A DNA stretch of 64,000 bases from positions 1-64,000 of the forward strand of contig NZ_JAPNXS010000008.1 of the NCBI RefSeq assembly GCF_030397575.1. The letters run 5' to 3'. The stretch is from Psychromonas sp. 14N.309.X.WAT.B.A12 (GTDB lineage: Bacteria > Pseudomonadota > Gammaproteobacteria > Enterobacterales > Psychromonadaceae). This document shows, in pieces, positions 1 to 64,000 of this stretch. The position numbers and the translations under genes were made by a program. The notes below the pieces were generated by a model. The model made no database searches, was not told the DNA's origin, and worked only from the letters and a program-made list of their open reading frames with translations. Positions within the stretch are counted from its first letter, which is position 1, and each line of letters starts with the position of its first letter.

Positions 1-260
1 AAGCTAAACCTGAGTTTGATCCAATTCTTTTACGCCCAGTAGATGATTTAGAACTAACTGTTCGTTCTGCTAACTGTTTGAAAGCAGAGTCGATTCACTA
101 TATCGGTGATCTAGTACAACGTACTGAAGTTGAACTTCTAAAAACGCCTAACTTAGGTAAGAAGTCTCTAACTGAAATCAAAGATGTGCTTGCATCACGT
201 GGACTGTCTCTAGGCATGCGCTTAGAAAACTGGCCACCAGCAAGTCTAATCGAAGATTAG
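1..260 (+). CDS. rpoA: RNA polymerase alpha subunit, C-terminal fragment
   Basis: The reading frame is open from the window edge, so only the last 85 or so codons are present. They encode the alpha C-terminal domain, which binds UP elements and activators. The visible stretch contains the helix-hairpin-helix-like segment with [14 protein letters not shown] and ends in [11 protein letters not shown], both typical of gammaproteobacterial RpoA. rplQ follows 36 bases later on the same strand, as in the standard alpha operon. The true start lies upstream of the window. Confidence 0.97.
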
Positions 261-296
261 TATTAAACCGATTCACGAATAAATAAGGATTAGGTT

Positions 297-677
297 ATGC
301 GCCATCGTCAAAGTGGACGTCAACTTAACCGAAACAGCAGCCACCGTCAGGCTATGTTTCGTAATATGGCAATCTCTATTGCTACGCACGAAGTTATTAA
401 AACTACAGTGCCAAAAGCAAAAGAATTGCGTCGTGTAATTGAGCCATTAATTACATTAGCTAAAACGGATAGCGTTGCTAACCGTCGTCTAGCATTTGCT
501 CGTCTTCGTGATGATGCAGTAGTGGCAAAATTATTTAATGAACTAGGTCCTCGCTACGCGACTCGTCCTGGTGGTTACACTAGTATCATTAAATGTGGTT
601 TCCGTACTGGCGATAAAGCTCCAATGGCTTACATCCAGTTTGTAGACCGTCCAGTTGTAGCGGACGAAGAAGCGTAA
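297..677 (+). CDS. rplQ: 50S ribosomal protein L17
   Basis: A 126-residue protein beginning [20 protein letters not shown], the conserved start of bacterial L17, a large-subunit protein near the exit tunnel. It sits directly behind rpoA with an AAGGA-type ribosome binding site and is the last gene of the alpha operon. A strong hairpin terminator follows. Length and sequence are ordinary for the family. Confidence 0.98.
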
Positions 678-696
678 GCTTCTTTATAGTTGCAAT

Positions 697-726
697 AAAA
701 AAGCCGAACTTATGTTCGGCTTTTTT
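697..726. terminator. Intrinsic terminator between rplQ and oxyR
   Basis: A 13-base stem (697-709 pairing with 714-726) with a four-base TTAT loop, a GC-rich core GCCGAAC, A residues on the left arm and T residues on the right. It lies between convergent rplQ and oxyR and reads as a terminator in both directions. Confidence 0.93.
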
Positions 727-774
727 GTGTCTGAAATTCAAACTACCTTATATTAGTAAGATAGTTTGTTGTAC

Positions 775-1680
775 TTAAAGGTACTCGTCTAATCGCGCCT
801 GCACGGCTTTATTAATTACTTCCGCTAACTTATCAAAGCAAGCTTGTCGTGCACTGTTATTGCGACTTAACAGTACGATTTTACGTGATGGTACTGGTGG
901 TTCAAACGGGATATATTTTACACCAGCCTGATAACGATTTAACGGTATTGCCAGTTGAGGCAGCAAAGTAACACCGTTGTCTGCACTGATCATATGACGT
1001 AATGTTTCTAAACTCGTTGCTTTAAAGCTATTATCTTCAATCGCACCTGCAGCAAAACAGAATCCTAACGCTTGATCGCGTAAACAATGCCCATCGGCTA
1101 ACATTAATACATGTTCACCGCTTAGCTCTTGTAAATTAATATGGCGTTGATTAGACCATGCATGTTTATCAGATAATGCGAGTTCTAGTGGCTCATCGTA
1201 AAGTACTAGTTGTTTAAATTGTTCCATATCTGGCATTAACGCTAACATTAAACAATCTAATTCACCTTCTTCTAACTGTTTGATCAGAGTCTGGGTTTGA
1301 TTCTCATGTAGATATAACTCTAAATCAGGGAATGCTTCTTTCATTACTGGAACAATTAATGGGAGTAAGTAAGGAGCAACAGTTGGGATCAGACCAATAT
1401 GTAATGTGCCTCGCATCGGCTCATTATGGCTCTTTGCAATCTCTTTTAATGACTTGGCTTCCAATAGAATTGTTTTCGCTTTCGCTACGATATCTAGGCC
1501 AGCAGGTGTGAAGATAACCTTTCTTGAAGATCGTTCCATTAATTGAACATTAAGCTCTTCTTCTAATTTTTTAATTTGACCACTTAATGTTGGTTGACTG
1601 ACAAAACATCTATCAGCGGCTTTTCTAAAATGTTTTAATTCTTCTAAAGCAATCAGGTACTCGAGATCTCTGAAATTCAT
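775..1680 (-). CDS. oxyR: OxyR, LysR-type peroxide sensor/regulator
   Basis: A 302-residue LysR-family protein aligning from its first residue with E. coli OxyR (MNFRDLEYLIAL). The N-terminal winged helix-turn-helix includes SQPTLSGQIKKLE. The two redox cysteines that form the peroxide-induced disulfide are present in GHCLRDQALGFCF, at positions equivalent to C199 and C208. I start it at 1680 rather than 1698 because an AAGG ribosome binding site precedes this ATG and the family begins MN(I/F)RDLEYL. It should activate peroxide defence genes. No katG, ahpC or dps is adjacent; a peroxiredoxin-glutaredoxin gene lies at 39.4 kb. Confidence 0.95.
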   Translation of the reverse strand: MNFRDLEYLIALEELKHFRKAADRCFVSQPTLSGQIKKLEEELNVQLMERSSRKVIFTPAGLDIVAKAKTILLEAKSLKEIAKSHNEPMRGTLHIGLIPTVAPYLLPLIVPVMKEAFPDLELYLHENQTQTLIKQLEEGELDCLMLALMPDMEQFKQLVLYDEPLELALSDKHAWSNQRHINLQELSGEHVLMLADGHCLRDQALGFCFAAGAIEDNSFKATSLETLRHMISADNGVTLLPQLAIPLNRYQAGVKYIPFEPPVPSRKIVLLSRNNSARQACFDKLAEVINKAVQARLDEYL

Positions 1681-1856
1681 AACATTAACCTTACACAATA
1701 TATAATACTTTTATCGTACCATATCCAACTACTCGTGTTACTGGATTATTTACCGGTCCAAGTAAATACAAATACATCTTGTTCTTTATGATTTTTATTC
1801 TTGGCATGTTTCCTGCTTTTCTATAGCTGTGCAACAATTTATTGGCAGGAGCTATT

Positions 1857-2447
1857 ATGAAACACTTTTTACAACGCATGACAGAGCAACAAGGGATCAC
1901 CACGACTATGATGTGGATGTGTGTGAGTTGTGCTGTTTTATTAGTTATCCCTAGTTCATTATTTTCTCTCAATAACTCTGATCTATTACCCGCTTCATAT
2001 GCACCTTACATATGGGTGTTAACCCTATTAACTGGCTGTTATCTATTGACTCGATTGTTATCATTTTCATTCTCTGGGTTAAAAGAGTATTACATGAACC
2101 AGCGTTTAATAGTGCGTAGAAACAAGATGATCCGTCAGTTAGACTTTGAAGAAAAAGCCTTATTACGAGAGTTTATTATTCAACGTAAAACCGTATTGGC
2201 TTTGCCACTAACGGAACCCGCGGTGAGCAATTTATTAGCTTCTGGTGTACTAGCGCCAGCTTTTGAAACACAAGAAATTAAGGGAAGCAGTCGTATTATC
2301 AAACTGTCTATTGCCATTGAAGCAAGAGAGCACTTAACCCACAAGGTAATAGGATTACCTGTTGGAAAATTGACAGAGACTGAAGCGGAAGTATTAAAAG
2401 CAGCTCGTCCCCAATATGCTCGTAATAACTATATATCGCTGAAGTAA
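1857..2447 (+). CDS. SieB-like (superinfection exclusion B family) membrane protein
   Basis: A protein of 196 residues from the ATG at 1857, which has an AGGA site seven bases upstream (the longer frame would need TTG at 1842). Two hydrophobic segments, roughly residues 16-35 and 45-70, are followed by a basic stretch and a soluble domain with EEKALLREFIIQRKTVLALPLTEPAVSNLLASGVL. That pattern resembles the SieB superinfection-exclusion family, named after a lambdoid phage protein that aborts infection by other phages. The resemblance is from memory of the family motif and no search was possible. It stands alone between oxyR and trmH with no phage genes around it, so a general inner-membrane role is as likely as phage defence. 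Confidence 0.6.
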   Translation: MKHFLQRMTEQQGITTTMMWMCVSCAVLLVIPSSLFSLNNSDLLPASYAPYIWVLTLLTGCYLLTRLLSFSFSGLKEYYMNQRLIVRRNKMIRQLDFEEKALLREFIIQRKTVLALPLTEPAVSNLLASGVLAPAFETQEIKGSSRIIKLSIAIEAREHLTHKVIGLPVGKLTETEAEVLKAARPQYARNNYISLK

Positions 2448-2468
2448 ATCCTCTCTTTATCCTCGCTT

Positions 2469-2508
2469 TAAAGCAGTGTTTTGAAAACGCTTTTTTGACA
2501 CTGCTTTA
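2469..2508. terminator. Hairpin region after the SieB-like gene, probable weak terminator
   Basis: A perfect 11-base inverted repeat (2469-2479 with 2498-2508) has an 18-base loop. Within it, a shorter AAAGC...GCTTT pairing runs into six T residues (2491-2496), which could terminate transcription of the upstream gene. A TATAAT box at 2528-2533 just downstream may start trmH transcription, but no good -35 box is spaced to it. Confidence 0.4.
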
Positions 2509-2566
2509 GCCGAGCTCAAACTTTCTATATAATAAACTCTTTTATAACTTCTTTGTGTGAGAGAGT

Positions 2567-3253
2567 ATGACTCCTGAACGTTTTGCCCGTATTACTTCCA
2601 TGTTAAACCGCCGTCAACCTGACCTAACCGTTTTTATGGAACAGGTGCACATGCAACATAACTTAGCTGCTATCGTTCGTACAGCCGACGCTATGGGTAT
2701 TAATAATGTGCATGCTACGTGGGATATAGATTCAACACGTATTTCGCGAAATGTTGCGTCAGGTAGTCAGAAATGGGTTAATGTACATTCTCATGATACG
2801 GTACAAGATGCGGTCGCTGTCATGCGCGAACAAGGGATGCAAATAATTGCGACTAATTTATCGGATACTGCCATTGATTTCCGAGAAGTTGATTACACGA
2901 AACCAACAGCTATTTTAATGGGCCAAGAGAAGTATGGTATTAGTGATGAGGCATTAGCCTTAGCTGACCAAGATGTAATTATTCCAATGGTTGGCATGTG
3001 TCAATCATTGAATGTATCGGTCGCATCTGCATTGATTATGTATGAAGCACAACGTCAGCGTGAAATAGCTGGTATGTATGATCAAGTTTGCCGATTACCT
3101 AAAGAAGAGCAACACCGTATTTTATTTGAAGGTGGTCATCCAATTTACCGTCAATTGTGTCGTGAAAAAAGCTTACCTTATCCGCCACTTGATGAAGAGG
3201 GCCAAATTGCCGCTTCTGAAGACTGGTGGAATGCTATTCGCGGACGTAAATAA
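2567..3253 (+). CDS. trmH: tRNA (guanosine-18-2'-O)-methyltransferase TrmH
   Basis: A 228-residue SpoU-family methyltransferase that uses S-adenosylmethionine to methylate the 2'-OH of G18 in the tRNA D-loop. The three SPOUT motifs are visible: NLAAIVRTADAMG near residue 32, ILMGQEKYGISDEAL in the middle, and IPMVGMCQSLNVSVASALIMYEA near residue 145. Sequence and length closely match E. coli TrmH. The next gene starts 17 bases after its stop, so it may be co-transcribed with the DUF2868/DUF3482 pair. Confidence 0.95.
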   Translation: MTPERFARITSMLNRRQPDLTVFMEQVHMQHNLAAIVRTADAMGINNVHATWDIDSTRISRNVASGSQKWVNVHSHDTVQDAVAVMREQGMQIIATNLSDTAIDFREVDYTKPTAILMGQEKYGISDEALALADQDVIIPMVGMCQSLNVSVASALIMYEAQRQREIAGMYDQVCRLPKEEQHRILFEGGHPIYRQLCREKSLPYPPLDEEGQIAASEDWWNAIRGRK

Positions 3254-3269
3254 TTAAAGGGAGCGGTTA

Positions 3270-4703
3270 ATGAGCTTATACCAAGACCGTTTATTGACGG
3301 AAGGCATACGTATCATTGAAAAAAGTACTCCATCAGACCAATTTCATGCCGATTACGCTGAGCTAAGCTTTGAACAAGCTTTAACTAAACGTACTAAATT
3401 AGCTGAGTTACGTTATCAAATTGCGCCTGTTTTAAAGCACTTTCAACAACTGTTTACTGTATTTTGCGGATTGTTGAGTATTCTGTTTTTTATTTTAGGT
3501 GCATCTAGCGTGTCACAGCTTTTAGTTAATCAAAGTAATTCACAGATTAACTTTTTTTGGGCTATCGTATTGTTTCTTGCTCCTAATCTATTATCACTTA
3601 TCATATGGCTGTTTGTATTTTTCAAACCTGGTGCATTGAGTTCATCTTGGTTAGCAAACGTAAGCCTGTCACTTATTTCATTATTAGATAAGTTACTGCA
3701 TAAAGCTCATGATCAACACCCTTATTATACGTCGCTGTTTCGTTATTATTTTGAGCATCAATTCGGTGCTTATTTTGGACGTGCTCGTTTATCTTTAGTG
3801 AGCCACTTATGGTGGACTTGTTATTTATTGGGCGCCACCTTGTCTCTGTTATTGGTATTAGCGACACATCAAGTGGACTTTATTTGGCAAACCACTATTT
3901 TAAGTGAAAGTGTGTTTACTCAAATTACGCAACTATTAACGACTCCGCCTCATTTTTTAGGGATCACTGTACCGAATGCCAATGATGTGGCACAGGCAAG
4001 TATTGGTGCGATCAACTCTCTAAGTTCTGCTCAACAAAGCAGAGTGAGTTGGGCTAATTTATTAATTTTTAGCTTAACGGTTTACGCATTGTTGCCTCGC
4101 GTTATGTTGATGCTATTTTTTAAACACCGAGTGAAATCTAAAAAGAGGCAGTTTCAGGTTAACTTCTCTTTACCTTATTATGTGCAATTAAAAGGGCAAT
4201 TACAGCCAGTCAGTAACCGTTCTTTTATTAGCGACCCTGATTCAGAGGGCCGTGATAGTGTTGACTTGGCCGATCGTCATGACTTGGTAAGAAATAGTCG
4301 CTTTCCAACTGATGCTTTACCACTCGCCATTGAGTTAAATAGCGCTTTATTAAGTAAGGTTCGTGGACAGATTGATCCCATTTATTCTGTTTCATTAATC
4401 AACGTCATCGATGGACAGACTCAACAGCAAGCAATCTCTTTGATTAGTGATTCTAACGTCAATGATTTAGCTTTGTATGTAGATATAAAGCGTGTACCTG
4501 ATCGAGGCTGGTTAAGCTTTGTGAAGAAGTGTAATACAGATCCTTCAATGATGATTTATTTGGTTATTTTAGGAGAGGTTATTCTACTAGAAGATGAGAG
4601 AGCTTCGCTCCGGTTTAAGGATTGGATTGAAATGGCTGCACAGGCAGGTATTGATGCAAGTCGTATCACCTACAAGCAAATCAATGAGGTTGAAAGTGAA
4701 TAA
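3270..4703 (+). CDS. DUF2868-family integral membrane protein
   Basis: A 477-residue protein of unknown function. Four hydrophobic segments lie near residues 60-80, 93-118, 177-199 and 262-284, and the C-terminal 190 residues are soluble. I recognise it as a DUF2868 protein mainly because of its partner: the next gene overlaps its end and encodes a GTPase of the DUF3482 type, an arrangement common in gammaproteobacteria. The overlap implies translational coupling and probably a physical complex at the inner membrane. It has an AGGGAGCGG ribosome binding site. The C-terminal part, with alternating strands and helices (residues about 370-470), could be the GTPase-contact domain, but that is a guess. 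Confidence 0.75.
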   Translation: MSLYQDRLLTEGIRIIEKSTPSDQFHADYAELSFEQALTKRTKLAELRYQIAPVLKHFQQLFTVFCGLLSILFFILGASSVSQLLVNQSNSQINFFWAIVLFLAPNLLSLIIWLFVFFKPGALSSSWLANVSLSLISLLDKLLHKAHDQHPYYTSLFRYYFEHQFGAYFGRARLSLVSHLWWTCYLLGATLSLLLVLATHQVDFIWQTTILSESVFTQITQLLTTPPHFLGITVPNANDVAQASIGAINSLSSAQQSRVSWANLLIFSLTVYALLPRVMLMLFFKHRVKSKKRQFQVNFSLPYYVQLKGQLQPVSNRSFISDPDSEGRDSVDLADRHDLVRNSRFPTDALPLAIELNSALLSKVRGQIDPIYSVSLINVIDGQTQQQAISLISDSNVNDLALYVDIKRVPDRGWLSFVKKCNTDPSMMIYLVILGEVILLEDERASLRFKDWIEMAAQAGIDASRITYKQINEVESE

Positions 4704-6090
4704 ACAATTATTATCAGTTGCAGTAGTAGGTCATGCGAATACGGGTAAAACTTCTTTAATTCGCACCTTGTTACGTGACGCTAGCTTCGGTGAGGTTGCT
4801 GATAAAGCGGGCACTACACGCCACGTTGAAGGCGCTGAAATCCGTGTTGATAACAATCAAAACTTAGTGATTTATGACACACCTGGATTAGAAGATTCGA
4901 TTAATTTGTTGCAAGTGATTGATGGGCAATCACACCAAAATGATGGTGTGGATCGCTTACTCTCTTTTATTCAACATGAAGTTAACTTCCCTGAATTAAG
5001 CCAAGAGCTTAAAGTATTAAAGGCATTGTTAAGCAACGATATTATTTTTTATGTGGTAGATGTACGTGAGCCTATTTTAGGAAAATACCGCGATGAATTA
5101 AAAATATTAAGTTATGCGGCTAAACCTATTATCCCAGTATTAAATTTTATCGACTCACCGGGAGCAGATGTTGCAGCATGGCAAGCACAATTGGCACGTT
5201 TAAACCTACATGCATTTGTGAGCTTTGATAGCGTAGTATTTCGTTTTTCTGATGAATTAAAAATCTATCAAAAGATGCAGACCTTATTGGCTCACAGAGA
5301 ACAGCAACTTGCGCAGCTTATTGAGCAACGTAAACAGCAATGGCAAGAAAGGGAGGTTGCTGCACAACAACTTATTGCACAGTTGTTAGTAGAAGCAGCA
5401 GCTTGTCGTTTCAAAGTCGATAATAATGAACAAAGCATTGAAGTATATAGTGAAAAATTGCAATCACGTATTCGTCAGTTGGAAAGGCAAACACTAACGC
5501 AATTATTAGCACTTTATCAGTTTAAACAAGATGATATTGACCAGCATGATTTGCCGATTCAAGAGGGACAATGGGAGTTAGACCTTTTTTCTTCTGATAA
5601 TTTACAAGAGTTTGGTGTTAAAGCGACCAGTAACTTTGTAAAGGGAGCGGGGGTTGGTGTCGCTGTTGATTTGGTTGCCGCTGGTATGACTTTAGGTGCT
5701 GCTGCTTTAGCGGGTGGTGTTGCTGGCGTTTTATGGGGGGTGAAGCAACGTTACTATGATGAAATTCAAGCCAAGGTTACCGGCCATCGTTATCTATGTG
5801 CCGATGACTTAACATTACAAGTGTTATGGGCAAGACAGTTGAGTTTGTTACTTGCACTACAACAACGTGGTCACGCTAGCATGACTAAAGTTTCATTAGC
5901 TACTGTTCAGTCAGATAAAATAGAGCTGCCTAAAAAGTGGGGAAAATGGTTACGTAGAGCACGGCAGCACCCACAATGGTTGGCCTCTAATAATAGTGAC
6001 CAACCTCTGTTAGCAGATAAAAAACAGCTTATCATCGAGCAAATCACCACCGCTTTAGCGGCGATCAGTGAAGGCAAAGTAGCTGATTAA
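4696..6090 (+). CDS. DUF3482-family GTPase
   Basis: A P-loop GTPase with a C-terminal DUF3482-like region. Visible motifs are G1 GHANTGKTS, a threonine-rich G2 segment KAGTTRHVEG, G3 DTPGLED, and NFID where most GTPases have NKxD. A helical, glutamine-rich middle region follows. Near residues 315-345 there is a Gly/Ala-rich hydrophobic segment (GVGVAVDLVAAGMTLGAAALAGG) that looks able to enter a membrane. I choose the GTG at 4696, which has GAGG six bases upstream and overlaps the previous stop by eight bases. The ATG at 4684, four codons earlier, is the alternative. Function is not established for the family; coupling to the DUF2868 membrane protein suggests one system. Confidence 0.8.
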   Translation: MNKQLLSVAVVGHANTGKTSLIRTLLRDASFGEVADKAGTTRHVEGAEIRVDNNQNLVIYDTPGLEDSINLLQVIDGQSHQNDGVDRLLSFIQHEVNFPELSQELKVLKALLSNDIIFYVVDVREPILGKYRDELKILSYAAKPIIPVLNFIDSPGADVAAWQAQLARLNLHAFVSFDSVVFRFSDELKIYQKMQTLLAHREQQLAQLIEQRKQQWQEREVAAQQLIAQLLVEAAACRFKVDNNEQSIEVYSEKLQSRIRQLERQTLTQLLALYQFKQDDIDQHDLPIQEGQWELDLFSSDNLQEFGVKATSNFVKGAGVGVAVDLVAAGMTLGAAALAGGVAGVLWGVKQRYYDEIQAKVTGHRYLCADDLTLQVLWARQLSLLLALQQRGHASMTKVSLATVQSDKIELPKKWGKWLRRARQHPQWLASNNSDQPLLADKKQLIIEQITTALAAISEGKVAD

Positions 6091-6101
6091 ACGATACAAG
6101 C

Positions 6102-7004
6102 TTAGAGCAAGTCTGAAATAGAAATACCTAAACCAACGGTATTAGTATATTCATTATATTCAATCAAGCTGTTGCCATACCCAGAGGTTACTTGTAAGTA
6201 ACCTTTTACTTTCCCATAGAGTGGGAAGCTCCATGCTGCTTCAACTGTGCCTTTACTAAAGCCACTTTCTATATTGTTTTGGCTAGTGAATGAATACACA
6301 TGTTCATTATGTTTATAGGCAATAATCACCTTACCATGACCGTAATAATCTAATAGATCGGGGTTATCATCATCTGAGCTTGCTTCTTCTAGTCGATACC
6401 AAGGGTTGATCGAGATAACTAGGTTTTGGCGATCAAAGATAAGATTACTCTCAATGCGATTCCAACTACGCGAGCTTGGTTCTGACTTGCCATTAGATTG
6501 ATGCACAAAGCCAATGCTTGCGGCTTTAAAACGCCAACTAGAGCCTAAATTTTTATCGGCATCCCAGATTAAAAAAGCTTCTGGCTCATAGTTTGTTTCA
6601 CGGAAGGGGGATGATGAGGCAGTATTATAAGCTTGCCATAATGACCGTTGTGTATAAGCCACATAACCTGAGATAGGCAAATCACCTATATTATGAAATA
6701 AAGGCATTTTGAAACTAATTTGAAACTTCACCTCTAAGCGTCGATACGTATTACCATCATTCTGATATATATCATAATCTTGGATTTTATCGTTAAAAGA
6801 TAAGGGTAATAAATAGTTAGGTTTATGCGGTATAATTGAAAAATTAACCAGTTCACTAATTGCCTCATCTTCTAATCGCTCATCGATGGCATTTGTTTCT
6901 GGTAACAAGGTAACATCATCTTCAATAGGCTCTACGAGTGGCTCTGTTTCAGCCAATGCAAAAACATTCCATGTTGTTATGAAGATAAAAAAAATAAAAC
7001 GCAT
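6102..7004 (-). CDS. pldA: Outer-membrane phospholipase A (OMPLA)
   Basis: A 300-residue protein with a signal peptide (MRFIFFIFITTWNVFALA) and a beta-barrel. The catalytic triad pattern of OMPLA is intact: His and Ser in FVHQSNGKS (H168, S170) and Asn twelve residues later in SWNR (N182). It hydrolyses phospholipids that reach the outer leaflet of the outer membrane and is normally activated by dimerisation and calcium. The start at 7004 has an AAGGGA site, while the longer frame to 7031 adds residues before the signal peptide. It is convergent with the GTPase gene, only 11 bases apart. Confidence 0.92.
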   Translation of the reverse strand: MRFIFFIFITTWNVFALAETEPLVEPIEDDVTLLPETNAIDERLEDEAISELVNFSIIPHKPNYLLPLSFNDKIQDYDIYQNDGNTYRRLEVKFQISFKMPLFHNIGDLPISGYVAYTQRSLWQAYNTASSSPFRETNYEPEAFLIWDADKNLGSSWRFKAASIGFVHQSNGKSEPSSRSWNRIESNLIFDRQNLVISINPWYRLEEASSDDDNPDLLDYYGHGKVIIAYKHNEHVYSFTSQNNIESGFSKGTVEAAWSFPLYGKVKGYLQVTSGYGNSLIEYNEYTNTVGLGISISDLL

Positions 7005-7133
7005 ACTTATTCCCTTAAATAAAAGATGCATACCACAAAGTTTATGTATTACATTATCGTTAATGTTGGTTCAGTCTAAACTATTATAAGTTTACGTATA
7101 GATTATTAAGCTTATAAGTTGCTAGGATTCAAA

Positions 7134-9206
7134 ATGAAATTAAATAAAATTCCTCTATCAGCACTAAAGGGTGTTGGTGCAAAAGTAGCTGAAAGATTGA
7201 GTAAAATAGGCTTAAACTCAGTTGAGGATATGTTATTTCATTTACCTTTACATTATCAAGATCGCACTCGAATTTACCCTATTAAAGCAATCAAAGATGG
7301 GATGCAAGTGAGTGTGCAAGGTGAGGTAGTCAGTTGCCAAGTTCAGTTTGGGAAACGTCGTATCTTAAAGTGTAAAATAAGCGATGGTGAAGGCATTGCC
7401 ACACTTAATTTTTTTCACTTTAACGCAGGGCAAAAAAACAGTTTTAAAGAAGGGCAATGGATCCAGTGTTTTGGAGAGTTTAAGCGAGGTTATCAAGGGT
7501 TAGAGGTCACTCATCCCGATTATTCCTTGGTGAGTGAAAATACTACTGTTTCCATGGCAGAAGCATTAACACCGATTTATCCAACAACCGAAGGGTTAAA
7601 GCAAAATAGCTTACGTCAATTGACTGAACAAGCGTTGCAGCACCTACAACAAAACCAAGTTGAAGAGTTAATTCCTACCGCCTTATTAACCCATCCAATT
7701 AGTCTATTTGATGCGCTAATGACGATCCATAGACCACCTCCATCGGCGAGCATTGAACAATTAGAAGATCGTTCTCATCCTGCTCAACAACGATTAATTA
7801 TTGAGGAATTATTAGCTCAACAAATTAGTATGTTGGTGCTGCGCAGCCAAGCGCAACAGCATCAAGCGCCAGCATTGAGCGCCACAGGTGCATTATCGAA
7901 TAAATTACTTGCCAATTTACCTTTTACACCGACCGGTGCTCAGCAACGAGTTAACCATGAAATTCAGCAAGATCTGATAAAAAGTGTGCCGATGATGCGC
8001 TTAGTACAAGGTGATGTTGGGTCAGGTAAAACGTTAGTGGCTGCATTAGCGGCATTAACCGCCATTGAAGCCGGTTATCAAGTTGCATTAATGGCACCTA
8101 CTGAATTATTAGCTGAACAACATTTACTGAACTTCCAAGGTTGGTTTGAACCATTGGATATTAGAGTTGGTATGCTGTCAGGTAAAATGAAGGTAAAAGA
8201 GAAACGTGACCAAACTGAGAATATTACATTAGGTTTGTCGCAAATGGTGGTAGGCACACACGCTTTATTTTCTGATAACGTGAAGTTTCATAATCTGGCA
8301 TTAATCATAGTTGATGAGCAACACCGTTTTGGTGTTGACCAACGTTTATCGCTACGTGAAAAAGGCATTAATAATGGTTTAGTACCTCATCAGTTAACCA
8401 TGACAGCTACACCAATCCCTCGTACCTTAGCAATGACAGCTTATGCTGATTTAAGTGTTTCTATTATTGATGAGTTACCCCCAGGTAGAACACCTATCCA
8501 AACTGTTGCTCTTGCTGACTCTAGACGTGAGGAAATTATTGAGCGAGTTTATCAAGCCTGTAAAAATGAAGGACGTCAGGCTTATTGGGTGTGTACATTG
8601 ATTGAAGAGTCAGAAGCGTTGGAATGCCAGGCAGCTGAAGATACGGCTAATGAATTACAGTTAGCGTTAACTGATTTACGCATTGGTTTAGTACATGGTC
8701 GAATGAAGGCTGCTGAAAAGCAATATGTGATGGATGCGTTTAAAGCCGGAGAACTTGATTTACTGGTAGCAACGACAGTGATTGAAGTGGGTGTTGATGT
8801 ACCGAACTCTAGTTTAATGATTATTGAAAACCCTGAGCGTCTTGGTTTAGCACAGCTACATCAATTACGTGGGCGTGTCGGCCGTGGTGACGTTGCGAGT
8901 CATTGTGTCTTATTGTACAAATACCCTTTGTCTAAAACAGCACTAAAGCGCCTTAATGTACTTAGAGAAAGTAATGATGGTTTTTATATTGCAGAGCAAG
9001 ATTTAGCGATTCGAGGCCCTGGTGAAGTGTTAGGCACAAAACAAACGGGCGTTGCGGATATGAAGATTGCGGATCTGTTAAGAGACCAAGTGCTAATTCC
9101 ACAAGTACAGCAATTAGCATTAACGCTAATTCAATACCATCCTGAATATATTAAACCGCTGGTGGAACGTTGGTTGGGCGATAAGCCAGTTTATGCGCAA
9201 GTCTAA
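7134..9206 (+). CDS. recG: ATP-dependent DNA helicase RecG
   Basis: A 690-residue branched-DNA helicase that remodels stalled forks and Holliday junctions. The N-terminal wedge/OB domain (about residues 1-180) is followed by helicase motifs: Walker A GDVGSGKT near residue 302, DEQH box IVDEQHRFG, TATPIPRT, and motif VI QLRGRVGRG near 585. The length equals the E. coli protein within a few residues. The ATG at 7134 has AGGA seven bases upstream; the longer TTG frame from 7119 is unlikely. It is the only gene between divergent pldA and convergent glnG. Confidence 0.97.
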   Translation: MKLNKIPLSALKGVGAKVAERLSKIGLNSVEDMLFHLPLHYQDRTRIYPIKAIKDGMQVSVQGEVVSCQVQFGKRRILKCKISDGEGIATLNFFHFNAGQKNSFKEGQWIQCFGEFKRGYQGLEVTHPDYSLVSENTTVSMAEALTPIYPTTEGLKQNSLRQLTEQALQHLQQNQVEELIPTALLTHPISLFDALMTIHRPPPSASIEQLEDRSHPAQQRLIIEELLAQQISMLVLRSQAQQHQAPALSATGALSNKLLANLPFTPTGAQQRVNHEIQQDLIKSVPMMRLVQGDVGSGKTLVAALAALTAIEAGYQVALMAPTELLAEQHLLNFQGWFEPLDIRVGMLSGKMKVKEKRDQTENITLGLSQMVVGTHALFSDNVKFHNLALIIVDEQHRFGVDQRLSLREKGINNGLVPHQLTMTATPIPRTLAMTAYADLSVSIIDELPPGRTPIQTVALADSRREEIIERVYQACKNEGRQAYWVCTLIEESEALECQAAEDTANELQLALTDLRIGLVHGRMKAAEKQYVMDAFKAGELDLLVATTVIEVGVDVPNSSLMIIENPERLGLAQLHQLRGRVGRGDVASHCVLLYKYPLSKTALKRLNVLRESNDGFYIAEQDLAIRGPGEVLGTKQTGVADMKIADLLRDQVLIPQVQQLALTLIQYHPEYIKPLVERWLGDKPVYAQV

Positions 9207-9224
9207 TTGTGAACCGCTTATATC

Positions 9225-9261
9225 AAAAAGCCTCGCTTATTTATATAAGCAAGGCTTTTTG
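9225..9261. terminator. Bidirectional terminator between recG and glnG
   Basis: A long hairpin with arms AAAAAGCCT-GCTTAT and ATAAGC-AGGCTTTTT, one mismatched pair and a four-base loop, flanked by A and T runs. It lies 20 bases after recG and 30 bases from the glnG stop and suits termination from both sides. Confidence 0.9.
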
Positions 9262-9289
9262 GCGGTATTACTAAATGATTAAAATAGGG

Positions 9290-10690
9290 TTAATCAGATA
9301 GATTAAGCTCTTTGAGTTTACGTGTGAGTGTATTACGACCCCAACCCAATAACTTAGCAGCTTCATGTTTTTTACCTTGAGTGTGTTTTAATGCGCTTTG
9401 TAGCATTATTTTTTCAAACTCAGGTAATAGTTGCCCTAAAATATTACTTTCACCATTTTTTAGTTGTGCATCAGCCCATTTCTTTAAGCTTTCTTGCCAA
9501 ATAACTGGCTCGCCTTCTTGTTGAGGTACTTCCTGCTCACTTAACTCTGGAGGTAGGTCACTAATATGCACTTCCTGACCACTAGCCATCACCGTTAACC
9601 ATCGACATATGTTTTCTAATTGACGAACATTACCCGGCCAAGGCAAGTCACTTAAATAGTTAATCGTTGCTTTTGTCAGTTGCTTACTTTCTACAGTTAG
9701 CTCGTTGGCTATGTTTTGTAAAAAGTGGTTGGCTAATAAAGCAATATCTTCACGACGCTCTTTTAACGCAGGTAACTGTAAGCGGATAACATTTAAACGG
9801 TGGAAGAGATCTTCTCGAAAATCGCCACTTTGTACTTTTTTCTCAAGGTTTTGATGAGTTGCTGCAATAATACGTACATCTACTTTAATAGCTTGATGCC
9901 CACCAACACGATAAAACTGTCCATCGGCTAATACACGCAATAGACGTGTTTGCACATCCAATGGCATATCTCCAATTTCATCTAAGAATAGTGTGCCACC
10001 ATCAGCCTGTTCGAAACGACCTTGGCGATTAGCTGCAGCACCTGTAAAAGCACCTTTTTCATGTCCAAATAATTCAGCTTCGATCAGCTCTTTTGGGATC
10101 GCTGCCATATTTAAGGCGATGAAGGTTTCATTCTTTCGAGGGCTATGTTTATGTAAAGCTTGTGCAACCAACTCTTTACCAGTGCCTGATTGACCGTTAA
10201 TTAATACACTCATACTTGAACGAGATAAACGTCCAATTACACGGAAAACTTCTTGCATCGCTGGCGCTTCACCAATGATTTCTGGTGTAGCAATAGGCTG
10301 TGTATTAGGCTTTCTTTGCTGTTTCAGCTCTTTACTATGGTTAAGTGCACGTTTGATTAGATCTGTTGCTTCATGGATATCAAAGGGTTTAGGTAAGTAC
10401 TCAAAGGCACCACTTTGATAAGCATTTACAGCACTGTCTAAGTCTGAATGTGCGGTCATAATAATGATCGGTATCAGCGGGTAACGTTGATGTATTTTTT
10501 GCATCAACTCTAAGCCATCTATGCCAGGCATACGCACGTCAGAAATAATAATCTCTGGTTGTTCAATCAGCAGTTGTTGCCATAAACATTCTGCATCAGG
10601 GAAGCTAGCATGTTCAATATTTTCTGCTTTTAATGTGCGTTCTAATACCCAGCGAATGGCGTGGTCATCATCTACAATCCAAGCGGCCAT
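9290..10690 (-). CDS. glnG: Nitrogen regulator NtrC (sigma-54 activator)
   Basis: A 466-residue response regulator that activates sigma-54 promoters when nitrogen is limiting. A receiver domain (residues 1-115) carries the phospho-acceptor in SDVRMPG (D51). The AAA+ domain shows Walker A GQSGTGKE, the sigma-54 contact loop GAFTGA and a GGTLFLDEIGDMP Walker B. The C-terminal Fis-type helix-turn-helix ends KKHEAAKLLGWGRNTLTRKLKEL. An AAGGAG site precedes the start. It follows its kinase glnL after 34 bases. The sigma-54 promoters upstream of glnA and of the type III synthetase in this same block are its obvious targets. Confidence 0.97.
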   Translation of the reverse strand: MAAWIVDDDHAIRWVLERTLKAENIEHASFPDAECLWQQLLIEQPEIIISDVRMPGIDGLELMQKIHQRYPLIPIIIMTAHSDLDSAVNAYQSGAFEYLPKPFDIHEATDLIKRALNHSKELKQQRKPNTQPIATPEIIGEAPAMQEVFRVIGRLSRSSMSVLINGQSGTGKELVAQALHKHSPRKNETFIALNMAAIPKELIEAELFGHEKGAFTGAAANRQGRFEQADGGTLFLDEIGDMPLDVQTRLLRVLADGQFYRVGGHQAIKVDVRIIAATHQNLEKKVQSGDFREDLFHRLNVIRLQLPALKERREDIALLANHFLQNIANELTVESKQLTKATINYLSDLPWPGNVRQLENICRWLTVMASGQEVHISDLPPELSEQEVPQQEGEPVIWQESLKKWADAQLKNGESNILGQLLPEFEKIMLQSALKHTQGKKHEAAKLLGWGRNTLTRKLKELNLSD

Positions 10691-10724
10691 TATAGCTCCT
10701 TATTTTTTATTATTATATTTAACG

Positions 10725-11786
10725 TTAAATTGGTAAAAACACAGAGAATTCTGTTTTGCCTTTACTACTTTTAAATTCAATTCGTCCATGATGTTGCTTG
10801 ATTAATTCTTGGGCAATGGATAACCCTAAACCTGTACCGTCTTTACGTCCAGTGACCATCGGATAAAAAAGAGTGCTACGGAGGTGCATTGGAATACCAG
10901 GCCCTGTATCTGTTATTTTTATCTCTGTCGCTAAACGCTGTGGTAAACCATTAATGGTTACTTGATGCGCAGTGCGTGTACGTAAAGTAATGGAATGATT
11001 TTCTGGCAGGTCCTGCAATGCTTGTACCGCGTTTTGCACTATGTTCAAAAATGCTTGCTGTAGCTGATCGGGTTGCATTTCAAAATCTGGAATACTCGGA
11101 TCGTAATCAATATTCAGAGTAATATTATCTGGGATATTGAAGCTCACTAGTTTACGTACTTTTTCTAATACCGAATGAATATTATGGATACTTTTAGCGC
11201 CCGGTTTTTGTGGGCCTAGTAATCTGTTTACTAGTGCACTGAGTCGATCTGCTTGTTCAATGATGATTTGCGTGAATTCTTTAAGATCTGGGTTAGGCAG
11301 CTCTGCTTCTAATAATTGTGCTGCTCCACGTAAACCCCCTAATGGGTTCTTAATTTCATGTGCTAAACCACGTACTAGCTCTTGTGCTGCTTTTTGTTGA
11401 TGCTCTTGATAATGTACTTGGCTAATGCGTTTCTGTTGTTCGATACAACGCATTTCTATCAGTATGTATGGTGTGGCTTTAGTGTCAATATAACTCGCAC
11501 TTAAATCGATAAGTAGCGGGCTGCCATCAATTAACAGTGTTGTTTCGTTTTCAGTAAATGAAGATTCTTCTAATAATAGGTTTTCTATCGACTCCGGTGA
11601 AAAGTGAAATTGCTCGGCGATAGCTTTTAAGGTCTGACCATATAATCGCTGTTTACTTTGCGATAGCAATTGCTCACTAGCTGGATTTGCATAGATCAGA
11701 GTTAATGAAGAATCTAAAGCTACAAATGCTGTTTTTGCTTCTTCAAGAAAGGTAGAGATAAGATCGAGACTAGGTTCTTTTTGCAT
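10725..11786 (-). CDS. glnL: Nitrogen sensor kinase NtrB
   Basis: A 353-residue soluble histidine kinase. A PAS domain (about residues 10-110) is followed by the H-box GLAHEIKNPLGGLRGAAQLLEAE (phosphorylated H143) and an ATPase domain with N, G1 (DTGPGIP) and G2 (GTGLGLSIAQELI) boxes. It phosphorylates NtrC, and the PII protein normally switches it to phosphatase mode. No PII gene is in this window. It starts 11 bases after the DUF4124 gene stop, so it is probably translated from the same transcript. Confidence 0.96.
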   Translation of the reverse strand: MQKEPSLDLISTFLEEAKTAFVALDSSLTLIYANPASEQLLSQSKQRLYGQTLKAIAEQFHFSPESIENLLLEESSFTENETTLLIDGSPLLIDLSASYIDTKATPYILIEMRCIEQQKRISQVHYQEHQQKAAQELVRGLAHEIKNPLGGLRGAAQLLEAELPNPDLKEFTQIIIEQADRLSALVNRLLGPQKPGAKSIHNIHSVLEKVRKLVSFNIPDNITLNIDYDPSIPDFEMQPDQLQQAFLNIVQNAVQALQDLPENHSITLRTRTAHQVTINGLPQRLATEIKITDTGPGIPMHLRSTLFYPMVTGRKDGTGLGLSIAQELIKQHHGRIEFKSSKGKTEFSVFLPI

Positions 11787-11797
11787 ATATTGGCAAT

Positions 11798-12340
11798 CTA
11801 CTTAATGGATATACGTTGTAAATGAATCGTAACAATTTGTGTTTTTGCTAGTACTTTTCCATCTTCATCAAGTAAGTGTGCTTGTACTTGGTGTGTGCCT
11901 CGGTCGACATTGAGTGCTCTGATGGTTGGTGACATTTGTGGAGATCCTAATGCTTGTCCATCTAAATATAATTGTAGCAACTGTGTGCTTTCTTTTTCTG
12001 GTGTTGTTTTGACATTAATTTCCAATGTGCCTTCATTGCTGCGAATAGCAGTATCATCTTGTGGATAAACAATTTCGGCCTGGTATTGAACTGCTGCTTT
12101 TTTATCTTTACCTGTTTCTTGTTTATTTTTGTTGGCAGGATTTACTGTGCGAGTATCAATAGGGTCTTGATTGGAAACAAGGTTTTTATTTTCAACTGTT
12201 ATTTGTGGTGTTCCTGGAGGAGCGGTATCTGCAAAATGTGTTTTGCCTTGGCTGTCCACCCAACGGTATATTTTTGTTTCAGCAAAGGAAAGCGTGGAAT
12301 AGGTGCAAAGTAATAATGTTAAAAATGTAGTTAATTTCAT
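11798..12340 (-). CDS. DUF4124-domain periplasmic protein
   Basis: A 180-residue protein with a signal peptide (MKLTTFLTLLLCTYSTLSFAE). The short DUF4124 module KIYRWVDSQGKTHFADTAPPG follows at residues 23-45, then a charged linker and a C-terminal beta-rich segment resembling an immunoglobulin-like fold. No biochemical role is known for DUF4124 proteins. It is the first gene of a unit continuing with glnL and glnG, so it may be expressed with nitrogen control. A functional link to nitrogen sensing is inference from position only. An AAGG site precedes the ATG. Confidence 0.8.
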   Translation of the reverse strand: MKLTTFLTLLLCTYSTLSFAETKIYRWVDSQGKTHFADTAPPGTPQITVENKNLVSNQDPIDTRTVNPANKNKQETGKDKKAAVQYQAEIVYPQDDTAIRSNEGTLEINVKTTPEKESTQLLQLYLDGQALGSPQMSPTIRALNVDRGTHQVQAHLLDEDGKVLAKTQIVTIHLQRISIK

Positions 12341-12521
12341 AATCTAAACCTTAATAGTAAATACTTGATTGTCGAATAGCTAAAGGATTAAGACAATAAA
12401 AAAATTTACTGTAAACGAGGTTATTCTATAAATGTTAACCTTTGCTCATATAATGAGGTTATTCAATGTAACAGTGGTCTGCATTTTCTATTGATAATTT
12501 TGCTTAGTTTTTATATGAAAA

Positions 12522-12557
12522 CGTTAAAATAAAAGGAGTGAGCAACAGCCCACTCCT
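12522..12557 (-). terminator. Terminator of the type III glutamine synthetase gene
   Basis: Read on the minus strand, AGGAGTG pairs with CACTCCT (12551-12557 with 12534-12540) around a ten-base loop, followed by a run rich in T. It lies 19 bases after the gene stop. It separates the synthetase from the DUF4124-glnL-glnG unit. Confidence 0.85.
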
Positions 12558-12575
12558 GATTCGGCTTTGTTACTA

Positions 12576-14747
12576 TTATTTAATAAATAACATTTCAGAG
12601 TATTTAGGCAATGGCCATAACTCATCAGCAACAAGTAGCTCAAGTGCATCAGCGTGCTCACGTGCTTCACCCATAAGAGGACAAAGAACGTCTGCACTAT
12701 GGCGCATATGTGCTTCTGCATCAGCAAAATCATGCTTAGCAACTTCAGTATCAATCTTAGTGATTGCAGCTAATAGACCATTTACATGTTCAGCAACTTG
12801 CTTAGTAATGCTTGAATCTAATTCAATACCTAAGTCTTGTGTTGATGTAGCAGCTAGGCTTAGCTCTGATAAGTAAGCAATTGCTGCTGGGTAGATTTTA
12901 GTTTTAGCAATATCACTTACTAATTTAGCTTCAACTTCAATCGCTAGATTGTATTGTTCAGCATAAACTTCGTAACGGCTTTCTAGTTCAACCGGTGTTA
13001 GTACACCCGTGTTTTGGAATAGATCAATCACTTCTTGTGATTTGAATGCAGGTAAAGCATCTGCCGTTGTTGGGATATTTTTAAGACCACGTTCTTCAAC
13101 TGCGGCTTTATGCCATTCCTCTGAGTAACCGTCACCACCGAATACAGCGTTGCCGTGTAGTTCCATTAACTCTTTCAGTACAGTAATAACTGCGGCTGTT
13201 TGATCTTCAGTTTTTAAAGCAGCTTCTAGTTTTTCTGCAATCCAGTTTAATGAATCAGCAAGCATTGTGTTCATTGCAACTAATGGACCTGATACAGATT
13301 GCTCAGAACCTACAGCACGGAACTCAAAACGGTTACCTGTGAATGCAAATGGAGACGTACGGTTACGGTCACCTGGATCACGGTCAAAGTTAAGAATTTG
13401 CGAAAGACCTAGGTCCATCTCGCCGCCTTGAGTACAAGTTGTTAATTTACCTGTTTTGATTTCATCAAATACTTTTTCTAATTGGTCACCTAGGTAAACA
13501 GAAAGGATTGCTGGTGGCGCTTCATTAGCACCTAAACGATGGTCATTACCAGCAGAAGCGATAACTGCACGTAATAATGGACCGTATTTGTGTACACCAC
13601 GAATTACCGCACCACAGAATAATAGGAACTGTAGGTTTTTATGTGGTGTTTTACCTGGATCAAGTAAGTTACCTTGTGTGCTGTTACCAACAGACCAGTT
13701 AACATGTTTACCTGAACCATTTACGCCTGCGAATGGTTTTTCATGCAATAGACATAGGAAGCCGTGCTCTTTAGCCGTTTGCTTCATCATTGTCATTAAC
13801 AATTGTTGTTGGTCTGCACCTACGTTTGCTGCACCGTAGTAAGGAGCAATTTCAAATTGCCCTGGAGCAACTTCGTTATGGTGAGTTTTAGCTGGGATAC
13901 CTAGCTTGTATAGTTTGTCTTCAAAATCTTGCATGAACACTTGAACACGTGCAGGGATTGCACCGAAGTAGTGATCATCAAATTGTTGACCTTTAGCTGG
14001 TGCTGCACCAAATAAAGTACGGCCAGCTAATAGTAAGTCTGGACGTGCATTAGCAAAGTTTTCATCAACTAAGAAGTACTCTTGCTCTGGACCACAGCTT
14101 GAGTTTAATGTAGCAACTTCTGTCTCGCCCATTAATTTAAGTACTTTCTGTGCTGCTGTATCCATTGCTGAATTAGAGCGTAATAGCGGGATTTTTTTAT
14201 CTAGTGCTTCACCAGTCCAAGACATGAATACACTTGGGATCATTAATGTTGCGCCATTCGCTGTTTGTTGGATATAAGCAGGGCTCGTTGGATCCCATGC
14301 AGTATAACCACGTGCAGCGTTAGTCATACGTAGGCTACCGTTAGGGAAAGAAGAACCATCTGGTTCACCTTTAATTAATAGGCTACCTGTAAATTCGTTA
14401 ATAGCATTACCTTCAGAGTTAGTCAGGATGAATGCATCATGTTTTTCAGCAGTAATGTTAGTCATTGGGTAGAAAACATGAGAGAAGAACTTAGCACCTT
14501 TAGATAGCGCCCAGTCTTTCATTGCTGCAGCAATAATATCAGCTGTTGCTTTATCTAAAGCAACACCTGTTTGAACTGTTTTCTTGATCGCTTTAAATGC
14601 ATTTTTTGATACCGCTTCTTCCATCTTAGCTAGATTAAAAACATCAGTAGCCCAGATTTGATTTAGTGGCTCAGTTTGAGCGACCTCTTTTGGTGCACGG
14701 TTAGTAATTTGTTCAATTGCTTGTAGGCGGACTTGGTTTCCACTCAT
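12576..14747 (-). CDS. glnN: Glutamine synthetase type III (GSIII)
   Basis: A 723-residue glutamine synthetase of the large type III class, which makes glutamine from glutamate, ammonia and ATP as a dodecamer. Key stretches are SSCGPEQEYFLVD (metal-binding Glu), KTHHNEVAPGQFEIAPYYG, GVNGSGKHVNWS and RTSPFAFTGNRFEFRAVGS. The length and the long C-terminal helical domain distinguish it from the 470-residue type I enzyme encoded next door. I see no type I adenylylation-loop tyrosine motif. An AGGAG site precedes the start. It lies between glnA and glnLG, with its own sigma-54-like promoter and terminator. The symbol glnN follows usual practice for type III enzymes. Confidence 0.93.
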   Translation of the reverse strand: MSGNQVRLQAIEQITNRAPKEVAQTEPLNQIWATDVFNLAKMEEAVSKNAFKAIKKTVQTGVALDKATADIIAAAMKDWALSKGAKFFSHVFYPMTNITAEKHDAFILTNSEGNAINEFTGSLLIKGEPDGSSFPNGSLRMTNAARGYTAWDPTSPAYIQQTANGATLMIPSVFMSWTGEALDKKIPLLRSNSAMDTAAQKVLKLMGETEVATLNSSCGPEQEYFLVDENFANARPDLLLAGRTLFGAAPAKGQQFDDHYFGAIPARVQVFMQDFEDKLYKLGIPAKTHHNEVAPGQFEIAPYYGAANVGADQQQLLMTMMKQTAKEHGFLCLLHEKPFAGVNGSGKHVNWSVGNSTQGNLLDPGKTPHKNLQFLLFCGAVIRGVHKYGPLLRAVIASAGNDHRLGANEAPPAILSVYLGDQLEKVFDEIKTGKLTTCTQGGEMDLGLSQILNFDRDPGDRNRTSPFAFTGNRFEFRAVGSEQSVSGPLVAMNTMLADSLNWIAEKLEAALKTEDQTAAVITVLKELMELHGNAVFGGDGYSEEWHKAAVEERGLKNIPTTADALPAFKSQEVIDLFQNTGVLTPVELESRYEVYAEQYNLAIEVEAKLVSDIAKTKIYPAAIAYLSELSLAATSTQDLGIELDSSITKQVAEHVNGLLAAITKIDTEVAKHDFADAEAHMRHSADVLCPLMGEAREHADALELLVADELWPLPKYSEMLFIK

Positions 14748-14846
14748 GTAATGCTCCTTGCTGATATTAATAGCGCTATTGTTATTTGTGATAACTATTA
14801 TTAGATACTAAAATATGAAGTTATGACAACTAGATAACAAGAATTT

Positions 14847-14863
14847 AGCAAGAAGTAAGCCAG
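14847..14863 (-). promoter_or_regulatory. Sigma-54 promoter for the type III glutamine synthetase
   Basis: On the minus strand the sequence reads CTGGCTTACTTCTTGCT, matching the sigma-54 consensus TGGCAC-N5-TTGCW at the essential GG and GC with exactly ten bases between them. A transcript would start near 14836, giving a leader of about 90 bases before the ATG at 14747. I did not find a clear NtrC site in the short stretch upstream, which runs into the glnA terminator and coding region. Confidence 0.7.
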
Positions 14864-14897
14864 TTTTGTTTTTACAGGGATATTTGTAGATGAAAAC

Positions 14898-14926
14898 AAA
14901 AAAGGACCGCAAGAAGCAGTCCTTTT
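14898..14926 (-). terminator. glnA terminator
   Basis: Inverted repeat AAAAGGAC(C)GC / GC(A)GTCCTTTT with a five-base loop, lying 22 bases after the glnA stop. On the minus strand it ends in a T run (TCCTTTTTTG). It isolates glnA from the downstream type III synthetase, which has its own promoter. Confidence 0.88.
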
Positions 14927-14947
14927 AAATTTAAAAAGAGAGAAGGA

Positions 14948-16366
14948 TTATACGCTGTAGTATAGGTCAAACTCTTTTGGATGTGTTGCTTGTGAAACAG
15001 CTTCACATTCAGCAGTTTTTAGCTCAATAAATGCATCAATTGCTTCGTTTGAGAACACGCCGCCTTCCGTCAAGAAGTCACGGTCAGCATCTAGTGCTGC
15101 TAGTGCTTCTTCGAAAGAAACCGCTACTTGCGGGATTGCATCAGCTTCTTCTTTTGGTAGGTCGTATAAATCTTTATCTAAAGAGTCGCCAGGGTGGATT
15201 TTGTTTTTAATACCGTCAAGGCCAGCCATTAACATCGCAGAAAAACCTAGGTAAGGGTTCATTGTTGGGTCTGGGAAACGTACTTCAATACGTGCTGCAC
15301 GTGCTGTTGGTACGATTGGAATACGGATAGATGCAGAACGGTTACCCGCTGAGTAAGCTAACATTACAGGTGCTTCAAAGCCTGGGATAAGACGTTTGTA
15401 AGAGTTAGTTGATGCATTAGTAAATGCATTAATTGCTTTCGCATGCTTAATGATACCGCCAATGTAGTAAAGCGCTAATTCGGATAAGCCGCCGTAACCA
15501 TCTCCAGAGAATAAGTTAACGCCATCTTTACCTAATGATTGGTGACAGTGGTTACCAGAACCGTTATCGCCAACTAATGGCTTAGGCATAAACGTTGCTG
15601 TTTGGCCGTATGCGTGTGCCACGTTATGTACAACGTACTTGTAGATTTGAATCTCATCGGCTTTTTCAACCATAGTGTTAAAGCGACAAGCGATCTCATT
15701 CTGACCCGCCGTTGCTACTTCATGGTGGTGAGCTTCAACTACTAAGCCCATCTCTTCCATGATTAAACACATAGCTGAACGTGTATTTTGTGAAGAATCA
15801 ACAGGTGCTACAGGGAAGTAACCACCTTTGATGCCCGGGCGGTGACCTGTGTTACCGTCTTCATAAGATGTACCTGAGTTCCATGCTGCTTCTTTTGCAT
15901 CGATTGAGTAGAAAGCACCAGCAATACTGTTACCGTATTTCACGTCATCAAATAGGAAAAATTCTGGTTCTGGGCCAAATAATACTGTGTCTGCAATACC
16001 TGTAGAGCGCATGTATGCTTCAGCACGCTTAGCAACTGAACGAGGGTCGCGGTCGTAGCCTTGCATGGTTTTTGGTTCTAATACGTCACAACGTAAATTA
16101 AGTGTTACATCGTCTGTAAATGGGTCTAGTACCGCTGTTGAAGGTACTGGCATTAGCACCATGTCAGAGTCTTGAATGCCTTTCCAACCTGCAATTGAAG
16201 AACCATCAAACATCTTACCTTCTTCGAAGAAGTCTTCCGTTACTTGATGGTGTGGGATCGATACGTGTTGCTCTTTACCATGAGTATCAGTAAAGCGTAA
16301 ATCAACGAATTTTACATCTTGCTCTTGGATTAAAGCTAAAACGTCTTGGATTGTTTGTACAGACAT
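14948..16366 (-). CDS. glnA: Glutamine synthetase type I
   Basis: A 472-residue GSI, the main ammonia-assimilating enzyme. Recognisable parts are the N-terminal [20 protein letters not shown], the catalytic [29 protein letters not shown], and [11 protein letters not shown]. The adenylylation loop [15 protein letters not shown] has Tyr at about residue 401, so control by the GlnE adenylyltransferase is expected. The ATG at 16366 follows a TGAGGT site and matches the family start; the longer frame to 16381 is rejected. It is divergent from typA, the same neighbour as in E. coli. Upstream lie a sigma-54 promoter and paired NtrC-type sites. Confidence 0.97.
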
Positions 16367-16470
16367 GTTGTAGAACCTCATTTGACATCGGAAATGTTAT
16401 GAATTGAAAATTATATTTCTTGATAAAGAAATAAGAATTTATCGACTTTCTAAACTTATATATATCATGT

Positions 16471-16487
16471 TGCTTAAAATATGCCAA
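16471..16487 (-). promoter_or_regulatory. Sigma-54 promoter for glnA
   Basis: On the minus strand TTGGCATATTTTAAGCA carries the GG (-24) and GC (-12) elements separated by exactly ten bases, as in E. coli glnAp2. Predicted transcription start is near 16460, about 94 bases upstream of the glnA ATG. Confidence 0.75.
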
Positions 16488-16550
16488 CTCGATTGTCCCC
16501 ATCAAGCTTGACGGTTGGCACCATAAAAAAGGGTGATTTAGCGCTTTTTT

Positions 16551-16587
16551 GAACTTATTTGGTGCGTTTGTGCACTTATTTGGTGCA
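16551..16587. promoter_or_regulatory. Two NtrC-type enhancer sites upstream of glnA
   Basis: Site one, TGCACTTATTTGGTGCA (16571-16587), has the NtrC dyad GCAC-N7-GTGC. Site two, GAACTTATTTGGTGC (16551-16565), keeps one perfect half. They share the 13-mer ACTTATTTGGTGC repeated at 21 bases, two helical turns, which would place two dimers on one DNA face. Relative to the predicted glnA start they are centred near -119 and -98, where enhancers for sigma-54 promoters usually lie. Confidence 0.78.
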
Positions 16588-16690
16588 TTAGTGTTTTAGT
16601 GTGATAATTACGCTGCTTTATTTCGGTGTTTTATCCATTTTAACTATCTGTGACAGACTTAAAACTTTCTATTTTTGAAATTATGTTTAC

Positions 16691-16704
16691 AATGTGCGCA
16701 CATT
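16691..16704. promoter_or_regulatory. Perfect 14-base palindrome upstream of typA
   Basis: AATGTGCGCACATT is a perfect palindrome in the glnA-typA intergenic region, overlapping a TACAAT box (16688-16693) that could be a typA -10 element. A position over a promoter suits an operator, but I cannot name a regulator. Confidence 0.4.
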
Positions 16705-16746
16705 TGGCTAGAACACTTCCTGTGCTTTTATTGCCTAATTCTTTTT

Positions 16747-16794
16747 ATACCAATTAAATAAAAGTAGATCCGTCTACTTTTATCTAATTGGTAT
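16747..16794. repeat. 48-base inverted repeat (hairpin) in the typA leader
   Basis: Two 24-base arms pair almost perfectly (16747-16770 with 16771-16794), starting ATACCAATTA and ending TAATTGGTAT. The only internal mismatch would be a G-U or A-C type pair. The arms end in a run of T. Marine gammaproteobacteria often carry intergenic hairpins with such ATACCAAT/ATTGGTAT tips, so it may be a dispersed repeat; only this copy was seen. It could also act as a terminator or RNA structure ahead of typA, 32 bases before its start. Confidence 0.65.
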
Positions 16795-16825
16795 TTTTAA
16801 TAGTAAGTTATTTTTGAGGCGCATC

Positions 16826-18649
16826 ATGTCGTTAGATAAATTAAGAAATATTGCCATCATTGCTCACGTTGACCATGGTAAAACAACATTGGTTGATAAA
16901 CTGTTAGAGCAGTCTGGTACATTAGATTCACGCGGTGGTTCTGAAGAACGTGTAATGGACTCTAACGATCTTGAAAAAGAACGTGGTATTACCATCCTTG
17001 CAAAAAACACTGCAATTGTATGGAATGATTACCATATCAATATCGTAGATACACCTGGACATGCTGATTTCGGTGGTGAAGTAGAGCGTATTCTATCTAT
17101 GGTAGATAGTGTTTGTCTTATTGTTGATGCGGTTGATGGTCCAATGCCACAAACTCGCTTCGTAACACAAAAAGCATTCGCACATGGCCTTAAGCCAATT
17201 GTTGTTATTAACAAAATTGATAAGCCTGGTGCACGTCCTGAGTGGGTAATGGATCAAGTATTTGATTTGTTCGATAACTTGGGTGCAACTGATGACCAGT
17301 TAGACTTCCAAGTTGTTTATGCTTCTGCATTAAACGGTTGGGCAAGTATTGAGATGGACGAGCAAAAAGATGACATGGAAGACTTATTCCAAACTATCGT
17401 TGATACTGTTGCGCCACCTGAAGCGGATCGCGAAGGCGATTTCCAAATGCAAATTTCTCAACTTGATTACAACTCTTACGTTGGTGTAATCGGTGTTGGC
17501 CGTATTACACGTGGTAACGTTAAAGTTAATCAACAAGTTACTATTGTTGGTGCTGACGGTAAAGAACGTAAAGGTAAAGTTGGCCAAGTATTAGGTTACT
17601 TAGGTCTTGAGCGTCATGATGTTGAAGTCGCAGAAGCGGGTGACATTATTGCAATCAGTGGTTTAGGCGAGCTTAAAATTTCTGACACTATCTGTGCTCA
17701 AACAAACGTTGAAGCATTACCACCGTTAACAGTTGATGAACCAACGGTAACAATGACATTCCAAGTAAATACATCTCCATTCTGTGGTAAAGAAGGTAAA
17801 TACGTTACTTCACGTAATATCTTAGATCGTCTACACAAAGAGCTAGTACATAACGTAGCACTTAAAGTAGAAGAAACAGAAGATCCTGATAAATTTAAAG
17901 TATCAGGACGTGGTGAACTACATTTAGGTATCTTAATCGAGAACATGCGTCGTGAAGGTTATGAGCTAGCAGTATCTCGTCCTGAAGTTATCGAAAAGGT
18001 GATTGACGGCCAGTTACATGAGCCAATGGAAACATTGACAATTGACTGTGAAGAAGAGCATCAAGGTTCTATCATGGAACAATTAGGTATCCGTAAAGCG
18101 GAACTAACTAATATGATTCCAGATGGTAAAGGACGTGTTCGTTTAGACTTTATGATTCCAAGTCGTGGTTTAATCGGTTTCCAAACTGAGTTTATGACAA
18201 TCACTTCTGGTTCTGGTCTTCTATACCATAGCTTTGATCACTACGGTCCTCATAAAGGCGGTACTATTGGTCAACGTCAAAATGGTGTATTGATCTCAAA
18301 TCAAGCAGGTAAAGCGGTTACTTACTCATTATTCTTCTTACAAGATCGTGGTCGCCTATTCTTAGGTCACGGTACTGAAGTATATGAAGGTCAAATTATC
18401 GGTATTCATAACCGTGCTAACGATTTAACAGTAAACTGTGTGAAAGGTAAGCAACTTACTAACGTACGTGCATCAGGAACAGATGAAGCACAAACGTTGT
18501 CACCAGAAATCAAACTAACACTTGAGCAAGCGTTAGAGTTTATTGATGTTGATGAATTAGTAGAAGTAACACCTGAAAGCATTCGTATTCGTAAGAAACT
18601 ACTTACAGAGAACGAACGTAAACGTGCTGCTCGTCCAGCTAAAGGTTAA
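16826..18649 (+). CDS. typA: TypA/BipA ribosome-associated GTPase
   Basis: A 607-residue translational GTPase related to EF-G and LepA that binds ribosomes and supports growth in the cold and under stress. G motifs are clear: [20 protein letters not shown] and NKIDKPGA. Domains II, III and V follow, and the BipA-specific C-terminal domain includes [23 protein letters not shown]. The ATG at 16826 has GAGG seven bases upstream; the track frame from TTG 16814 is not needed. It is divergent from glnA, as in many gammaproteobacteria. Confidence 0.97.
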
Positions 18650-18682
18650 TTCGTTTACATAAACGCTTAACTTGTTACTATG

Positions 18683-18711
18683 AGGCCTTACGATTGTAAG
18701 GCCTTTTTTTT
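18683..18711 (+). terminator. typA terminator
   Basis: Perfect nine-base stem AGGCCTTAC/GTAAGGCCT with a GATT loop followed by seven T residues, starting 34 bases after the typA stop. Confidence 0.94.
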
Positions 18712-18772
18712 ATGTTAAATTTAGTGCTAGCCATTTAATGGCTAACATTCATTGATGATGCTGAGGAGTATT

Positions 18773-19645
18773 ATGTTTCAACTAGACCAGCAAATATTAA
18801 TAGGAAAAATGAAAGCGCTCTATGGCTATGGCATTTTTCTCTTCAAACGCAGTAAAGAAGATAATATCAAAGTACCCGCAGGCCACCTTGCTTACGTGAC
18901 TTTATTGTCGATCGTCCCTTGTCTTGCTGTGGTTTTTTATATGCTCTCGGCTTTTCCCATGTTTTCTGAGTTAAACAGCATTATCGAAGATCTGATCTAT
19001 AACAGTTTTGTGCCCACAGCAGGTGATGCCGTTAAAGAGCACATGACTGGTTTTATTGAAAACACCAAACAGATGAGTATGGTCGGGATAGCTTCATTGG
19101 TAGTAATTGCTCTGCTATTGATCTCAACGATCGATCAAACCTTGAATCGTATTTGGCGTTGTAATAGAAAACGCTCAACTATTCACGCATTTACCATCTA
19201 CTGGACTATTTTGAGCTTAGGCCCAATTATTATCGGTGGTAGCATTGCATTAAGTTCTTATCTCTTTTCTATTGTGCAAACTGATGGTTTCTTGTCAGTA
19301 GGGCAGCAGCTGCTAAGTTTTATGCCTTTTCTGTTCTCATGGTTAGCTTTTGCAGGGGTTTATACTTTAGTACCACATCAACGTGTCACACTTCGTTGTG
19401 CTGTTATTGGCGGTTTTGTTGCGGCGTTAATGTTTAATTTAGCGACTGACTTATTCAGCTTATACATTACCAACTTCCCATCTCAACAAATTATTTATGG
19501 CGCTTTAGCGGTTATCCCTATTATGTTTGTTTGGATCTACTTTAGTTGGTTAATTGTATTAATAGGTGCGGAGGTGACATCTACCTTAGATGAGTTCTTT
19601 TATCCTGAAGAAACCGAGCTCGATGAGCTTGAGGAAGCCTCATGA
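18773..19645 (+). CDS. yihY: YihY/BrkB-family inner-membrane protein
   Basis: A 290-residue protein with about six membrane segments and the family hallmarks [24 protein letters not shown] near residue 20 and [11 protein letters not shown] in the middle. It was once proposed to be RNase BN, but that activity belongs to another protein, so its function is unknown. The ATG at 18773 has GAGGAG five bases upstream; the earlier in-frame TTG is not needed. Its TGA stop overlaps the dtd ATG by four bases, so the two are translationally coupled. The same yihY-dtd order occurs in E. coli. Confidence 0.9.
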
Positions 19646-20079
19646 TAGCCATGATACAACGTGTTAATAATGCATCTGTATCTGTTGATAATGCTGTAGT
19701 AGGGCAGATTGATGGTGGTTTGTTGGTATTATTAGGCGTGGAGAAGGGTGATACAGAGAGTCAGGCTAAACGTTTGGCTGAAAAAGTATTAGCTTACCGT
19801 ATTTTTGCCGATGATAATGACAAAATGAACCTCAATGTCAAACAAGCTAATGGTGACTTGTTAGTTATTTCTCAATTCACCTTGGTCGCTGAGACTAAAA
19901 AAGGCAATCGTCCAGGCTTCAGTAATAGCGCAGAACCTGCTGAAGCGAAACGCCTCTATGAGTATTTCAGTAAGCAATGTGAACAGTTAGGTTGCCATGT
20001 TGAAAATGGGATTTTTGCGGCAGATATGCAAGTGACTTCAACTAATGATGGACCTACGACATTTTGGTTGCAGGTTTAA
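19642..20079 (+). CDS. dtd: D-aminoacyl-tRNA deacylase
   Basis: A 145-residue enzyme that removes D-amino acids (and glycine mischarged on tRNA-Ala) from tRNA, protecting translation. The active-site motifs SQFTL (residues about 77-81) and the C-terminal [11 protein letters not shown] are intact. It aligns end to end with E. coli Dtd. The start overlaps the yihY stop as ATGA. Confidence 0.96.
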
Positions 20080-20111
20080 TTCGCTGAAAGTGAATGCTTG
20101 GCTAGTGATAA

Positions 20112-20144
20112 ACCCATAGCATTAAAGATTAGAATACTATGGGT
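20112..20144. terminator. Hairpin between convergent dtd and the minor-pilin operon
   Basis: ACCCATAG-ATT pairs with AAT-CTATGGGT (one bulged pair, nine-base loop). There is no strong T run on either side, so termination would be weak. Its place between convergent units makes that the likeliest role. Confidence 0.5.
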
Positions 20145-20169
20145 AAATTCGATAGGAGTGTGATTTTAT

Positions 20170-21801
20170 TTAAAACCAACGTGTGATTTCTGGTGTTGAT
20201 GAGCTAGAGCCTGAGCTGCCTATATTCGTACTGGTGATTTGTTCATCAAAGTGAACGCCTGCACCGCCAGTTACCTTTAGATAATCACTACGTAAAGAGC
20301 CATAGATATCACCACTTGCTGTAACTTTGATTGCCGCATCGGGTGCATAAGCGGTTAAAAACATATCCGTTGAGCCAGACAAGGTAACACCATAATCATT
20401 ATTATCGCCGTCAGAGTCATACCCTGAGTATAGAATAAATGAATTTTCACCATCACTATTTACTGCCGAAGTAGCTGTATTACCATCACTATCTAAAGCA
20501 TATACACCACCATCAGCTGTTGTTGTAAAAGTACCTTCGGTGATAATGGTTAGCGTTGCGCCATCTTCCACATAAATTTTATCTTCAATAGAGGTATCCC
20601 CACTTAAATAGATAGTGACATTATTACCGCTTTCGATAGTGATTGTATTACCACTTTGAAAGCTATCAATACTCATCACATAGACTTCTGTTTCTTCACC
20701 TAAAAAGTCGATAGTTGCTGTTTCTGTATCAAAGCTATCTGTGGTGCCACTGCTTTTGTTATATGACTCTAGTCCTGTATCGGTAAATACATAGTCAGTG
20801 TAAGGCCAATAGGAAAAAGAGTAAGCAGTTGGAGAGACACTTCCTAAACTACCTACACCATCCGTTGTGTTGGCAAATTCACTGGCTAAATCTAATATGT
20901 CGCAAGTTTCAGTACCAACGTCACTAACTTGGTTTGTATCATAATAGGTTGCATTACTAACACTGCCATAACTAGGATAATTTAATTCACCACTATATGA
21001 AATCGGGTTATCAAAACTGTTCCGTATGGTGACATCGCCGTTGGCGCTAATACTATCCATTGTTGTTGAAGAGTAGGAGTTGGTGACATTACCGGTCGCC
21101 TGTGCGTTTCCATCAATAGATCCTGAGCTGCCTAAATCAATATTACCTGATACATGTGCATCACCTGAAATAGAAGCTGATCCCGACATGGTTAAGTCGC
21201 CATTAATCGACACACTTCCATCAATAGGTGAGCTGCCACTTAAAGTTAAGCCACTAGCATCTTCGTTTAATACTGAAACATCGCCATTATTACCTGGATT
21301 ACTGGAGTCATAAGCACCTTCGCTTGAATCATAGCTATCAATGGTGCCACTGCCTCCTAATGTTGCGCCATCACAGGTAGTAATTGCGCCAGTAAAGACT
21401 GAGTTTCCTGAAGAGGAAGTTAATGAAAATGATCCGCGCATTGCATATGTGCCATCGTAGTGAAAACCTGAGCTATTTATTTCTCTGATATCACTATCTA
21501 ACCAAGCATCAATATTGTGGTAATAACCACCAGAACTATTTTGTGCACTGTTCAATTGAGTCATCATATCATCGGTCGATAGGCTACTGTCTGTGCTGAG
21601 CATATTGTAAGCTTCAGCAAGTCCATTTTCAGCTTGTAACCGGGCATTAAGTTCTTTGGTATAATTACCCGCCATACGCTCTTGATTGAGGTTTTCTTGG
21701 ATGGTGTCGAACACAATTAAGCTACCGAGAAATGAGATCACTAATACGGTAATTAATGCAAAACCTTGGTTCTCTTTAGGTTGAGTGTTAGTGGTGTTCA
21801 T
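20170..21801 (-). CDS. Large PilX-like minor pilin with repetitive beta-rich tail
   Basis: A 543-residue protein starting with a type III (prepilin) signal, cleavage expected in ENQG/FALITVLVISFLG. Residue 5 of the mature form is Thr rather than the usual Glu. The PilX-like N-terminal stretch RMAGNYTKELNARLQAENGLAEAYNML follows. From about residue 130 onward it is Ser/Gly/Asp/Asn-rich, with short repeats such as GSxSIxGDxxxSGSxSIxGD, which look like rungs of a beta-solenoid. Typical PilX proteins are under 250 residues. The ATG at 21801 has AGGG eight bases upstream (21807 would put the site against the start). It is the last gene of the minor-pilin operon, in the place where others carry pilX and pilY1. 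Confidence 0.78.
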   Translation of the reverse strand: MNTTNTQPKENQGFALITVLVISFLGSLIVFDTIQENLNQERMAGNYTKELNARLQAENGLAEAYNMLSTDSSLSTDDMMTQLNSAQNSSGGYYHNIDAWLDSDIREINSSGFHYDGTYAMRGSFSLTSSSGNSVFTGAITTCDGATLGGSGTIDSYDSSEGAYDSSNPGNNGDVSVLNEDASGLTLSGSSPIDGSVSINGDLTMSGSASISGDAHVSGNIDLGSSGSIDGNAQATGNVTNSYSSTTMDSISANGDVTIRNSFDNPISYSGELNYPSYGSVSNATYYDTNQVSDVGTETCDILDLASEFANTTDGVGSLGSVSPTAYSFSYWPYTDYVFTDTGLESYNKSSGTTDSFDTETATIDFLGEETEVYVMSIDSFQSGNTITIESGNNVTIYLSGDTSIEDKIYVEDGATLTIITEGTFTTTADGGVYALDSDGNTATSAVNSDGENSFILYSGYDSDGDNNDYGVTLSGSTDMFLTAYAPDAAIKVTASGDIYGSLRSDYLKVTGGAGVHFDEQITSTNIGSSGSSSSTPEITRWF

Positions 21802-21815
21802 GTTCATTCCCTAAA

Positions 21816-22388
21816 CTATTCATTCAAGCCTAAAATGGCTTGGCGTTGTGCAAACATCATTTGTATTGAATCAGTTTCATCAGCTGGTGTAATAGTGATA
21901 GTTAATAAATTATCAGTAGTTGCAAAGCTTAATGTATCAATATTAGTACCAATAGCAGTAAAGCTTTTGCTGGCATCATCTAAACCCGCTGTTGTATATT
22001 CTGCACACATTAATTGTCCATCAGTCAGGCGATAGCTTTCATAATATTGGCTACTCATGCCATTACCTAAACAGCTGGTATAAGTTTCGCCTGTATCTAA
22101 ATTGTCTAGATTAAAAGTTAAATCTAATTGCTTGTAAGTATTACCATCACTACCAGTATAGGATTTATCATCCATTTCATCTGCTCGGTGTATTGCTCGG
22201 CTAAAAATTGAGTTACTAAAACGCAGTACTTCTTGTGTGTTTTCTAATTGCTGCGAGTAAGTTGAGGTTTCTTTTAAGCTTGAGAATACCGTTGCTATGC
22301 CTAATACAATCAACAATGACAAAGCCATTGCAATCATTAATTCAGTTAAACTAAATCCAGTTTGTTTTGCCTTATATAGTGGTTTCAT
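21816..22388 (-). CDS. pilW: PilW-like minor pilin
   Basis: A prepilin of 190 residues with leader MKPLYKAKQTG and mature start FSLTELMIAMALSLLIVLGIA. The glutamate at mature position 5 is present. The later sequence (KETSTYSQQLENTQEVLRFSNSIFSRAI) fits the PilW/GspJ-like family. Minor pilins form the tip complex that starts pilus assembly. I choose the ATG at 22388, eight bases after AGG, over GTG 22397, which directly abuts the previous stop. It belongs to the pilE-fimT-pilV-pilW-pilX-like operon. Confidence 0.82.
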   Translation of the reverse strand: MKPLYKAKQTGFSLTELMIAMALSLLIVLGIATVFSSLKETSTYSQQLENTQEVLRFSNSIFSRAIHRADEMDDKSYTGSDGNTYKQLDLTFNLDNLDTGETYTSCLGNGMSSQYYESYRLTDGQLMCAEYTTAGLDDASKSFTAIGTNIDTLSFATTDNLLTITITPADETDSIQMMFAQRQAILGLNE

Positions 22389-22397
22389 TTTATTCAC

Positions 22398-22814
22398 CTA
22401 TGGACAGATATCTGGAAAAACAGCTTGCACGGATACTTCATCTTCTACATCAGTTAAACGCTGATCACCCCAGTCTATGGTGATCTTTAATGTATTGGTA
22501 ATATCAAAGGTAGTTGGATCAAAAGTACGAGTAAATCCATCTGCTAAGGTTAAATCATCGAGCGCTTCAGAGCCATCTTTTAACTCACAAAGTGAATTCC
22601 AAATCTGTTCTACTGTATTGCTTGCCTCAATACTTGCTCGCGTATACTGGCTACTGCTTCGTGCATATTGCAGGCTTTTATTTTGTGTATAAGCCAAGCC
22701 TAAAACGGATAAAGCAGCAATTAGGATGGCAATCAGTAGTTCAATTAAAGTAAAGCCGCTCTGTTTGCTTTTTTGTTTACCATTATGTGTAACACGACTA
22801 AAGGAATCTTGCAT
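22398..22814 (-). CDS. pilV: PilV-like minor pilin
   Basis: A 138-residue prepilin with a fairly long leader (20 residues to KQSG) and mature start FTLIELLIAILIAALSVLGLAYTQ, glutamate at position 5. The segment after the helix (ASIEASNTVEQIWNSLCELK) is PilV/GspI-like. Its ATG overlaps the stop of the upstream fimT-like gene by one base (TAATG), so the two are coupled. A cysteine near the C-terminus (FPDICP) may pair with the one in SLCELK. Confidence 0.82.
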   Translation of the reverse strand: MQDSFSRVTHNGKQKSKQSGFTLIELLIAILIAALSVLGLAYTQNKSLQYARSSSQYTRASIEASNTVEQIWNSLCELKDGSEALDDLTLADGFTRTFDPTTFDITNTLKITIDWGDQRLTDVEDEVSVQAVFPDICP

Positions 22815-23278
22815 TAATTACAGTCTCCACTATCTGTGCTGATCTGAGTTTGGCCACTGCTATAAATGGATAAACAACGATATTCATCTTCCCAAGTAAA
22901 AGCGAGTTGCTCATTTTCTGCAAAACCCGTTTTTTGTACGGCAATGGATACTTCACTAGCACTACCAGCGGAGGGAACAATAGAGACTTGATCTGTAGCT
23001 AGGGTAATGGTTTTAATGGTGCTATCCGCTCCCGACACCTGATTTGTTAATGTCCAAGTTAAACGGTTGTTTGATGAAGTTAAGGTCACTTCTTCATTAC
23101 GTTTTAATGCTTCAGAGCGTGTTAATTGGTAAATACTTTGCACTTGGTTAACCGCAACGGAAATACTATTATCACGGATTAAAGCGGTCCAACTGGGAAT
23201 GGCGATTATGGATAAAATAATAACAATCGCGACGGTGACCATAAGTTCAATCAGTGTGAAACCATGTTGTTTGGTCAT
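22814..23278 (-). CDS. fimT: FimT/GspH-like minor pilin
   Basis: A 154-residue prepilin: very short leader MTKQHG, mature start FTLIELMVTVAIVIILSIIAIPSWTALI, then NSISVAVNQVQSIYQLTRSEALKRNEEVTL, typical of the FimT/GspH class. In some bacteria FimT-type pilins bind DNA during uptake. The ATG at 23278 has GGA seven bases upstream. An ATG at 23284 would make a four-base ATGA overlap with the preceding stop and is the alternative. Cysteines in YRCLS and GDCN can form a C-terminal disulfide. Confidence 0.82.
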   Translation of the reverse strand: MTKQHGFTLIELMVTVAIVIILSIIAIPSWTALIRDNSISVAVNQVQSIYQLTRSEALKRNEEVTLTSSNNRLTWTLTNQVSGADSTIKTITLATDQVSIVPSAGSASEVSIAVQKTGFAENEQLAFTWEDEYRCLSIYSSGQTQISTDSGDCN

Positions 23279-23280
23279 TA

Positions 23281-23703
23281 TCATTTCCAGCATCCAGAAG
23301 TGCTTGGCGTTTTGTTACCAAGATAATCAAAGGTTAAAGTGCCACAACTATCACTAGATTGGCTAGTGCTTGAAATAGGCACCGCTGAGATGGTGTACTC
23401 ATCATCCTCTAATTCACTAAAGCTTACCGTATAATAGTCAGTACTGAAGTCACTAGCCGTTGTGCTTGAACCGGAATAATCGCCATTACGAGAGTAGTAA
23501 CGTTCTAATTGTTGACTTAACTCAACCATTGATTGTTGTACTTCGTAACGATAACTTTTTTGCACTGCTGTGACATATGAAGCAAACCCAATTTGCGCTA
23601 AAATAGCGACAACGGCTATAACGATTAATAATTCAATAAGTGTAAAGCCAGTTTGCTTTTTTGCATATTGATACTTGCTTTTTGGGGGCCAAAATCTTGT
23701 CAT
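23281..23703 (-). CDS. pilE: PilE-like type IV (minor) pilin
   Basis: A prepilin with mature start FTLIELLIVIAVVAILAQIGFASYV after a TG cleavage site, then a globular domain ending with the disulfide-loop pattern SCGTLTFDYLGNKTPSTSGCWK. The start is uncertain. The ATG at 23703 gives a 19-residue leader. The ATGs at 23715 and 23769 are in frame but lack ribosome binding sites, and a TATAAT box (23773-23778, minus strand) would put the transcript start at about the 23769 codon. It opens the minor-pilin operon; as in Vibrio-type clusters, the PilE-like gene comes first and no pilY1 follows. Confidence 0.75.
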   Translation of the reverse strand: MTRFWPPKSKYQYAKKQTGFTLIELLIVIAVVAILAQIGFASYVTAVQKSYRYEVQQSMVELSQQLERYYSRNGDYSGSSTTASDFSTDYYTVSFSELEDDEYTISAVPISSTSQSSDSCGTLTFDYLGNKTPSTSGCWK

Positions 23704-23950
23704 AAAAAGTAACATTATATGTATACCATTGGTTGGGTAAGGCGTGCTTATACAGTATATCGGTAGCATCTTATTATAGTTTAATAATAATACAAATAAT
23801 AAGCGTGTAAACAGAAAATAATAATTATTGGGTAGTTGAGTTCTTAAAACTCTTATTCATAGTGAGAAGACTTTTATTTTGCTTTAACTTGTTGCATAGT
23901 CCACTGTCTCAACCATTTGCTTCCATAATATAATTAAAAGAGCTCATTAA

Positions 23951-26848
23951 ATGATGCCAGTTAAGCCTATTTGTCTACTATTTTATTGCCTGTCTTTAAC
24001 GCTTTCTGCTTCCGTTTATGCGGCTACTAATTCCTCTCCTGAGTCTACTATGAAAAATATTGAAGTGATTAACAACTCCATTATCCAAAGTCCTAATGAT
24101 AAGCGCGAATATCAAGTGATCCGTTTAGCGAACCAATTGGAGGTTCTGCTTATTTCCGACCCTGATTTAAAAAATAGTGCTGCTTCTTTATCTGTGCCAA
24201 TCGGTAGTATGCATAACCCAGATTCACAGCTTGGTTTAGCACATTATTTAGAGCATATGCTATTCCTAGGTTCTAAGCGTTATCCTGTGATTAATGAATA
24301 TAGTAAATTCATGAGTCAAAATGGTGGGTATACTAATGCTTATACTGCACAAGATGTGACTGTATACGGATTTGAAGTGAATGATAGTGCATTTGGTGAA
24401 GCCTTAGATAGGTTGGGCGATGTAATGAGTGAGCCTCTTTTAGATGAGCAGTATGCCGAAAAAGAGCGCCATACAGTGAATGCTGAAAATGAGACCTATG
24501 TTGATAATGATATGCGTAAATTATATGCCCTTCAGCGTTATTCACTGAACCCAGAACATCCCATGGCACGTTTCAGCACTGGTAATTTAGAGACATTAGT
24601 AGATAAACCTAATAGTAACTTGCAAGAAGAATTAACTGCTTTTTTTAGAGCGCATTACTCAGCAAATAACATGAAGGTCGCTTTGATTAGCCCTCGCCCA
24701 ATCAAAGACATGCAAACTATTGCTGCAAAATTTTTAACACAAATTCCTAATAATAATGCCACCACTCCAGAGATCATGACTCCATTAGTCACTGATCAAC
24801 AATTAGCTTTAGAAGTACAGATGAAACCAACGGTTGATCTGAAATTGCTGCAAGTGAATTTTTTAATCCCGAGCGTGAAAGATGAATATATGTATCAACC
24901 GGGTGGTTATATTAGTCGTTTATTAGGATCTGATCATAAAGGAGGCTTATCTGATTATCTGCAAAAACAAGGTTTAGCTGAATCAGTTTCTGCGGGGTTT
25001 TATGCTGCACAAAGCGAACAGTATTCTCAGTTTAGTATGACCTTTAAACTCACTAGTAAAGGTTTAACTCAGCAAGATACGGTACTAGCGAGCCTATTTG
25101 CTTACATTCAGTTGATTAAAGATAAAGGCATTAATCAGTTACAATATTCAGAGCAGAAAAAAAGTTTAGATAACTATTTCCAGTTCTTACCGAAACAAGC
25201 CAGTTTTCAATATGTGATGTCATTATCTGCAAATATGCAGAAATATCCTTTACAGGATCTATTGTCCTATTCATTTCGTTTAGATGGTTTTAAACCTAAA
25301 TTAATAGCTCAACTAATAACATATTTAACACCCGAGAATAGCCGTGTATTTGTTGTCTCCCCAGATGCATCTGTGAATAAAAATATTCCCTTTTATAAAG
25401 GACAGTATGCGCAGCATAAAATAAAATCATCTCGCCTACAGCAATGGTCGAGGTCTGCTCAGAATATTCAATTGCAAATGACTCTGCCAGTGCGTAATGA
25501 ATGGTTACCTGAAGATCTCTCTTTAGTTCAAGAGGAGAAAAGTAAGCAGGCTATTTCTCTGGTTAAAGAGTCTGGATTATCGGTTTGGATCAAACAAAGC
25601 CAATTAAACCAGCCTAAAGGAGCCTATAAGTTACAATTGAATAATGATTTGAATGATCGAAGTCCTGCTGCACGTATTAAAATAAATTTATTGTTAGATG
25701 TATTACAAAAACAATTAGCAGAGTTAAGTTTTGTTACCCAAGAAGCTGGGCTTGGGTTTTCTATTAGCAGTAACGACGGACTATTGATCAGTACCAGTGG
25801 CTATAGTGACAAGCAGGGAGAGTTATTACTGACGTTGTTGAGTTATTTAGACAGCATGGAAATTGATCAGCAATCGTTAACCTTAGCTAAACAAGAGCTA
25901 ATACGCAGGCTCAAGAATCAATCTAAAATGAAAGCGATGGACTTAGGGTTAGATGGCTTTAGAAAAGTGGTGCGTTCTCCCTCTTGGTCAAATGAAACAT
26001 TACTAAAAGCGGTTGAGCCCGTGACTGCGGATGACCTAAAACAACTAATTAAACAAATACTATCCCAATCAAGTGTAAGACTATTGGCCCTAGGTAACTT
26101 TTCTGCTGTTGATGTATTGCAATTAACTGCGCAATTAAAAGTGAAGGTGAAGATTCAACCGAATGCATTTTATACCGTCCAGCGATTACATGCCGATCCA
26201 GAACAAGGTGCGTTAAATTTTGTTCGTCAATCAGAATTAGAAGATGATGCATTAGCTAGTGTGTATCTGATGGCCGACCAAGACCCTACCTCACAAGCAA
26301 AAGCAGAATTATTGAATAAGTTATTAAAACCTGCTTTTTACGATCAAATTCGTACCCAAGAGCAATTAACTTACTCTCCTTTCACAGCCAGTATTGAAGT
26401 CGATAAGAGCGTTGGTTTTGGTTTGTTCACACAAAGTCCAACCATTGGAAGCGCGGCTTTATATGGGCGTTTTCAAGCATTTTTAGAGAGTTTTAAAACG
26501 GTATTAGCAAATACTACTGAAAGTGAGTTTGAAGAGATAAAGAAAGCGCATATTGCTAACTATTTAGCAAAATCAAGCAATCTAAGTACAGAATTTTCTT
26601 ATCTGATTGGTGAGTGGATGAGTAACAAAGATAAAATCGATACAAAATCACAGCATATCGAACTGTTACAATCTGTAACCTTAAAACAAGTACAGGAATA
26701 TTATACCCGCTTATTTTTTGATAAAAGCGCCGCTCAACAAATAATTGTTCAAGTCAAAGGCAAAAAGTTTAGTGAGGAAGCTCCTCTATCACTAACGCCT
26801 GAAGTCGCTATTTCAAGTGTTGAACAGTTAAATACTGCACCAAAATAA
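23951..26848 (+). CDS. ptrA: Pitrilysin-type (insulinase family, M16) periplasmic metalloprotease
   Basis: A 965-residue protein with a signal peptide ending near SASVYAA and four M16 repeats expected over the rest. The inverted zinc motif HYLEH is at residues 98-102 and the distal ligand Glu lies in EKERHTVNAENE. The third residue set, QEQLTYSPFTASI near residue 800, is the substrate-binding R/Y-type segment seen in the C-terminal half of the family. It resembles E. coli protease III (PtrA), which degrades small periplasmic polypeptides. It stands as a single gene followed by a terminator. Confidence 0.9.
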   Translation: MMPVKPICLLFYCLSLTLSASVYAATNSSPESTMKNIEVINNSIIQSPNDKREYQVIRLANQLEVLLISDPDLKNSAASLSVPIGSMHNPDSQLGLAHYLEHMLFLGSKRYPVINEYSKFMSQNGGYTNAYTAQDVTVYGFEVNDSAFGEALDRLGDVMSEPLLDEQYAEKERHTVNAENETYVDNDMRKLYALQRYSLNPEHPMARFSTGNLETLVDKPNSNLQEELTAFFRAHYSANNMKVALISPRPIKDMQTIAAKFLTQIPNNNATTPEIMTPLVTDQQLALEVQMKPTVDLKLLQVNFLIPSVKDEYMYQPGGYISRLLGSDHKGGLSDYLQKQGLAESVSAGFYAAQSEQYSQFSMTFKLTSKGLTQQDTVLASLFAYIQLIKDKGINQLQYSEQKKSLDNYFQFLPKQASFQYVMSLSANMQKYPLQDLLSYSFRLDGFKPKLIAQLITYLTPENSRVFVVSPDASVNKNIPFYKGQYAQHKIKSSRLQQWSRSAQNIQLQMTLPVRNEWLPEDLSLVQEEKSKQAISLVKESGLSVWIKQSQLNQPKGAYKLQLNNDLNDRSPAARIKINLLLDVLQKQLAELSFVTQEAGLGFSISSNDGLLISTSGYSDKQGELLLTLLSYLDSMEIDQQSLTLAKQELIRRLKNQSKMKAMDLGLDGFRKVVRSPSWSNETLLKAVEPVTADDLKQLIKQILSQSSVRLLALGNFSAVDVLQLTAQLKVKVKIQPNAFYTVQRLHADPEQGALNFVRQSELEDDALASVYLMADQDPTSQAKAELLNKLLKPAFYDQIRTQEQLTYSPFTASIEVDKSVGFGLFTQSPTIGSAALYGRFQAFLESFKTVLANTTESEFEEIKKAHIANYLAKSSNLSTEFSYLIGEWMSNKDKIDTKSQHIELLQSVTLKQVQEYYTRLFFDKSAAQQIIVQVKGKKFSEEAPLSLTPEVAISSVEQLNTAPK

Positions 26849-27208
26849 ATATTACTTTTCATTAATAATGTGTGAACTTTTATAAGTGATTAGGCTCACA
26901 CTTAATGTACACAGGTAAGGAACTCGCTGAAAATTCATTTAATGACTCTCTATTCAAGCCCTTAGGCGAAAGCCTATAAGGGCTTTTGTTTATGGTGAGA
27001 ATATGAAATAGATGGAGAGTTATCTGAAGCAAGCTCGATATGAGGATAACTTTTAGATCATCTGTATTATTTGAATAGGGTGGTGAGGGCGACCAATTAC
27101 ATGAAATTAAGTCAGTTTTTACTGAGGTAAAAAATTGATCTATTAATTACTGTAATGGGTATAAGTACAGAGTAAATTTATAACAATAAAAACGAAAGGA
27201 CGAACAGT
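26849..27208. other. Intergenic region between ptrA and the DUF481 gene
   Basis: About 360 bases without a credible gene. The first third holds the ptrA terminator. The remainder, AT-rich, should contain the DUF481 gene promoter, but I see no good -35/-10 pair. A short inverted repeat GTTATC...GATAAC (about 27018-27049) is too small to interpret. Confidence 0.5.
26956..26986 (+). terminator. ptrA terminator
   Basis: Stem AAGCCCTTA-GGC / GCC-TATAAGGGCTT closed by a GAAA tetraloop and followed by TTGTTT. Confidence 0.88.
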
Positions 27209-27958
27209 ATGAAAAAAATACTATTTACAACGGCTATTGCATTAGCATTACCATTAAGTGCTTATGCCGCTGATGAAAAAAGCGAATTTGTTGAAGGTGA
27301 CGCAACGATTGGTGGTGAAGCCGAGTTAGGAGCAACAGTCACAACAGGTAACACTGATACCTCTTCATTTAAAGCTGCTTTAGAGATAAAACAAGAACTG
27401 TCTGATTGGGAAAATACTTACTCTTTTGATGGTACCTACAAAAAAGATGAGGATGAAGTAACAGCAAAACGTTATTACTTCGAAGTACAAGGTGACTATC
27501 AAATTGATGATTTAAGTTATCTATTTGCTAATACTAACTATGAGATCGACCCGTTCTCAGGTTATGACTACTCATCTAGTACATCTGCTGGTTATGGTTA
27601 CCGTTTTATTGATACGAAACGCATGTCATTAACTGCTGAAGCAGGTCCTGGTTATGTTTACCAAAAATATGATGATGATTCAGCGGAAACTGAAGGCGAA
27701 GATTACGATGCAAGCGCTGTTGCGCATATCGTTGTTGATTTCCAAACTAAAATTGGTGATTCTGCTAAGTTTCAACAAAAGTTTGTTGCGGATTGGGGGA
27801 GTAAGCTGGATGGCCGTTCAGAAACATCGATCTCAGCTAATCTAGTAGGTTCATTAGCCATGAAATTTGCTGTTGTGGTTCGTTATGATAATAAACCACT
27901 TGAAGATGTTAAAAGCACTGACACTGAAACGACTATGACGCTCTTATACGGATTCTAA
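27209..27958 (+). CDS. DUF481-family outer-membrane beta-barrel (YdiY-like)
   Basis: A 249-residue protein with signal peptide MKKILFTTAIALALPLSAYAA. It then shows alternating hydrophobic/polar strands and the family's GEAELGATVTTGNTDTSSFKAALEIKQ opening and C-terminal ending in TMTLLYGF, with Phe last as in outer-membrane barrels. DUF481 includes E. coli YdiY, an acid-induced outer-membrane protein of unknown activity. An AAAGGA site precedes the start. It stands alone between two long intergenic regions. The acidic composition fits a marine secreted protein. Confidence 0.82.
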   Translation: MKKILFTTAIALALPLSAYAADEKSEFVEGDATIGGEAELGATVTTGNTDTSSFKAALEIKQELSDWENTYSFDGTYKKDEDEVTAKRYYFEVQGDYQIDDLSYLFANTNYEIDPFSGYDYSSSTSAGYGYRFIDTKRMSLTAEAGPGYVYQKYDDDSAETEGEDYDASAVAHIVVDFQTKIGDSAKFQQKFVADWGSKLDGRSETSISANLVGSLAMKFAVVVRYDNKPLEDVKSTDTETTMTLLYGF

Positions 27959-28302
27959 TACAAAGACTAATAGCTCGCTTTATTTTCTCAGTTAGCTTAC
28001 TTAGTGCAAGCGGAACAGTTAATAAAAAAATAAAATAAACTCATGATAAGACAATTAATAAACCTCTAATTTTTGGTTGTTTTATCGTGATTTTAAACTT
28101 GTTATACCTCTCTTAAATACTTCTTGTTTCACTTTTTATATCCATAATCACCTGATAAATATGATAATTTGGCCCATATTGATGTGCGAGATGTTACTCA
28201 AGTCACATTAGCTTCGTTGTATTTTATTTTTATTTTTTAATTGTTATGTTACTTAATGACATTTGTTAGAATCCTTTGATCTAAAATAAAAGGTTAATAT
28301 TC
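27959..28302. other. Intergenic region with an imperfect hairpin
   Basis: Some 340 AT-rich bases. Arms 28041-28054 and 28077-28090 are complementary at 12 of 14 positions (TCATGATAAGACAA against TTGTTTTATCGTGA), with a 22-base loop. No T run follows, so it is a poor terminator. It could be a processed RNA end or an operator. No gene is credible here. Confidence 0.45.
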
Positions 28303-30513
28303 ATGCGGCTGTCTTTGCCCCCTGCTTTAATAACAATGATTAATATTGTATTTATGACACTGGCTTTTGCTCATAATGCTTTTGCACAGCTAGAGAAAGT
28401 GGATGTAGAATTTACTGATCAAGAGAAGCAATATATTAAAGATCATCCAATTATTAAAGTTCACACTGCAGCTTCATGGCACCCTTTTAATTATATCGAA
28501 AATGGCAAAGCATCGGGTTATAACAATGATTTGATTCGACTGGTTGCAGAAAGAGCAGGTTTAAACATTGAATTTGTTGTTGGTTATGAGTGGAGTGAAT
28601 ATTTAGAAAAACTCAAAAACAAAGAGATAGATGTTATCTCTAATATGAAAATTACCCCCGAAAGACAAAAATTTACTACCTTCACCCATTATCAAACCTT
28701 AAGTTCAGTAGATGGTTTACTTACCCGTTCTGGTGAAGTTTTTTTAAATGATTTAAGCGATATACAATCAATTGCTGTGATAAAAGACTTTTACTATGAA
28801 GAGCTTCTCCGTAAATATTATCCTGATATTCATTTAATGGTTACCAATACAACAGAAGAGGCTATTCAGTTGTTGGTAGAAGAGAAAGTGAATGGTGTCT
28901 TAGACTCTTATGACGCTATTAATTATTATGTAGAACGCTCTTTACTTCAAAATTTAGTCAACACTGCATTAATAGACCATAAAATTTTTCATTATTTGCC
29001 AAAGTTTATGGGGGTGCAGAAGGGTAATTTAATATTACGTGACATTCTCGATAAAGGTTTGTTGTCGCTGAATAAACAAGACATCGATAAATTGCATCAA
29101 AAGTGGAAATCACAAATCAGCTTTGGTAAATCTTCTTACGCAGTAAACTATCAAGACCGCCTGCCTATTTTATCTTCTAGACAACAAAACTATTTAGACA
29201 AGCATGGTGCATTAATTATGTGTGTCGACCCAGATTGGCTTCCAATAGAAGCGATTCGTCATGGTAAACATATCGGTATTTCCGCAGAGTTTGTACGCTT
29301 ATTTGCACAGCGTATTAGCAGCCCGATTGAACTATTAGAAACCTCAACCTGGGCTGAAACATTGCAGGCATTAAAAGATGGGACCTGTGACTTTACACCG
29401 ACGATTAAAAATACGCCCAGTCGTAAGGAGTTTTTATCTTTTACGCCAGATTATGTAACTTTCCCATTAGCATTAATAACAGAAGAAGATAACCATCCCT
29501 ATAAACTGCAGCAAGTACTCCATAAACCGTTGGGGATGTTAAAAGATGGTTCATATCGTGAGCTGTTAAGTGAAAGGTACTCGGATACTCAATTTCATGA
29601 ATTTCGCACTTTAAAAGAGGGGTTAGATGCAGTTAGTGATGGTGATATTTATGGCTTTATTGATGTCTTACCTGTAATGGTTAATCAGATTCAACATGGT
29701 TATCCTAATTTAAAAATAGTGGACCAATTTGAAAGTGATTACTCATTTGCACTCGCAGTTGAAAAAGGTAATTTACCTCTATTAAGTATTTTTAATAAAG
29801 TTATTGAATCGATTAGCCTACAAAAGAAACAAGAAATTTTAAACAAATGGTTACCTGCATTATATGAAAGAAAAACCAGTGTGCAGGGGTATTTAATTGC
29901 TGTTATCGGAATGTCTCTTATTATTTTCTTGTTATTACTACTATTGTTTTCTAATAAAATGAAGTATGTAAAGTTACAGAAAAAAAATACCCATCTAGAA
30001 AAATTAGCTATGCGTGATTATTTAACGAGCTTACCAAATCAGGCTTATTTTAATGAGTTTTTTAAAAAAGAGTGGGTGAGAAGTAGGCGTTCAGGCGAAA
30101 ATATCTCGTTATTGTTAATTGATGTTGATAATACAAAGTTGATTAATGAACAGCATGGTCGCAGTGCAGGGGACCAATGCTTAATTGAGCTAGCTCAACG
30201 GTTAAATAATGTTATTCAACGTCCAGCGGATCTGCTAGCGAGACTTGAACAGGATACCTTTGCTGTTCTATTGCCAGATACTTCCGAGGAAGGCGTTAAA
30301 GCACTTACGGCGGAAATCTTTTACATGGTCAACAGCTGGAGTTTCTCGTTTAAAGGGATGAATCAACCTGATTCGATTACAGTGAGTATTGGTGCTGCTT
30401 GCATGGTATCTAATGGCGACTACTTAGAAGATGAGTTGAGTCGCCGTGCTGAGCAAGCTTTATATCAAGCTCAAGATAAAGGAAAAGGGAAACTAGTCAT
30501 TTACAAAAAATAG
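28303..30513 (+). CDS. Tandem solute-binding sensor with degenerate GGDEF domain
   Basis: A 736-residue membrane sensor: signal peptide (to about residue 28); two periplasmic bacterial type-3 solute-binding domains (about 38-275 and 285-525), each starting like an amino-acid binding protein (IKVHTAASWHPFNYIENGKASGYN; LIMCVDPDWLPIEAI); one membrane helix near 527-550; and a cytoplasmic GGDEF domain (about 560-736). In the GGDEF domain the signature reads RLEQDTF where active enzymes have R-x-GGDEF, so diguanylate cyclase activity is unlikely. The rest of the fold (DVDNTKLINEQHG, SIGAA) is kept. It probably signals as a receptor or c-di-GMP/GTP-binding output. It is a single gene. Confidence 0.85.
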   Translation: MRLSLPPALITMINIVFMTLAFAHNAFAQLEKVDVEFTDQEKQYIKDHPIIKVHTAASWHPFNYIENGKASGYNNDLIRLVAERAGLNIEFVVGYEWSEYLEKLKNKEIDVISNMKITPERQKFTTFTHYQTLSSVDGLLTRSGEVFLNDLSDIQSIAVIKDFYYEELLRKYYPDIHLMVTNTTEEAIQLLVEEKVNGVLDSYDAINYYVERSLLQNLVNTALIDHKIFHYLPKFMGVQKGNLILRDILDKGLLSLNKQDIDKLHQKWKSQISFGKSSYAVNYQDRLPILSSRQQNYLDKHGALIMCVDPDWLPIEAIRHGKHIGISAEFVRLFAQRISSPIELLETSTWAETLQALKDGTCDFTPTIKNTPSRKEFLSFTPDYVTFPLALITEEDNHPYKLQQVLHKPLGMLKDGSYRELLSERYSDTQFHEFRTLKEGLDAVSDGDIYGFIDVLPVMVNQIQHGYPNLKIVDQFESDYSFALAVEKGNLPLLSIFNKVIESISLQKKQEILNKWLPALYERKTSVQGYLIAVIGMSLIIFLLLLLLFSNKMKYVKLQKKNTHLEKLAMRDYLTSLPNQAYFNEFFKKEWVRSRRSGENISLLLIDVDNTKLINEQHGRSAGDQCLIELAQRLNNVIQRPADLLARLEQDTFAVLLPDTSEEGVKALTAEIFYMVNSWSFSFKGMNQPDSITVSIGAACMVSNGDYLEDELSRRAEQALYQAQDKGKGKLVIYKK

Positions 30514-30619
30514 CGATCAATAGCAAGCATTCTACATAAGCTCTTTATGAGTAGTAAGGGTTGTTTTGATGCAATCACTTCTCTGTGAGTCTCTTCTATT
30601 TCTTGTTCTTTAAGGTGTT

Positions 30620-30647
30620 TTGCACCTGCTGAGATAATCGGTATAAT
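30620..30647 (+). promoter_or_regulatory. Sigma-70 promoter for rph-pyrE
   Basis: TTGCAC (30620-30625) and a perfect TATAAT (30642-30647) are 16 bases apart, ending 32 bases before the rph ATG. The -35 lies inside a small dyad AGGTG...CACCT. Confidence 0.6.
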
Positions 30648-30679
30648 CTGCGCTTATTTACTCATAAGGCCCGCTTTTT

Positions 30680-31399
30680 ATGCGTCCTAGCCACCGTTCT
30701 CCCGAACAATATCGCGACATTACCATCACTCGACATTATACCGATCATGCCGAAGGCTCTGTATTAATAGAAGTTGGTAAAACTAAAGTGTTATGTAATG
30801 CCAGTGTTGCTAACTCTGTACCTCGCTTTTTAAGAGGCAAAGGAAAAGGTTGGATAACAGCTGAATATGCGATGCTACCACGTGCCACCCATGCGCGTAA
30901 TCAACGCGAAGTGATAAAAGGCAAACAAGATGGCCGCACCTTAGAGATTCAACGTTTGATTGCTCGTTCTTTACGTGCAGCAGTCAATCTAAAAGCATTA
31001 GGTGAATATACCATTACTGTCGATTGCGATGTTATCCAAGCAGACGGAGGAACACGTACCGCAGCTATTACCGGAGCCTGTATTGCCTTGGCTGATGCAC
31101 TGAATTGGATGGTTGCTAAGGGCAAACTAAAGAAAAGTCCATTAAAACAGATGATCGCCGCTATTTCTGTCGGCATTTACCAAGATACTGCAATCTGTGA
31201 TTTAGACTACGCGGAAGACTCAAAAGCACAAACCGATATGAATATTGTGATGACAGAGCAAGGCGGTATGATTGAAATTCAAGGAACGGCTGAACAAGGC
31301 GAGTTTAGCCACCCACAATTACTAGCAATGTTGGCATTAGCCAATAGCAGTATTACCCAGTTAATTATCGAGCAGAAAAAAGCATTGGAGATGGAGTAA
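30680..31399 (+). CDS. rph: RNase PH
   Basis: A 239-residue phosphate-dependent 3'-5' exoribonuclease that trims tRNA 3' ends. Signature stretches are [31 protein letters not shown] and [19 protein letters not shown]. The sequence is full length and the C-terminal end is intact, unlike the frameshifted rph of E. coli K-12. The pyrE start is four bases after the rph stop codon begins a new frame, so the two form a tight operon. Confidence 0.96.
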
Positions 31400-31402
31400 A
31401 AA

Positions 31403-32044
31403 ATGAAAGCTTATCAAAAAGAGTTTATTGAGTTTGCAATTGAAAAACAGGTGTTGAAGTTTGGTGAATTCACCCTAAAATCTGGGCGTATTAGTCCTTA
31501 TTTCTTTAATGCTGGCCTGTTTAATACTGGCAGAGACTTAGCTCGATTAGGTCGTTTTTATGCTGCTGCATTACAGGACTCAGGTATCGACTATGATTTA
31601 CTATTTGGCCCTGCTTATAAAGGTATTCCAATTGCTACAACTACAGCGGTAGCATTGTCTAATGATTATGATCTAGATGTTCCTTACTGCTTCAACCGCA
31701 AAGAAGCAAAAACGCACGGTGAGGGTGGCAGCTTGGTTGGATCTGATTTAGAAGGCAAAATTATGCTGGTGGATGATGTGATCACTGCAGGCACTGCGAT
31801 TCGAGAATCAATGGACATTATTAATGCGCATCAAGCACAGCTAGCTGGTGTCTTAATCGCTTTAGATCGCCAAGAGAAAGGTAAAGCTGAGTTATCAGCG
31901 ATTCAAGAAGTGGAACGTGACTACGATGCAAAAGTGATTTCAATTGTTAAATTAGCGGATGTGGTAACTTACCTTGAAACATTACCAGAGATGCAACAAC
32001 ACCTTGAGTCTGTTAAGGCTTACCGTGCACAATACGGTATCTAA
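31403..32044 (+). CDS. pyrE: Orotate phosphoribosyltransferase
   Basis: A 213-residue enzyme converting orotate and PRPP to orotidine monophosphate in pyrimidine synthesis. Recognisable are [28 protein letters not shown] and the PRPP-binding loop [17 protein letters not shown]. Only three bases separate it from rph, and the usual UTP-sensitive attenuator seen between rph and pyrE in E. coli has no room here. Confidence 0.97.
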
Positions 32045-32115
32045 TCTTAAACGAATCATGTGTTTAATCTAAGTGTGATTAGTTACTGGTTTGATTTAAC
32101 GAATGCCTAGATATA

Positions 32116-32147
32116 AAAAAGGCGAAGCAGAGATGCTTCGCCTTTTT
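32116..32147. terminator. Bidirectional terminator between pyrE and the RND operon
   Basis: Perfect 14-base stem (32116-32129 with 32134-32147), core GGCGAAGCA, four-base GAGA loop, with A and T flanks. It lies between convergent units. Confidence 0.94.
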
Positions 32148-32181
32148 ACGTTTTATTCAAATAGCTTTATCAGCTTCTCAT

Positions 32182-35100
32182 TTATGATTCAGCTTTGCTA
32201 TTTACCATTGGCACTTTATCTTCATCAAATTCAGGGCTTGCTTTATGTTTGCTTGCAATGAATGAATAGATAACTGGCAGAATGAACAGGGTAAATAAAG
32301 TACCGATTGATAGACCTGCTACGATTACAATACCAATACCAAAACGACTGACCGCACCTGCACCTGATGCAAATAACAGTGGAATCAAACCAGCTACCAT
32401 GGCTGCTGTGGTCATTAAAATTGGACGTAAACGAACCGTCGCAGCTTTTGTCACAGCAGCGATACGATCTAATCCGTGATGTAGCTGTTCTTCTTTTGCT
32501 ACTTCTGCAATTAAAATACCATGCTTAGTGATCAGGCCGACTAAGGTAATCAATCCGACTTGTGTGTAGATGTTCATGGTTGCAGCACCCCAGGCAAGTA
32601 CCATCAACGCACCACTAATTGCCAGTGGAACCGTCATGATAATGACTAGTGGATCACGCATACTTTCAAATTGACTAGCGAGCACTAGGAAGATGATAAA
32701 TAGCGCCAAGATAAAGGTGATATACAATGCCCCACCTTCCGTTACAAACTGGCGAGCTTCACCTAAGTAATCATGAGTATAACCTTGTGGTAATTTCGTC
32801 TCCGATAATCCTTCGAAGAAAGTAATCGCCGTGCCCATAGTCACTCCTGGGGATAATACAGCCCCCACAGTTGCACTATTAAGCTGATTAAAGTGAGGTA
32901 ATGAACGTGGCTCTGCAATCACATCAATTGTAATTAACTCGCTTAACGGTACCATATCGCCATTTTTAGCTGGGACATAAAAATCGCCTAATTTTTCTGG
33001 CGCTAATCGATATTTCCGCTCTACTTGTGCAATTACTTCATAACTACGCCCGATTAAGTTAATACGATTTAAATAGCCGTCACTTAATAATGTCCCTAGT
33101 GTTATCCCGATATCTTGCATAGTTACCCCGTAGGCACCTGCTTTGTCGCGGTCTATTTTGATATTCATTGTTGCTGAATCAAAGGCTAAATCTAGCTCTG
33201 AATAAACAAAGTTAGGGTTCGCTTGGGTTTCAGCTAAGACATCTGTAGCAATGCTCACTAAGCTTTGGAACGGATTAGATGTAGTGATTACAAACTGCAC
33301 CGGTAAACCACCAGAAGATCCTGGTAATTCAGGTCGTTGGAAGGTTACTGTTGCAACAGAAGGGATCTTTCCAAAGGCGGGGGTTAAGGTTGCAGATAAT
33401 TCAGCAGGGCCTTTTTCACGCTGACTCCAAGGCTTCATGATTGCAATACCAAATGCCTGGTTAGCATTCGGGATACCAGACATGGCCAAGCTACTTTCTA
33501 CTTCTGGTTGTCTAGAAATCTCATCAGTCACTAAACGCATACTATTTTCAATGAAATCGAGATTTGCATTAGAAGGGGCTTTAGAGAGCATCATTAATAC
33601 CCCTTTATCCTCCTTCGGTGCTAATTCCGATGGAATGAATTTAAATAAGTAAGGTAGTGAAATAAATACTAATATTGCAAAGATGATAATAGCAGGACGG
33701 CGAGTCATAATCACATCAAGTGTATTACCATATTTATTGGTTAATCCTGTTAATACTTTATCAACACTACGTTCAAAGCGATTTGGTTGATGATTAATGG
33801 TTAACATCTTGCTACACATCATTGGGGATAATGTTAAGGCAACAATGCCCGATACAAATACCGCGCCGGCGAGTGTTAAAGCAAACTCGGTAAATAATGA
33901 ACCGGTAATACCACCCATTAACGCGATAGGAGCGTATACGGCTGCAAGTGTGATGGTCATTGATATTACTGGGACTGCAATTTCACGTGTGCCTATAATC
34001 GCTGCACGGAAAGGGTCTTCACCGGCTTTAATATGTCGATCGATATTTTCTACAACAACAATCGCATCATCTACTACCAACCCGATTGCCAATACCATCG
34101 CCAGTAGTGTCATCAAGTTGATGGTAAAACCAAACACCTGCATTACTACAGCCACACCAATCAGTGATAGTGGAATAGTAATTATTGGAATTAAAACCGC
34201 ACGCCATGAACCTAAGAATAGGATCATCACAATGAGTACAATTAAACCTGCCTCAGCGATGGTTTTAACCACTTCCTCAATGGACTCTTCGATAGCAATA
34301 GTCGAGTCGTATAGCACTTCCATATTGATTGAACTTGGATTACTTTTTTCCAAGCTTGGTAGCATATCTCTTACATCTGCAGTGATATCTAAAGGATTAG
34401 CCGTAGGTGTTGAGTCAATCGCAACCACAACTGCATCATTACCATTTGCCATTGCACGGTAAGCATCATGGCTTTTTTCTAATGAAACACGAGCAATATC
34501 TTGTAAATGTATTGTTCTGCCATCATCACGAGTTGCAATAATTAGCTTCTCAAGCTCTTCAGCACTCGTTACCTGTGTTTTTGCATTACCATTAAACAAG
34601 GTGTAATAGCCCATTGCTTGGCCAGTAGCAGATTGAATATTATTTGCCTGTAGAATGCTAATGACTTCCGAGGTACTTAATCCAAATGCAGCCATGCGCT
34701 CGGGATCTAACCAAATACGCATTGCAAACTCAGTACCACCATAAAGGTTAACTTTTGCTACCCCATTAATACTGAATAGCTGTGGCTTAATTACACGCTG
34801 AAGATAATCGGTAATTTGACTAGAATTTAATTGATCACTAGAAAAAGCAATATAGATAACAGAAGTAGTAGAGCCTGTACTTACATCGATCGTTGGATCT
34901 TCGGCTTCACTAGGTAGTTGTGAGCTAACTCCATTAACCTTGGCGAGAATATCAGCTACCGCACCGCTTGGGTCAGTATTCAAGTTCATATTAACGGTAA
35001 TAACCGAACTACCTAAGGTACTTTGCGAGCTGATATAATCAATGTTATCAGCTTGTGCAATCGCTTGTTCAATAGGCTGTGTAATAAAGCCTTGAATCAA

Positions 35101-35271
35101 GTCAGCATTGGCACCGTAATAACTGGTGGTAACCGTTACTACGGTATTGGTCATATTGGGGTACTCTCGTACCTGCATTTTGCTCAGCGCTTGTACGCCT
35201 AGCAGTACAATGAGCAAGCTCAGAGATATTGCTAAAACAGGGCGTTTTATAAAAATATCGGTAAACTTCAT
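32182..35271 (-). CDS. RND multidrug efflux permease (HAE-1/AcrB family)
   Basis: A 1029-residue inner-membrane proton-driven transporter with the family start MKFTDIFIKRPVLAISLSLLIVLLG, twelve membrane segments and two large periplasmic loops. The proton-relay pair is present in AIGLVVDDAIVVVENI (segment 4), and the second half shows GLITKHGILIAEVAKEEQ. It works with the adaptor encoded just upstream (8 bases apart). No TolC-type outer-membrane channel gene is in the window, so the pump must borrow one. Substrate cannot be told from sequence. Confidence 0.94.
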   Translation of the reverse strand: MKFTDIFIKRPVLAISLSLLIVLLGVQALSKMQVREYPNMTNTVVTVTTSYYGANADLIQGFITQPIEQAIAQADNIDYISSQSTLGSSVITVNMNLNTDPSGAVADILAKVNGVSSQLPSEAEDPTIDVSTGSTTSVIYIAFSSDQLNSSQITDYLQRVIKPQLFSINGVAKVNLYGGTEFAMRIWLDPERMAAFGLSTSEVISILQANNIQSATGQAMGYYTLFNGNAKTQVTSAEELEKLIIATRDDGRTIHLQDIARVSLEKSHDAYRAMANGNDAVVVAIDSTPTANPLDITADVRDMLPSLEKSNPSSINMEVLYDSTIAIEESIEEVVKTIAEAGLIVLIVMILFLGSWRAVLIPIITIPLSLIGVAVVMQVFGFTINLMTLLAMVLAIGLVVDDAIVVVENIDRHIKAGEDPFRAAIIGTREIAVPVISMTITLAAVYAPIALMGGITGSLFTEFALTLAGAVFVSGIVALTLSPMMCSKMLTINHQPNRFERSVDKVLTGLTNKYGNTLDVIMTRRPAIIIFAILVFISLPYLFKFIPSELAPKEDKGVLMMLSKAPSNANLDFIENSMRLVTDEISRQPEVESSLAMSGIPNANQAFGIAIMKPWSQREKGPAELSATLTPAFGKIPSVATVTFQRPELPGSSGGLPVQFVITTSNPFQSLVSIATDVLAETQANPNFVYSELDLAFDSATMNIKIDRDKAGAYGVTMQDIGITLGTLLSDGYLNRINLIGRSYEVIAQVERKYRLAPEKLGDFYVPAKNGDMVPLSELITIDVIAEPRSLPHFNQLNSATVGAVLSPGVTMGTAITFFEGLSETKLPQGYTHDYLGEARQFVTEGGALYITFILALFIIFLVLASQFESMRDPLVIIMTVPLAISGALMVLAWGAATMNIYTQVGLITLVGLITKHGILIAEVAKEEQLHHGLDRIAAVTKAATVRLRPILMTTAAMVAGLIPLLFASGAGAVSRFGIGIVIVAGLSIGTLFTLFILPVIYSFIASKHKASPEFDEDKVPMVNSKAES

Positions 35272-35279
35272 TCAATCAC

Positions 35280-36401
35280 CTATAGAGCTGGAAGAACAGA
35301 GGGAGTATCAAGCGCATCAGATTCAACAACATTAACATGTGAGCCATTGCTCAAACGTATTTGCCCGCTAGTGACGATTCGGTCACCTGCTTTAATGCCT
35401 GACAATACGTGTATTTTGTCCTCTTTAGTTTTACCTAAAGTGACAATCTGCTGTTTTACTTCTAAGTAACTACTACCATCATCCGCTTCTTTTTCTGTGA
35501 TTACATAAACTGTTTCACCATATAAAGTGTAGTTAACAGCAGTAACGGGTATCACTATTTGAGCTTCAAGGGTTGGTAAAATCACATTGGCTTTAGCGAA
35601 CATACCTGAACGTAATATTTGTTGGTCATTAGGGATAGAGGCTTGTACTTGGACGAGGCCACTTTGTGAATTTACGGCAGGCTCAATAGCAGAAATTTTA
35701 CCGGTAAAGGCTGTATCTGGCTGAGCATCAATGAAGATATTCATCGCCTGACCAATGTGTAACTTATTCAAATCGTTTTGCGCAACGGTAAAGCGCATTT
35801 GCATGCGGCTAATGTCTTCTAGTTGTACAATATCAGAGCCACTTGCTAAGTATTGACCTAAGAATACATTACGTAGCCCGGCGATACCTGAAAATGGGGC
35901 GCGAATAGTACGTAAGCTAATAGTGGCTTCATAACCCTCTATCTCACCCTGTAACGCAAGGAACTCTGCTTCTGCATCATCCACATCACCTTGTGAAATA
36001 GAGCCTTTTTTAAGTAGCGAGTTTAGGCGTTTGTAATTACGTTCGATCGCAGGTAAACGGGCTTTGGCTGTTTTTAGGTTTGCTTTTTCTACTTCACTGT
36101 CTAAGTATAAAATAGGCTCATCTTTCTTCATCTGTTGTCCAGAAGTAAAGTTGATTTTTGCTACTTTACCTGCCACTTCATTAGCAATGGTTACACCTTG
36201 AATCGGCTCAATAAAACCAATTGCACGTAAATGTGGTGTCCAATCTTCCAATTGTGCTGTTGTAGCAGTAACTGAAAAAACAGGAATAGGGCGAGAAGCA
36301 AGGTACTCTTTAATCTTTTGCGCTTTAAACATGTTAAACCCAATGACACTGCCAAACACGACAATTGCCAAGATAATTGCCGAAGCGATCCATTTTTTCA
36401 T
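35280..36401 (-). CDS. RND periplasmic adaptor (membrane fusion protein)
   Basis: A 373-residue adaptor: an N-terminal anchor helix (MKKWIASAIILAIVVFGSVIGF), lipoyl half-motifs around EVAGKVAKINFTSGQQMKKDEPILYLDSE, a helical hairpin (residues about 100-160), the second lipoyl half RTIRAPFSGIAGLRNVFLGQYL, then beta-barrel and membrane-proximal domains. I start it at 36401, where AGGA lies eight bases upstream and four bases after the tetR stop. The longer frame to 36485 overlaps tetR and lacks a site. The order is regulator, adaptor, permease. Confidence 0.93.
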   Translation of the reverse strand: MKKWIASAIILAIVVFGSVIGFNMFKAQKIKEYLASRPIPVFSVTATTAQLEDWTPHLRAIGFIEPIQGVTIANEVAGKVAKINFTSGQQMKKDEPILYLDSEVEKANLKTAKARLPAIERNYKRLNSLLKKGSISQGDVDDAEAEFLALQGEIEGYEATISLRTIRAPFSGIAGLRNVFLGQYLASGSDIVQLEDISRMQMRFTVAQNDLNKLHIGQAMNIFIDAQPDTAFTGKISAIEPAVNSQSGLVQVQASIPNDQQILRSGMFAKANVILPTLEAQIVIPVTAVNYTLYGETVYVITEKEADDGSSYLEVKQQIVTLGKTKEDKIHVLSGIKAGDRIVTSGQIRLSNGSHVNVVESDALDTPSVLPAL

Positions 36402-36405
36402 TATG

Positions 36406-36987
36406 TTAGTCCTGTTGATTAAGGTGTTGATTTTGGATGATATTCCAAGATACATTTTTAACTTGATCTTGCTGTTCTTGATCAAGTGTGACTCTGCCTC
36501 TTATAACTTGTTTTGCTAAAGCAACTGCTGTTTCAATACTGGCCGCTATTAATGCGAATAACTGCCAATTGATAAAACGTCCTGAGTCGATCCCTTCTTG
36601 ATAGAAATCAATGAGTAATTTAAAGGTTTCATTCTCAAACAGTGTTAACTCTGTCTGGTCAATATTAGGTACATAGTGCAGCATCTCTAATAAGGTTAAG
36701 CGTTTTGGATTTTCAATGACAAAGTTAAATATATTTTGCCAAACGAGATCATATTTTTGTTTATCAGATAGGTTTGCATCCCAGCCTTCGAAAACCTCTT
36801 GTGCAGACTCAGTACAAATGAATTTTTGTAATTCGTTGAGTAAGACTTCCTTATTCTCAAAGTAGCGATAAATCGTGCCAATAGACACTTCTGCTTGCTC
36901 AGCTAAATTCTGCATTGAGAAAGCGTAAAAACCACGTTCGGTTAGTACTGTTTCTGTCGCTCTTAAAATTTTAATTTTTTTTTGCAT
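36406..36987 (-). CDS. TetR/AcrR-family repressor of the RND operon
   Basis: A 193-residue regulator. The N-terminal helix-turn-helix is ERGFYAFSMQNLAEQAEVSIGTIYRYFENKEVLLNEL (residues about 15-51), followed by a helical ligand-binding domain. It is the first gene of the operon, and a TetR-type palindrome lies right upstream, so it likely represses itself and the pump until a toxic ligand binds. The ATG at 36987 is preferred over an upstream TTG at 36999. Confidence 0.9.
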   Translation of the reverse strand: MQKKIKILRATETVLTERGFYAFSMQNLAEQAEVSIGTIYRYFENKEVLLNELQKFICTESAQEVFEGWDANLSDKQKYDLVWQNIFNFVIENPKRLTLLEMLHYVPNIDQTELTLFENETFKLLIDFYQEGIDSGRFINWQLFALIAASIETAVALAKQVIRGRVTLDQEQQDQVKNVSWNIIQNQHLNQQD

Positions 36988-37000
36988 TATCTTATTCAAA

Positions 37001-37020
37001 AAATGAATGAATGTTCATTA
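37001..37020. promoter_or_regulatory. Probable TetR-family operator
   Basis: The dyad AATGAATGTTCATT (37006-37019), flanked by an extra ATGA repeat, begins about 14 bases upstream of the tetR-like ATG. Short TGAA-TTCA dyads are typical operators of AcrR/TetR regulators. Confidence 0.65.
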
Positions 37021-37150
37021 TCGTTTAATGACATCGTTTTGCAATATTAAAGTGGAAAAATATTTTGTGACCATTATGGACTATTTTAAATTATTTTTAT
37101 AAAAAATTTGTATATTTATTAGTGTTAATGAGTATAGTTTTTTTGCTGTA

Positions 37151-37179
37151 CTGACTTTTTATATAAAGATCCGTAAAAT
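37151..37179 (+). promoter_or_regulatory. Candidate sigma-70 promoter for rep
   Basis: CTGACT and TAAAAT separated by 17 bases, ending 31 bases before the rep ATG. The match is moderate. Confidence 0.4.
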
Positions 37180-37210
37180 CTAATGGCTCTTTTTTAACTT
37201 AGGACAGCTC

Positions 37211-39220
37211 ATGAAATTAAATCCAGGTCAGGATGCCGCCGTCAAAATGATTTCCGGACCTTGTCTCGTACTTGCCGGTGCAGGTAGTGGTAAAACCCGA
37301 GTGATCACTAACAAAATTGCTTATTTAGTACAACACTGTGATTACCATGCTAAAAATATCGTTGCCGTTACTTTTACTAATAAAGCGGCACGCGAGATGA
37401 AAGAGCGTGTAAGTGAAACATTAGGTCGTAAAGAGTCGCGTGGATTAATGGTCTCAACCTTCCACTCTTTAGGCTTAGAGATTATTAAACGAGAAGTTAA
37501 AACGCTCGGAATGAAAGCGGGATTTACGCTATTTGATGATCAAGATACTTTAGCATTATTGAAAGAGTTAACAGAGAAACAGTTAAAAGAAGATATGGAT
37601 TTGATTAAGGCTTTGGTAACGCAGATTTCCAACTGGAAAAATGCGTTGATTTTACCAGCACAAGCGATCAAACAAGCGAAGGGTGAGCGAGATGTTATTT
37701 TTGCGCATTGTTATGACTTATACCAACGCCAATTAAAAGCGTATAACGCATTAGATTTCGATGATCTGATTGTTTTACCTACCTTATTATTAAAGTTCAA
37801 AGAAGAAGTACGCCTACGTTGGCAAAAGAAGATTCGTTACTTGCTGGTGGATGAATATCAAGATACCAATACTAGTCAATATGAACTGATTAAATCCTTA
37901 GTGGGTGAACGTGCACGTTTTACTGTGGTAGGTGATGATGATCAGTCGATCTACTCATGGCGAGGTGCAAGACCTGAAAACTTAGTTTTGTTACAGCGAG
38001 ATTTCCCACAATTAAAAGTGATTAAGTTAGAGCAAAATTATCGTTCTAGTCAACGCGTTTTAAAAGCGGCGAATGTGTTAATTGCTAATAACCCTCATGA
38101 GTTTGATAAACGTTTGTTCAGTGAATTAGCTTACGGTGAATCCATTAAAGTGTTATTTGCTAAAAATGAGCAGCACGAAGCAGAACGAGTAGTAATGGAG
38201 TTGTCTGGTCATAAATTCATGAATGGTGCTAATTTTAAAGATTACGCTGTGTTATATCGAGGCAATCATCAAAGTCGATTACTTGAAAAAGTAATGATGG
38301 AAAACCGCATTCCATACAAAATTAGCGGTGGTACCTCTTTCTTCGCGCGTAGTGAAGTAAAAGATATCATGGCGTATTTGAAATTATTGGTGAATCATGA
38401 TGATGAGAATGCATTTATACGTGTTGTGAATAAGCCGCCGAGAGGAATAGGTGCAGTAAGCCGTGAAAAGCTTGGTAATTATGCAAATTTACGTCATATA
38501 AGTATGTTTGCTGCAAGTTTTGAAATAGGTTTAGAGCAAACCTTAAATGGTAAAGGATTACAATCAGTTCAAGCTTTCACACGTTGGCTAGTTGAATTAA
38601 ACGACCGTTTAAAACGTGAAGATGACATCGAAGTTGTACGTGATTTAATCCGTGATATTGGCTATGAAGACTGGTTATATGAAAGTAGCCCGAGCCCGAA
38701 AGCCGCAGAGATGCAAATGAAAAACGTATCTACGCTATTTAAGTGGGTAACTGAAATGTTAAAAGGCGATGATCTCGATGAAGAGATGACACTAGAGCAA
38801 GTCGTCGCGCGCTTAACCTTACGTGATATGTTGTCACGTAATGAAAATGAAGAAGAGTTAGATCAAGTACAATTAATGACATTACACGCGTCTAAAGGTC
38901 TAGAGTTTCCTTATGTGTACATGATTGGGATGGAAGAAGGATTATTACCACATCAAGTGAGTATTGATGAAGATAACGTGGAAGAAGAGCGTCGTTTAGC
39001 CTATGTTGGCATTACTCGAGCACAAAAAGAACTAACTTTCACCCTTGCTAAAGAACGCAGTCAATACGGGGAAACCGTTAAACCGGTTCCGAGTCGCTTC
39101 TTAAATGAGCTGCCACAGGAAGATGTAGAGTGGGAAAGTGGGCCTAAAAAACGCACTGAAGAACAGAAACAGCAGTTAGCAGATAAAGGTATTGCCAGCT
39201 TAAAAGCATTGTTTGATTGA
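37211..39220 (+). CDS. rep: ATP-dependent DNA helicase Rep
   Basis: A 669-residue 3'-5' superfamily 1 helicase that clears proteins ahead of replication forks. Motifs in order: Walker [10 protein letters not shown] (about residue 22), [78 protein letters not shown]. The start [11 protein letters not shown] and the length match Rep better than UvrD (about 720). Confidence 0.95.
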
Positions 39221-39361
39221 TTTAAATACTCGCTGGTGTCGAGTTTTTCTACTAATTAGTAACAGAGGTCGATAGGCCTAGAAAGGATTCACAACTTGTT
39301 TGCGGCAAATAGGTTTTTGCTCGCAACTTTAATACTAAACTTAGACTATTAGGAGTCACAC

Positions 39362-40093
39362 ATGTTAGATAACATCGAAGGTCAACACGTACCCAATGTT
39401 ACTTTCCCAACTCGTCAGGGTGATGAGTGGGTTAATATCACTACTGACCAGTTATTTAAAAATAAAACGGTAGTAGTATTTGCATTACCTGGTGCATTTA
39501 CACCAACTTGCTCTTCAACACATCTTCCACGTTATAATGAATTAGCTGCTGTTTTAAAAGAAAACGGTGTTGATGAAGTGGTATGTTTAAGCGTTAATGA
39601 TACGTTTGTGATGAATGCATGGCTTGCAGATCAAGAAGCAGATCATATTACAGTAGTACCTGATGGCAGTGGCGAGTTCACTGAAGGCATGGGGATGTTA
39701 GTGAATAAAAATGACATCGGTTTTGGTAAGCGTAGCTGGCGTTACAGCATGCTAGTGAAAGATGGCGTGATTGATAAAATGTTTATCGAGCCAAATCAAC
39801 CGGGAGACCCGTTTGAAGTGTCTGACGCTGATACGATGTTAAATTACATCAACCCAAATGCAAAAGCCCCTTCAGCTGTTGCGTTATTAACTAAACCAGG
39901 TTGCCCTTTCTGCGAAAAAGCAAAAGCCGCTTTAAAAGACAATAGTATTAAGTTTGAAGAGATTGTATTAGGCAAAGATGCAACTAGCGTAGCGCTAAAA
40001 GCAATGTCTGGCCAAACAACGGTACCGCAAATATTTGTTGACGGTAAGCACCTGGGTGATAGTGACGCAGCAGTCGCTTACGCAAATAGCTAA
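39362..40093 (+). CDS. Hybrid peroxiredoxin-5/glutaredoxin
   Basis: A 243-residue fusion. The N-terminal Prx5 domain (1-165) has the peroxidatic cysteine in PGAFTPTC (C50). The C-terminal glutaredoxin (175-243) has the CPFC active site (181-184) and TVPQIF. Such hybrids reduce hydroperoxides with glutathione as donor, the glutaredoxin half recycling the peroxidase half. A terminator follows it. In related genera this gene commonly neighbours oxyR; here oxyR is 38 kb away. I looked for an OxyR box upstream and saw none convincing. Confidence 0.95.
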
Positions 40094-40119
40094 ACTGTTC
40101 CTCGATCATTATTGATTAT

Positions 40120-40158
40120 AAGCGTATGTTTTTATTATTAAGGCATACGCTTTTTTTT
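40120..40158 (+). terminator. Terminator of the Prx-Grx gene
   Basis: Nine-base stem AAGCGTATG/CATACGCTT with a 15-base AT-rich loop and eight T residues. Confidence 0.88.
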
Positions 40159-40243
40159 ATCCTGTTTTTCTTTAAGCCTCTTTTTGAAGAACGGCGATGA
40201 TTTAAATTATCATTATTTACCTTAGTCAAAAGTGGAGAACACT

Positions 40244-41695
40244 ATGAAGCAAGTTAATGTTCAAGTTGCCGTTATTGGCGCTGGATCTGCGGGTTTGTCA
40301 GCCTATCGAGCGGCGAAACAAAAAACAGATTCAGTGGTGCTCATTGAAGGCGATGCATATGGTACTACCTGTGCCCGTGTCGGTTGTATGCCAAGTAAGT
40401 TATTAATTGCTGCTGCAGAGGTTGCTCATAATGCGGCTCACACTGAACCCTTTGGTATTGTTATTGATGGGCAAATAAATATTGATGGCAAAAAAGTAAT
40501 GCAACGGGTGCGCGACGAACGTGATCGGTTTGTAGGATTGGTGGTGGGTGCTATTGATGAGATAGATCCACATGATAAGTTAATAGGTCATGTTAAGTTT
40601 GTAACAGAAACACAATTACAACTTGATGAACACACCACTGTGAATGCACAGCGCGTGGTTATTGCTACCGGATCTCGCCCTACTTATCCAAGTGCTTGGA
40701 ATGACCTTGGGGATAAGTTAATTGTGAATGATGATGTATTTGATTGGCAAGATTTACCAAGCTCAGTGGCTGTATTTGGGCCTGGCGTGATTGGTTTAGA
40801 ATTAGGGCAAGCATTACACCGACTAGGTGTTGAAGTGTTGATGTTTGGCATGGGAGGAAAAGTAGGCCCCTTTACTGACTCTGACATTATGGCGTACGCT
40901 GAAAAAACTTTTAGTGATGAATTTTATTTAGATGCGGATGCAAAAATTAGTAATATGCAACTAAATGGAGAATTAGTTGAAATAACATATATTGATAAGC
41001 AGGGAAAAGAGAAAATTAAGCACGTTGATTATGTACTTGCTGCAACGGGACGTCGCCCTAATGTGGATAACCTAGGGTTAGATAAAATAGCAATAGATGT
41101 CGATGATCGAGGTGTGCCGGTTGCTGACCCTCATACAATGCAAACGTCCATACCCTCAATCTTTATTGCTGGTGATGCCAGTAACCAAGTTCCTTTATTA
41201 CATGAAGCGGCAGACCAAGGCAAAATAGCGGGTAGCAATGCCGGTATTTATCCAAATATTGTTGCTGGTTTACGTCGTTCTTCGATTGCTGCAGTATTTA
41301 CCGATCCACAATTAGCAATGGTAGGGTTAAGTTATCAACAGGTAACAGAGAAACTGGGAGGATGTGGTTGTTTTGAAACGGGAAGCGTCTCCTTTGAAAA
41401 TCAAGGTCGTAGTCGTGTTATACTTAAAAATAAAGGCTTATTACACCTTTATGGCGAACAAGGAACTGGACGCTTTTTAGGAGCGGAAATAATCGGCCCT
41501 GAAGCAGAGCACCTTGCTCACTTACTCGCCTGGGCTCATCAAAATCAAATGACTATATCTCAAATGTTAGCAATGCCTTTTTATCATCCGGTGATAGAAG
41601 AAGGGGTGCGAACCGCCTTGCGAGACCTTAATGCAAAACTGAAACTGGGATCTGCGATGATCAGCGAATGTATGGAGTGTGGACCTGGTTGCTAA
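40244..41695 (+). CDS. Dihydrolipoyl dehydrogenase-like flavin disulfide reductase with Cys-rich tail
   Basis: A 483-residue pyridine nucleotide-disulfide oxidoreductase. FAD-binding GAGSAG (12-17), redox disulfide TTCARVGC (C43-C48), NAD(P)-binding GPGVIGLELGQ, second FAD motif FIAGDASN and the C-terminal His-Glu pair in FYHPVIEEG are all present. It is related to Lpd but lacks a lipoyl-complex operon. The protein ends with three cysteines, CMECGPGC (C476, C479, C483), recalling the redox tails of thioredoxin reductases and mercuric reductase. The ATG at 40244 has GGAG upstream; GTG 40232 is not needed. It follows the Prx-Grx gene but has its own transcription unit. Physiological substrate unknown. 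Confidence 0.85.
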   Translation: MKQVNVQVAVIGAGSAGLSAYRAAKQKTDSVVLIEGDAYGTTCARVGCMPSKLLIAAAEVAHNAAHTEPFGIVIDGQINIDGKKVMQRVRDERDRFVGLVVGAIDEIDPHDKLIGHVKFVTETQLQLDEHTTVNAQRVVIATGSRPTYPSAWNDLGDKLIVNDDVFDWQDLPSSVAVFGPGVIGLELGQALHRLGVEVLMFGMGGKVGPFTDSDIMAYAEKTFSDEFYLDADAKISNMQLNGELVEITYIDKQGKEKIKHVDYVLAATGRRPNVDNLGLDKIAIDVDDRGVPVADPHTMQTSIPSIFIAGDASNQVPLLHEAADQGKIAGSNAGIYPNIVAGLRRSSIAAVFTDPQLAMVGLSYQQVTEKLGGCGCFETGSVSFENQGRSRVILKNKGLLHLYGEQGTGRFLGAEIIGPEAEHLAHLLAWAHQNQMTISQMLAMPFYHPVIEEGVRTALRDLNAKLKLGSAMISECMECGPGC

Positions 41696-41775
41696 ACTGT
41701 AAAAAGTGAGATTAAGTGTTGCTGTATCGATAGAGTTTCATATAGCGACACTTAATAATGATGATGTTGTATAAC

Positions 41776-42642
41776 TTAAAGGTAAGCTAAAAATAAGCCT
41801 ACAAAAATTAGGATACCCACGTAGTTATTATCTAAAAATGCTTTAAAGCAGTTAGCGCGCTGTCTATTTTTAATATGTATTTGCTGTTGTACAAATAAGC
41901 CAGCCACTACAATAAGAGCAACATAATAAAAGCTATTTAAGCTTTCTAATATGCCTACTGTGAATAACAGCAATAAAGTTATTAACTGAAAACCTGCAAT
42001 GATAACTTTATCGAATCGGCCAAATAAAATAGCTGTAGATTTTATGCCTATTTTCAAATCATCTTCTTTATCCACCATGCCATACATAGTGTCATAAGCG
42101 ACCGTCCAAGTTAGGTTGGCGATGAATAATAACCAAACAACATTATCAATTTGATCTGCTTGTGCTGCATACGCCATGGGAATTGACCAGCTAAAAGCTA
42201 AGCCTAATACAAACTGAGGTAAATTAGTAAACCGCTTCATGAATGGGTAGATAAAGGCTAACAGTAAACCAATAAATGATAATTGAATCGTTAATGCATT
42301 CTGTGTCAGTACTAATAAAAAAGCAACTAAGGCTAATATTATAAATAAGTATATTGCTTCTTTACTGGTAGCCCGTCCAGAAGGTAATGGACGATTTTTA
42401 GTGCGTTCTACAAAGCCATCTACTTTACGGTCGGCAAAATCATTAATCACACAACCCGCACTGCGCATAACAAAGACACCTAAACAAAATACAATTAAGG
42501 TATCCAGGTTTGGTAACCCCTCCGCTGCAATCCATAGCGCCCATAAAGTGGGCCAGAGCAATAATAATGTCCCAATGGGTTTATCTGCTCGCATTAGTTG
42601 AATAAAAGCTTGGCGTTTAGGGGCGTTTATATATGAGATCAT
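41776..42642 (-). CDS. ubiA: 4-hydroxybenzoate octaprenyltransferase
   Basis: A 288-residue integral membrane prenyltransferase of ubiquinone synthesis with about nine hydrophobic segments. It has the two aspartate motifs [10 protein letters not shown] (about residue 67) and [12 protein letters not shown] (about 191) that bind prenyl diphosphate through magnesium. It attaches the polyprenyl tail to the product of UbiC. The ATG overlaps the ubiC stop by four bases, so translation is coupled. Confidence 0.96.
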
Positions 42643-43196
42643 TGATAAATTTCCGAGGCAGGAAGAAACACTTCGCTAACTAATAAGGGTTTGTTTTCTA
42701 TATAAAAAATAGAACGTCTTGCCCAAAGTGAATGGTCACAGTTTTGCGCTAATGTTTGGCATAGTTGATGTATTAAAGAGCCTGATTTAAATTCGGCTAT
42801 TTCTATTGTGCCACGTTTTAAAGATGTGTTTTGAAAGAGGAAACGACCTAGTGATTCACTGCCAATATGAGCTAATGCTTGTTGGCTATCTGACAAAGTA
42901 TCTGAAGGTATTTCTGTTTGTGCAAAAACATGAGCCTGTTGATCACAGTACAAAAACACTTCTCGTACCAATATTTTTCGAGCATTTGAAAAATGTGGAG
43001 AGAGTGGTGTAATTTCTGCATTGGTAGTGATTTGTTGGCGAACTTGAACCTTAAATGTTTGGCAATATTGTTCAAGTTTTTTAGTTAATGAACTCTCATC
43101 TAATAACCATGAAAGTACTTGCTGCGAGCAATTATTGACTGACTGGGCTTCTTGCCAAGTGGTCGATGAAGCAATATTAAGCAGTTGGTTAAACAT
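42639..43196 (-). CDS. ubiC: Chorismate pyruvate-lyase
   Basis: A 185-residue enzyme giving 4-hydroxybenzoate and pyruvate from chorismate, the first committed ubiquinone step. The family pattern includes [23 protein letters not shown] (substrate Arg), [15 protein letters not shown] and [21 protein letters not shown] near the end. It starts the ubiCA operon and overlaps ubiA. Confidence 0.93.
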
Positions 43197-43382
43197 ACAA
43201 GCCTTTCATTGAATAGTATTAATCACACTCATTAGTAGGCTCTTTGATGTTAATAAAAGAATAGAGGCTACCTAACTCAGTAAATTGCTGAAGGTGACGG
43301 ATAAATACTGATTATAACAATACTGTTTGGTTTATTAACTTAACTTAATAAAAAATTATGATTTATTCTCAAGGGCATGCAG

Positions 43383-43400
43383 AAAATATCATGATATTTT
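43383..43400. promoter_or_regulatory. Perfect 18-base palindrome between ubiC and the FliL-like gene
   Basis: AAAATATCATGATATTTT is a perfect AT-rich palindrome in the 294-base divergent region between ubiC and the FliL-like gene, 91 bases before the latter. It could be an operator for either unit. It is too AT-rich for a terminator. Confidence 0.35.
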
Positions 43401-43490
43401 TTATTATTGCTACTTTTTTATCCACAATAATCAGCTGTGACTGCTATCATATACCGCAAAAAATATTATTATAGTTTTTAGGAATTTAGA

Positions 43491-43907
43491 ATGTTTAAAA
43501 AAGTATTATTTTGCGTTTTATCTTTGGTGTTATTGTCGCCATTAAATTTTGTTGTGGCTGAAGAAGAATCGACTCAACTCACATCAGACTACCAGTATTT
43601 TGCATTAGACCCTGACATCATCACTAATTATATTAAGCCTGGCAAACGACTTGGCTATATCAGAGTTGGCATTGATCTTATGGTCAAGTCGACTAAAGCT
43701 TTTCAGGAAGTGGAACTTCATGAACCTCTAATTCGAGATCGTATTATCACGGTATTAGGCGAACAAAATGAGCAACAAATTCGTTCTATCAGTGAGCGTA
43801 AAGCGATTAGGTTACGTTGTTTAAATGAAATTAATGATGCTATTTTTGAAATCACAGGTGATAGACCAGTAGAAGATCTACTTTTTACTAAATACTTAGA
43901 TCAATAA
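43491..43907 (+). CDS. FliL-like periplasmic protein (orphan)
   Basis: A 138-residue protein with a signal sequence (residues 1-22, cleavage near VVA/EE). Its domain resembles the periplasmic part of FliL, the flagellar basal-body associated protein: YFALDPDIITNYIKPGKRLGYIRVGIDLMVKS...LIRDRIITVLGEQNEQQIRSISERKAIRLRCLNEIND. Unlike true FliL it has no N-terminal cytoplasmic extension and no flagellar neighbours. Genes of this type next to ubiCA occur in related vibrios, as far as I recall. Its role is unknown; FliL proteins resemble stomatin-domain ring formers. Confidence 0.75.
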   Translation: MFKKVLFCVLSLVLLSPLNFVVAEEESTQLTSDYQYFALDPDIITNYIKPGKRLGYIRVGIDLMVKSTKAFQEVELHEPLIRDRIITVLGEQNEQQIRSISERKAIRLRCLNEINDAIFEITGDRPVEDLLFTKYLDQ

Positions 43908-43924
43908 TCACCTGTGGGCTGTTG

Positions 43925-44761
43925 TTAAAGTTTCAATCTATGGCAAACAAAAGCTAATATTAGTCCTGCTAATAAACCAACTAGGTGCGCATAGTTGGCT
44001 AGGTTAGTAGGCAAAATATCAAGAAAACCAAGTACTAGCCAACCTAATAAAATAGCGAACATACCATTTGGAAGCTGTACTCTGCTGGTTTTGTCTAATT
44101 GTCCAAATAACCAACAATATCCAACCAATGCATAAACGACACCACTTAACCCTCCAAAGTACGGACCGACTAAGAAAAATTGAGAGACGTTCGAGGCAAC
44201 GGCTGAAAATAAAAATAATAGTATGAGGCGCTGTTTACCATGTTGTTTTTCTACTAAGCCACCTAATTGCCACCACCACAGTAAATTAAATACGATATGT
44301 AGCAGGCTAAAATGCAATAAAGCAGGTGTGATAAAGCGCCAGCTCTGAAGATAATCAAAAGGTTGCTGTTGATAAAATGCTAAGAATGAATTCAAAGGAT
44401 TAAAGACACCGAACGCAATTAGTGCATAAATAACGCAGCAAATAACAAATAAGCTATGCGTTAATATGCCTGCCTGGCGTTTAAAGTTACTGAATAAATC
44501 AGCATTAGCATAAGATAGTTGATCTGGTGCACTTTTTAAGTTGCCTGATTCCCAACTTGCTGAGAGATATTTACTTTGAGTTGGGTTAGCTAAGAACTCA
44601 GCCAATGCTTTTTCTGCGAGCGTTAATTGTTGTTCTTGTTCAAGTAATATTTCATAAGAAAATTCAGAATATTGAATTATATTACTGATTTTTTGGCTAT
44701 TTAAATAATCTGACAATGCTTGGGCTAAGCGAAGATGTTCAAAACGGTGTAAGGATATCAT
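43925..44761 (-). CDS. glpG: Rhomboid intramembrane serine protease GlpG
   Basis: A 278-residue protease: N-terminal cytoplasmic domain (1-75) and six membrane helices. The catalytic dyad is S206 in GGLSGVVYAL and H259 in NYAHLVGLLAG; the oxyanion-hole HxxxN is H155/N159 (HIVFN). It cleaves membrane proteins within their helices. The E. coli neighbours glpE and glpR are absent. It converges with the FliL-like gene, 17 bases apart. Confidence 0.95.
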   Translation of the reverse strand: MISLHRFEHLRLAQALSDYLNSQKISNIIQYSEFSYEILLEQEQQLTLAEKALAEFLANPTQSKYLSASWESGNLKSAPDQLSYANADLFSNFKRQAGILTHSLFVICCVIYALIAFGVFNPLNSFLAFYQQQPFDYLQSWRFITPALLHFSLLHIVFNLLWWWQLGGLVEKQHGKQRLILLFLFSAVASNVSQFFLVGPYFGGLSGVVYALVGYCWLFGQLDKTSRVQLPNGMFAILLGWLVLGFLDILPTNLANYAHLVGLLAGLILAFVCHRLKL

Positions 44762-45198
44762 AGCGTTTCCTATAATTTTTTATGAGTGTAGCAAAAAATA
44801 TATTGATAGAACTGTTAATAATATTGATGGTGTAACTTGCTATTCATATCAACTGAACTAATTTAATTAGAACTGTCTGATAGTTGTACCGATAGTATTA
44901 ACCATATGAATAAGATTGTACGGAATAAAATAGGTTCGTTTAGGTGTTAATTGATCTAATCAATTAAGCTTATCGAAAAATTAATTATTGGAGTAGTACA
45001 AGTCATCATATTAACTAATGTTATTGGTGTTAGATGGTATTGAACTGGATTAATTACTAATCCATGATATCAAAGGACTAGTACTATATAGGTATATGAA
45101 AAATATAGCGATATAGACTATTGGCAGTTTATAGTTTATTGATTAAAATGACATAAATTGTATTAGCCAAGACACATTATAATAACAAGGAAAATAAT
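44762..45198. other. Intergenic region between glpG and the ComEA-like gene
   Basis: About 437 AT-rich bases between divergent genes. The only clear structure is a nine-base inverted repeat TTAATTGAT/ATCAATTAA with a three-base spacer at 44947-44967. This resembles an FNR box (TTGAT-N4-ATCAA) but has one base too few between the halves. No small gene with a good ribosome binding site was seen. Confidence 0.5.
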
Positions 45199-45606
45199 AT
45201 GAATATCAAATTTGTTCGCACTGCCGCACTGGCTGCTTCACTATTTTTAGTACCAACAAGCTTCCAAGCTGCATTTGCTGCTGACTTTGGGAGTATTGCT
45301 ACTTCAAGTCTCGAAAAAGTAAATTCTGCAACAAGCAGTGCAGAAGAAAAAGTAAGCTCAGCAACGGCTAGCGCAGAAGATAAAGTAAGTTCTGTTGGTT
45401 CAAGCGCTGATAGCTCAAAAATCGATATCAACAGTGCATCGGTAGAAGAGTTAACCTCTGTTTCTGGTATCGGTACGTCAATTGCTGAAAAAATCGTTGA
45501 ATACCGTGAGCAATATGGTGACTTCACTGACTTAGCTGATTTAACTAATATCAGTGGTATAGGTAGTGCTACTTTAGCTAAGATCTTACCTTACTTAAGC
45601 CTATAA
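45199..45606 (+). CDS. ComEA-like helix-hairpin-helix periplasmic protein
   Basis: A 135-residue protein with a signal peptide (MNIKFVRTAALAASLFLVPTSFQAAFAA). A spacer of repeated S/A-x-AEEKVSSATAS units (about residues 38-72) follows. The C-terminal double helix-hairpin-helix domain, IDINSASVEELTSVSGIGTSIAEKIVEYREQYGDF, then repeats NISGIGSATLAKI. ComEA binds incoming DNA in the periplasm during natural transformation. The repeat spacer is longer than usual for small ComEA homologues. A GAAAATAAT stretch precedes the ATG. It is a single gene with its own terminator. Confidence 0.85.
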   Translation: MNIKFVRTAALAASLFLVPTSFQAAFAADFGSIATSSLEKVNSATSSAEEKVSSATASAEDKVSSVGSSADSSKIDINSASVEELTSVSGIGTSIAEKIVEYREQYGDFTDLADLTNISGIGSATLAKILPYLSL

Positions 45607-45627
45607 TTGGGCCTAAAAGGTGACTTG

Positions 45628-45655
45628 AAAAACCACTATTATTAGTGGTTTTTTT
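45628..45655 (+). terminator. Terminator of the ComEA-like gene
   Basis: Eleven-base stem AAAAACCACTA/TAGTGGTTTTT with a TTAT loop followed by more T. Confidence 0.93.
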
Positions 45656-45687
45656 GTTTTTAACCTTAATATTATTGGGAATTACTA

Positions 45688-46701
45688 ATGACAATCTTAG
45701 TAACAGGCGGCGCAGGTTATATCGGTTCTCATACCGTTGTTGAATTATTGAATAAAGGTCAGCAGGTTATTATTGTTGATAATTTAGTTAATGCTTCATT
45801 GGAGTCTTTAAATCGAGTTGAAAAGATAACTGGTAAAACGCCTTTATTCTATGAAGGTGATATTTTAAATAAATCTTTTTTAGATAGTGTTTTCGCCGAA
45901 CATGATATTGATTGCGTTATTCACTTTGCTGGATTAAAAGCAGTGGGCGAGTCGGTTGCTAAACCTATTTCTTATTATCAAAATAATGTTCAAGGCACCT
46001 TGACCTTATTAGATGCGATGAAAGAGGCGGGTGTATTTAAGCTAGTTTTTAGTTCTTCAGCTACTGTATACGGGGATCCTGCAAGTTTACCAATACGTGA
46101 AGACTTTCCTGTCGGCGGTACAACCAACCCTTATGGTACCTCTAAGTTAATGGTAGAGATGGTGTTGGCTGATGTGGCTAAATCAGATTCACGTTGGGCT
46201 TTTGTTATTTTGCGTTACTTTAACCCAGTTGGAGCTCATTTATCTGGTTTAATTGGAGAAGACCCTAATGGTATCCCAAACAACTTATTACCATATATTT
46301 CACAAGTAGGTGTTGGAAAGTTAAGCCAATTAGCAATATTTGGCGATGATTATGATACTCACGATGGCACTGGTGTACGTGATTATATCCATGTTGTTGA
46401 TTTAGCCATTGGTCATTTAAAAGCCCTCACACGCATTAAAAGTGAAACGGGTGTCTTTATTTATAATTTAGGTACGGGGAATGGTTATTCTGTATTAGAT
46501 ATGGTTAAGGCCTTTGAAGCTGCCAGCGGTAAAGCGATTCCATATCAAGTATCTCCTAGAAGGGAAGGCGACATAGCTGCTTGTTATGCTGCACCGGAAA
46601 AAGCTTTATTAGATTTAGGTTGGCAAGCAGAACGTGATTTAGATGCGATGATGCAAGATACATGGCGCTGGCAATCTGCTAACCCTAATGGTTATAAATA
46701 A
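45688..46701 (+). CDS. galE: UDP-glucose 4-epimerase
   Basis: A 337-residue short-chain dehydrogenase-like epimerase interconverting UDP-glucose and UDP-galactose. NAD-binding [10 protein letters not shown] (6-15), catalytic Ser in FSSSATVYG and YxxxK in [11 protein letters not shown] are intact; [17 protein letters not shown] is the family's substrate-loop segment. No other gal genes are near, so it probably serves polysaccharide synthesis as well. Confidence 0.96.
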
Positions 46702-46726
46702 TAGCCATGTTTATTGCGGGTGATTG

Positions 46727-46760
46727 AGTTATCGTAGTACTAGATATAACTGCGATAACT
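46727..46760. terminator. Hairpin between convergent galE and GGDEF genes
   Basis: AGTTATCG pairs with CGATAACT, extended by AGT/ACT across one mismatch. No strong T run, so weak or bidirectional termination is assumed from position. Confidence 0.45.
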
Positions 46761-46763
46761 GGT

Positions 46764-47642
46764 TTAAGGGGCGTATAAATGAACTCTGTTTTTACCTTCA
46801 CTTTTTGCTTGAAACAAACCTTGTTCAGCATAATCGACTAATTTGCTACTTTTTAATTCATTTCGGTAAGTGACTGCACCAATACTAACCGTAATATTAA
46901 TTATTTCATCCTCATATTGAACGCAAAGTAACTCGGTACTTTTACGAATCATTTCTGCCACCTGTTGGGCAACCTCATCATTACTATTATTAAGTAATAT
47001 AATAAATTCTTCGCCTTCCCAGCGAGCCACTAGATCGGTTTTTCGAATACAGTCTTTTAATTTATTAGCGAGTCTTTTGAGGACTGCATCTCCAGCTGTT
47101 TGATTATATAGTTCGTTAATTTGTTTAAAGTTATCTATATTGATCAGCAATATAGAAAATGAGCCTTTTTTCGTATGCTGTGTAAGTAACTTATCTGACA
47201 GTAAATCATTGAAATAGCGGCGTGTATAGACATTGGTTAATTCATCTTTTTCTGATAACTGCTTTAATTTTATTGAATGGTCACTATTTTGTGTGATCCA
47301 ACGGTGAATACCATAAGAGACAAGAATAAAACCACACAGCTGAACGATATCTTTAAAGAACACGGCTAATAACCAAGGCTGACTGAAAATCTCGTTTAGG
47401 GTGTTAGTTAAAGTTGCGGTAAACAGAAAAAAGAATCCACTCACTAAGAACTTATGAACGGCCAAGTTATATTTCACTTTATTTAAATTGACTAATAAAA
47501 CGAATAGCGTGATAGAAATAATGGTGTGAAAGAAAAGATTATAGAGATTGATTTGGTTGGCAATAGGAAAGATCCAAGCTTGTAATGAAATATAAGCAAG
47601 AACAAAAGAGTAAAATGAATGTAGTGTACTTTTTTTGGTCAA
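46764..47642 (-). CDS. Membrane-bound GGDEF (diguanylate cyclase) protein
   Basis: A 292-residue protein: four hydrophobic segments in the first 120 residues (no recognisable sensor domain), then a GGDEF domain from about residue 130. It has DELTNVYTRRYFND, NIDNFKQINELYNQTAGDAVL and the signature RWEGEEFIILL. The first Gly of GG(D/E)EF is Glu here, while G-E-E-F is kept, so activity is uncertain. The only possible start is TTG at 47642, since no ATG occurs upstream in frame before a stop. It probably makes c-di-GMP, if active. Confidence 0.82.
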   Translation of the reverse strand: MTKKSTLHSFYSFVLAYISLQAWIFPIANQINLYNLFFHTIISITLFVLLVNLNKVKYNLAVHKFLVSGFFFLFTATLTNTLNEIFSQPWLLAVFFKDIVQLCGFILVSYGIHRWITQNSDHSIKLKQLSEKDELTNVYTRRYFNDLLSDKLLTQHTKKGSFSILLINIDNFKQINELYNQTAGDAVLKRLANKLKDCIRKTDLVARWEGEEFIILLNNSNDEVAQQVAEMIRKSTELLCVQYEDEIINITVSIGAVTYRNELKSSKLVDYAEQGLFQAKSEGKNRVHLYAP

Positions 47643-47846
47643 TGGCTGTTCTCTATTGGCTAAATGATAATCATATCAGCTAATGTTGATGATAAATAAA
47701 TATTTTAGTTAACTTACTATAATTGTTTTTTTTAGTAAATAAATGAACTTGATTATTACCGAATATTTGAATTATGTGATTAATGCTTTATTTCTGTGGA
47801 CTATCTCTCTATCATTAAGGATCCGTTTTTTAGATGGTTTTTTCCG

Positions 47847-50800
47847 ATGCCTAAAGTGACTCAGCAAGATATTTCAACAAGTTTTGGTCGTAACATTATT
47901 GACCGAGGTACCCAGTATTTTAAAGAAAGTCGTGTATTAGCTTGCGACTTCGATGAATCCACTAACTCGCTGGTGGGACTCGTCAGAGGGAGTAGCGACA
48001 CACCCTATAATACCAAAGCATCTATCAAGCCTTCCAATAAAGGCGGGTATATCATTCACAGCACCTGCTCTTGTAAAGTAGGGTGGAATTGTAAACACGC
48101 TGTCGCGCTATTATTAGCTTATCAGGCAGATACCCCTGATTATAACGTCGAAAACAGTTATCAAACTTGGTATGAGATGCTAAGTAGTAAAGCTGCTGTA
48201 CCAGAAAAAGTAAGAGCATCTGCCTACCAAGGTCACTTCCGTTTTTCTTTCGACAAAAAAGTGTTAAACCATGAACATCGTTACATCAAACTCGAATACG
48301 GGACGGTGCGCTTCCTTAAAAGTGAAAATACCTATGTATTCAGTGAAAAAGATTTAGTGTCTGTTGCAGATAACGAAAGTTGGATGGAAAGCTTTAAATG
48401 GGTAGAAGATGTTGATGTTGAGATCCTACGTTTATTGCTAACTAAAGAGGGGCGTCCGACTAAACTAGGTAAAACTTATATTAAGACTGAGTTGGATCTA
48501 TTAGCCCTACAAAAAATATTAGCCACTGGACGTTGTTTTTGGGAAACCTTAGATCAAAAAATAACATCTGCAGACCCTCGTGCTTTAAATTTAGATTGGG
48601 AAAGTGCTGAAGATGACCTGAAACAATTAACAGTAAACCTCGCTGACTGTGAAGAATGGTTATTAATTCCTACGCCAACACCTTATTTTTACGACTTAAC
48701 TCGTCATCAAGCAGGGCAAATAACCACGCAGTTCAATCGTGATTGGTTGTTATCATTATTACAGACTCCACCATTAGGTGAAGAACAGAGAGCGCATTTT
48801 ACGCAGGAAGTCTCATTAGGCTTTGCACAGGATGTACTACCTAATCCACAACACTATGATATTCAGCAAATTGACGAGCCGTTGCAGGTTATCTTTAAGT
48901 TGGATGTACAGACGATTAAAAGTCAGTCTTTATTTTTGGGACGTTTGTATTTCAAATATGGGGAGTTAATTTTAACGCCAAGTATTTTGGAAGATAAACA
49001 ACGTAACCAGTATATGCACAAAGGCCAAATAGTTAGCATTAATCGCGATATTGAAGCGGAAACTGCTGCACTTAATGAGTTTAACGAGTTGTGCTTGCTT
49101 GATGTTTATATGTACGACCCTAAATACAAAGTAACTAAAGATTTACAAGGTATTTTGCCACCTGAATTAGGAGGCACTCAAGAGTTCCAATGGCTATCAC
49201 TACTAACTGCACATAAAGCACGTTTAGAAGTATTGGGGTGGCAGTTTGATATTGCTAAAGATTTAGCATTACAAAGTCAGCAGGTAGATAGCATTGATAT
49301 TGATATTGATGAAAAAGGTAACTGGTTTGATCTAGGTGTTTCTATTGAAGTCGATGGAAAACGCATTGAGTTATTACCATTATTGCTAGAATGGTTACGA
49401 AGCAATGAAGATTGGCAACAAAATAGCTACGATATCCTCTTAGCACAAGGTAATGGTCGCCCATTACGTGTTAAACGAGAGTCGATTCAACCTATCTTAT
49501 CTATCTTACAAGAGTTAGGTGAAGTCAATGAAAGCAAAATTAATTTACCACAAAACCAAGCTGCATTATTAGCCCAGTTACCTGAAATTAATCGTTGGAT
49601 TGGCGGTGAACATGTTCAAGCATTAGCAGAAAAACTCGCTAACTTTAGTGGTATTCAAGATATTGATGCGCCAAATCGATTAGCGGCAGATCTTCGTGAT
49701 TATCAGAAAGAGGGTTTAAATTGGTTAATGTTCTTAAATGAATATGGGTTCTCTGGCGTATTAGCCGATGACATGGGGTTAGGGAAAACAGTACAAACAC
49801 TCGCTTATTTATTGTATAAAAAGCAGCATCAACTGTTATCGCAACCTGCAATGGTTATTTGTCCAACGTCGTTAGTGGGCAACTGGTTGAATGAAGCTAC
49901 CAAGTTTACGCCAGACCTCAAAGTATTAGTATTACACGGCGTTAACCGTCATCAGTTCTTTAAAGAAATTAATGATTATGATTTGGTGATCACGACTTAC
50001 CCATTGATTGCACGTGATTTTAAAGAATTTACTGATTATTCATTTTCGGATTTGATTTTAGATGAAGCTCAAACCATCAAAAACCCGTTAGCAAAAATGA
50101 CTAAAAGTATTAAATTGATCGATGCTAAACAACGTTTATGTTTGACCGGTACACCAATGGAAAACCATCTAGGTGAACTATGGTCACTATTTGATTTCCT
50201 AATGCCAGGTTTTCTTGGTTCATACAGCACATTTAATCGTGTTTATCGTAAAGGTATTGAAGGTGAAGGTAACCATCAAATTCAACAATGGTTGATTCAA
50301 AAAACTAAACCATTTTTACTACGTCGTACTAAAGATGATGTAGCCAAAGAGTTACCTGCGAAAACTGAAATTATCCATACTATTGGCCTACAAAACGATC
50401 AACGTACTCTGTATGAAAGCATTCGTATTACTATGGAAGCAAAAGTGCGAGACTTATTACGTGAGAAAGGTATGGCTAGAAGCCGCATTGAATTTTTAGA
50501 TGCATTATTAAAATTACGCCAAGCTTGTTGTGACCCTCGTTTGGTGAAATTAGAGCATGCACAAGATATTAAGAGTTCAGCGAAGTTAGATTTTTTAATG
50601 GAGCTACTACCGGAAATGGTCGAAGAGGGACGTCGTATCTTAATCTTCTCACAATTTGCGCAAATGCTTGGTTTAATTGGTGATGCGTTACAGGAAGCAG
50701 GCATTGATTTTGTAAAACTCACCGGTCAAACTCGCAACCGAACTGAAGTCATTGAAAAATTCCAAGTGGGCGATGTACCTGTTTTCTTAATCTCTCTAAA

Positions 50801-51089
50801 AGCAGGTGGTGTAGGCCTTAACTTAACTGCTGCAGATACTGTGATTCATTACGACCCATGGTGGAATCCTGCGGTAGAGAACCAAGCCACTGACCGAGCT
50901 TATCGTATTGGCCAAGATAAACCGGTATTTGTGTATAAACTAATTTGTGAACAAACCGTTGAAGAGCGCGTATTAGCATTACAATCACGTAAACAGAAAT
51001 TAGCTGATAGCGTTTACGGTAAAGAGCAAGAAGAGAATTTTGCACCTGATAACAGCGATGCGCTATTAAAACTGTTTGAACGTTACTAA
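47847..51089 (+). CDS. SWIM zinc finger SNF2-family DNA-dependent ATPase/helicase
   Basis: A protein of 1080 residues from the ATG at 47847; an in-frame GTG at 47796 would add 17 residues. Near residues 70-90 it has a SWIM zinc motif (CSC...WNCKHAVALLLA). A long middle domain follows, then a SNF2 motor in the last 450 residues: Walker A ADDMGLGKTVQTLAYL, DEAQ box LILDEAQTIKNP, LTGTPMENHLGELWSLFDFL, and the helicase C-terminal ISLKAGGVGLNLTAADTVIHYDPWWNP with QATDRAYRIGQ. Such bacterial SNF2 proteins (RapA/HepA relatives) act on DNA-bound proteins or RNA polymerase; the specific role is unknown. The miaE ATG follows its stop with no gap. Confidence 0.9.
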   Translation: MPKVTQQDISTSFGRNIIDRGTQYFKESRVLACDFDESTNSLVGLVRGSSDTPYNTKASIKPSNKGGYIIHSTCSCKVGWNCKHAVALLLAYQADTPDYNVENSYQTWYEMLSSKAAVPEKVRASAYQGHFRFSFDKKVLNHEHRYIKLEYGTVRFLKSENTYVFSEKDLVSVADNESWMESFKWVEDVDVEILRLLLTKEGRPTKLGKTYIKTELDLLALQKILATGRCFWETLDQKITSADPRALNLDWESAEDDLKQLTVNLADCEEWLLIPTPTPYFYDLTRHQAGQITTQFNRDWLLSLLQTPPLGEEQRAHFTQEVSLGFAQDVLPNPQHYDIQQIDEPLQVIFKLDVQTIKSQSLFLGRLYFKYGELILTPSILEDKQRNQYMHKGQIVSINRDIEAETAALNEFNELCLLDVYMYDPKYKVTKDLQGILPPELGGTQEFQWLSLLTAHKARLEVLGWQFDIAKDLALQSQQVDSIDIDIDEKGNWFDLGVSIEVDGKRIELLPLLLEWLRSNEDWQQNSYDILLAQGNGRPLRVKRESIQPILSILQELGEVNESKINLPQNQAALLAQLPEINRWIGGEHVQALAEKLANFSGIQDIDAPNRLAADLRDYQKEGLNWLMFLNEYGFSGVLADDMGLGKTVQTLAYLLYKKQHQLLSQPAMVICPTSLVGNWLNEATKFTPDLKVLVLHGVNRHQFFKEINDYDLVITTYPLIARDFKEFTDYSFSDLILDEAQTIKNPLAKMTKSIKLIDAKQRLCLTGTPMENHLGELWSLFDFLMPGFLGSYSTFNRVYRKGIEGEGNHQIQQWLIQKTKPFLLRRTKDDVAKELPAKTEIIHTIGLQNDQRTLYESIRITMEAKVRDLLREKGMARSRIEFLDALLKLRQACCDPRLVKLEHAQDIKSSAKLDFLMELLPEMVEEGRRILIFSQFAQMLGLIGDALQEAGIDFVKLTGQTRNRTEVIEKFQVGDVPVFLISLKAGGVGLNLTAADTVIHYDPWWNPAVENQATDRAYRIGQDKPVFVYKLICEQTVEERVLALQSRKQKLADSVYGKEQEENFAPDNSDALLKLFERY

Positions 51090-51848
51090 ATGTCTATAGA
51101 ACAGGACTTATTAGCCCCAATTAAGGCGTTTTTATACGTAGAGACACCACAAGCTTGGATAGATAAAGCTAAGCTTGTGGAGAATCAATCAGCTTTACTC
51201 GTTGATCATATGATTTGCGAGCTAAAAGCGGCACAGACAGCCATGTTATTAATTCGTCGTTACGCTGTAGACAAAGACAGTGGCGATGCTTTAATGGCAT
51301 GGTTAACGCCTTACAATGATTATGTTTACCGCAAACAAGGGGATTGGAAGGCATTATCTAATAATAGTTTGTCTAAAAACATCGTTGCTAAAGTTGGGAC
51401 TGTTTATGGACAAGACTTGACCGATAAAATGGTTTTGTTGATCAAAGAAGAGCTACATCATTTTTATCAGGTCGTAGAGATTATGCAAGCTCGAGATATT
51501 CATTTTGATTTTGTTGGCTCTAGTCGTTATGCAAAAGAGTTACTAAGCCATGTCACCACACATGAACCAAACACTCTAATTGATAAATTAATTTGTAGTG
51601 CTTATATTGAGGCGCGATCTTGTGAGCGCTTTGCTAAAATAGCTGAGCATCTTGACCCAATTTTAAATAAATTTTATGTCTCTTTATTGCGTTCAGAAGC
51701 AAGGCATTATCAAGATTATTTAACGTTAGCTGAGCAGGTTGCCGGTCAGGATATCTCTGATCGAATAGCTTACTTTGGGCAGTTAGAAGGTCGACTGATC
51801 AGTGAACCTGATACAGATTTTAAATTTCATAGTGGATGCCCAATCTAA
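51090..51848 (+). CDS. miaE: tRNA-(ms2io6A37) hydroxylase MiaE
   Basis: A 252-residue diiron hydroxylase that hydroxylates the isopentenyl group of ms2i6A at tRNA position 37. Ferritin-like iron ligands lie in DHMICELKAAQTAML, KEELHHFYQVVEIM, YIEARSCERF and RSEARHYQDYL. The end FKFHSGCPI is family-typical. It starts immediately after the SNF2 gene stop (TAA-ATG), so it is translated from the same message. No miaB or miaA is in the window. Confidence 0.93.
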   Translation: MSIEQDLLAPIKAFLYVETPQAWIDKAKLVENQSALLVDHMICELKAAQTAMLLIRRYAVDKDSGDALMAWLTPYNDYVYRKQGDWKALSNNSLSKNIVAKVGTVYGQDLTDKMVLLIKEELHHFYQVVEIMQARDIHFDFVGSSRYAKELLSHVTTHEPNTLIDKLICSAYIEARSCERFAKIAEHLDPILNKFYVSLLRSEARHYQDYLTLAEQVAGQDISDRIAYFGQLEGRLISEPDTDFKFHSGCPI

Positions 51849-51871
51849 CTATATCCCCCTGAATTCGATTA

Positions 51872-51899
51872 AAGGACTGTAATTCACATTACAGTCCTT
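51872..51899. terminator. Hairpin between convergent miaE and ycbX
   Basis: Perfect 12-base stem AAGGACTGTAAT/ATTACAGTCCTT with a TCAC loop. Little T run on the plus side and CTTTAAT on the minus side. Position between convergent genes suggests shared termination. Confidence 0.7.
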
Positions 51900-51904
51900 A
51901 CAGA

Positions 51905-53011
51905 TTAATGTTCTATACTGATATCAGTCTTGGGAATACAACTACAAGCTAACACATAACCGTCTTCTATCTCTTCTTTAAACATACCTTGGTTATTCAG
52001 TACTTTTACTTCACCTGATAGTAATTTAGTTTTACAGCGCCCACATTTACCACCACGGCAGGAAAAAGGAATATTAATACCAGCGGCTTCAGCTTGTTCT
52101 AATAATAAACCGTTATCGTTACCTGCCACTTTGATATCTGATTTTGAAAAATATATCTGAATGGCTTTATGGCTTAGTTTTTCTTCGCCTAACATGGAGG
52201 TGTATTGTGGAGGTTGTTGGGTTTCTAGTACTTGAACACTATCACCAGCGCAGATCACTCCTTCGTTAAGTGGGATTAAATTCTGCCCAAAATCAATATC
52301 ACCATCATGGAAGCGGAAACCAGCCAGTGTCTTCAAAGGTTGTTCTAAGTCTGGCACACCGGTTAAAGGATCTACATTAGTAAAGTTACAGCGTGAACAA
52401 GGTTTACTGACTTCAAACTCAACTTCGCCAATTTTAATGCGTAACCAGGTATCTTCAATAAAAGCCGATTCTCCCTTAACAATAAGATTAGGACGGAAGT
52501 GCAGGGCTGTTACTGGCTTATTTAAATGAGTATTAAGCTCATCTACAGATGCTTGATTGATTAACAAAAGCGGATAACCATCAGCAAAGGAAACTTGATT
52601 GGTGCGGTTTTTAACACAGCGAGTGGTATTTTCTGAAAAATAAACCAGTTGGCAATCTTGCTTTAAGTAAGTTGAAAACCACTGATCATAATCAGGGTGG
52701 CAATGTTGAGCTTGCATATTATCAGCCCAAACCTCTACTTTTTGCATCTGCTCAGTGAAATGCTCTGGTTGAATATAAATACTGGGTTGCTTTGGTGCGC
52801 TCACTAACAACCCTTTTTTAGAAAATTCTATAGTAACCTGTGTCAATTGTGGGTGAGTACGACCAGTAATAAACTTGCCATCAAGATCTACTAACATATA
52901 ACGCCTATCGTTAGTTAAGCCTTTTTCCTCAACAAATGTTTGAGGTAACTGAATACCTTTAGTGGACTTAATTGGATAAATATAGAGATCTGTTAAGCTT
53001 TGCACGCTCAC
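51905..53011 (-). CDS. ycbX: MOSC-domain molybdenum cofactor protein fused to 2Fe-2S ferredoxin
   Basis: A 368-residue fusion. The beta-barrel and MOSC domain (about 1-275) carry the Moco-ligand cysteine in EVSKPCSRCNFTNVDP. The C-terminal plant-type ferredoxin (about 285-368) has CRGGKCGRCKTKLLSG and LACSC. E. coli YcbX has the same layout and reduces N-hydroxylated compounds as a molybdoenzyme receiving electrons through its ferredoxin half. It starts three bases after the mgsA stop region, so the two are probably co-transcribed. Confidence 0.93.
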   Translation of the reverse strand: MSVQSLTDLYIYPIKSTKGIQLPQTFVEEKGLTNDRRYMLVDLDGKFITGRTHPQLTQVTIEFSKKGLLVSAPKQPSIYIQPEHFTEQMQKVEVWADNMQAQHCHPDYDQWFSTYLKQDCQLVYFSENTTRCVKNRTNQVSFADGYPLLLINQASVDELNTHLNKPVTALHFRPNLIVKGESAFIEDTWLRIKIGEVEFEVSKPCSRCNFTNVDPLTGVPDLEQPLKTLAGFRFHDGDIDFGQNLIPLNEGVICAGDSVQVLETQQPPQYTSMLGEEKLSHKAIQIYFSKSDIKVAGNDNGLLLEQAEAAGINIPFSCRGGKCGRCKTKLLSGEVKVLNNQGMFKEEIEDGYVLACSCIPKTDISIEH

Positions 53012-53014
53012 TCC

Positions 53015-53473
53015 TTAAGTAGTTCGTTCTCGTAGGTAACCTGCATAATCAGGAATGCGTGTCGCGTAGACTTTATCGATATGATACGAATCCATAATAA
53101 AGTCGGCAGTGGCGATATTAGTTGCAATAGGAATATTCCATACTGCCGCTAAACGCAATAATGCTTTTACATCAGTATCATGAGGTACTGCATTCATTGG
53201 GTCCCAGAAAAAGATTAATAGGTCTAGGTTGCCTTCGGCTATTTTTGCACCTAGTTGTTGATCACCACCCATTGGACCAGATAATAAACATTGAATTGGC
53301 AAGCCAGTCTTTTTTTGTAATAAAACACCAGTGGTGCCTGTTGCATAAAGATCATGTTTTGTTAACTGATCTTTGCGTTTGTCAGCCCAGTTAATCAGTA
53401 GATCTTTCATGTGGTCGTGTGCAACTAACGCAATTTTTTTAGACTGCGATATGTCACGCGTAATATATTCCAT
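53015..53473 (-). CDS. mgsA: Methylglyoxal synthase
   Basis: A 152-residue enzyme converting dihydroxyacetone phosphate to methylglyoxal, a phosphate-starvation bypass of glycolysis. Phosphate-binding and catalytic motifs are [25 protein letters not shown] and [21 protein letters not shown]. Only three bases separate it from ycbX, and the DUF1422 gene stands 21 bases upstream. Confidence 0.96.
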
Positions 53474-53494
53474 AGTATTACCTTTTGATAAAAA

Positions 53495-53854
53495 TTATGC
53501 AGAGTAGTGCTTATCACCAAACATCATTTTATACATTAGCCAAATTGCCAATATGAGTGTGATAGTAATAGACAGGAAGTTAGATCCTAGCTCTGGGTAT
53601 AAGGCACCAGTAAAAGCGGCATAAGAGAAAATGCCAATAAAAAATGCAGCCCAAGCAGGGCGAATACTGGTTTCATTATTCGCTTCATGGATATATAAAC
53701 GATAAAAGTGACTGATAGAGAAAAACAAAGTAACAAATGGAAAAAGAGAAAAAGTCACTTGTGAGATTGTTAAAATAGAGAAACAGGCGTTGGCCGATAA
53801 ACCTATTAAAAAAGTATAAATTAACCATTTAACCGATATGTTGCTCTCTTGCAT
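53495..53854 (-). CDS. yijD: DUF1422-family inner-membrane protein (YijD-like)
   Basis: A 119-residue protein with four hydrophobic segments. It aligns with E. coli YijD, also 119 residues: GLSANACFSI near residue 18 and YPELGSNFLSITITLILAIWLMYKM at residues 86-110. Function is unknown. In E. coli yijD follows fabR next to sthA; here sthA lies divergently next to it but fabR is missing. mgsA and ycbX follow on the same strand. Confidence 0.82.
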   Translation of the reverse strand: MQESNISVKWLIYTFLIGLSANACFSILTISQVTFSLFPFVTLFFSISHFYRLYIHEANNETSIRPAWAAFFIGIFSYAAFTGALYPELGSNFLSITITLILAIWLMYKMMFGDKHYSA

Positions 53855-54063
53855 TTTATCACTCCTAGAATTTGGCTATCTGAAATCTAAAAATAGCATG
53901 AACCCATGCCTATTTCTTGTTTTTTATAACGATGGTGAGAGCTTAGCACCTGATCTTGAAGTTGTTCTAAAAATTTTACCCTACGCGCGAATTGTTGTAA
54001 GAATGTGTGACAAATGCTATCAAATTGTTAATATAACTTTTATTTCCTATTTGAGGTTGTCTA

Positions 54064-55494
54064 ATGTCTACACCAAAAAGTCCAAAAGCCGCTACTGTAA
54101 ATTATGATTATGATGCAATTGTTATTGGTACTGGCCCCGGCGGTGAAGGCTCTGCAATGAAGCTAGCAAAGGCGGGTAAACGTGTAGCTGTTGTTGAAAA
54201 ATATAGAGATATTGGCGGTGGTTGTACTCATTGGGGAACCATACCTTCGAAAGCATTGCGACATAGTGTTACGCAATTGATTGAATTAAAAAATAACGCG
54301 TTATTTACTAATAACTACCCACAAAAGCATGCTTTTACCTTTGCCGATGTACTTCGCCATACTCAGCAAGTGATTGGTCAGCAAGTTAAGATGCGCAGTA
54401 GCTTTTATAATCGTAATAACTGTACATTACATTTTGGCGAAGCATCTTTTGTTGATAACCACTCCATCAAAGTTAAAAATCCAGATGGTTCTGTGGAAAT
54501 CATTACTGCACAAGATATCATTATTGCTACTGGATCTAGGCCTTATCACCCTACTGATATTAATTTTGAAGCCGCCAATATTTATGATAGTGACACTATT
54601 TTGTCATTGGATTATCAGCCTAAAAATATTGTTATTTATGGTGCGGGTGTTATTGGTTGTGAATACGCTTCTATTTTTAGAGGCTTAAGTGTTAAAACTG
54701 ATTTAATTAATACTCGAGATAGGTTGCTATCTTTTTTAGATGCCGAGATGTCCGATGCTTTGTCTTATCACTTTAGAAATTCAGGCATTATTCTTCGTCA
54801 CGATGAAGAATATAAAAAAGTAGAAGCTACAGCAGAAGGAGTGGTTATTCACTTTAAGTCTGGTAAAAAAATGAAAGCAGATTGTTTACTCTATGCAAAT
54901 GGTCGTACCGGTAATACTGACTTATTAAACCTTGAAGCAGTTGGCTTAACACCCGATGGGCGAGGCCAATTAGCGATTAACGAGCATTATCAAACCGCTG
55001 TGGATAACATCTATGCTGTTGGTGATGTAATTGGTTATCCAAGTTTAGCTAGTGCCGCTTATGATCAAGGACGTATTGCCGCCAACTTAATCATTACACG
55101 TGAAGGTAATAAAAAGCTAATTAAAGACATCCCAACGGGTATTTTTACTATTCCTGAGATCAGTTCAGTGGGTAAAACGGAACAAATGTTGACTCAACAA
55201 AAAGTCCCTTATGAAGTTGGTCGAGCGCAATTTAAGGATTTAGCACGTTCACAAATTCTTGGCTCTGACGTGGGTAGTTTGAAGATCTTATTTCATCGTG
55301 AAAGCAAAGAAATTTTAGGTATTCATTGCTTTGGCGAAAGAGCAGCGGAAATCATTCACATTGGACAGGCCATCATGGAGCAAGAAGGGGCAGGTAACAC
55401 CATTGAATACTTTGTACGTACTACATTCAACTATCCAACCATGGCTGAGGCATACCGAGTGGCAGCTTTAAATGGTTTAAATAGATTATTTTAA
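54064..55494 (+). CDS. sthA: Soluble pyridine nucleotide transhydrogenase
   Basis: A 476-residue FAD flavoprotein that oxidises NADPH with NAD+. FAD-binding [18 protein letters not shown], the [17 protein letters not shown] segment with a single cysteine (Thr replaces the second redox Cys of Lpd-type enzymes), [13 protein letters not shown], and [20 protein letters not shown] are all as in SthA. The start TATGTC has a TTGAGGTTG site. It is a single gene. Confidence 0.97.
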
Positions 55495-55548
55495 GGTCAG
55501 TTTTGTAGGTGAATATGTGGGCAGTTTAGATGATGCTGCCCATTAAAT

Positions 55549-56100
55549 TTATCGATAGTTCTTCATAACCCATAATAGAGCACTGATACAACGTGCTTCT
55601 TGAAAGTCATCTCTATTCAATAACTCATCTACTTTACTAATTGGCCACTTGATCACTTCTAATGGCTCAGGCTCGTCACCGACTAAGCGTTCTGAGTATA
55701 AATTTTTAGCCATAAATAAGGTCATTTCACTGCTAAAGTAACTCGGTGCCATCACCACTTTTCTTAACTCAGTAAACTCCTTTGCACCATAACCCACTTC
55801 TTCTTTAAGTTCTCTATTAGCTGCTTCCATAGGTGTTTCACCTGGGTCAATGAGACCTTTTGGAAAGCCTAATTCATAGCTATGAGTACCAGCAGCGTAC
55901 TCACGAATTAAGAGAATAGTGTCTTCGTCATAAAAAGGAACCACTAATACAGCACCTTGTGTGCTACTTTTCATGCGTTCAAATTCCCGCTGTTCACCGT
56001 TACTGAATTTAAGTTGTAATGTTTCAATTTTAAAAAAACGACTGCATGCGGCAACACTCTTACTTAATATAGTTGGTAAAATTGGTGATGAATTACTCAT
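55549..56100 (-). CDS. nudE: ADP compounds hydrolase NudE
   Basis: A 183-residue Nudix hydrolase. The Nudix box GLIDPGETPMEAANRELKEEVGY (GX5EX7REUXEEXGU) is intact near residues 80-102. NudE cleaves NADH, ADP-ribose and diadenosine polyphosphates. It lies downstream of mrcA on the same strand with a terminator between; in E. coli nudE also neighbours mrcA. Confidence 0.93.
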   Translation of the reverse strand: MSNSSPILPTILSKSVAACSRFFKIETLQLKFSNGEQREFERMKSSTQGAVLVVPFYDEDTILLIREYAAGTHSYELGFPKGLIDPGETPMEAANRELKEEVGYGAKEFTELRKVVMAPSYFSSEMTLFMAKNLYSERLVGDEPEPLEVIKWPISKVDELLNRDDFQEARCISALLWVMKNYR

Positions 56101-56173
56101 AGCTGCCTCGTAATGTTAAATAAGTAGTGTTGATACATAACGTACCATTGAATGCCATGACTATTAATCAAAA

Positions 56174-56209
56174 TAGTAAAAAGCTTACAACTATACATTG
56201 TAAGCTTTT
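56174..56209 (-). terminator. mrcA terminator
   Basis: Twelve-base stem AAAAGCTTACAA/TTGTAAGCTTTT, seven-base loop, and on the minus strand a following TTTTTACTATTTT. Confidence 0.88.
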
Positions 56210-56232
56210 CAGTTACTGTTAACGGTCGCTAT

Positions 56233-58806
56233 TTAAAATAGCTCATCATCATAGATAGTCCCGCCTGTTTGCGAGTCTGAACTCCCATAAATAGGTTCTG
56301 GTACATAATCTGTTGGGATATGATCTGCTCTGAAGAACTCAAATAACGTTGATTCATCTGTTGCTGTGGATAATAACCCAGTAGCCGCATCGATTCGCAC
56401 TGTTGAAATAGAGGCAGGACGTTCAGGTTTATACTCAGGTTTATCTTTCATTACCTTACTCATGAACATGTTCCATGCTGGTGATGCCGTTCTACCACCG
56501 AATTCCCCGCCTGCTACCTGGTTCCTGCCTAGATTATTATTGTAAGCTGCGCGACCTAGTTCTCGATTAAAGTCATCAAAACCTACCCAGGAAGTGGCTA
56601 CCATGTTACCTACAAAACCAGAGAACCAAGCATCTTTTGAGTCATTAGTGGTACCTGTTTTACCGCCCATGTCTTGTCTACCGATTGCACGTGCTGCTCG
56701 CCAACCAGTACCATTCCAGTTAGTTTTATTTTTCCTATTACCGCCACCCCATACAGCCGTACGTAATAGCTCTCGAACTAAAAATGCAGTATCAGGAGAA
56801 ATTGCTGATTCAGCTATTTGTGAGCGGCTTACAGGAGAGATTGCGCAGACTTCTGCATTATGGTCATTAACTGTTTTAGTCGCTAATGGATTAGCCGCGA
56901 TTGCTGACGCTTGTGCTTGATATTCTTCAGCACATTTTGGACAAGCAATTTTAGGTTCTGCTTGATATAAAACAGTGCCGTATGCATCTTCAATGCGTTC
57001 AATAATATAAGGTTCTACTTTGTAACCGCCGTTAGCAATAATGGCGTAACCAGTTGCTAAATCGATAGGTGTCATTGATGCTGAACCTAAAGCAATCGAG
57101 TTACTTCTTGGCATATCATTTTCATTAAAACCAAATTTAGTCAGTTGGTCAATGACAGTGGTTAACCCTAAATCTTCAACTAAACGTACTGAGACAACAT
57201 TTTTAGATTGTCCTAGTGCTTGGCGTAAGCGAATTGGCCCTGCATAGACTGCAGGAGAATTTTTGGGACGCCATGCTGCACTGCCACTCCATTGGTTAAT
57301 CGGGGTATCATTAACCAAAGTTGCTAAGGTATAACCATTATCTAAAGCGGCTGAATAAATGAATGGTTTAATGTTAGAGCCTACTTGACGCTTTGCTTGT
57401 GTTGCACGATTAAACTTACTTTGCACAAAGCTATACCCACCAACTAATGAGGTAATGGCACCATCCTGTGGGTTTAAAGATACAAATGCAGAGCTAACCG
57501 CTGGGTATTGTGATAATTGTAGTTGTTTTGTTACTTTATTATCTTTAGTCACGTCAATTTGACGTACCCAGATCTGTTCACCTACTTTAACAATGTCGGC
57601 CGCTTTTTTCGGTGGCAAACCTTGTCTTGAATCGCTAATGAAAGATCGAGCCCAGCTTAATCCATCCCATTCAATGGTTGATTTTTGTTCTGCTTGACCT
57701 TTGATTAGTACTTCAATACTTTTGTCTTTTACTGCCATTACAACAGCGGGTTGTAACTTACCGAAGTTAGTTTCTTGAGCTAATGTCTTAGCAATCTTTT
57801 CTGTAGACCAAGCTGTTTCACCTTCTTCCCACAATACTTTTGTTGGACCACGGTAACCGTGTCGCATATCGTAGTTATGGGAGTTTTCAATAACAGCTTC
57901 ATTTGCTGCTTGTTGTGCTTCCCTGGTAATAGTGGTGTAAACATTAAAGCCTTCGTTATAGCTTCTATCTTTGCCATACAGTTCAATCAGTTTATTACGT
58001 GCTATTTCTGCGACATAATGTGCTGATAATGTGATTTCTGCACCATGATAGCGACTCAACACCACCTCATTACGTGCATCTTCATATTCTTTTTGCGAAA
58101 TATACCCTTCATCTAACATCCGCATTAATACAAGATTGCGTCGTTCTGTTGCATTTTCTACTGAATAGATAGGGTTTAAACGAGATGGGGCTTTAGGTAA
58201 GCCGGCTAGTACGGCCATTTCAGATAATGTTAAATCAGATACGTTTTTGCCGAAGTAAACTTGTGCTGCTGCGCCAACACCAAAAGAGCGATGTCCTAAT
58301 GCAATCTTATTAAGATACAGCATTAATATTTCATCTTTTGTTAAAATCTGCTCTATCTGTATTGCGATAAATATTTCACGAACTTTACGAAGAATTGTCT
58401 TTTCATTGCTTAAAAAGAAGTTTCGTGCAACCTGTTGGGTGATCGTACTTGCTCCTTGTTTCGCACTACCTGACATGATGTAAACACTCGCTGCACGCAA
58501 TATTCCGATTGGATCCATACCTACATGTTGGTAAAAACGACTATCTTCTGTTGCAATAAATGCATTTACTAGTTGATCTGGAATTTCTTTGCGTAATAAT
58601 GGGATACGTCGCTTTTCACCAAATTGAGAAATGAGCTCTCCATCTTTACTTAATACTTTCATTGGTACTTGTAGAGGTATATCTTGGATACTAGTAACAT
58701 CAGGTAGGTCAGACTTAAGTTGATAATAAATGACAAATACTGCGGCTACGCCAATAAAAGTCAATATAATAGCAACTAAAAAAAGTCTCTTGAGCCATTT
58801 CATCAT
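56233..58806 (-). CDS. mrcA: Penicillin-binding protein 1A
   Basis: An 857-residue bifunctional peptidoglycan synthase. A membrane anchor at residues 8-28 precedes the glycosyltransferase domain with TEDSRFYQHVGMD, GASTITQQVARN and KDEILMLYLNKIALG. An OB-like insert follows, then the transpeptidase domain with the SxxK motif in GSNIKPF, the SxN motif in QSKN, and KTGTT. A four-cysteine-like insert CPKCAEEYQ also occurs in E. coli PBP1A. It is divergent from pilM, the usual gammaproteobacterial arrangement. Start could be either of two adjacent ATGs. Confidence 0.95.
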   Translation of the reverse strand: MMKWLKRLFLVAIILTFIGVAAVFVIYYQLKSDLPDVTSIQDIPLQVPMKVLSKDGELISQFGEKRRIPLLRKEIPDQLVNAFIATEDSRFYQHVGMDPIGILRAASVYIMSGSAKQGASTITQQVARNFFLSNEKTILRKVREIFIAIQIEQILTKDEILMLYLNKIALGHRSFGVGAAAQVYFGKNVSDLTLSEMAVLAGLPKAPSRLNPIYSVENATERRNLVLMRMLDEGYISQKEYEDARNEVVLSRYHGAEITLSAHYVAEIARNKLIELYGKDRSYNEGFNVYTTITREAQQAANEAVIENSHNYDMRHGYRGPTKVLWEEGETAWSTEKIAKTLAQETNFGKLQPAVVMAVKDKSIEVLIKGQAEQKSTIEWDGLSWARSFISDSRQGLPPKKAADIVKVGEQIWVRQIDVTKDNKVTKQLQLSQYPAVSSAFVSLNPQDGAITSLVGGYSFVQSKFNRATQAKRQVGSNIKPFIYSAALDNGYTLATLVNDTPINQWSGSAAWRPKNSPAVYAGPIRLRQALGQSKNVVSVRLVEDLGLTTVIDQLTKFGFNENDMPRSNSIALGSASMTPIDLATGYAIIANGGYKVEPYIIERIEDAYGTVLYQAEPKIACPKCAEEYQAQASAIAANPLATKTVNDHNAEVCAISPVSRSQIAESAISPDTAFLVRELLRTAVWGGGNRKNKTNWNGTGWRAARAIGRQDMGGKTGTTNDSKDAWFSGFVGNMVATSWVGFDDFNRELGRAAYNNNLGRNQVAGGEFGGRTASPAWNMFMSKVMKDKPEYKPERPASISTVRIDAATGLLSTATDESTLFEFFRADHIPTDYVPEPIYGSSDSQTGGTIYDDELF

Positions 58807-59002
58807 ATTTAAATAATTCCATCGGTATCGTGACTAAGTCACTTTTATGTTAGATATATAGGGTATGTAGTATATAGTGATAAATTATGAGTTAAAGAGC
58901 GAACTGTGACTTATCGGCTTGGAAGTTATCGAAATTAAACTTATTATCATCATACACTAATTTAAAAAATTATTTATTATAGCTATAGGTAGCAAGGAAA
59001 TT

Positions 59003-60061
59003 ATGTTTTTTGGATTGAAAAAATTAGGTTCTCGCAGCGTTATTGGCATTGATTTTGGGTCAAGTTCAATAAAAGCCATTGCGATCTCAAAAGGACAAGG
59101 AACGTATCGCGTTGACGGTATCGCTGAGGCACCAGTAGCAAAAGGATTGATCGTTGATAATCGCTTTGAAGAAGTGGATAAAATCACCGCTATTCTTAAA
59201 CAAATTCGCCACAGCTTCCCTTCTAGTCTTAAAAATGTTGCGATTGCAGTCACTGGATCTGATGTCATTACTAAAGTCATGAAAATGAACGCTTCATTAG
59301 ATGAACTAGACTTAGAATCTCGTGTTGAAATTGAAGTCGAGAATAGCATCCCTTTCCCATTGGATGAGATATTTATTGATTTTGAAGTGATGGGGCCTAG
59401 CGAAAATGATAAATCATTAAATGACATTTTAGTGAGTGCTGCTCGGAAAGAGCGAGTTTTGTCCCAAGCTCAATGTGTTGATAATAGTGGATTAAAAACA
59501 ACGATTGTAGATATTGCCAGCCATGCTTTAGCACGGTCAGCAGAGGTGATTATGACCTCTGATGATTACAATCGAGGCGTTGCAGTAGTTGATATTGGTG
59601 CCTCGCAAATGATGCTGAATATTTTATATCAGGGGAATGTCATTTTTACCCGTAGTAAAAGTCACGGTGGAGGGCTTTGTAGTCAAATGCTCTCGGAGCG
59701 TTATGGCATGCCAATTCAAGAAGCTGAACAAGCTAAAATTAATGAGGACCTTCCTGTTGATGCCGAAGTCGATGTGATTACTCCTTTTGTTAATATGACT
59801 GTTAATCACTTACGCTTTGACTTACGCATGTTTACTAATGCACCTAATAATGTTGATGTGCAGAAGCTTATTCTGACAGGCGGTGGTGTGTTGATGAAAC
59901 CTTTAGCAAAACAATTGCAAGAAGAGCTTGAATTTGAAGTAGAAATTGCCGACCCATCGCTGGCACTTGAATGTAAAAGCGAAGAAGAAAATAAATTATT
60001 AAAAGAATCTGGGGCTAAATATATGATGGCTCTCGGGTTAGCATTAAGAGGCGTTTCATAA
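59003..60061 (+). CDS. pilM: Type IV pilus inner-membrane platform protein PilM
   Basis: A 352-residue actin-like cytoplasmic ATPase homologue: GIDFGSSSIKAIAISKG at the phosphate-1 loop and VVDIGASQMMLNIL at the phosphate-2 loop, with LTGGGVLMKPL near the end. It binds the N-terminal tail of PilN and connects the pilus motor to the PilNO ring. Its stop overlaps the pilN ATG by one base. First gene of pilMNOPQ, divergent from mrcA. Confidence 0.96.
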   Translation: MFFGLKKLGSRSVIGIDFGSSSIKAIAISKGQGTYRVDGIAEAPVAKGLIVDNRFEEVDKITAILKQIRHSFPSSLKNVAIAVTGSDVITKVMKMNASLDELDLESRVEIEVENSIPFPLDEIFIDFEVMGPSENDKSLNDILVSAARKERVLSQAQCVDNSGLKTTIVDIASHALARSAEVIMTSDDYNRGVAVVDIGASQMMLNILYQGNVIFTRSKSHGGGLCSQMLSERYGMPIQEAEQAKINEDLPVDAEVDVITPFVNMTVNHLRFDLRMFTNAPNNVDVQKLILTGGGVLMKPLAKQLQEELEFEVEIADPSLALECKSEEENKLLKESGAKYMMALGLALRGVS

Positions 60062-60618
60062 TGTCGAATATTAACTTACTGCCATGGCGCGAGAATTATA
60101 AAAAGCAGAAGAAAACAGCCTTCTTTATTATATTGGCTATTAGTGCCTTGGTGGCATTAGGTTTATCTTATGCTGGAAAAATGTATGTAGACTCCTTAAT
60201 TAATGCACAAAATGAAAGGAATCAATATTTACAAACAGAGACTATCATTCTAGATCGTCGTATTGCTGAAATCAGTGATATTAAAAAACAAAAAGCTGAA
60301 TTGGTTCGACGTATTAATTTAATTCAACAGCTTGAAGAGCAGCGAAATACGATTACAAGGTTTTTTAATACGTTACCTGAAGTAACTCCTCCAGGTGTTT
60401 ATACAAACTCTATCACCTTTGATAAAGGAAAAGCAGATGTTAGAGGGTTATCTGATTCAACAGGACAAGTAAGTAATATGCTAAGAAATGTTGATAGTTC
60501 AGGTTGGTTAGGTGACGCTGCGCTACCTTCCATTGTGAGTGGGCCAACAGAGCCTATCAAGTTATATAATTTTTCGATGAACTTTATTGTTCTACCTGAA
60601 GATGAAGACGGGAAATAA
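60061..60618 (+). CDS. pilN: PilN, type IV pilus alignment protein
   Basis: A 185-residue bitopic protein. The N-terminal cytoplasmic motif NINLLPWRENYKKQKK is the PilM-binding tail. A membrane helix (residues about 20-42), a coiled coil and a ferredoxin-like periplasmic domain follow. It pairs with PilO. The start is TAATG-coupled to pilM. Confidence 0.94.
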   Translation: MSNINLLPWRENYKKQKKTAFFIILAISALVALGLSYAGKMYVDSLINAQNERNQYLQTETIILDRRIAEISDIKKQKAELVRRINLIQQLEEQRNTITRFFNTLPEVTPPGVYTNSITFDKGKADVRGLSDSTGQVSNMLRNVDSSGWLGDAALPSIVSGPTEPIKLYNFSMNFIVLPEDEDGK

Positions 60619-60620
60619 TC

Positions 60621-61190
60621 ATGCATATTAATGATATGGATTTCGATAATGTAGGCAGTTGGCCTAAGTTGCATAAAACAGTGGTGATTGCCATTGTTTG
60701 TATTTTGTTGATTGGTGGTTTTTATTATTATGTTATTGAAGATCAGCTTAAGCAATTAGATAAAGTCGAAGCAAAAGAGTTAGCACTTAAAAATGAATTT
60801 AAAGTCAAAGCTGCATTATCTTCAAACCTTGAAGCATATCGAGAACAAATGACTGAAATTGAGGTAATATTAGCTGGATTAGTGAATAAATTACCAACCA
60901 AAAAAGAACTTGCTAGTTTATTAGATGATATTGGTTTTATTGGTGCAAATAACGGGTTGCAATTTAAAAGCCTTAACTGGGGTGTAAAAAAACAATTAGA
61001 GTTAGCAGAGGAAGTTCCAATAAGTATTAAAGTGGTAGGTACCTATGAGCAATTAGGTAAGTTTTCTGCAGACATCGCAGCTTTACCCCGTATTGTGATA
61101 TTAGATAATTTACGATTAAAGCATAATGATGAAAATACCTTAATGCTTGATATTGTTGCAAAAACTTACCAATACAAAGGACATAAATAA
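60621..61190 (+). CDS. pilO: PilO, type IV pilus alignment protein
   Basis: A 189-residue protein with a short cytoplasmic N-terminus, membrane helix near residues 22-42, coiled coil (LKQLDKVEAKELALKNEFKVKAAL) and a periplasmic domain with LPTKKELASLLDDIGFIGANNGLQFKSLNW. It forms heterodimers with PilN and contacts PilP. It starts two bases after the pilN stop and overlaps pilP by one base. Confidence 0.94.
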   Translation: MHINDMDFDNVGSWPKLHKTVVIAIVCILLIGGFYYYVIEDQLKQLDKVEAKELALKNEFKVKAALSSNLEAYREQMTEIEVILAGLVNKLPTKKELASLLDDIGFIGANNGLQFKSLNWGVKKQLELAEEVPISIKVVGTYEQLGKFSADIAALPRIVILDNLRLKHNDENTLMLDIVAKTYQYKGHK

Positions 61191-61708
61191 TGAAAAATTT
61201 ATTACCTTTACCTCTGGTTTTTTTACTTTTTTCTTGTTCTGAGGCAAACCTCGAAGACTTGAATCAGTTTGTTGTTGATACGAAATCTAAAGTTTATCCT
61301 GTGAAAAATGAAGTGCCTACACTGAAAAAAATCGACACTCTTAACTTTACACAGGCAGATGGAAGGAATCCTTTTTCTCAACCTAAGCTTGAAGTCATTG
61401 CAGAAGTAAAGGATACTCCTAAAAGTTGCCCTCAACCAAATTTTGAACGTAAAAAACAGGCGCTTGAGATGTATTCATTAGGGCAAATGCAAATGCGTGG
61501 CACCTTACTTAAGGACGATCAATTATGGGCGTTAGTACAAATATCTGGTAGTGAAGTACATCGTGTTAAGCCAGGAAATTATTTAGGGTTAAATTACGGA
61601 AAAGTACTAAAAATAAATAAAGAACAAATTGATCTGTTGGAGCTCGCACCAGATAAAAATGGTTGTTGGGAAGAACGGCTTACACAGATTAAATTAGTCT
61701 CAAAATAA
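61190..61708 (+). CDS. pilP: PilP lipoprotein, type IV pilus
   Basis: A 172-residue lipoprotein with lipobox LFSC (C16). The following linker and C-terminal beta-domain (SLGQMQMRGTLLKDDQLWALVQ...VKPGNYLGLNYGKV) match PilP, which bridges PilNO to the secretin PilQ. It is coupled to pilO by TAATG. Confidence 0.94.
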   Translation: MKNLLPLPLVFLLFSCSEANLEDLNQFVVDTKSKVYPVKNEVPTLKKIDTLNFTQADGRNPFSQPKLEVIAEVKDTPKSCPQPNFERKKQALEMYSLGQMQMRGTLLKDDQLWALVQISGSEVHRVKPGNYLGLNYGKVLKINKEQIDLLELAPDKNGCWEERLTQIKLVSK

Positions 61709-61734
61709 AGTTAATCAGGGATGAAACGGAAATC

Positions 61735-63813
61735 ATGAAATTATTAAATATAAAGCAAATTGCGCTGTTGAGTATTAGTAGCCTTTTGCTCATTTTATCT
61801 CCTTTTGCAGTTGCCGAGTCGCAATTGGTTAAATTAAACGTTAATCCTCTTTCAGAAGGGAAGTTTGAATTAAAGTTTGAATTTAATGAAGCCATCAGCA
61901 GTTATACTGATAAATTAAATTATCGCCCAAATAAACTGGTTATTGATGTCGCGGACGCGAGCTCTTTGCTTGAGTTAAACCCTATTACCATTGATAAAAA
62001 TGGTGTTAAAACCGTTGAAGCTGAACGTATGAGCGAAGGGTTACGTTTAACTATCAATATTGAAGAGCTAATGCCTTATTATGTTGCGGAGCAAGGTAAG
62101 AATTTAGTAGTCCGTTTCGGGGATACTCAACAAAAATCTGCTGCTACAGAATCTGAATCAGCGATTGCAGCTGCAATCATGCAAGAATCTGGTGATCAAA
62201 CTGCACAAAATACATTAAGTGAAGCGGCTGAAAAAGCACGTAAAGCAGCATTAATTGAACGTCCTAAAGGCTATGTTAATACCATCGCAGATATCGATTT
62301 TAAACGCGGATCTGAAGGCCAAGGTAAATTATTTGTTTATCTAGATAACTCTAGCGTTGCTGTCGATATTAAACGTCGCGACCAACAGCTTATTGTAGAA
62401 TTTCAAAGTACATTTATTCCTGATGATTTCTTATACATCATGGATGTGGTCGATTTTGCCACGACTGTGAATAAAATTGAGACCTTTCGTGAAGATGGTA
62501 CAACGCGTTTTGTTTTCAACATCAAAGACGAATACAACTATCGCTACGATCAACTAGATACCTTATTCATGATTGAAGTGTCTAAGAAACCTGAAGATGA
62601 AGCTGATGCGCCATATGAAGGTAAGGCTATCTCGCTTAACTTCCAAGATATTCCTGTACGTACAGTGTTACAGTTAATTGCTGATTTTAATGGTTTTAAC
62701 TTAGTTATTACTGACTCTGTAAGCGGTAATATTACATTGCGTTTAGATGATGTTCCATGGGAACAGGCATTAGATATTATCCTAAAAGTACGTGGTTTAG
62801 GTAAGCGTATGGATGGTAACGTATTAATGGTTGCTCCTGCATCCGAACTAGCAGCTTCTGAGCGTCAGCAATTAGAGTCTAACAATGAGGTTGCTGCGTT
62901 AGCTCCATTATATTCAGAGTTTATTCAAATTAATTACGCAAAAGCTGAAACTATCGCTGCATTATTATCTGGTCAGAGTGCAAGCTTACTTTCTGAACGC
63001 GGTAATGTAACAGTAGATACGCGAACTAATATTCTATTGATTAAAGATACTGCTGCGGTGATTGATTCTGTTAAAGAAATTATCGAAGTATTAGATGTTG
63101 CTGTTCGCCAAGTCGTTATTGAAGCGCGTATGGTTACTGTTAGTGATTCTGTTGCAGAAGACTTAGGGGTAAGTTGGGGGCTAGATACAGACTCTGCAAG
63201 TTCTGATTCAAGATTGAATACGCTAGATGTAAATCTACCAGTTGCTTCATCAGCGGGTACATTAGGCTTCCAAATCGCAACGTTAGCTAATGGTAATATT
63301 CTAGATTTAGAGTTATCAGCGTTAGAGCAAGAGAGTAAAGCGGAGATTATTGCGAGTCCTCGTATTACAACGCTTAACCAACAAACTGCTTATATTGAGC
63401 AAGGTACCGAAATTCCATATGTTGAATCTTCTTCATCAGGTGCAACGACGGTGAGCTTTGAAAAAGCAGTATTAAGCTTACAAGTAACACCACAGATAAC
63501 GCCGGATAACAAATTGATCTTAGATTTAGTTATCACACAGGACTCTGTTGGTGAAACGGTAACAACTAGTGATGGTGAGTCAGTATCTATTGATACACAA
63601 GAGATACAAACTCAAGTGTTAGTTGATAATGGTGAAACCCTTGTTTTAGGTGGTATCTACCAACAACAAATCTCAGATACGATCAGTAAGGTGCCAGTCT
63701 TAGGTGACATTCCTTATTTAGGTTACTTTTTTAGAAACTCGGTTACTGACAATACAAAATCAGAGCTACTCATTTTTGTTACACCACGTATTGTGATGCA
63801 AACAAAATACTAA
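61735..63813 (+). CDS. pilQ: Type IV pilus secretin PilQ
   Basis: A 692-residue outer-membrane secretin with signal peptide (to about AVA/ES). Two AMIN peptidoglycan-binding domains (about 30-130 and 190-285) are followed by an N0/STN domain (ISLNFQDIPVRTVLQLIADFNGFNLVITDSVSGN), N1 (IQINYAKAETIAALLSG) and the secretin C-terminal (IIASPRITTLNQQTAYIEQGTEIPY...VPVLGDIPYLGYFFRN). It forms the pore through which pili extend and retract, and DNA can enter in competent cells. A terminator follows. Confidence 0.96.
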   Translation: MKLLNIKQIALLSISSLLLILSPFAVAESQLVKLNVNPLSEGKFELKFEFNEAISSYTDKLNYRPNKLVIDVADASSLLELNPITIDKNGVKTVEAERMSEGLRLTINIEELMPYYVAEQGKNLVVRFGDTQQKSAATESESAIAAAIMQESGDQTAQNTLSEAAEKARKAALIERPKGYVNTIADIDFKRGSEGQGKLFVYLDNSSVAVDIKRRDQQLIVEFQSTFIPDDFLYIMDVVDFATTVNKIETFREDGTTRFVFNIKDEYNYRYDQLDTLFMIEVSKKPEDEADAPYEGKAISLNFQDIPVRTVLQLIADFNGFNLVITDSVSGNITLRLDDVPWEQALDIILKVRGLGKRMDGNVLMVAPASELAASERQQLESNNEVAALAPLYSEFIQINYAKAETIAALLSGQSASLLSERGNVTVDTRTNILLIKDTAAVIDSVKEIIEVLDVAVRQVVIEARMVTVSDSVAEDLGVSWGLDTDSASSDSRLNTLDVNLPVASSAGTLGFQIATLANGNILDLELSALEQESKAEIIASPRITTLNQQTAYIEQGTEIPYVESSSSGATTVSFEKAVLSLQVTPQITPDNKLILDLVITQDSVGETVTTSDGESVSIDTQEIQTQVLVDNGETLVLGGIYQQQISDTISKVPVLGDIPYLGYFFRNSVTDNTKSELLIFVTPRIVMQTKY

Positions 63814-63836
63814 GTTAGATTTTTCTTAAGTTATTC

Positions 63837-63872
63837 AAAAAGCCTGAAGTTTATCTTCGGGCTTCTTTTTTT
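63837..63872 (+). terminator. pilMNOPQ terminator
   Basis: Stem AAAAAGCC-GAAG/CTTC-GGCTT around a TTTAT loop with mismatched pairs, followed by seven T residues. Confidence 0.85.
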
Positions 63873-63971
63873 ATGGCTTGCAATATATTGTTAACAATTG
63901 CGATAATAAGGCACTTCTCTTTAATTTTTAAGGGGCTTCCCAATAATCAACCACTTGAGTAAAAATTCAAC

Positions 63972-64000
63972 ATGGCAGAACAGCGTAATATATTTTTAAT
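63972..64000 (+). CDS. aroK: Shikimate kinase, first nine codons
   Basis: The window ends after ATG GCA GAA CAG CGT AAT ATA TTT TTA (MAEQRNIFL), the conserved start of AroK. The position after pilQ matches the common pilMNOPQ-aroK-aroB order. Only the N-terminal fragment is visible. Confidence 0.8.

Follow-up and report, generated by a model that had tools for sequence, protein, structure and literature searches.

A minor-pilin operon of Psychromonas encoding a putative alternative tip for the type IVa pilus

The function of a pilus is largely set by the occupant of its tip. In the stretch of Psychromonas DNA analysed here (64,000 nt, hereafter the window), an operon of minor-pilin genes ends in an oversized pilX-like gene and carries no pilY1, and a sequence-only reading had proposed that the tail of the last product may replace PilY1 as tip adhesin or primer. 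The locus therefore raises the question of what this operon contributes to the pilus, and whether it does so instead of PilY1 or beside it.

The operon and its relation to pilY1

The five reverse-strand open reading frames agree with the order pilE-fimT-pilV-pilW-pilX-like given in that reading (Table 1), and also with its description of the genes as overlapping or nearly so: pilE and fimT overlap by 13 bases and fimT and pilV by 1 base, pilV and pilW abut, and a gap of 8 bases separates pilW from the last gene, here called pilX*. The 543 residues originally given for PilX* correspond to a start at the second ATG, the product being 545 residues long from the first. PilE, FimT, PilV and PilW each match N_methyl and show a class III prepilin site with Glu5. 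Promoter and terminator scans returned sites no more frequently than in shuffles.

The operon has no pilY1, as the same reading had held, and none was found in the rest of the window. It had named a pilY1 gene elsewhere in the genome as counting against replacement, and such a gene exists: the single PilY1 match of the genome lies on a different contig (C23), in a canonical ispH-linked fimT-pilV-pilW-pilX-pilE-pilY1 cluster. Genome-wide absence of PilY1 is thus rejected, and the window operon is a second minor-pilin cassette. Since PilY1 is also present in 32 of the 36 cassette-bearing genomes, it is unlikely that the cassette takes over entirely from the PilY1 cluster, with the solenoid head as primer and adhesin. 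Substitution is plausible in two complete genomes (G144 and G006), which have pilX* genes and PilM and no match to the PilY1 profile (PF05567, which a very divergent PilY1 might escape); in G144 the pilX* fusion occupies the minor-pilin locus linked to ispH, normally the site of pilX-pilY1. In such naturally PilY1-less genomes, priming of a pilus by the head alone could be tested directly. Of the original proposal, the tip role is favoured by the PilX slot, the missing Glu5 and ComZ as nearest solved structure; replacement is not supported for the Psychromonas genome. A reading as an alternative tip fits better than one in which PilY1 is replaced.

Table 1. Features of the window discussed in the text (residue numbers refer to PilX*)
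Feature	Position	Strand	Details
Cassette, five prepilin genes	20170-23703	-	ORFs
pilE	23281-23703	-	First cassette gene; ATG at 23703, longer frames possible; ComP_DUS 8.8e-17 (Pfam)
fimT	22814-23293	-	159 aa, GspH/FimT-type minor pilin; Pfam GspH 8.4e-9; without GRxR motif
pilV	22398-22814	-	138 aa, minor pilin with Glu5; TIGR02523 E 8e-12, below cut-off
pilW	21816-22397	-	193 aa, GTG start, minor pilin with Glu5
pilX*	20170-21807	-	Oversized PilX-type minor pilin, 545 aa, DUF7305 at end
N-terminal pilin helix, residues 14-72	21592-21768	-	AlphaFold; follows NQG/FALIT, Thr5
First three pilin-sheet strands, residues 95-130	21418-21525	-	AlphaFold model
Predicted beta-solenoid, turns of ~18 residues, residues 142-271	20995-21384	-	AlphaFold, periodicity
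Cys145-Cys302 span	20902-21375	-	Both invariant; possible disulfide
DUF7305 domain, residues 382-525	20233-20664	-	Pfam; also in MshQ
C-terminal strand, residues 538-544	20176-20196	-	Both models; candidate last pilin-sheet strand
ComEA-like protein	45199-45606		
pilM-pilN-pilO-pilP-pilQ	59003-63813	+	Type IVa pilus core; ORFs; PilM_2 E 1.2e-107

PilX* and its predicted head

A Pfam search with the protein placed PilX_N at residues 14-63, Bactofilin at 190-242 and DUF7305 near the end, all under the curated cut-offs; PilX_N and DUF7305 were above cut-off in six-frame searches, PilX_N (PF14341, E 7.2e-6) exceeding it genome-wide and falling slightly under it in hmmscan. DUF7305 is present in 39 of 40 PilX* relatives and PilX_N, at E<=1e-3, in 21. 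We found no literature on DUF7305 or on Pseudoalteromonas PilX. Unlike PilX_N, N_methyl was not matched in Pfam. The class III prepilin site reads NQG/FALITVLV, with a Gly that is invariant in the 40 relatives, and position 5 of the mature protein is Thr, not Glu; the relatives have T, K, S or other residues there, and E was not seen among the commonest ones. Glu5 occurs in most PilE, FimT, PilV and PilW proteins and is absent from PilX*. PilX and GspK, which are without Glu5, are placed at the tip.

The Ser/Gly/Asp repeats noticed at the outset proved real, with a period of 18 residues (z 3.6; mean z 2.5 over 40 relatives), and the beta-solenoid that they had suggested was borne out by prediction. 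AlphaFold gave ordered, solenoid-like models for PilX* (pLDDT 80.3, mostly 83-93 in the solenoid region) and for a distant Shewanella relative (pLDDT 85.7), and not the unstructured tail that would have spoken against it. Cys145 and Cys302 are both conserved in all 40 relatives, and other cysteines are missing from most members. This pair, a possible disulfide, probably ties the head; there are invariant Gly positions as well. In both models a C-terminal strand comes after the head, and it may rejoin the pilin sheet; in a ComZ-like pilin the solenoid is inserted between the penultimate and last strands of that sheet.

The solenoid has a weak profile match to those of ice-binding proteins, to which its structural likeness is likewise weak. 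Ice binding is disfavoured as a function, the relatives' genera being not all restricted to the cold. Shewanella and Rheinheimera are genera that are not limited to cold habitats. The ComZ solenoid of Thermus thermophilus showed the same resemblance, for which a functional link was not found (PMC6561018).

ComZ (6qvi) ranks 1-3 in structure comparison for both models, with best E values of 2.7e-5 for PilX* and 5.1e-5 for the Shewanella protein. The TM-scores are low (0.16-0.28), so that the likeness is limited to domain order and local fold; a profile search of the PDB did not connect the sequence with ComZ up to an E value of 1, and a viral structure library gave no useful match. As ComZ is a DNA-binding, GspK-like beta-solenoid pilin and a proposed tip subunit (PMC6561018), PilX* might be a competence pilin of the same type, a tip DNA receptor for transformation, adhesion and motility being left to the PilY1 cluster. 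The cassette is indeed like the Thermus locus, with its four small pilins and comZ, and a ComEA-like protein is encoded in the window. We nevertheless judge this improbable. The tail is strongly acidic (net charge -51 with 7 Lys/Arg; relatives' average -23), a charge that would disfavour DNA as the ligand, and GRxR, which the window FimT lacks, is also missing from all 74 proteins labelled FimT/FimT2 at the loci of the relatives. The ComP_DUS match is uninformative as to whether PilE is a ComP-type DNA uptake receptor, since this Pfam model matches all three PilE-like pilins tested in the genome.

The pilus machine and the proposed second tip

The type IVa pilus core encoded in the window (pilN, pilO, pilP and pilQ named by order and sequence) is presumably the machine served by the cassette. 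The genome has one PilB, encoded beside pilA and pilC, together with PilT/PilU and a T2SS GspE, and MshE was not found in it; the two cassettes therefore share one machine. In Myxococcus, three minor-pilin/PilY1 clusters are likewise found with one machine (PMC7541494). A relation to the MSHA pilus within this genome was rejected, given that MshE and a second DUF7305 protein are absent. Additional isolated prepilins (at C41, C39 and C23) might point to another filament, made for example from another pilin of the genome, that the cassette primes in place of the PilA pilus. We hold this to be very improbable: these prepilins are FimT-, PilW-, PilV- or PilE-like and no second major-pilin operon accompanies them, and besides the one PilB-type extension ATPase only the T2SS GspE was found, and no MSHA ATPase.

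With a dN/dS of 0.043 against a 91% identical relative, and of 0.014 in the solenoid part, pilX* behaves as a functional gene under strong constraint. Among 80 loci, which come from many genera, it is preceded by pilE-fimT-pilV-pilW in 71 (75 when four with a fimT-place pilin labelled pilE are included); pilY1 lies inside the cassette in none of the 80, and comparison of loci across genera places the cassette at unrelated chromosomal sites. Distances of pilX* and pilW co-vary, with a Mantel r of 0.91 in the pilin part and 0.79 in the tail (0 of 2000 permutations). The cassette is thus kept across marine genera, mostly in company of a separate pilY1. In one genome (G020) it has been lost at the corresponding place, where a fused pilE/pilX* remnant is left, and another cassette is found elsewhere. 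Some relatives have tandem pilX* copies. That the tail is low-complexity filler, a repeat expansion of no specific function, could draw on its composition, its short repeats and these tandem copies, and is scarcely credible in view of the solenoid dN/dS, the invariant Cys and Gly positions and the order of both models.

We therefore consider it probable that the operon is a second, alternative type IVa tip cassette and PilX* a modular, probably adhesive tip pilin. As such it would provide the one type IVa pilus machine of the cell with a second self-contained tip set. The usual minor-pilin priming complex would consist of PilE, FimT, PilV and PilW, and PilX* would fill its outermost (PilX/GspK) place because it has a prepilin site and lacks Glu5. 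The head of beta-solenoid and DUF7305 would be too large to fit into the body of the filament and would be borne at the tip, where PilX* may serve as cap and primer of the pilus and adhere to a surface or polysaccharide. One polypeptide would then do the jobs that PilX and PilY1, or MshP and MshQ, divide between two, so that the cell could build the same pilus with either tip; we infer tip position, priming role and adhesive ligand alike. Under most conditions the cassette might not be expressed. If it does supply a second, PilY1-free tip, marine bacteria would have a way of changing the specificity of their pili with no need for another pilus system.

More tentatively, there may be a third kind of type IVa tip besides the PilY1-capped and the small-pilin-only ones, with a DUF7305/beta-solenoid head on PilX or on the neighbour of the PilX-like MshP, exchanged as five genes, interchangeable with a PilY1 tip in the same cell and replacing PilY1 in some lineages.

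Comparison with known systems

With PilX and PilY1 of Pseudomonas and Myxococcus, and of the canonical cluster in the same Psychromonas genome, the cassette shares the minor-pilin set, a similar gene order, a Glu5-less PilX slot and presumably the tip and priming role. It differs in having no PF05567 beta-propeller, which is unmatched in PilX* in Pfam, and in the fusion of the head to PilX itself. Modules grafted on pilins are also found in PilB and PilC of Streptococcus sanguinis and in CofB of ETEC, placed at the tip by structural modelling; there, unlike in PilX*, they are vWA, lectin-like or beta-sandwich modules (PMC8179133). The survey of modular pilins began from the IPR012902 N-terminal signature (PMC8179133), and since PilX* matches PilX_N and not N_methyl, its group was likely missed.

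MshQ, a putative MSHA adhesin whose loss lowers surface MSHA (PMC7096442), resembles PilX* in its DUF7305 (E 2.7e-7) and in being encoded at the operon's PilX place, directly after mshP, as a putative tip protein. The MSHA pilus has MshP as pilin and MshQ as DUF7305 protein, each with its own gene, whereas PilX* is one protein, and MshQ has LamG and DUF6701 domains, both unmatched in PilX* in Pfam. When profiles of PilX* and the N-termini of MshQ were compared, no more than 52 solenoid columns aligned, and the common DUF7305 is the better evidence for the tie. If the cassette does supply a second tip, DUF7305 would gain a role, uniting MshQ and PilX* as the head at the PilX place.

ComZ, finally, is of similar length to PilX* (6qvi chains of ~500-518 residues), is encoded alongside several small pilins, lacks Glu5 and has an ice-binding-protein-type beta-solenoid built into the pilin, as is predicted for PilX*. 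The differences are that sequence similarity was not detected and TM-scores are low, that PilX* has recognisable DUF7305 and PilX_N and a very acidic tail, and that its hosts are proteobacteria, mostly with PilY1 too. Should the cassette supply a second tip, the ComZ type of tip pilin would extend from Thermus to common marine proteobacteria.

The five-gene cassette and its relatives

We confirmed the five prepilin genes of the sequence-only reading (pilE, fimT, pilV, pilW and pilX*) at the positions given there; they lie on the − strand and overlap or almost do, and the names of the four small pilins are consistent with domain searches. The product of pilX*, an oversized PilX-type minor pilin of 545 residues, matches PilX_N, a short bactofilin-like stretch and DUF7305. 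A literature search with poor coverage of subscription papers, in which absence is weak evidence, found no paper on DUF7305. Against the copy of Psychromonas sp. B3M02 (91% identical), dN/dS is 0.043 overall, and 0.042 for the pilin part, 0.014 for the solenoid and 0.058 for the linker plus DUF7305. These values put all main parts of the gene under strong purifying selection, so a reading of the tail as loose repeat filler does not hold.

Scanning one genome per species, we found 80 pilX*-type loci in Psychromonas, Pseudoalteromonas, Shewanella, Motilimonas, Colwellia, Rheinheimera, Photobacterium and Alteromonas, and also in some Aeromonadaceae bins. Four small pilins precede pilX* in the same order in 71 of the 80, or in 75 if four loci with a pilE-labelled fimT are included; the exceptions are three solitary pilX* genes (L061, L070, L118), a truncated contig (L075) and a cassette without a pilE match (L132). 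Since its surroundings differ between genera, the cassette behaves as a unit, and pilX* distances correlate with pilW distances (Mantel r 0.91 for the pilin part, 0.79 for the tail). Among 369 genomes of the class, sampled evenly, full-length matches to the pilX* profile came from this genome and genome G144 only; most other matches fell in the N-terminal pilin part, in PilX-like frames of ordinary size.

Beside one cassette, four Psychromonas loci (L041, L048, L039, L046) have two to four pilX* genes in tandem that differ in length, a pattern that suggests either gene expansion or a set of different heads for the tip. At the dtd/M16-peptidase site where the window has its cassette, relative G020 keeps only a remnant, a pilX* end joined to a piece of pilE, and has another cassette elsewhere (L044).

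PilY1 and the pilus machine

The solenoid tail had been proposed as a possible replacement for PilY1, with a pilY1 gene elsewhere in the genome as the test. The outcome counts against simple replacement in this organism: contig C23 encodes the genome's one PilY1 (PF05567) protein (1502 aa), in the order ileS-lspA-fkpB-ispH-fimT-pilV-pilW-pilX(160 aa)-pilE-pilY1, near the canonical Pseudomonas-type arrangement. An ATPase search, read with the sequences around its matches, gave one PilB (adjoining pilA and pilC), PilT, PilU and a further PilT-like protein, as well as GspE of type II secretion, accompanied by five pseudopilins, but no MshE. Given these results and the location of pilMNOPQ within the window, the genome has a single type IVa machine and two sets of minor pilins.

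Among relatives, PilY1 is present somewhere in 32 of 36 cassette-bearing genomes, and pilY1 lies inside the cassette in none of the loci found. In a metagenome bin (L128) the cassette has ispH on one side and a separate fimT...pilY1 cluster of canonical type on the other, a side-by-side layout that is possibly the ancestral tandem arrangement. Two single-contig genomes with PilM, G006 and G144, gave no match to PF05567, which detects the beta-propeller only, so that a very divergent PilY1 could escape the search. G006 has several pilX* genes; in G144, the ispH-linked minor-pilin locus is taken up by a 597-aa PilX-DUF7305 fusion, which is 25% identical to PilX* of the window (353 residues aligned, E 2e-20).

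Other prepilins of this genome include an isolated FimT-like and PilW-like pair with no other pilus genes near, and a further oversized PilX-like protein adjoining a 224-aa prepilin. The latter PilX-like protein is conserved in other Psychromonas (L050, L051) and has no Pfam match; its first ~115 residues align to the PilX* profile (hhalign prob 93). A small ComEA-like helix-hairpin-helix protein with an apparent signal peptide makes natural competence conceivable. The Pfam family ComP_DUS strongly matches all three PilE-like pilins, and its name is therefore not evidence for DNA uptake sequences.

Positions of the cassette and of related features in this genome and in relative G020
Feature	Locus or contig	Positions	Strand
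Five-gene cassette	window	20170-23703	−
pilX*	window	20170-21807	−
PilE-like pilin	window	23281-23703	−
PilE-like pilin	L002	8404-8820	
PilE-like pilin	L166	2436-2837	
ComEA-like protein	window	45199-45606	
FimT-like and PilW-like pair	L163 (C41)	2330-3483	
PilX-like prepilin, 464 aa	L167 (C39, about 54980-56380)	1982-3376	
Cassette remnant	L043 (G020)	7078-7760	

Predicted structure of PilX*

The AlphaFold2 model of PilX* (40 aligned sequences; pLDDT 80.3, pTM 0.69) has a pilin helix (14-72), the three-strand start of a pilin sheet, short regular strands in a run (142-271) and a second beta-rich part over DUF7305, with its last strand at 538-544. Both the spacing of the modelled strands and the sequence period of 18 residues are consistent with a beta-solenoid. 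Modelling the relative from Shewanella fidelis (aligned identity 27%) gave pLDDT 85.7, and ~90-98 over most of the solenoid; the two models are not fully independent, since most alignment rows are common to both. Each has ComZ of Thermus thermophilus as its top PDB match (ranks 1 to 3; best E 2.7e-5 for PilX*, 5.1e-5 for the relative). The TM-scores are low (0.16-0.28), so the resemblance lies in the local fold and in how the parts are ordered, and does not extend to the shape as a whole. Among the weaker matches are tapirin adhesin domains, Ag43 and ice-binding proteins. By sequence profile alone there are weak matches to FfIBP-type ice-binding proteins (E 0.007-0.05), the same relatives that its authors report for the ComZ solenoid (PMC6561018).

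Comparison with proposed pilus-tip proteins

ComZ carries its solenoid within a GspK-like pilin lacking Glu5, binds DNA and a neighbouring pilin, and has been argued to fit at the tip only (PMC6561018). PilX* has the same ingredients, namely the PilX slot, Thr5 (Glu5 was not seen in relatives), a large predicted solenoid head and two invariant cysteines. In the five MSHA operons examined, DUF7305 matches MshQ, encoded directly after mshP, and PilX* looks as if MshP had been combined with the first MshQ domain in one polypeptide; this may reflect a fusion or the fission of an ancestor. MshQ is the putative MSHA adhesin, on whose loss surface MSHA falls (PMC7096442). Because the ComZ-like ingredients and the DUF7305 link to MshQ point the same way, we place PilX*, putatively, at the outer end of an alternative priming complex. 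In this species DNA is disfavoured as the ligand by the charge of the tail (-51) and by the absence of the DNA motif from FimT, and we therefore favour a surface or polysaccharide as the putative ligand of the head.

Myxococcus, with three minor-pilin sets on one machine, is a precedent for several sets (PMC7541494). Modular pilins are likewise a known kind (PMC8179133), with ComZ as an already known solenoid example. Within the literature and databases searched, what appears to be new is the recurrent proteobacterial PilX-solenoid-DUF7305 type in a fixed five-gene cassette, together with the coexistence of this cassette with PilY1 and the link of PilX* to MshQ.
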